Source: Heterotrichella gracilis
Taxonomy: Eukaryota; Sar; Xanthophyceae; Tribonematales; Xanthonemataceae
NCBI GenBank assembly: GCA_032358255.1
Contig: JAULBX010029324.1
Location: 1 to 22,274 of the forward strand
Direction: 5' to 3'
DNA: 22,274 nucleotides
The notes beneath the pieces were generated by a model, which worked only from the letters and a program-made list of their open reading frames with translations, was not told where the DNA came from and did not search any database. The position numbers and the translations under genes are program-made. Positions 1-22,274 of this stretch are shown in pieces (the first letter of the stretch is position 1; the number at the start of each line of letters is the position of its first letter).

Positions 1-1053
1 CATAAATGATGGGACATGGAACAGAACGCCTAATGCCCACCATATGTCGCAAAAAGTCAAGGTGTAAATGTTCAATAGTGCTCCAGGTACTAGAGTATTT
101 CAAATTGGCTGTTATTAGTACCTGATGCATGACCTAACCATTATGGCCTTGCAGAGTGGGCCAGCCAGGCCCCAAGCCGCCTCTGTGCGCCCCCTCTGTG
201 CGTCCCCTTTTATTGCCAATGGTCTTGCAGAAAGAAATATGCCGCATAAAGCCATTGGGCCAATTGACAGGCCTTGTCAAGTGTCGGACTGCCAGTGCAG
301 CACCTACCAGCTTTCAGTGATTTTTGGCGGCCCCCCCAAAAAACGCATGTTGACACATTGACTGTATTGCCAGGAATTGTCACACAGCTGGGCAGCACGC
401 TGATCGCCGCTCCTATAATCGCCGCACGCTGATCACCAGGTGGTGTCTGCAATAACAATTGCATTGCCAAATTAAACAAAAAGAACATGCCAGGACGTCA
501 CAGTGTCAAAGTGAATTTACAAAACAAGCGTTCTTTTGCCTCCCTAAAGGTTCAGCTGCTTAAAGTTGAATAATTACTGCAACATTGGACTGTCATAGTT
601 TCGTTGTATTGCCTATTAACCAGCACAAAGGAGTAATTTGGCACCAGGGCATCTCATCAAACTGTCATTCATGTTAGATGTTACAGAGCTGACAGTGGAC
701 TACCAGTGGCCAATGGCATATAGAAATATTGCGTTCCAAAATTTGATTTAATTGCCCAGCAGCTGCCACATTATTACTTGAAACGACGATGCAATTATAA
801 CCAAGCCTGATGGCCAGCGGCTGTGTACAGGTAGGCTACGCTAAGCGTTTATCCTCCAATTGGCTGAGATATGATCCTCCAGATCGCCAGCTTGATCCCC
901 CGCCAACCTCAAACCCCTACCCCCGGAGCCTCAACCTATCCCGTTGGCCAGCGCTGTCGCTGACGGGCGCTCAATGAATGCTGTGAGGTCTGCAGGTTGC
1001 CGACTTCGTCCATCGCAAACCCTTAGTAGGGCTTAATCCCCAAACCTCCAGCC
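1..1053. other. Left flank, no gene seen
   Basis: This region lies downstream of the peptidase stop and is AT-richer than the exons. I find no protein family, RNA gene or strong repeat. It probably holds the peptidase 3' UTR and then intergenic DNA; the possible TGTAA at 681–685 is the only signal. A partial repeat of the sequence just beyond the stop is possible around 895–1020 (a 'cccc…aacctc' motif recurs), but it is too degenerate to call. Confidence 0.5.
681..685 (-). terminator. Possible TGTAA polyadenylation signal for the peptidase gene
   Basis: TGTAA, the common green-algal polyadenylation signal, reads on the minus strand about 370 nt past the peptidase stop codon. A 5-mer occurs often by chance, so this is weak without transcript data. 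Confidence 0.2.
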
Positions 1054-4000
1054 TCAGTTGACCAGGGCGGGTGCCGACTGGTTCTCGATGAATGCCGTGT
1101 AGTCCTGCAGGTTGCCGATTCGGTCCACCGGCCAGTACTTGAACACCGCCCTGCCCAGGATGTTCTCCACAGGTAGCGGCCCCCACAGGTGCGAGTCGTA
1201 GCTGTTGTTGCGGTTGTCACCCATCACAAATACCTGCAGGACATAAAAAATTTGAAGACATTTGAATGGGATTTGTAGGGATTTCAAGTGCAGGAAGGGC
1301 GCATCTAAGGGTTCAACCATGGCAATAGATACAAGGTATAGGGTTCCATAGCTAGGGATTCTCCACTTGGCAGAGGTTCCCACAGGTGGGAGTTGCAGCT
1401 GTTGTTTCAGTTGCCGCCCATCACAAACACCTGCAGGAAGGGCACATCCCAGGGTCCTTTGAGGGTTTGTAATGAGATTGGGGTTCTATTGATAGGGTTT
1501 TCCCATGGGCTTTGGCCACCCACAAGTGCGAGTGGTTGGTAGCTGCCTGTGATGACCGACATTTGCAAGCACCTGCAGGAAGGGCGCACTCAAGGTGTTT
1601 AAACGGGATTCAGTAACCAGGGGTTTCACGACCACGAAGGGCACAAGCCCTATGAAGGTGCAACAATGGATAACACAAAATCTGGGATGTTGCACACTGC
1701 CTCTAGCCTCCGGAGCTCCGATAGCACATGCAAAAGCCATGCGTGCTCACAGGGGCTTAATTGATAGATTCTATAGATCATTGATAGGGTATAAGGTTGA
1801 ATAGATGGGGGTTCTCCACTTGGCAGCGCCCCAGCCATAGCTGTTGTTGCGATCATCGCCCATCGCAAACAATCCTATCAAGATATACATTAAAACCCAG
1901 CTGCACTAATATTCTCATGCTTAAAACAGAGTTCTGATCCGCAGCAATGACCCTACTGTAAACCCTTAGCCAGCATGTGCAGTTTGTACCCCAAACCCCA
2001 GGATACCCAAGGGAATCACTGCATAGAAGCCAGGAATGCAGCCGCAACCTGAAACCCTAACTAAGGGTGAATGTGGGGGCACGCACGTGGCTCTCCGGCA
2101 CTGTGAGCTGCCCCATGTCATACTTGGGCGCCTCGAAGATGTAGGGTTCATTTCTGACCACCCCATTGACGATCACACGCCCCCCTTGCACCTGTATGCA
2201 CACAGGCAGCGGATGGTCGCAGCCTAGACTGCGGCAATTGTTTAATTCATCGTCTGTGTTTTCCTTGAACCTGCTGCACTGCTAAAGGCGCTGTGATACC
2301 ATGCGGTTTCCATGTTACTTTCCACGTTACTGGATGCAGGATGCCACCGCGCCAGGGTCAGAGCAGTGGGGATCATAGTTGCTGCGGCATGTGGTGATGC
2401 TCACATGCGCTGAGGCATCAAGCACATGCAGTGCTGCATGAGGATCCCATGCGCTGCTATGACGATCACATGTGGTGCTATGATGATCACATTTGCTGCT
2501 ATGATGATCACATGTGCTGCGGCCACCATGACACATGCCGTGATGATGATAACAAAGCACCCACCCTAGCTAGGGTTTGTCTCCAATGTGTTCGCCGCCC
2601 CCACCTGACCAACACCGCCAGTTTGTCAAAAAAAAAAGAAAGGACTCCACCAGGACTCCACCCAACATTGTGACCAACACCGACCCATGCTAAGGCTAAC
2701 ACCATTGTGCCAAACCCTAGCTAAGAGTTTACCTCCACCGTGTCCCCCGCCACCGCCACCACCCGCTTGATGAACACATCATCGTCAAAGAAGCCTGGCT
2801 TGGAGCCGTCAGCTCGCACAGGGTGGAAGATGATGACATCACCTGCCTTGGGCGACCTGCAATAATGAGTTCAGGATTTAACGTTCAATGTTAGGGTTTA
2901 GGGTGGAAGATGATGATGTCACCTGCCTTGGGCGACCTGCAAAAGAGAGTTGGGGGTGTAGGTTTTCGGGTTCGATGCCACCACTCGACTTGCCACATTC
3001 TGGCACAGATCCAACCTAAAGGGATTTTTACAGAATTTCAATGGGCACTGCACAGATGCGAATATCCCTCCTGAAATATACTGTTGCCCTACTGGTGTGC
3101 CCATATTAACAGGGTTTTGGATGCTTACCGTGCAAACCTGTAGGTTAGCTTCTCTGCCACCAGTCTGTCCCCAACATCAAAGGTTGGGAACATGGATAGG
3201 GAGGGGATGTAGCGAGGCTCGGCAATGAACCTGCACAGGGGGCGGTGGAATTGGTGGAAATACGTGTAATCAGGGATCCCCCTTATATTTGAATATAGGG
3301 GTGTGTGGATTTGGCGAATATACATGAAATTGCATATGAGAGGGGAACATGGATAGAGAGGGGATGTAGCGGGGCTCGGCAATGAACCTGCACGGGGGCG
3401 GTGGAATTCGAGGAAATACAGGAAATTAGGCGAAGGTAATTCATGGACAGAGAGGGGATGTGGCAGGGGGCGGCAATGACCCTGCAATAAATTGTGAAAT
3501 GTGCTGACATCTGGCCGCCTAGCATTGTACAACAGTCACTCCCGCCCACCCCCACCCCCCACTGCGCACCATCGAATGCTGTAGGATATGGCCAGCGCCA
3601 GGGCCACTGTGGTTACATCTTCCTTGCTGATCCACGAGGAGGGGCCACCGCCCCCGCCGTCGCCCCCGCCGCCCCCCGCCCCATTGTCGCCGTTGCCCCC
3701 CGAGCTGCCAAGTGGCGGCGCCTCCTTACTTGGCTCGGGGCCGAGCGGTGGTGCCTGGGGAACAGGTGTGTGTGTGGAGGGGGAGGGTGTGGGGTGGGTG
3801 GGTGCGTGTGCGTGTACGCACACGTAGCGTATTAGTTGGCAAGGCTTTGGTAGGGGTTCGGGGGTTTTGAGTAGGGTTTTGGCAGGTTTAGTGGTGCCTG
3901 CTCACCTAGATAGAGACCAAATGGCGGCGCCTGGAGACGAGGGGTGTCGGAAGGGTTTTGATGGGTTTTTACACGCGATTCAGTACAGTGACTTGGCAGA

Positions 4001-5162
4001 AAGGTGTTGTCAACTTGGAAGGTTTGCATACGGGGGGATATGGTATTGTGGAAGCTGATAGGGGTTTGGGGGTTTAAATTGCTGACAAACCAGCCCATTG
4101 ACTTGACAGGACAGTGCAAGAACATGTAGAGGGTTTTGCGGCTGCCAGCGAAGGGAGTCAAATTACAGCAGGGGCAACCCTGAAAACCCTAAACCCTTAG
4201 CCTAGTTGATAACTATTTTGCCTGGTGGGCGCTGGTGCCGCTGCTGGACAGAGCCTCACCCTAAATCCTAAACCTTTAGCCCGTGAATCATTCTAATTAT
4301 CTTCGTAGCCAGCAATGCACACGCACGCTGCAAATACACACGGTTTGATGTGCCAACCCCTTAGGCCTCAGCAACAAAGCAGTGTCGTCCAGTGAAATAC
4401 GCTGCTCAGCTGCACAACTCGGCTTCTACGATATATCGAGCTTTTGAACCTCGAAGTTCCGTATTCGTTGTATTATGCGGTTTCGCTATCGTCGGCAAGT
4501 CCCAGGTGATGAATGGGGGCCTTCCGATATCTGAAAGGAGTGGCTGCAGCCCAAGAAACCCTCCAGGTGGTGTCAGTCACACACCGGAATACGACAGGCT
4601 ATCCTCCATATACCGTGTACGCTTACATACGGTGTACACAACCCCATACATACCTTGTACCTTGCCATCCCCAATTTTTCCTTGGGCTTCCCATTAATCT
4701 GACTTATGATTTTAGCGGTGACGACGTCGGGACCAAATCGCAGCAGACTTTCGGTTGGTTAGTGTGTCACCGCAGCTGTATATGATAAGGTGCACCACCC
4801 ACTGGAAGCTAATAGCACTGGAGGTGTTTGCAACGGCAAAAACCCTAAACCCTACTGCAGGGCCCAGCCTAGGGTATGCTGGTTCGGCCTGTGCGACATT
4901 CCTGCGACCGTGCTGGTCAGTGCTAGTGGTATAGGAACCCCAAACCCTCCAGCAGGGTTTGTGTGCGTGGCAATACCTGTTGGTTGGGCAGCTGGCTTCT
5001 GCAGGTGAGGGTGGTGGAGCGGTGGTGGCGGTGGTGGTGGCACGGCTGCCGGAACAGCGCTGGCAGGGCCAAGGCGGCGGTGGAGAGAGGCAGGGGTGCG
5101 ACCACATGGCGTGGGCGGTGGTGGTGGGCGGCGCAGGGGGTGGTGAGGCGGAGGACGCGCAT
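1054..5162 (-). CDS. Chloroplast thylakoidal processing peptidase (type I signal peptidase, TPP/Plsp1 class)
   Basis: Membrane serine protease of the S26 family. Family members cleave thylakoid-transfer signals on the lumenal side of the thylakoid membrane. I read six minus-strand exons: 5162–4977, 3754–3570, 3230–3129, 2856–2733, 2191–2087 and 1233–1054. All junctions are GT–AG and the phases agree, giving about 293 aa, the usual size for plant enzymes. Visible elements are a Gly/Pro-rich linker (about 63–100), one membrane segment (about 107–126, [16 protein letters not shown]), the nucleophile box PSLSMFPT with S136, GDRLVAEK, the general-base box [11 protein letters not shown] with K188, and the box [15 protein letters not shown]. 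The Ser/Lys dyad is intact. Exon 1 is the least certain part: it rests only on frame, a good donor and a His/Arg/Ser-rich, transit-peptide-like composition. From exon 2 onward the protein has no Cys. Introns carry degenerate copies of exons 3, 4 and 6. Identity is confident; the N-terminus is not. Confidence 0.9.
1350..1870 (-). repeat. Three decayed copies of the last peptidase exon
   Basis: The terminal exon begins at 1233 with [14 protein letters not shown]. Upstream in the same intron are copies beginning near 1430 (about 1352–1430, VFVMGGN then a stop, then a recognisable HLWEPLP), near 1572 (about 1493–1572, more decayed) and near 1869 (about 1805–1869, with [10 protein letters not shown]). 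The first two also keep the CCTGCAG acceptor context. Each is broken by a stop, an indel or a substitution, so they are not alternative copies of the enzyme's active end. Confidence 0.8.
2446..2521. repeat. 21-bp minisatellite in the peptidase intron
   Basis: About 3.5 copies of a 21-bp unit resembling TGCTGCTATGATGATCACAT lie in the 2192–2732 intron, with more degenerate copies back to about 2400. Because 21 is a multiple of three, the plus strand appears to encode a Cys-Tyr-Asp-Asp-His repeat, but nothing supports its expression. Confidence 0.75.
2901..2936 (-). repeat. 80-bp-spaced copy of the start of peptidase exon 4
   Basis: The first 36 nt of exon 4 ([12 protein letters not shown], starting 2856) are repeated almost exactly, starting at 2936, with the same TGCAG acceptor context and [12 protein letters not shown] when read. 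The offset is exactly 80 bp, which shows a short tandem duplication of the exon edge plus its splice acceptor. The copy then runs into CCTAAACCC, a telomere-like motif. Confidence 0.85.
3345..3480 (-). repeat. Two copies of the catalytic-Ser exon start
   Basis: Exon 3 begins at 3230 with [16 protein letters not shown]. Copies begin at 3387 (down to about 3345, [15 protein letters not shown] retained) and at about 3480 (down to about 3441, [13 protein letters not shown]). Intronic sequence around 3245–3275 and 3400–3430 also matches between copies, so the repeated unit includes both exon and intron. Neither copy continues into the rest of the exon. Confidence 0.85.
4977..5162 (-). CDS. Candidate first exon of the peptidase (transit peptide)
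   Basis: This 62-codon stretch starts with ATG at 5162–5160 and ends in CAACAG before a GTATTG donor, in phase 0. That matches the phase-0 start of the next exon at 3754. The peptide begins [12 protein letters not shown] and is rich in Ala, Arg, His, Ser and Thr with few acidic residues, as expected for a chloroplast transit peptide. A TATA-like element lies 63–70 bp upstream. Other frames are also open here because the DNA is GC-rich and low in complexity, so an alternative first exon inside the 3755–4976 intron is possible. Confidence 0.5.
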
Positions 5163-6136
5163 GGTGGTGCTGGAGGTTGCACTGAGCTGGCCCAAGGGAC
5201 CCATCACTGGCAGTTGTACTAAGGTATATATAAGAGGCAGGAGATAAATGAGACAAGATAAAGTGTATCTTCGGGTGAGTTGGGGGGTCACGGATTGCAG
5301 GGGTGGTGCTGTGGGTGGTTTCCTCACAATGCATGCATATGTGGAATGAGAGTACAAGTGACCAGACTGACGCTGCAAAGTCTGTGACGCCAACTGGAGT
5401 TTCAGTAAAGACAATACCGTCCCAAAAGCGCGAATAGGCCCCCGAACCAAGCCTTGAGCCGCGTTGCAAACGCAAAACCAGTCCAGTCTAGGTGCATGCA
5501 TCGCCCAACAGAGCTTCGAAGACGGCTGCTATCCTGATTGGTTCACAGGCAGTGGAGGCAATCCTTGCCACGCTGGCATTTTTGTAGGCCGATTTTTTGC
5601 AGGGCGTGCTTTTTGAGGCCAGATTTTAGCTCCACGGTGGCAACAGGACGCACTTTAAACCGCAGCAATTTTGTGCACCAGGAGTCGTGTGCGCTTTTGC
5701 AGCCAATATTTCCTAGCGGGACTTGGCTCACCGGGTTGCCTCACTCTTAGCTCACAAGCAGCTGTGTGCGCCCGCAAACCCTGATCTGCCTCCCCACACA
5801 TACCAATAACACGTACGAACCAACTCTGTGGGTGCACGCTTTCACCCTCTGCTGCGGGTCGTGCCACAGCTGGTTGGTTAACTATCGCTCTGTATAGCAG
5901 GCAAGGTGAGCTGCGCCCACTGGTGCAGTGACAAGCTCTCGCCAATTGATAGCGTGCCTGGGGAAAGCAAGGGCAGCACGTATGCTTGCGGCCTTTCTGG
6001 AGCACTTGCGCGCAAGCTGAGCCCGGTGACAGTCTCTCAAGTCGAACCGTTCAGTCCCCATCCCTGGCAGTGGTGTGGGCGTTGGCAACGCATCCCCCGG
6101 TGCCCTCACAGCCATGGCACAGATCTAGACGCAGCC
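5163..6136. other. Divergent intergenic region between peptidase and LOV kinase
   Basis: About 970 bp separate the two proposed start codons, which point away from each other, so this region should hold both promoters. The minus-strand TATA-like run at 5225–5232 is the only strong element. The frame upstream of the kinase ATG stays open back to an ATG at 5906, so a longer kinase N-terminus cannot be excluded. I see no light-responsive element I could name with confidence. Confidence 0.5.
5225..5232 (-). promoter_or_regulatory. TATA-like element upstream of the peptidase gene
   Basis: An 8-bp TATATATA run (TTATATATACC on the minus strand) lies 63–70 bp before the proposed ATG at 5162. That spacing would allow transcription to start near 5195–5200 with a 5' leader of about 35 nt. 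The assignment is by position and sequence only. Confidence 0.4.
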
Positions 6137-6319
6137 ATGTCTTCCCCCAGCAACCAGGCAGCGCCAGGCTGCCTGGAGGCGGAGACAGCACCGCCACCAG
6201 CACCACCACCGCCACCGCCACCGCCACCAGGCCCTGCCCCAGAGGCGAACCCAGCCATGGGGCCTGGCCCACCCTCCCACCAAGCCAGATACAACCGGCA
6301 GAGCCCCTCAGAAGACCAG
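6137..6319 (+). CDS. Kinase exon 1: Pro-rich N-terminus
   Basis: This exon encodes 61 residues starting [11 protein letters not shown], with a run of about nine prolines (about 24–32) and no recognised domain. It ends GAAGACCAG before a GTGCGC donor in phase 0. The donor context (GACCAGGTGCGCT) recurs at about 6527–6545 in intron 1, a short echo of the exon end. The region is probably disordered. It is the least certain part of the kinase model. Confidence 0.65.
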
Positions 6320-9300
6320 GTGCGCTATGTGTGGGGGTTGGGCACCCGAACAACTCACAGTGCTCCTGAAACCAACCCTTAGTTGGGGGGGTGGGAGCTG
6401 CACTGGGTGTCGGCAACAGCAGGGGTGCTGAGTGGTGAGAGTGAGACTAGTCCTTGGCAGGTGGAGAACAGGGGTTGGGGACCACTAGTAAACCAGTGCG
6501 TGGAGTCTAGGCAGAGTCCATGAGCAGACCAGGTGCGCTGTGTGTGGGGGGGGCAGCTAGGCCCTCTTGTGCGGGGGTATGGGCTGGGTGGCCAGTAGCA
6601 GGGGCGCCCAGACTTGAAGGGCAAGTGGTCGGTTTGTCCTTTGGTGGGTGGGTTTGTGGACTGTTAAGCCACTTTGTGGGGGACTGGGTGGGGGATGCAG
6701 CCTCTGGGTCAGCAACTGCGCCGGGTGGTGGCAGCAGCAGGTGCGGGGGTGGTGGGTTACAGGGAAGGGGCGCTCTACTGCAGAGTACTCAGTCCCTTCG
6801 AGGGCTCACGTTTGGGTGGTGTCACAGTGTGTGGGGGTGTGAGCTGGGCAGGGTGTGCAGCAGGCGCAATTTTAGAAGCAGGAGTACACTGTGTTACCAT
6901 GCCCCAGAAAAGCAGGTTATTGTTATATCTTGCATTGAGGAAATTACCCATCAAACACGCGCTTCCTCTCCAATACCCTGTTTGCCCTTTAGTGCCAGTG
7001 ACTGCCTAGTAGGGCGTGTTTCAAGTTGCCTCGTGCAGCGGGAGAATGCATCGCACTGGTGCACCTGAGGACTTGTAATTGGAACACCATCCCATCCGTT
7101 CAGCAATGCAATGCACTGGCATCTGGGGCATCCGCACCTGTCGCACTAAACCTGGTTGCAACAGTATTGTGTGTGCTTGTGTCCAGTACCACAAGTACCA
7201 GTGCGTGCAGAAGGGCATTCTTAGCACTTATTCAATTTTCCTGCTGGCCATGTGGGTGTGTGCTTGCAGTACCTCCAGTTCCAACGCATGCAGCAGAAGC
7301 TAATGGACTGTGAGGAAGCCCTCGGCAGGGAGCGGGACAGGGCTGCGCTCTATGAACAGGAGTTGCAGCGGTTGAGGAGGTGAGGGACAACCCTAGCGTA
7401 GGGTTTCTGCTGTTATCTAGGTGTGGTGGCGGTGCGGCACGCAGAAGCAGAATCTGTATTGGCGGAGGGGTTAGAGGAGACATTGAAAAACCCTTAGGGT
7501 AGGGAGCGGGAGAGCGCTGCACCGTATGAACAGGAGTTGCAGCGGTTGAGGAGGTGAGGGGAAACCCTAGGGTGGGGTTTATGTCCAGCCAAGGGAGGGC
7601 ACGGGGCGACACGGGATCCCTGCACAAGGGAGGAAGAACATGGTGATGGTGTCCAATTGGGTTTCCGGTGACCTAATCATCCCTAGGGTGGGGTTTATGT
7701 CCAGTTGGGCTCCCTTGATGTAACAAACCCTAGGGTGGGGTTTGTGTCCAGATGGGCTCCCTTGACCTACCAAACCTTACGGTGGGGTTTATGTTCCAAG
7801 TGGGCTCCCACTCCACCCTCCAACCCCCCCCCCCCCCTCTCCTCCCTGCAGGCAAGCCTCCTGGGGATCCCCCTCCACCGACCAATCCCAGGTGCTGCCC
7901 TCCCCCGAGGGGGGGGACGACATGGTCATGGTGTCCAGGCGAGCCCTGGATCTGCTTCACCTCAAGGAGCGAGCCATGGATGCGGTGAAGGAAGGGATCA
8001 CGATCGCTGACTGCGCCCTGCCTGATATGCCACTGATCTATGCCAACCAGGCGTTTGCGCGTATGACGGGCTACCCGGTCAGCTATGCTGTGGGCAAGAA
8101 CTGCAGGTGGGTGGGGCGGGGAGGGGTTTGGGCAAGCAAGGGGTGGGTTGGGTGGTGGGGGCCATGCATTCCGTAGTAGAAGGGATCACCATCGCGGACT
8201 CTGCCTTGCCTGATATGCCACACTGGTGGTGGGGGGAGGGCCACGCTTCAGTGAAGAAGGGAGTACCACATGGGACTGCAAATCCCTATAAACCCCATTC
8301 CCTGCGCTCTACTCCGCGGCACAGCCAAACCCTGAGCCCTAACCACCCACCCACTGTTCAGGTTCCTGCAAGGCGAGGGCACAGACGCCACCACCTTACA
8401 GAACCTGCGATCGGCCATCTCTTCGGGTCAACCCTGTGTGGTGCAGCTGTGCAACTACAAGCGCAACGGCGACCCCTTTGTCAACTACCTATCCATCACC
8501 CCCATCCATGATGCGGGAGGGCGGCTCACGCACTACGTGGGCATCCAAGCTGACATCTCTGAGTTGGTGGAGCAGAAGCAAGCGGAGCTGGCGGCCAAGC
8601 ACGCCGCGGTGCAGGTGTGTATGTGTGTGGGCTTGGGGAGTTATATGAGTTGTGAGAGAGTGATGAGTGGGTGTTTGGAGGGGTGGGAAGAGTAGAATGG
8701 AATGGGGAATGATGGGGACGGCTGGCGCACTTGGTGGGGATTCAGAGTGACATCTCTGAGCCCGTGGAACAGAAGCAGGCGGAGCTTGCAGCCAAGCACG
8801 CTGCGGTGCAGGTGTGTGTGTGGAGTTAGAAGGGTAGTATGTTCTAGGGCAATGGCTGGGTTCTGAGTTGGCAGAGTGGGATGAGATGGAAGATCGATGG
8901 ACTCGGCTGTTGCACCACATGTGAACCCATCCTCACCCACGCAATCTGCAGGCGGCCGGCCCCACTGAGGCCAAGAGCCCGTTCCTCGCACGCATGAACC
9001 ATGACCTACAAATTGTGCCCCCCACATAAACCTACCCCCAGCAATGGACCTGCATTTTATCCAGCCCCCCCTCCCTATTCCCCTGGCACACACCTGTGCC
9101 CACCTCCGGAGCCAAATCCCACCCCTTCCCCCTCCCAACCCTGCAGGCGGCCGCCGCCACTGAGGCCAAGAGCCAGTTCCTTGCGCGCATGAGCCACGAG
9201 ATCCGCACCCCACTCAATGGCATGATTGCTGTGGGCCAGCTGCTAGCTGAGACGCAGCTGTCGCCTGGGCAGTGGGACCTGGTGAACACCATACGGTGCG

Positions 9301-12300
9301 TGGATGTTGAAATGTAGCAGAGTATTGGTAAAATGTTAATAGAGTGGGAAAATGGGGCAATGATCTTGTGCGCAGTCATCCACCCCAAAAGCAGAACAAC
9401 GACACAAGAAGTAACATGCGCATGTTTTTCAATTAAACATCATTGTGGTTGGCCAGCTCATGGCTGCGACGCAGCTTAACCCGTGCAGCGGGACCTGGTC
9501 AACCCCATACGGTGCGTGGGAATTATTTAGCACATCATTGATAATATGTAAGAGAATAAGAAAAAGATGGCAATGGTGGTTTTTATGTTCTAAACGGTAA
9601 CCCCCAAACAAGTAAAAGTCAATAGATTACATTCCCACGTCACCCCATTGACATTCTTGCGGTTGATCTGCTGCTGGCTGAGATGTGAAAATTCTCCTAA
9701 TTAAACCCTGAACCATTATGCATCCCCCAGGTGCTCCGGCAAAACCCTCCTGACCCTCATCACCGACATCCTATTCAAACCCTAAACCCCAATGCATCCC
9801 CCAGGTGCTCCGGCGAAACCCTTCTGACCCTCATCACCGACATCCTTGATTTTTCAAAGATTGAGGCTGGCAAGATGGTGCTCAACACCTCGTCATTCAG
9901 GCTGCAGACGGTGATTGAGGCGGCCATGGAGATTGCAGGGCTGCATGCAGCGCAGAAGAGATTGCAGGTGAGGGCGCTGTAGGGTTAGAGGGTTGCAAGC
10001 GGTCGCAGCAGTGTCTTCCCTTGATGAAACTTAGTTGCTCTGGTTTAGGGTGTAGGGTTTAGGGTTTAGGGTGACACTACACATTCCAACCACCACTGCT
10101 TCCTTTCGGGTGGCGTACCCAACACCAGGTGTCAAATTTGCCTTCCTTTGATGAAACTTAGTTCTTACCAATAAGTCCGCCAAGCGATTAGCAAGCAAGC
10201 TGAAGCAAAACAAAATATAAAACTCTTACTTGGGTTTATTTTTGCCAGGTGGCATATCATATATCGGACGACGTGCCCAAGGTGGTGGAGGGCGATGCCC
10301 AGCGCCTGCAGCAAATCCTGCTCAACGTGCTGAACAATGCTGTGAAGTTCACCGAGAGGGGCGAGATCTGCCTGGAGGTGTGGTGTGCACCCACCGACAG
10401 TGCAGAAGGGGAGCGCCAGGCGGCGGGAGGCGGGGAGGGCGCGCAACCGTCGGGGTCGTCTGATCGGGGGCCTGATCGGACGTCAGATGAGTTTGTCCGA
10501 GTATCGAGCGTGGATTTGCAGAGCAGCAAGATGCAGGTAAATTCCAAACCCTCAAGCCCTAAACAGACCAGCAAGATGGGGTTACAACCCTGAGCACCCA
10601 AACCCTATACAGACCAAGCAATGTGCAGGTAAATCCTAAGCCCTGAAACCTTACACAGACCAGCAAGATGCAAGTATGCTCTAAGCCCTAAACCCTACAC
10701 AACACAGCAAGGTGCTGGTATATGCTGGTGAAGTGCATTGGGGAGTTGGTTGATTGCGCAGGCATCGTTTACAATTATGAAGGTAATGATTACAAGTACG
10801 AAGGTAATGATTACCTGTGTGGTGCAGGGGTGGTGAGTCATTCACACTGTGCATTGGACAGCACAGTGTGAATGGCAGCCGGTGGATTGTGCGCTTTGTA
10901 GCATATAACGCAAACCCACTTCTGCAGATGCCTTCCCCCGGAATTGGCATCAAGGGTCCAAACCCTAATCGCTCACTCAAACCCTAAATCTCAATTCATA
11001 CGCTCTACTCCTGCAGATCTTCTTCTCTGTGCGCGATACGGGGATTGGCATCAAGGTTGGGGACCTTGGGAAGCTTTTCCAATCCTTCAGCCAAGTGGAT
11101 GCATCCCCAACACGGCGATACGGGGGATCGGGACTGGGACTGGCGATTTGCCAAAAATTGGCTGAAGCTATGGGCGGGGGGATCAGCGTGCAAAGCCAGG
11201 GGACAGGTAACACTGAGGGAGAGCAGGGAGGGGCTGAGTAGACAAAGCAGTACAATCCTGGGGATTTACAGTCTATAAATATGGACACATGTTGGTAATT
11301 AAAAATATATGTCATTGTATCTGTAATCGACACCGGGTGTCGCAAACTGGTGGATGCGATGGTCAGGGGCATGGGTGTGCAAAGTCAAGGGACAGATAAC
11401 ACTGGGAGGGAGCCGGGGAACAGCAGTTACACATGGAATGGTGGCGGAGGGGTGTAGTTTGACTCATACTGCAGGAGTGCGAATTCTTGTAGCATGCACA
11501 CTCTTTTTAGTGTGACAGGATTGTGGCGCATGGTACAGCAAGGAAGAAAGAAAGGTAGGTGACGAGCCAAGTACACACACAGGTGTGTTTCATGGAACGA
11601 CAAACCTGTACCTGAAACCAAATACATGGGGTATTTGGCAGCAAAGGAATTGTTGCGAATAAGCTTTTCCACGGCGTATGTACTGTAACACTTAACGGGA
11701 CTGTGTTTCGCTGCAGGCAAGGGCACCACCTTCACGTGGAGCTGCCGATTTGCAGTGCCTGAGCTGTACTACAAGAGCTGGATGGCCCGACAGGTGGCTG
11801 CCTCACGCCTCAAGGTGCGCACCCGCAAACCCTACACCCTACCTACTTTGTCGGCTGGGTACATTGCATCCTGTGTGTCCCAGTGGGCAGTACATTGGTT
11901 CTGCTAGTGGCATGGGTGTCAAGTGCGGCAAGGGTCAATTGCCTGTGTCTTCCCCCACATGGGTGCCCTTCCTTTCTGTCTTTCCTGCTCTGGTTGAGGC
12001 TGGCACTGGTCAGGGCATGTAGCTCCATGCATCTAGAAACTACTTGTGTGTACATGATGTTCATAAATCCTCATTTCTAACCCAAGTCCTGGATTTGTGA
12101 CGGGTCAACTGTCACCCAGACTTTTAGGGTATCCACAAACCCTTGGCCACACGCCCCGCAGGCCGCCGTGCCGTCCCCATCCCTCCCCACCCCCACCATC
12201 CCCGAGACCTCCACCCTGGATGTGGGTCGCCACCACCCTCACCCATCCAATGCCAGCGAGGAATGCACCATCACCTGCGAAGGTGAGGAACCCTACGATG

Positions 12301-15300
12301 GGGTTAAGGGTGTACCCATTGCTCGCTGTGGGTTGCATGCACATTGCATGCTTTGTCATGTCACTGAATTGTGCCCATTAGATGCATAAGTCAAAGGGCA
12401 TTGGCAATCACACACGTGTGAATATATGCGTATTATATTGCCTGGGGCCCACCACTGTACAGTCGAATCTCACTCTCCCCCACCTACCGTTGCACTGTAC
12501 ATTGATATCCCACCCACCCACCACCCACCATCCACCCCACCAAACCCTCACCCCCTACTTGTAGCCCCGGTGGAGCGTGAGGCATGGGGTGCAGCGACCT
12601 CCGGGCGCTGCTCGCTGGATAGCCAAGCAGACGAGGCAACTCTGAGGATGCTCAGGGGGAGGAAGGTAAGGGGAGAACACAGCCCTGTGTGGTGGTGGCA
12701 TTTTTTGTGGGAAAGAGGGGGGAGCTGGGGTCATTGTTGTGTGGGTGCTTGGACTGTCACACGAACAGTAGGGTGAAGGGTCTGGTCACAGGGTGCAGGG
12801 TTTCAAGAATTGACCTGCACCCCCACCCCCTCCCTCAGGTTCTGCTAGTCGAGCCATGTGACATGGTGCGGGGGGTGCTGGCTGCGGCGTTGTCCCACTG
12901 GGGATGCTCTGTGGCAGCGGCGAAAACGGAAATTCAAGCCGTCGCCCTACTCAGACACGGGATCCCCGGGACCCTCCTTGCCGGGATGGCAAACGGCAGC
13001 CCAGCGGTCCCGGGGATCACCAAAGGAGTTCTGGGGGCCGCAAAAAACGGGGCTACAGTATCCGGGATTGGGAACGGCGCGCTGTTGGGGACGCAGCAAC
13101 AAAACCAGCATCCCCATCCGTGTCTCCAACTTGAGCACTGTCCCCCGGCGGATCCCGGGGTCTACTCCGCCCCGGGACCCTACGACGTGGTTTTGATGGA
13201 CATGACCATGATGGGGCTGCTGCAGTCGCTGATGAGGTGAGGGTTTAGGGGTTAGGGCCTGAAGAACCCTCAACATTAGGGTTTTCGCACGTCTGTTTGC
13301 CCGTCTGGTGCCGTTCTCCTTGGCATCGGAATGGCTTGCATCACCCACCTACAGGGTCTAGGTGTTGGTGCAGGGTAAAGAGTTTAGGGTGTTGCCACTG
13401 TCTGCCGCTTGCCTGCTGGGTGTTGTAGGTTGTAGGTTGAAGGGGTTCATGGTCTGACCCTAAAACAAGAAGCTTAATGCCTTTTCCAAATGTGACGAGA
13501 TTGAGGCTGAGCGGCTGAGGTGACTGAAAGCCCCAATTCCTACTTCAAACCCTAAAACCTAGTGTCCACGCCGTTCCCACGTGTGACGAGATTGAGGCTG
13601 AGCGGCTGGTGCTGCTTGGGTGGCCTAGGTACAAACCCCTAAACACAAGGACTGTAATCTAATCCCTAAACCTGGACCCTAAATCCCAGTCCCTGTACCG
13701 TTCTCAGGTGTGACGAGATTGAGGCTGAGCGGCTGGTGCTGCTTGGGTGGCCAGGTCAGAATGAGCCTGACGGGGAGGCGGGGGTGGTGGAGCGGGAGGC
13801 GGCAGACAGGATGGAGGAGCTGTCGCCACCCATGTCCACATACCACATGACGGGTGAGAAAATCATAGACCTTGAACTCTATTACATGGGATTACAAAAG
13901 CCCAGGGGTTAAAAGGCTACAAACCCTTTCTATGGACCCACTGTGCTGCTGCAACCCCAAGCAAACCCTTTGCAAACCAGCATGTAATGCTTGCAAAGCC
14001 TGGAAAGGAGGGGGAGCTGCTGCACCCATATGCCCGGCGCACTGGATGTTGATCCCTCCACCCAACCCCACCACGCGCCACGCACAATCTAGTCCCTCCC
14101 CATTGCACCTAGCCACCCTTTCCCCCCCCCCCAATGCCCTCCTGACCTCCCCTTGCCCACATTTGCAGGCCCGCCCGCTGTTGCCCACCCGCGAGCAATG
14201 GCCAACAGCATGCCGCCACTTGAATAGCAACCCTAGACAGCTGGCCACCCCAGTCCTGGCACTCCCCTCCCCTTACATCCCCCACTTCGCTGCCACCTCC
14301 CCTTCTCGTCCTCTAATCTGACCCCCCCTTGCCCCCATTTGCAGGCCAGCCCGCTGTTGCCCGGCCCCCCCGAGCAATGGCCAACAGTATTATGCGCAGG
14401 AGCAGGCAGTTGGGATACGTCATAGTCACACGCCCCGTGAGACAGGTGGGGTTTTGCAGGGTTTGGGGTTATGTAGGGTTTTGCCAACAGCATCATGCGC
14501 GGGAGCAGGCAGCTGGGATACGTGGTAGTCACACGGCCAGTCAGACAGGTGAGGGCTGGGTAGTTTGGGTTCACATCAGGGTTACAGCGTCTTTTTGATA
14601 GGGTTTAGTTTGGGCTGCCACCGCCATGCGCCCCATGCGTCTAGCCTGGCAGGTGGGGGCGGGGATGGGGTTATTGGTAGGGTGTAAATACAAATGTGAA
14701 ATACCTTCCTTTGTTACCTATGCAGGGCCACCTGAAGCTGGCACTGGAGGAGGTCCTGTCGATGCAGCTCTGAAAACAATTCAAATACATACTTTTACTT
14801 ATAGAAAGTGAATTATATTCCTTTAATATATATGCAGGGCCGCTTGAAGCTGGCACTGGAGGAGGTCTTGTCGATGCAGCTCTGAAACAGTTCAAATACA
14901 TGTGTTTTATTATAAAATGTGATTTATATCCTTTTAATATGTTTGCAGGGCCGCCTGAAGCTGGCACTTGAGGAGGTTCTGTCCATGCAGATTGACCCCT
15001 CCCCTCCCGTGGAGGATCACTCCACACACCCACAGGTAGGGTTCCTGGTGTGGCACCATAGCAACCTTAAACCCTTAACCCCACAGGGAGGGTTCTGGTG
15101 TGGCACCACTGGGTCCTGTACTTGCTCCACTGGGAGCGAGCCTGGAGAAGTGAAATGAGTCCCAACCTGTGTTGATCCCCTGAAAGTAAGGTTGAACAAG
15201 GACACAAGAGGAAAAGGGGAAGCATGTTCTTTGGAAATTAAGAATGCTAAGGAATTTTCAACGTGAAGGCTGGAGGTTCATGTCTCATGCCTACTTTACT

Positions 15301-17186
15301 TTACCCGCATGCATGCAAGTCTGCAGCGGCTAACAAGAATTCACGCACCCCCCACCCCCCACCCCTTCATAGCCTGCCAACCCACTTGTACTGTGTGGTG
15401 GTGCAGGTGGGTGGGTCAGGGGGGATGGGGCACAATCAGGCCAACTGGGGAGGAAGCAACGGGCTGGTCCAAAACAGCATGATGCGGGTACCCTCAAACG
15501 GCACTCTCAAGCGGGCGGCACAGGTGGGCGAAATCCTAAACCCTGATTGCTCAGATATTACCCTAGATATCCCTTAACTCGAGGCCATATAAGTGTAGAG
15601 TGGGTACCCTCCAAGTGGGCGCCTCAGATGGGGCAAACCCTAAGAGCTAGACCCTGGACCCTAAACCCCGTAACATCATGGAGTGGGTATCTTCAATAGC
15701 ATACTCAAGTGGGAGGCTGAAATGGGGTAGAACTTGCATTTTAAACATGTTGTTTAGTGAGTGGTGCATTTTTGCAGTGGTGCTTTCATACGCTGCTCAT
15801 GCCGATTGCATAAATACACTCTCGAAGATGTGGTGAGCAAAATTGGTGGAATCTTCACGACTTGTCCGACCCTTGATTGTGGGCAATCATCCTCCCCTAC
15901 TACCCGTCCCAATTTCAAGCATGGCCCCCACCCCGCTCACCCCCCTACCCCCCACCCCCCACCAGTCCCACAGCAGCAACAGCCTGGACGCCATAGTGCC
16001 CGACACCCCCCCCAGCGCGCGCATCCTGCTGGCGGAAGACAACCTCATCAACATGAAGGTAAGGGTTCTAGGGTTTTAGAGTTGGACGGTTGAACCCTCC
16101 TGTTGTGCTGCTGGCGGAAGAGAACCTCGTCAACATGAAGGGCTTGCTTGACGCAAAGGCTTTGTACAAATTTCGACGTGGGGTTTTTGATAGGGGGTTT
16201 GTAGGGTTTGCTGTGGGGTTTGCGGTAAGGTCTGCCCCTGGTATACCTCACAGCGCGCGCTGCCTGCTGGCAGAAGATTGCCTTATTCGTAGCCTTGAAG
16301 TGTGTAAGCCACAAACCAAATCAAACCCTAGCCAAACCCTAAGTAAACCCTACCCACCCTCCAGGTTGCCCTAGGCATCCTCACCCGCATGGGCTTCACC
16401 TCAGTCACCACTGCCATGGATGGCCAGCAAGCACTGGATGAACTATACAGAGCGGGGCACCCAGACGCATTCGATGTCATTCTCATGGACCTCCATATGC
16501 CTATCAAGGTGGGTGGGTGGGGATGGGGGTGGTGTGGAGGATGGGGAGAGGCACATACCTTTCACAAGAAGGTAGATGGTGGTGGTTTGGGGTAACGGAC
16601 AGGTGGCGGTGGCGGTGGTGGGTCCAGCACGCATGCCTTTGGCACCGCCTGCGTGAACTGCACGCCACACATGTGTGTGGTGGATGGGCGGTCAAAGGCT
16701 GTTGGTGTGCTCGCTGCGGCCCTGCACATGAGGTGCTTTTGTGGGGGGATGGGGATGGGGATGGGGATGGGGTGGAGGTGTTGCCTGTCAAGGGCTGCTT
16801 TTGTGTGATGGGGATGGGTTGGGGGTGGGTTCAGGGCTGGCGGGGACAGGAAGGGAACACACAAGGGTCTGGGTGCCAACCCGCCCACCTCACTCACTCA
16901 CAATAGTGTAAATTCAACGTTAATAAAAACAATAGTAAGTAATAATCACTCGCCACCACCACAGGGCGGCATGGAGGTGGTCCAGGAGCTGCGGCGGGTG
17001 TGGCCGGGGGCCAAGGTGCGGGTGGTGGCGGTGACAGCGGATGCATTTGAGGACACACGGGACAACTGCATGGCCTGCGGCTTCGACGCCTGGCTGGCAA
17101 AACCCTTTAGGGTCGAGGACATGGTGGGGATCATGGCGGGCATACAGCGGGGGCGGGCGGACGCGGCGGCGCCTAAGGGGGTATGA
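6137..17186 (+). CDS. LOV-HK: LOV-domain hybrid histidine kinase (candidate blue-light receptor)
   Basis: Nineteen exons join in one frame to 1,072 aa: 6137–6319, 7270–7379, 7852–8106, 8362–8614, 9147–9295, 9805–9967, 10249–10536, 11017–11206, 11717–11814, 12162–12282, 12565–12665, 12839–13236, 13708–13853, 14345–14445, 14949–15035, 15407–15523, 15966–16058, 16365–16508 and 16965–17186. All introns are GT–AG. Domain order: Pro-rich N-terminus (1–61), coiled coil (62–98), LOV (about 137–250), HisKA with H284, HATPase (about 372–550), degenerate REC1 (about 638–881), linker, and REC2 (about 938–1060). The order resembles the LOV-HK described in Ostreococcus, with a second receiver. No membrane segment is evident, so a soluble protein is likely. 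I chose the ATG at 6137 (context GCAGCCATG); an in-frame ATG at 5906 is the alternative. Exons 9–11 and 14–16 are supported mainly by phase and splice sites. Many introns hold partial exon copies. Confidence 0.9.
7270..7379 (+). CDS. Kinase exon 2: coiled coil before LOV
   Basis: Residues 62–98 begin [19 protein letters not shown] and continue as a charged helix with regularly spaced Leu/Met and no Pro or Gly breaks in its second half. Coiled coils before LOV or PAS domains commonly support dimerisation. The acceptor is TTGCAG and the donor GGAG|GTGAGG. The last ~55 nt plus the donor are repeated at 7501–7562. Confidence 0.85.
7501..7562 (+). repeat. Copy of the end of kinase exon 2 with donor
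   Basis: About 60 bp match the end of exon 2 (7327–7386), offset by 174 bp, including GAACAGGAGTTGCAGCGGTT and the GGAGGTGAGGG donor. The copy has a few substitutions ([19 protein letters not shown]). It has no evident acceptor in front of it and sits in intron 2. Confidence 0.9.
7681..7821 (+). repeat. 47-bp tandem repeat in intron 2
   Basis: Three units begin at 7681, 7728 and about 7775, each with CCCTAGGGTGGGGTTTATGT (or a variant) and then TGGGCTCCC. A related start lies at about 7565. The unit core CCCTAGGGT resembles a telomere-type motif. A poly-C run (about 7824–7838) follows before the exon 3 acceptor. Confidence 0.85.
7852..8614 (+). other. LOV photosensor domain (exons 3 and 4)
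   Basis: Exons 7852–8106 and 8362–8614 encode the flavin-binding LOV core, about residues 137–250. Diagnostic residues are all visible: [14 protein letters not shown], the adduct motif GKNCRFLQ with C182 (the intron splits the codon of R183), the [18 protein letters not shown] strand pair with its two flavin-contacting Asn, and YVGIQADI with the Gln that signals flavin state. In the family, blue light forms a reversible Cys–FMN adduct. A charged helix ([19 protein letters not shown]) follows and links to the kinase, as in other LOV-HKs. Confidence 0.93.
8169..8223 (+). repeat. Copy of part of LOV exon 3
   Basis: About 50 bp match 7981–8035, offset by 188 bp, and read [16 protein letters not shown] against [16 protein letters not shown] in the real exon. 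The copy is internal to the exon: it has neither the acceptor nor the Cys motif, so it could not replace the photosensor. Confidence 0.85.
8727..8818 (+). repeat. Copy of the end of LOV exon 4 with donor
   Basis: About 90 bp match 8530–8621, offset by 197 bp. It reads [20 protein letters not shown] against [20 protein letters not shown], keeps the same frame without stops and ends at the same CAG|GTGTGT donor. It is one of the best preserved copies in the window. Confidence 0.9.
8952..9005 (+). repeat. Copy of the H-box exon start with acceptor
   Basis: About 50 bp match the start of exon 5 (9147 onward), offset by 195 bp, with the same CTGCAG acceptor. It reads [20 protein letters not shown], so even the His aligned with H284 remains. 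The match ends before the rest of the helix. Confidence 0.9.
9451..9690 (+). repeat. Copies of the end of kinase exon 5
   Basis: About 60 bp at 9451–9511 match 9235–9295, offset by 216 bp, including the CATACG|GTGCGTGG donor. The following AT-rich intron sequence also looks related. A third, poorer copy of the CTGCTGGCTGAGAT segment lies at about 9660–9686. Confidence 0.8.
9712..9855 (+). repeat. 74-bp tandem duplication covering the exon 6 start
   Basis: The exon 6 start at 9805 is preceded by a copy at 9731, offset by 74 bp. The match includes the TGCATCCCCCAG acceptor and about 45 nt of exon (GTGCTCCGGC… to GACATCCT). The copy then ends in CAAACCCTAAACCCC, a telomere-like motif. The downstream copy continues into DFSKIEAGK and is the real exon. 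Confidence 0.9.
10042..10073 (+). repeat. Interstitial TTTAGGG-type telomeric repeat
   Basis: This stretch reads GGTTTAGGG, TGTAGGG, TTTAGGG, TTTAGGG in succession: four units, one of them variant. It is the longest such run in the window. It lies about 75 nt into intron 7, after a GTGAGGG donor. Confidence 0.85.
10523..10720 (+). repeat. 45-bp tandem array of the exon 7 end and donor
   Basis: Five units carry the last ~15 nt of exon 7 (CAGCAAGATGCAG) and the first ~30 nt of the intron, at offsets of 45, 47, 45 and 44 bp. Copy 3 (GCAGGTAAATCC) and copy 4 (GCAAGTATGC) retain donor-like sequence. Each unit includes a telomere-like CCCTAAACC stretch or a variant of it. Confidence 0.85.
10770..10811 (+). 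repeat. Two 21-bp direct repeats
   Basis: The unit TACAA-TA-GAAGGTAATGAT occurs twice in tandem (10770–10790 and 10791–10811) with two differences, in intron 7 just before the hairpin at 10840. Confidence 0.7.
10840..10873. repeat. Perfect 13-bp inverted repeat (hairpin)
   Basis: ATTCACACTGTGC (10840–10852) is followed by an 8-nt spacer and its exact reverse complement (10861–10873). It lies in intron 7. It has no T-tract and is not a bacterial terminator; it may be a remnant of a small inverted-repeat element. Confidence 0.85.
10931..10957 (+). repeat. Short copy of the exon 8 start
   Basis: GGAATTGGCATCAAGGG at about 10939–10955 echoes GGGATTGGCATCAAGGTTG in exon 8 (the G1 box), offset by 102 bp, and a CTGCAG lies just before it. 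The match is short, so I am less sure of it than of the others. Confidence 0.6.
11345..11412 (+). repeat. Copy of the end of kinase exon 8 with donor
   Basis: This stretch matches the end of exon 8 and the start of its intron (about 11155–11222), including GTGCAAAGTCAAGGGACAG and then ATAACACTG where the real donor reads GTAACACTG. The donor GT has become AT, so this copy is dead for splicing. The offset is about 190 bp. Confidence 0.85.
12964..13181 (+). repeat. 12-bp direct repeats bounding the REC1 insert
   Basis: CCCCGGGACCCT occurs at 12964–12975 and 13170–13181, roughly flanking the low-complexity insert in REC1. CCCGGG and CCGGGAT motifs recur between them. The 206-bp offset is not a multiple of three, so this is not a clean in-frame duplication. 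Confidence 0.6.
13486..13757 (+). repeat. Three copies of the exon 13 start; only the last has an acceptor
   Basis: TGTGACGAGATTGAGGCTGA occurs at 13491, 13582 and 13709. The second copy runs on through GGTGCTGCTTGGGTGGCC before diverging; the first diverges sooner. The base context before each is CCAAA, CCACG and CTCAGG, so only the third has an AG acceptor, and it joins exon 12 in frame. Confidence 0.92.
14140..14548 (+). repeat. Copies around kinase exon 14
   Basis: The real exon (14345–14445) is preceded by a copy starting 14169, with the same ATTTGCAG acceptor but ending in a stop soon after ANSM. It is followed by a copy at 14483–14548 that matches its second half ([21 protein letters not shown]) and its donor. 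Offsets are 176 and 103 bp. Confidence 0.9.
14726..14990 (+). repeat. Triplicated 111–112-bp exon–intron unit at exon 15
   Basis: GGCC-C-TGAAGCTGGCACT begins at 14726, 14838 and 14949, each after a TGCAG acceptor, and the AT-rich intron between copies is repeated too. Copies 1 and 2 read G(H/R)[13 protein letters not shown] and then TGA. Copy 3 reads on as [11 protein letters not shown] and joins exon 16 in phase, so it is the functional exon. Confidence 0.95.
15592..15730 (+). repeat. Two copies of the end of kinase exon 16
   Basis: GAGTGGGTACCCTCCAAGTG (from 15598) and GAGTGGGTATCTTCAATAGC (about 15680) resemble the exon 16 end (about 15478–15523: ATGCGGGTACCCTCAAACGG). Each runs on through a copy of the exon end. 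Neither keeps the CAG|GT donor: they read CAGATG and GAAATG. Confidence 0.75.
16106..16301 (+). repeat. Two copies of the REC2 first-strand exon
   Basis: Exon 17 ends [12 protein letters not shown]. Copies at 16106–16140 ([12 protein letters not shown], offset 82 bp) and about 16249–16301 ([11 protein letters not shown], then a TGAAGTGTGTAAG donor-like context) follow in intron 17. Both are truncated at the 5' side or altered at the Asp-Asn pair. Confidence 0.88.
16742..16773 (+). repeat. (GGGGAT)n run with G-quadruplex potential
   Basis: Four to five GGGGAT units follow one another in the intron before the last kinase exon. Runs of four G separated by two bases fit the simple G-quadruplex pattern on the sense strand. 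Related GATGGG repeats lie around 16520–16550 and 16808–16830. Confidence 0.75.
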
Positions 17187-17530
17187 TGGGGATGCTTGGT
17201 CCCCGGGTCGCTTGGCGCTCCCTTTTGGACCCGCGGAAAGAAAATCCTTTGGTGCTGAGGGCCTGGTGTGTGGGTGCGATTCCTGGCTGGCCAATCCCAT
17301 CCAGGTGGAGTGCCTATTGGGGATCAGAGCAGGCATGGAGCTGGGACAGTGCCAAACGGGGTGTGTGTGATGGGAGATGTTGCGTGCGGGAGCCGCCTGG
17401 CGCATCCTTTGTGGTCCCATGAGCCCCTTGGATGGGGTTGAGGGCCTGGCATGCGGGTGGCTGGCAAGCCCCTCTCAGGACATGCGTAGAAGGACTGCAG
17501 CAATGGCGGGGATGGGGTGTGGGATGGGGC
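17187..17530 (+). repeat. Two copies of the REC2 C-terminal exon in the 3' flank
   Basis: The exon segment around 17067–17150 ([20 protein letters not shown]) has a copy at about 17267–17350 (GCDSWLANPIQVECLLGI) and a more decayed one at about 17444–17517. Flanking sequence (GGGCCTGG, 17260 and 17442) repeats with a unit of about 182 bp. Both lie after the stop, where splice sites are not needed, so the duplications are not limited to introns. Confidence 0.85.
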
Positions 17531-20500
17531 AGAACGATGCGGGAAGGTGGAACCTGCCTGGACCAGCACCATTTTTAGCACGACCAAACATTTATGTCAG
17601 GACACCAGCAGCACTGTGGTGCATTTTTACAGGGCATTTGTCCAACAGGCAACTCCGGGGAAGGGGGCGGGAGGGGGAGGGATTGAGTGCGGGGGGCGAC
17701 CTGGACCCGGCGGTGGTGCAATATATTTATTTGCGTTGGATGAGTCGATGAGAATGCTGAAGTGGCAAGCTGGTGCCAGTGTTAGGCAGCCGCTGCCAGT
17801 GTTGCAGCTTGCGGCAGTGTATGACAGCGGCAATGTTTTTACAGCGCGGGCATGCTGGAAAGGGCATCATAGGGGGGGGTGGGGGTGACGCTGATCCGAC
17901 TATTTTCAACATGCGAGCGTGTTTGCAGCCTGTGATCGTTTCTAGAGTGTTGTGCTTGCAGATAGGTCTCACGTGCAGGTTTGCTGGGGATTAGGGCACT
18001 GATCATGATGGGCTACCAAAGGTACAAACTCATTCATAGGGATCGCCAGCATTTGGGTCTGATATTGCATTCAGCTCAAGGGGTCATTACAATATTGATT
18101 CTATGTATACCACTTTGTCATAGCACAGCTGGGAGTTGTTGCTGGCCCAGGGCGCCATATGCCCCGCACCAGTTTTCAAGGTATGGGACCGAGTTTTATC
18201 CTGGAGCCATGTATCCTGCACTTGTCTTATTTTGTTATTTTTTTGGCCGCTCTCAACCCGATCAAACCGGAGCTGGCTCATTAGGGTCATAAGATAGGGG
18301 TTCGCTGGGGAACGCACGCAGTGAGGGACACGTCTAGCTGGCAAGCTACCTGGCAAGTGAAAAGAGGCACGTGCTCTCGGCATCATGGGCCCCCCCCGGG
18401 GTCAATGTGTGATTGATCCCTTCGGAATGCTTTCACACAGTGCGCACTGGTCATTGACACAGTGAGCCTCACTGTGTGGCATTGATATTCCTGCAGCCAA
18501 TCTGCTGCTGGGTGGTGTAAATCATTCATAGTATTTGCATACGACTCGTTTACACAGCGCCTGTGGCAATGCCAACACAGTTTGTTGCCGCAAGCTGGCG
18601 TCTCGCAGTCAGACTGCGCGAGTGAGATTTATTTTTTAAAATGCCATGGTGATCTCACAAATATGGGATCCCAATTGGGATATGGGAATTTTAGGTCCTC
18701 CTTGAATGGGGCAGCGGCTGCCGCAGCAGCAGCCAAATGCAATCATTGACAGCCAATTGCAATCATTGCGGTACAGCATGCTAGTAGGGTAACTCAGAGC
18801 TCCGCCGTTGTGCGACCATTTGTTCCTTTCTCTTAACAATTGCACTGAGTGCCAGCCTGGTGACCCCATAACTCCGCCCGAATGTTCAATTGTGCGTCAC
18901 GGTGCCTGGAAAATATTTCATATGCGTCTCTCCTGAAGACTGGCAACCACCAGCAGCGCTGCCATTGCATGCACCCGGTGAATCTGATGTGATTCACTGG
19001 GTGTGGGTGTCACTCAGTCTGACTATTACTACCTACCAGGGCCTGGCAGCATGCACAGCCGTACTACTGTTGTCAAGAAAAATCAATGAGCAGCTGTGTA
19101 CATGTGGCAAGACCTTCAAGTTGAAGGTTCTGGGCTCATATAAGTAAGGATCCTCCATTATGGTTGTGCTACCTGCCATGCCATGCCTACCAGTGATCTA
19201 GGCGCATGAGACCCCCCTCACTGTCATATGGACCATTGGTGGGTATCGACAGATCTGGAAGAACGCACACCCGGCGCATATGCACGGGACCCCCAAGTGT
19301 ATGCTCAGTGCACTGGCGTACCAAAGGTATTCTCCAATTCAACTTGGTTACTTTCCCAATACTACGGTATTGCTATAAATCATAATTCCCAATACTAGAT
19401 GAGTGACCTTCCACAGTGAACACCAACATACTATCACTTCAATATACGACACCGCTTTTAATTCAGCCTAACCATGCCAAAGCCACCATCCATGCTGGCA
19501 AGCAGCAACCACACTGTCAGAGCGCAACGTCTCAAGGGTCATGAAAAAGGAAATACAGGGGTATGCATAGTTTGCCCTGGCCTGTTAATAAGTGAGATGC
19601 ATGGCCAGGGGGTTGCAAAGTACACTTCACCCTGACACCGAGAAAAACTAAATCCTAAAACGGCAAACCAGGTCTCGCATTTGAGCAGACTAATAAAAGA
19701 GGCAAGAGTACCCTGTGATCCTATGTGTGCTTGTTCCATTGCTAGCCATCAAAGGAATGGAAAAAGACACGGTGGAAGAGACACAGTCGAACAACTGCAA
19801 AGAATCAGAAGAATCTTGTGCACGGTTCCACTAAAAGTCCAACATAGAAACAGCCCAGCAATTAATCTGGTGCCAAGAGTTGCAAGCCAGGTGGGCAGCA
19901 ACAACGACATCCGTGTTGTACCACATAACATAAATGATCCCACACACTGCAGTACTACCATCAAACACTTTGCACAGCGGACAACAAGACAATTTATTTA
20001 CCAATAATGATGGAACCACAACTTCAAAACAAGCTACCCCTGAAAAACTAAGGAAACGTTTCATTTTCATACTCCAAACCCCCACGCCCCAGCAAGATGG
20101 ATCAAGGTGGTTGTGTACTCATACAGAGGAAACGTCTCTGACTGGCCACAATTCATACAAATCGCTTGTCCTCAACACGTCATCAACACAGGGTCATTAT
20201 GGGTGGGGGGCAGCCAAGGATACCTTGGACCTTATCCCTGCCCCAGCTTGGCTAGGCCTGAAGCAAACGCGCCACGTAGGTGGAAGTCAGCAGCCTCTTG
20301 CTGCTGTCAAATGCCGGCAGCAGTTGGGAAGGTGGGTGTCCCTGGTGCCATCCGTGGAGGGTTGCTCATGGACGGCCAGCCAAGAACCGAGCTTGCAAGC
20401 TCCACGTCATGTTGGCTGACCTGTGCAAACATCAAGGTTCAAGAGCCAGACAGGGAGGCGGCAGGTGGTGTACGGTACAAATGTACAAAAAAGGGAAACA

Positions 20501-20705
20501 CAATCAATAAATTAAACTTTTGAGGCTGCAGACAGTCAAGAAAAGCTACAGCGATGGAGAAGCTACAGCGATGTAAGTGCATACATGCACGCCAGCTGAG
20601 AAGCCAGGTTGGCATGTATGGGTGCAGCAATGTGCAAGCAAACCACAGGCGTAGCCCATGCAGCAAGACCAGCGAGGCAAATCAGCAAGCAAGCCACAGT
20701 CAAGA
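17531..20705. other. Gene-free stretch between kinase and bZIP gene
   Basis: The right part probably includes the 3' UTR of the bZIP gene, the left part the kinase 3' UTR. A plus-strand TGTAA at 18516–18520 is the first I notice past the kinase stop, over 1.3 kb away, so its use is doubtful. Open frames of 60–160 codons occur on both strands, but none has a recognisable domain or phase-consistent exon neighbours. A palindrome lies at 18457–18477. I see no tRNA, rRNA or complete transposon. Confidence 0.5.
18457..18477. repeat. Short palindrome ACACAGTGAG/CTCACTGTGT
   Basis: A 10-bp inverted repeat around one central base; as RNA it would form a stem of about eight pairs. It shares the CACAGTG core with the hairpin at 10840–10873, and a further TTTCACACAGTGCGCACTGG lies just before it. 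Confidence 0.65.
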
Positions 20706-22274
20706 TCACAAGTCGGGCTGGATAGCCCACCAACGCACCTGGAGCATCTCGGGGGCAAAGCCCATGATGTCAAACAGACTACTGGTACGCTCGCTCAGCT
20801 CAGAGCCATTGTGCCCAGGCGCTGTGTCACTGGCCCGCCCAGAGTCCCCTGCAACAGCGGGGATAGCTGTGGTGAGTCCCAGACCCACGTATTTAGGGTT
20901 TTAGGGCTGTCCTAAGCGTTTAGGATTTCTGGTCCCAGAGGTTTAGGCTGTCCATGGCGAGGGCGATTGGTGGGAGCAGTGACACTGCTCGATTGCAGGC
21001 AAGCATGGGGCTGGCAGCAGAACAATGCGCGCCGGTTGATCCAGGCGGGGTGGGGTGGGTGCTCACATGCAGCAGGAACACGAGCAAATACACTGCACAC
21101 GCACTCTCCATAACCATAAAATTTAAATAATAACAGTAACTTCATGTTGCACAGTACTAGTAAACAAAATGCAGTTTTTAATTAGCGAATAGAATGTACG
21201 GTAATTCAAGCACACTCACCTTCCACAGCGCCCCCTTGCTCAGCCAGGCCCTGCAGCACATCAGCTGCGCTGAGGCTGGCCAACCCTTGGTCCGAGCCAG
21301 GCATGTTGGTTTTCTGGCCCTGCAAGGGGGGCAGGCACACGCAGATGTCAAGATTCTGGGTGCAGGTTTGGGGATTTGGGTTGTAGCGTTTTGGGGTACT
21401 CCATCGGATTGGCCATGAAATTAGGCAGAAGCAGAAGTCACAGTCACCCAATTCAGGTGTATCGACCCAGAGCTCACACACACCAGCTGGAAGCACTGTG
21501 CTTGGCCACACATACCTCCATCTTGCTGCGCAACGTGATGTTCTCGTCGGTCAGGCGCGCGTTCTCGGTCTTGAAGATGCCCAGCTGCTCCCTGAAGGTG
21601 CCCACCTGGGAGAAGAGCGCGTACTTCTCGTCCTCCAGGCTGCAGATGTGCGCCAGCAGCCGCTTGTTCTCCTGGGCCAACAGCTGGAGCTGCACCAACA
21701 ACGGAAAGCGTGATAAGTACATGTTTTTGTTCTAAAATAAACTGACGAATAGCATATTTCTATTCTTTAATCAAGATAATAAAATAAAGGAAAAGGATAT
21801 TTGAATACTTATAAGCTTCAGTTTGCAGCCTGCCATCAATGCAGGTTCAAGTGGATAGCTCACACCCCAGGTGCAGCTGCAGGCACTTTGGGAACAAGAG
21901 TGGCCACTCACCCTGCCGGAGACGTCGCCCATCAGGTCTTGCTGCTTCTGGCGCACGCGCTGGGCAGACTCGCGGTTGGAGATCCGCCTGTGGCAGGGGA
22001 GGCAAGAGCTGTCAGTAACGGCGCTTGCACCAGCTGTGAACCCAGATGCAAACAGGCACAAGCACGCAGTGTTCACAGGTTGAAAGCGGGTGAACAAACA
22101 AACAATCAATGGGTGTTCCCAGCCGCCATCGGCTTGTTGCCTTTGTGCCTTGCAAGCAGGTGAACTATAGTTATACAACTAGCTAGTTCCAAAGCGTTCT
22201 CCGTTCTCCTTAGCAAGTGTGGGCAACAAAGCATAAGTGACAAACTCAGGGACATTAGGCTAAGCTGGTTGGGA
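20706..22274 (-). CDS. bZIP transcription factor (partial, 5' end outside window)
   Basis: Four minus-strand exons are visible: 21987–21912, 21689–21516, 21319–21220 and 20848–20739, with consistent phases. If 20739 is not a donor, the last exon runs on to TGA at 20708–20706. The first carries the bZIP basic region RISNRESAQRVRQKQQ with the N-x7-R signature that contacts DNA. The second is a long zipper; counting from the Asn as 0, heptad positions read V18, L25, L32, L39, L46, F53, F60, L67 and L74, fitting dimerisation over about eight heptads. Exons 3 and 4 encode a polar C-terminus (LSAADVLQGLAEQGG; FDIMGFAPEMLQ) I do not recognise. The start of the basic region and the N-terminus lie beyond the window edge. 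Unlike the other two genes, its introns show no clear exon copies. Confidence 0.88.
21988..22274 (-). other. Probable bZIP intron at the window edge
   Basis: The bZIP basic-region exon starts after a CCACAG acceptor at 21988, and its first base completes a codon from an upstream exon. No coding segment rich in basic residues is visible between here and the window end, so this is most likely intron, and the missing 5' exons lie beyond 22274. Confidence 0.6.

Follow-up and report, generated by a model that had tools for sequence, protein, structure and literature searches.

Two genes of a green alga, on opposite strands of one nuclear contig, carry in their introns direct copies of the neighbouring exon edges; the copies stand at two characteristic distances from their sources and, in the shorter-distance class, the species' own telomere repeat often lies between source and copy. 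We read these echoes as scars of double-strand-break repair in or beside introns, with the shorter class generated by staggered-break duplication with telomere filler, and hold this reading to be slightly on the probable side of an even judgement. Intron growth is a long-standing question, and its scars are frequently illegible, being too short or too old. Here they are long, frequent and of two classes, one with telomere repeat between the copies. That this repeat often sits between copies in a single size class suggests that introns have grown through a particular kind of break repair, and it ties that growth to a definable repair reaction, one open to testing in a culturable alga.

The window, that is, the whole stretch of 22,274 nucleotides that was analysed, contains a LOV-type histidine kinase gene and a signal-peptidase-like gene (Table 1). 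Joining the kinase exons in frame yields a 1,072-residue protein with PAS, HisKA, HATPase_c and Response_reg domains (Pfam), and relatives were found in Coccomyxa, Myrmecia, Chlamydomonas eustigma and others; the 18 introns are 173-950 bp long. The other gene we take to specify a type I signal peptidase-like protein, judging by the catalytic-site sequence of its predicted product; its modelled exons are in frame at 3729-3570, 3229-3129, 2856-2733, 2191-2087 and 1233-1054, where 3729 is the edge of the first modelled exon and not its established start. The assembly yielded no match to the RuBisCO large subunit (rbcL).

Table 1. The two genes of the window and the local copies of their exon sequence (sources of copies in brackets)
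Feature	Position	Strand	Offset or period (bp)	Basis and remarks
LOV-type hybrid histidine kinase gene	6137..17187	+		19 exons; in-frame model, Pfam, relatives
Copy of the end of exon 1 with its donor (6297-6344)	6510..6555	+	213	BLAST
Copy of the end of exon 2 with its donor and 30 intron bp (7324-7409)	7498..7583	+	174	BLAST; by eye, a telomere-like run immediately precedes the copy
Copy of inner part of exon 3 (7973-8033)	8161..8221	+	188	BLAST
Copy of the end of exon 4 with its donor (8508-8625)	8709..8822	+	~200	BLAST
Copy of the start of exon 5 with its acceptor (9141-9199)	8946..9004	+	195	BLAST
Copy of the end of exon 5 with its donor and 67 intron bp (9221-9362)	9438..9575	+	~215	
Tandem copy of the start of exon 6 with its acceptor (9769-9846)	9695..9772	+	74	CCCTAAA-like run at the join
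Several partial copies of the end of exon 7 with its donor	10537..10726	+	period ~46	CCCTAAA-like runs
Copy of the end of exon 8 with its donor (11155-11228)	11344..11417	+	189	BLAST
Two copies of acceptor and exon 13 start (13676-13756)	13479..13630	+		Telomere-like block at ~13657-13673, between copies and real exon edge
Copy of acceptor and exon 14 start (14318-14390)	14142..14211	+	176	BLAST
Copy of exon 14 end and donor (14380-14451)	14483..14554	+	103	BLAST; TTTAGGG-like block at ~14456-14471 separates exon end and copy
Start of exon 15 with its acceptor, copied twice (real copy up to 14990)	14688..14879	+	period ~112	
Copy of exon 17 end (16026-16059)	16108..16141	+	82	BLAST; three telomere-like motifs in 16060-16107, between exon end and copy
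Type I signal peptidase-like gene	1054..3729	-		Five exons modelled; in-frame model
Copy of acceptor edge of last peptidase exon (1163-1241)	1359..1438	-	196	BLAST
Copy of stop-codon end of last peptidase exon (1057-1130)	943..1015	-	114	BLAST; telomere-like motif between source and copy
Copy of acceptor edge of exon 2856-2733 (2820-2871)	2900..2951	-	80	BLAST; telomere-like run between source and copy
Acceptor edge of exon 3229-3129 (3186-3274), copied twice	3343..3486	-		BLAST

Compared with itself (blastn, E<=1e-3, low-complexity filter off), the window gives 28 pairs in direct orientation, at offsets of 74-453 bp, and none that is inverted. A stricter comparison, filtered and at E<=1e-5, gives 24 pairs, all of them direct and at most 400 bp apart. 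Sixty dinucleotide-preserving shuffles (five for each of 12 sequences, with pairs counted from at least 40 bits) gave no pairs of any kind, so that the exon-edge echoes named in the original prediction are real. That prediction credited 13 of the 19 kinase exons with copies. BLAST pairs provide at least one copy for 12 of them, and the last exon resembles ~17250-17350 by eye only. For the peptidase it named three of six exons; acceptor-edge copies are confirmed for three, among five modelled, and one of these is also copied at its stop-codon end. Among the 20 primary pairs within the two genes, which we chose from the unfiltered list, exon bases are part of 17, and 16 extend across a splice edge (thus placing a direct repeat of the adjacent exon end inside the intron); three are intron-only, two of these belonging to exon-derived families. 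All 16 edge-covering pairs have tandem geometry and, as had been claimed, the copies are not whole exons: none of the 20 pairs spans both edges of an exon.

The two genes are not isolated exceptions. Pairs are present in 12 of the 14 sampled loci with alga-like GC, and an excess of local recurrence is also seen in whole-genome word counts: genome-wide there are 95 recurrences of the donor-like word AGGTRAGGG at a distance of 85-115 bp, as against 36 at 130-160, 18 at 225-255 and 16 at 400-430 bp. A second peak in these counts is weak, the 43 recurrences at 175-205 bp exceeding those at 225-255 and 400-430 bp and being close to those at 130-160 bp (P 0.5). In 42 of the first 50 listed 85-115 bp sequences, some of which are neighbours in one array, telomere motif lies between the words. 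Kinesin regions (64 of 93 kinesin matches mapped, 31 introns accepted by a score cut-off) have six pair families on recognised domain exons, all of which involve exon bases in our reading and only two of which have a firm splice edge; four more pairs lie outside the recognised exons and are unclassed. The 207-kb set of sampled loci excludes L003, L004 and L007 (GC 0.33-0.36) and also L013 and L016, which have no pairs; the last two (GC 0.577 and 0.539) may be from the alga, and including them, as the Tandem Repeats Finder (TRF) set of alga-like loci does, lowers the density. In L010, 8,284 of the 10,000 bases are N, and L017 is omitted from one offset histogram only. The assembly is a draft, and of its three low-GC sampled loci two are densely filled by long open frames and are probably bacterial contigs, which might raise the suspicion that the copies are artefacts of assembly. 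That is extremely improbable: the copies differ by ~7-26% (5th-95th percentile) and occur across many contigs, and the genome-wide counts agree.

The offsets of BLAST pairs fall into two classes, ~103±25 and ~193±11 bp (BIC 648.6 for a two-component and 676.3 for a one-component fit), the limits of the classes and of the trough having been chosen after inspection of the data. Merging pairs at most 600 bp apart left 83 clusters; class statistics come from the 63 that consist of a single pair, the 20 multi-pair clusters being omitted, and seven clusters with offsets between the classes were assigned to neither. Identity in the 63 single pairs has a median of 83% (5th-95th percentile 74-93%), in agreement with the predicted repeated local duplication with mixed decay. 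Most of the offsets that had been named are reproduced by BLAST. The offset of 45 bp is not: no BLAST pair has an offset below 60 bp, though TRF reports periods of 46 and 47, and two pairs of the window with offsets of ~92 and ~95, which sit in multi-pair clusters outside the class statistics, are at twice a 46-47-bp unit. In the alga-like loci TRF finds 21 arrays of period 10-19, 24 of period 20-59 and 17 of period at least 60, the last at 70-138 (15 arrays), 182 and 191; the gap between 138 and 182 is in line with the two offset classes, and the arrays of period 20-59 mean that ordinary tandem duplication certainly also occurs.

The unit that lies between copies is the species' own telomere repeat, CCCTAAA, often degenerate, arrays of which are found at contig starts and also within contigs. 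(The original prediction had missed this filler.) In the short class, 23 AGGGTT/AACCCT motifs occur in 963 bp between copies, while the like-sized outer flanks have one in 843 bp and one in 863 bp; 12 of 20 spacers bear the motif, as do two of 40 flanks (Fisher P 6e-6). The comparison takes in spacers of at least 10 bp (20 of 32 short-class and 23 of 24 long-class pairs) with 4-5 bases of each copy, and telomere filler was not found between the copies of the 23 long-class pairs. Taking the telomere-like blocks as the point of departure, 20 of 111 testable ones (of 113) are flanked by direct duplications and none by inverted ones; at 3,000 random places there were 91 direct and two inverted (P 8e-10 for the direct ones). 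Telomere-like runs are dense (146 arrays in ~207 kb), and the 60 bases at either end of introns are generally enriched in their motifs, also in introns such as 9968-10248 and 12283-12564 that have no BLAST echo, so that some of the motifs may predate the duplication beside which they now lie.

That enrichment is part of a simpler account, in which plain tandem duplication (by unequal exchange, slippage or fill-in of nicked ends) is followed by decay, the motifs being part of the duplicated unit because intron ends are rich in them. The invariable tandem geometry of the edge pairs in the two genes and the many periods of the TRF arrays agree with it. So do the 13 of 32 short-class pairs (as against only two of 24 in the long class) that align over at least 90% of the offset and are near-complete tandems, and also the weak resemblance of spacers to their flanks (mean z ~0.9-1.1), which implies that some spacers are decayed tandem units. 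Yet a motif belonging to the unit should recur outside a copy, where there are two in 1,706 bp, and in simulated tandem duplications almost all of the unit can still be aligned after decay (medians 96 and 178 bp), whereas the observed median ratio of aligned length to offset is 0.75 in the short class and 0.39 in the long. Plain tandem duplication is, we think, possible but rather unlikely as the general explanation. Slippage, which the original prediction had proposed, may contribute, as the short arrays permit, and is insufficient alone, given the two offset classes and aligned parts so much shorter than the offset. Alternatively, a mobile element or introner inserting with long target-site duplications would leave insertions within introns bounded by direct repeats, and introners are reported from algae (PMC9860276), but at E<=1e-3 the 22 long-class spacers have no match in any other sampled locus (three have short matches elsewhere in their own). 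The matches of short-class spacers are telomere-type, except for one ambiguous 29-bp match inside L017, and duplications of 30-140 bp are far above the 3-9 bp given for some introner families (PMC9860276), which makes insertion very improbable.

Repair of a staggered break with telomere filler, the reading that we prefer for the short class, would begin with a break near a splice site, the overhanging stretch (~30-90 bp, often the exon end and a little intron) being doubled on both sides as the break heals. Telomerase, or capture of telomeric DNA, would probably supply the telomere repeat that comes to separate the two copies before the ends are joined. One copy would remain the working exon edge as the intronic one decayed; with repeated rounds introns would become longer, and decoy splice sites and telomere-like runs would be left close to their ends. 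The motif is found in only 12 of the 20 short-class pairs with a spacer, which limits this reading. The long class, with its tandem geometry and no telomere filler, may reflect a second repair route. Nucleosome spacing as the source of the 193-bp class is unsupported: the sole figure found is ~160 bp, reported for two Chlamydomonas promoters (PMC6952782). A more sweeping proposition, which we regard as unlikely, is that breaks at exon-intron borders are routinely handled as chromosome ends, telomerase adding TTTAGGG to overhangs and the telomere C-strand machinery filling in to give X-telomere-X scars; telomere maintenance enzymes would then be a main source of intron length and decoy splice sites, next to a second ~193 bp route, perhaps chromatin-spaced. 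Two-ended telomerase extension, which would leave a G run followed by a C run, is not favoured: within 25 bp, G-then-C runs (11) are no commoner than C-then-G runs (15), and extension of both break ends is thus unsupported.

Are exon edges preferred, as had also been claimed? When the ages in a neutral simulation are fitted to the identities observed (residual of the fit 0.079), 60% of detected events fall at edges, compared with which both the exon-involving pairs (17/20, P 0.015) and the edge-covering pairs (16/20, P 0.048) are in excess. Exon-edge copies are thus somewhat above neutral expectation; the excess being modest, confined to one window and set against a simplified decay, it neither establishes targeting nor rules it out. 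Tolerated random placements would fall at edges in 30-55% of cases, and an earlier decay simulation gave 52-60% edge events among those detected with uniform ages and 79-88% for the age class 0.2-0.3, which yields identities of ~77%, under the observed median. The excess, and the retention of splice sites by several copies, would fit retention of the copies by selection, for instance because they regulate splicing or serve as alternative exons. Several copies also have frame-breaking gaps, those of exon 15 reach an in-frame stop, and the copies are decayed to the extent given above, all of which makes retention by selection quite improbable.

It had been supposed that no named system matches, which is too strong: in Daphnia pulex, staggered double-strand-break repair has been proposed for intron gain and growth (PMC4202315). 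As reported there, Daphnia introns likewise contain direct repeats that include a copy of the adjacent exon's terminal bases, and repeated internal staggered breaks are proposed to lengthen introns, as we propose here. The exon-end repeats of Daphnia are 4-12 bp long, compared with ~30-140 bp here, and the two offset classes, with telomere filler in one, set the alga apart. In human and horse, interstitial telomeric repeats are reported as insertions at double-strand breaks, sometimes with the direct duplication of the site that is expected of a staggered break (PMC7215372). Plain flanking duplication, ascribed to staggered breaks, accompanies 3 of 66 telomeric insertions in the horse (PMC7215372), in comparison with 20 of 111 telomere-like blocks in the alga, where such runs are dense. 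Daphnia intron growth and mammalian telomeric-repeat insertion are the closest known systems; among the matches listed in openly licensed literature on telomere-like repeats with introns and on intron gain in algae, no title or abstract opening describes the combination seen here. CST and DNA polymerase alpha, a complex that also serves telomeres, make small tandem duplications at breaks with 3' overhangs by filling both overhangs and then joining (PMC8355091). The outcome is a local direct duplication, as here; the insertions spoken of are <100 bp, and the abstract and introduction describe no telomere filler. Introns are also said to be gained by tandem genomic duplication of AGGT-bearing segments (PMC3443670), in which, as here, a local copy carries splice-site sequence; that process creates a new intron, whereas the copies in the alga sit within existing ones. 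Introners, which are reported to be biased to nucleosome linkers, also lengthen introns in algae and other eukaryotes (PMC9860276). They form families of shared sequence, whereas only telomere-type sequence is clearly common among the spacers described here.

Compared with itself, the window yields 28 direct pairs and no inverted ones; shuffled sequences yield none. The original prediction, that introns here are packed with decayed copies of neighbouring exon edges, thus describes something real. Judged by eye from alignments that include the flanks, a copy takes in a splice edge (donor or acceptor), some exon sequence and between one and a few tens of intron bases, and its ends are mostly abrupt. 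Exon bases are involved in 17 of the 20 primary pairs within the two genes. All 16 of the edge-covering pairs in these genes have the geometry of tandem duplication, copies of donor edges sitting downstream and copies of acceptor edges upstream. Translated in frame, the gene model of the histidine kinase encodes 1,072 residues that include PAS, HisKA, HATPase and receiver domains, and the sequence GKNCRFLQG is the mark of a LOV photoreceptor domain; the protein's best matches with names include the green algae Coccomyxa, Myrmecia and Chlamydomonas eustigma. On the opposite strand, five exons splice together to encode a signal-peptidase-like protein. Further features of the window are tabulated below.

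Other features of the window, by position
Positions	Strand	Feature	Remarks
2431-2520		21-bp unit repeated in tandem (4.3 copies)	In an intron of the peptidase gene
20700-22000	-	More open stretches, exon-like; possibly a third gene	By eye, similar to coiled-coil or bZIP sequence; no pairs from self-comparison

The accompanying suggestion that such echoes are general in this genome, and are not confined to two genes, is borne out by genome-wide word counts (see below) and by local pairs in 12 of the 14 loci with alga-like GC, among 17 loci sampled by place from the assembly (68.5 Mb, 903 contigs), in which the window is contig C680 of 22,274 bp. The three low-GC loci have no pairs within 400 bp. 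These sampled loci (L003, L004 and L007, on contigs C1 and C100) have a GC content of 0.33-0.36, two of the three are densely covered by long open frames, and their contigs are probably bacterial or other foreign contaminants. Pair density is uneven, pairs of at least 45 bits being present in just 4 of 18 kinesin gene regions, and the window lies on the dense side of the range. A search of the whole assembly for rbcL, the gene of the RuBisCO large subunit, found none; the plastid genome may have been omitted from the assembly, or the gene may be missing from the alga itself.

The ~207 kb of sampled sequence contains 83 clusters, 63 of them single pairs (with an identity of at least 92% in 5 of the 63), whose offsets are described by a mixture of two components, at ~103 bp (sd 25) and 193 bp (sd 11), in preference to one (BIC 648.6 vs 676.3). 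The trough between the short and long classes, whose limits of 138-174 bp were picked post hoc on data already seen, holds 7 pairs against a log-normal expectation of 14.3 (P 0.015), or 9 against 19.5 when the best pair of each cluster is taken (P 0.003). Two loci that were retrieved once the two-class pattern had been noticed, and that still belong to the 207-kb set, have offsets of 88, 94, 102, 164, 179, 183, 195, 197, 215 and 235 bp, with one of 680. Short tandem units escape BLAST: with Tandem Repeats Finder there are a further 24 arrays of period 20-59 and 21 of period 10-19, and the program's periods of at least 60 run from 70 to 138, followed by 182 and 191. Arrays of period 20-25 recur at other sampled loci and do not look like echoes. 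Over all 68.5 Mb, contaminant contigs included, the donor-like word AGGTRAGGG recurs, measured start to start, 27 times at 40-70 bp, 95 at 85-115, 36 at 130-160, 43 at 175-205, 18 at 225-255 and 16 at 400-430 (reversed-pattern controls: 8, 2, 4, 5, 0 and 0, respectively). In these counts the short class is clear, and the long class is seen only by comparison with the far background, which it exceeds.

What lies between the copies is, in the short class, rich in the telomere repeat of this genome, TTTAGGG. Contigs C70, C140, C526 and C609 begin with arrays of four or more units, and such arrays are internal to many contigs as well; in all, 145 overlapping matches were counted, with 100 places listed, against 0 for the reversed control. 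Genome-wide, the word GTRAGGGTTTAGG is present in 243 copies and its reverse in 10. The 963 bp between short-class copies contain 23 telomere motifs, or 23.9 per kb, compared with 6.3 per kb in the copies and 1.2 in the outer flanks. The long class, with 3.1 per kb between copies and 2.2-3.6 outside, is near the background of 2.56. With telomere letters masked, direct duplications flank 20 of 111 tested telomere-like blocks vs 91 of 3,000 random places; inverted duplications flank none of the 111. Genome-wide, a telomere motif lies between donor-like sites in 42 of the first 50 listed pairs at 85-115 bp and in 22 of 42 at 175-205 bp (first 80 letters of each), a comparison affected by the bias of the seed word AGGTRAGGG to telomere-like surroundings. 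In a kinesin gene on contig C131 (loci L032 and L044) an intron opens with GTAAGGGTTTAGG, directly followed by several telomere units, after which the exon end is repeated: an almost ideal example of two direct copies with a telomere run between them (X-telomere-X).

The most likely route to X-telomere-X is through staggered breaks. A staggered double-strand break would occur, both overhangs would become double-stranded, and telomere repeat would be put between the two filled overhangs before joining; the breaks, the enzymes and the order of events are what we infer. The two halves of such a reaction are known separately: in the horse, 3 of 66 loci have telomeric insertions that are flanked by a duplication and ascribed to staggered breaks (PMC7215372), and CST with polymerase alpha fills 3' overhangs, generating small tandem duplications (PMC8355091). 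Internal staggered breaks have been proposed, in a Daphnia study, to lengthen young introns (PMC4202315). The assertion that no named system matches must be narrowed accordingly, the Daphnia and telomeric-insertion work being related, but among the openly licensed papers listed, titles and abstract openings disclosed no case in which telomere repeat separates copies of exon edges at such density.

Several observations fit this mechanism poorly. The long class is without telomere filler and its offset is more regular than its parts (sd 11, vs 24 each for aligned length and spacer, which are correlated at r = -0.89 over 22 pairs); its spacers have no relatives at other sampled loci. Spacers retain weak similarity to their flanks, and near-complete tandems (13 of 32 short-class pairs) without telomere filler exist. 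A first simulation predicted alignments of 96 and 178 bp, longer than those observed, which leaves two options, true filler or a later loss of middle parts. Pairs of high identity being few, young copies may be scarce or may have been collapsed during assembly.

Splice-edge copies survive because one copy preserves the exon, and stay recognisable longer because decay hits the other copy alone. When random tandem duplication and decay were simulated with ages fitted to the observed identities, edge events made up 60% of those detected, vs 16-17 of 20 observed (P 0.015-0.048); geometry and slower fading therefore account for much of the edge bias, and perhaps part is left beyond them.

Telomere motifs also gather at intron ends. 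The first 60 bases of the 18 kinase introns contain AGGGTT 11 times (6 introns; 1.1 in shuffles) and AACCCT 10 times (9 introns; 0.54), and the last 60 bases contain AACCCT 10 times (7 introns; 1.05). For 31 kinesin introns, the counts are 8 for AGGGTT over the first 60 bases (3 introns; 1.17) and 9 for AACCCT over the last 60 (7 introns; 1.01). In both the window and the kinesin introns, TTTAGGG-strand motifs are found near starts and CCCTAAA-strand motifs near ends (in the kinase, at starts too), a polarity that could originate in selection against cryptic acceptors of the form TTTAG close to the 3' end or in a polarity of repair.
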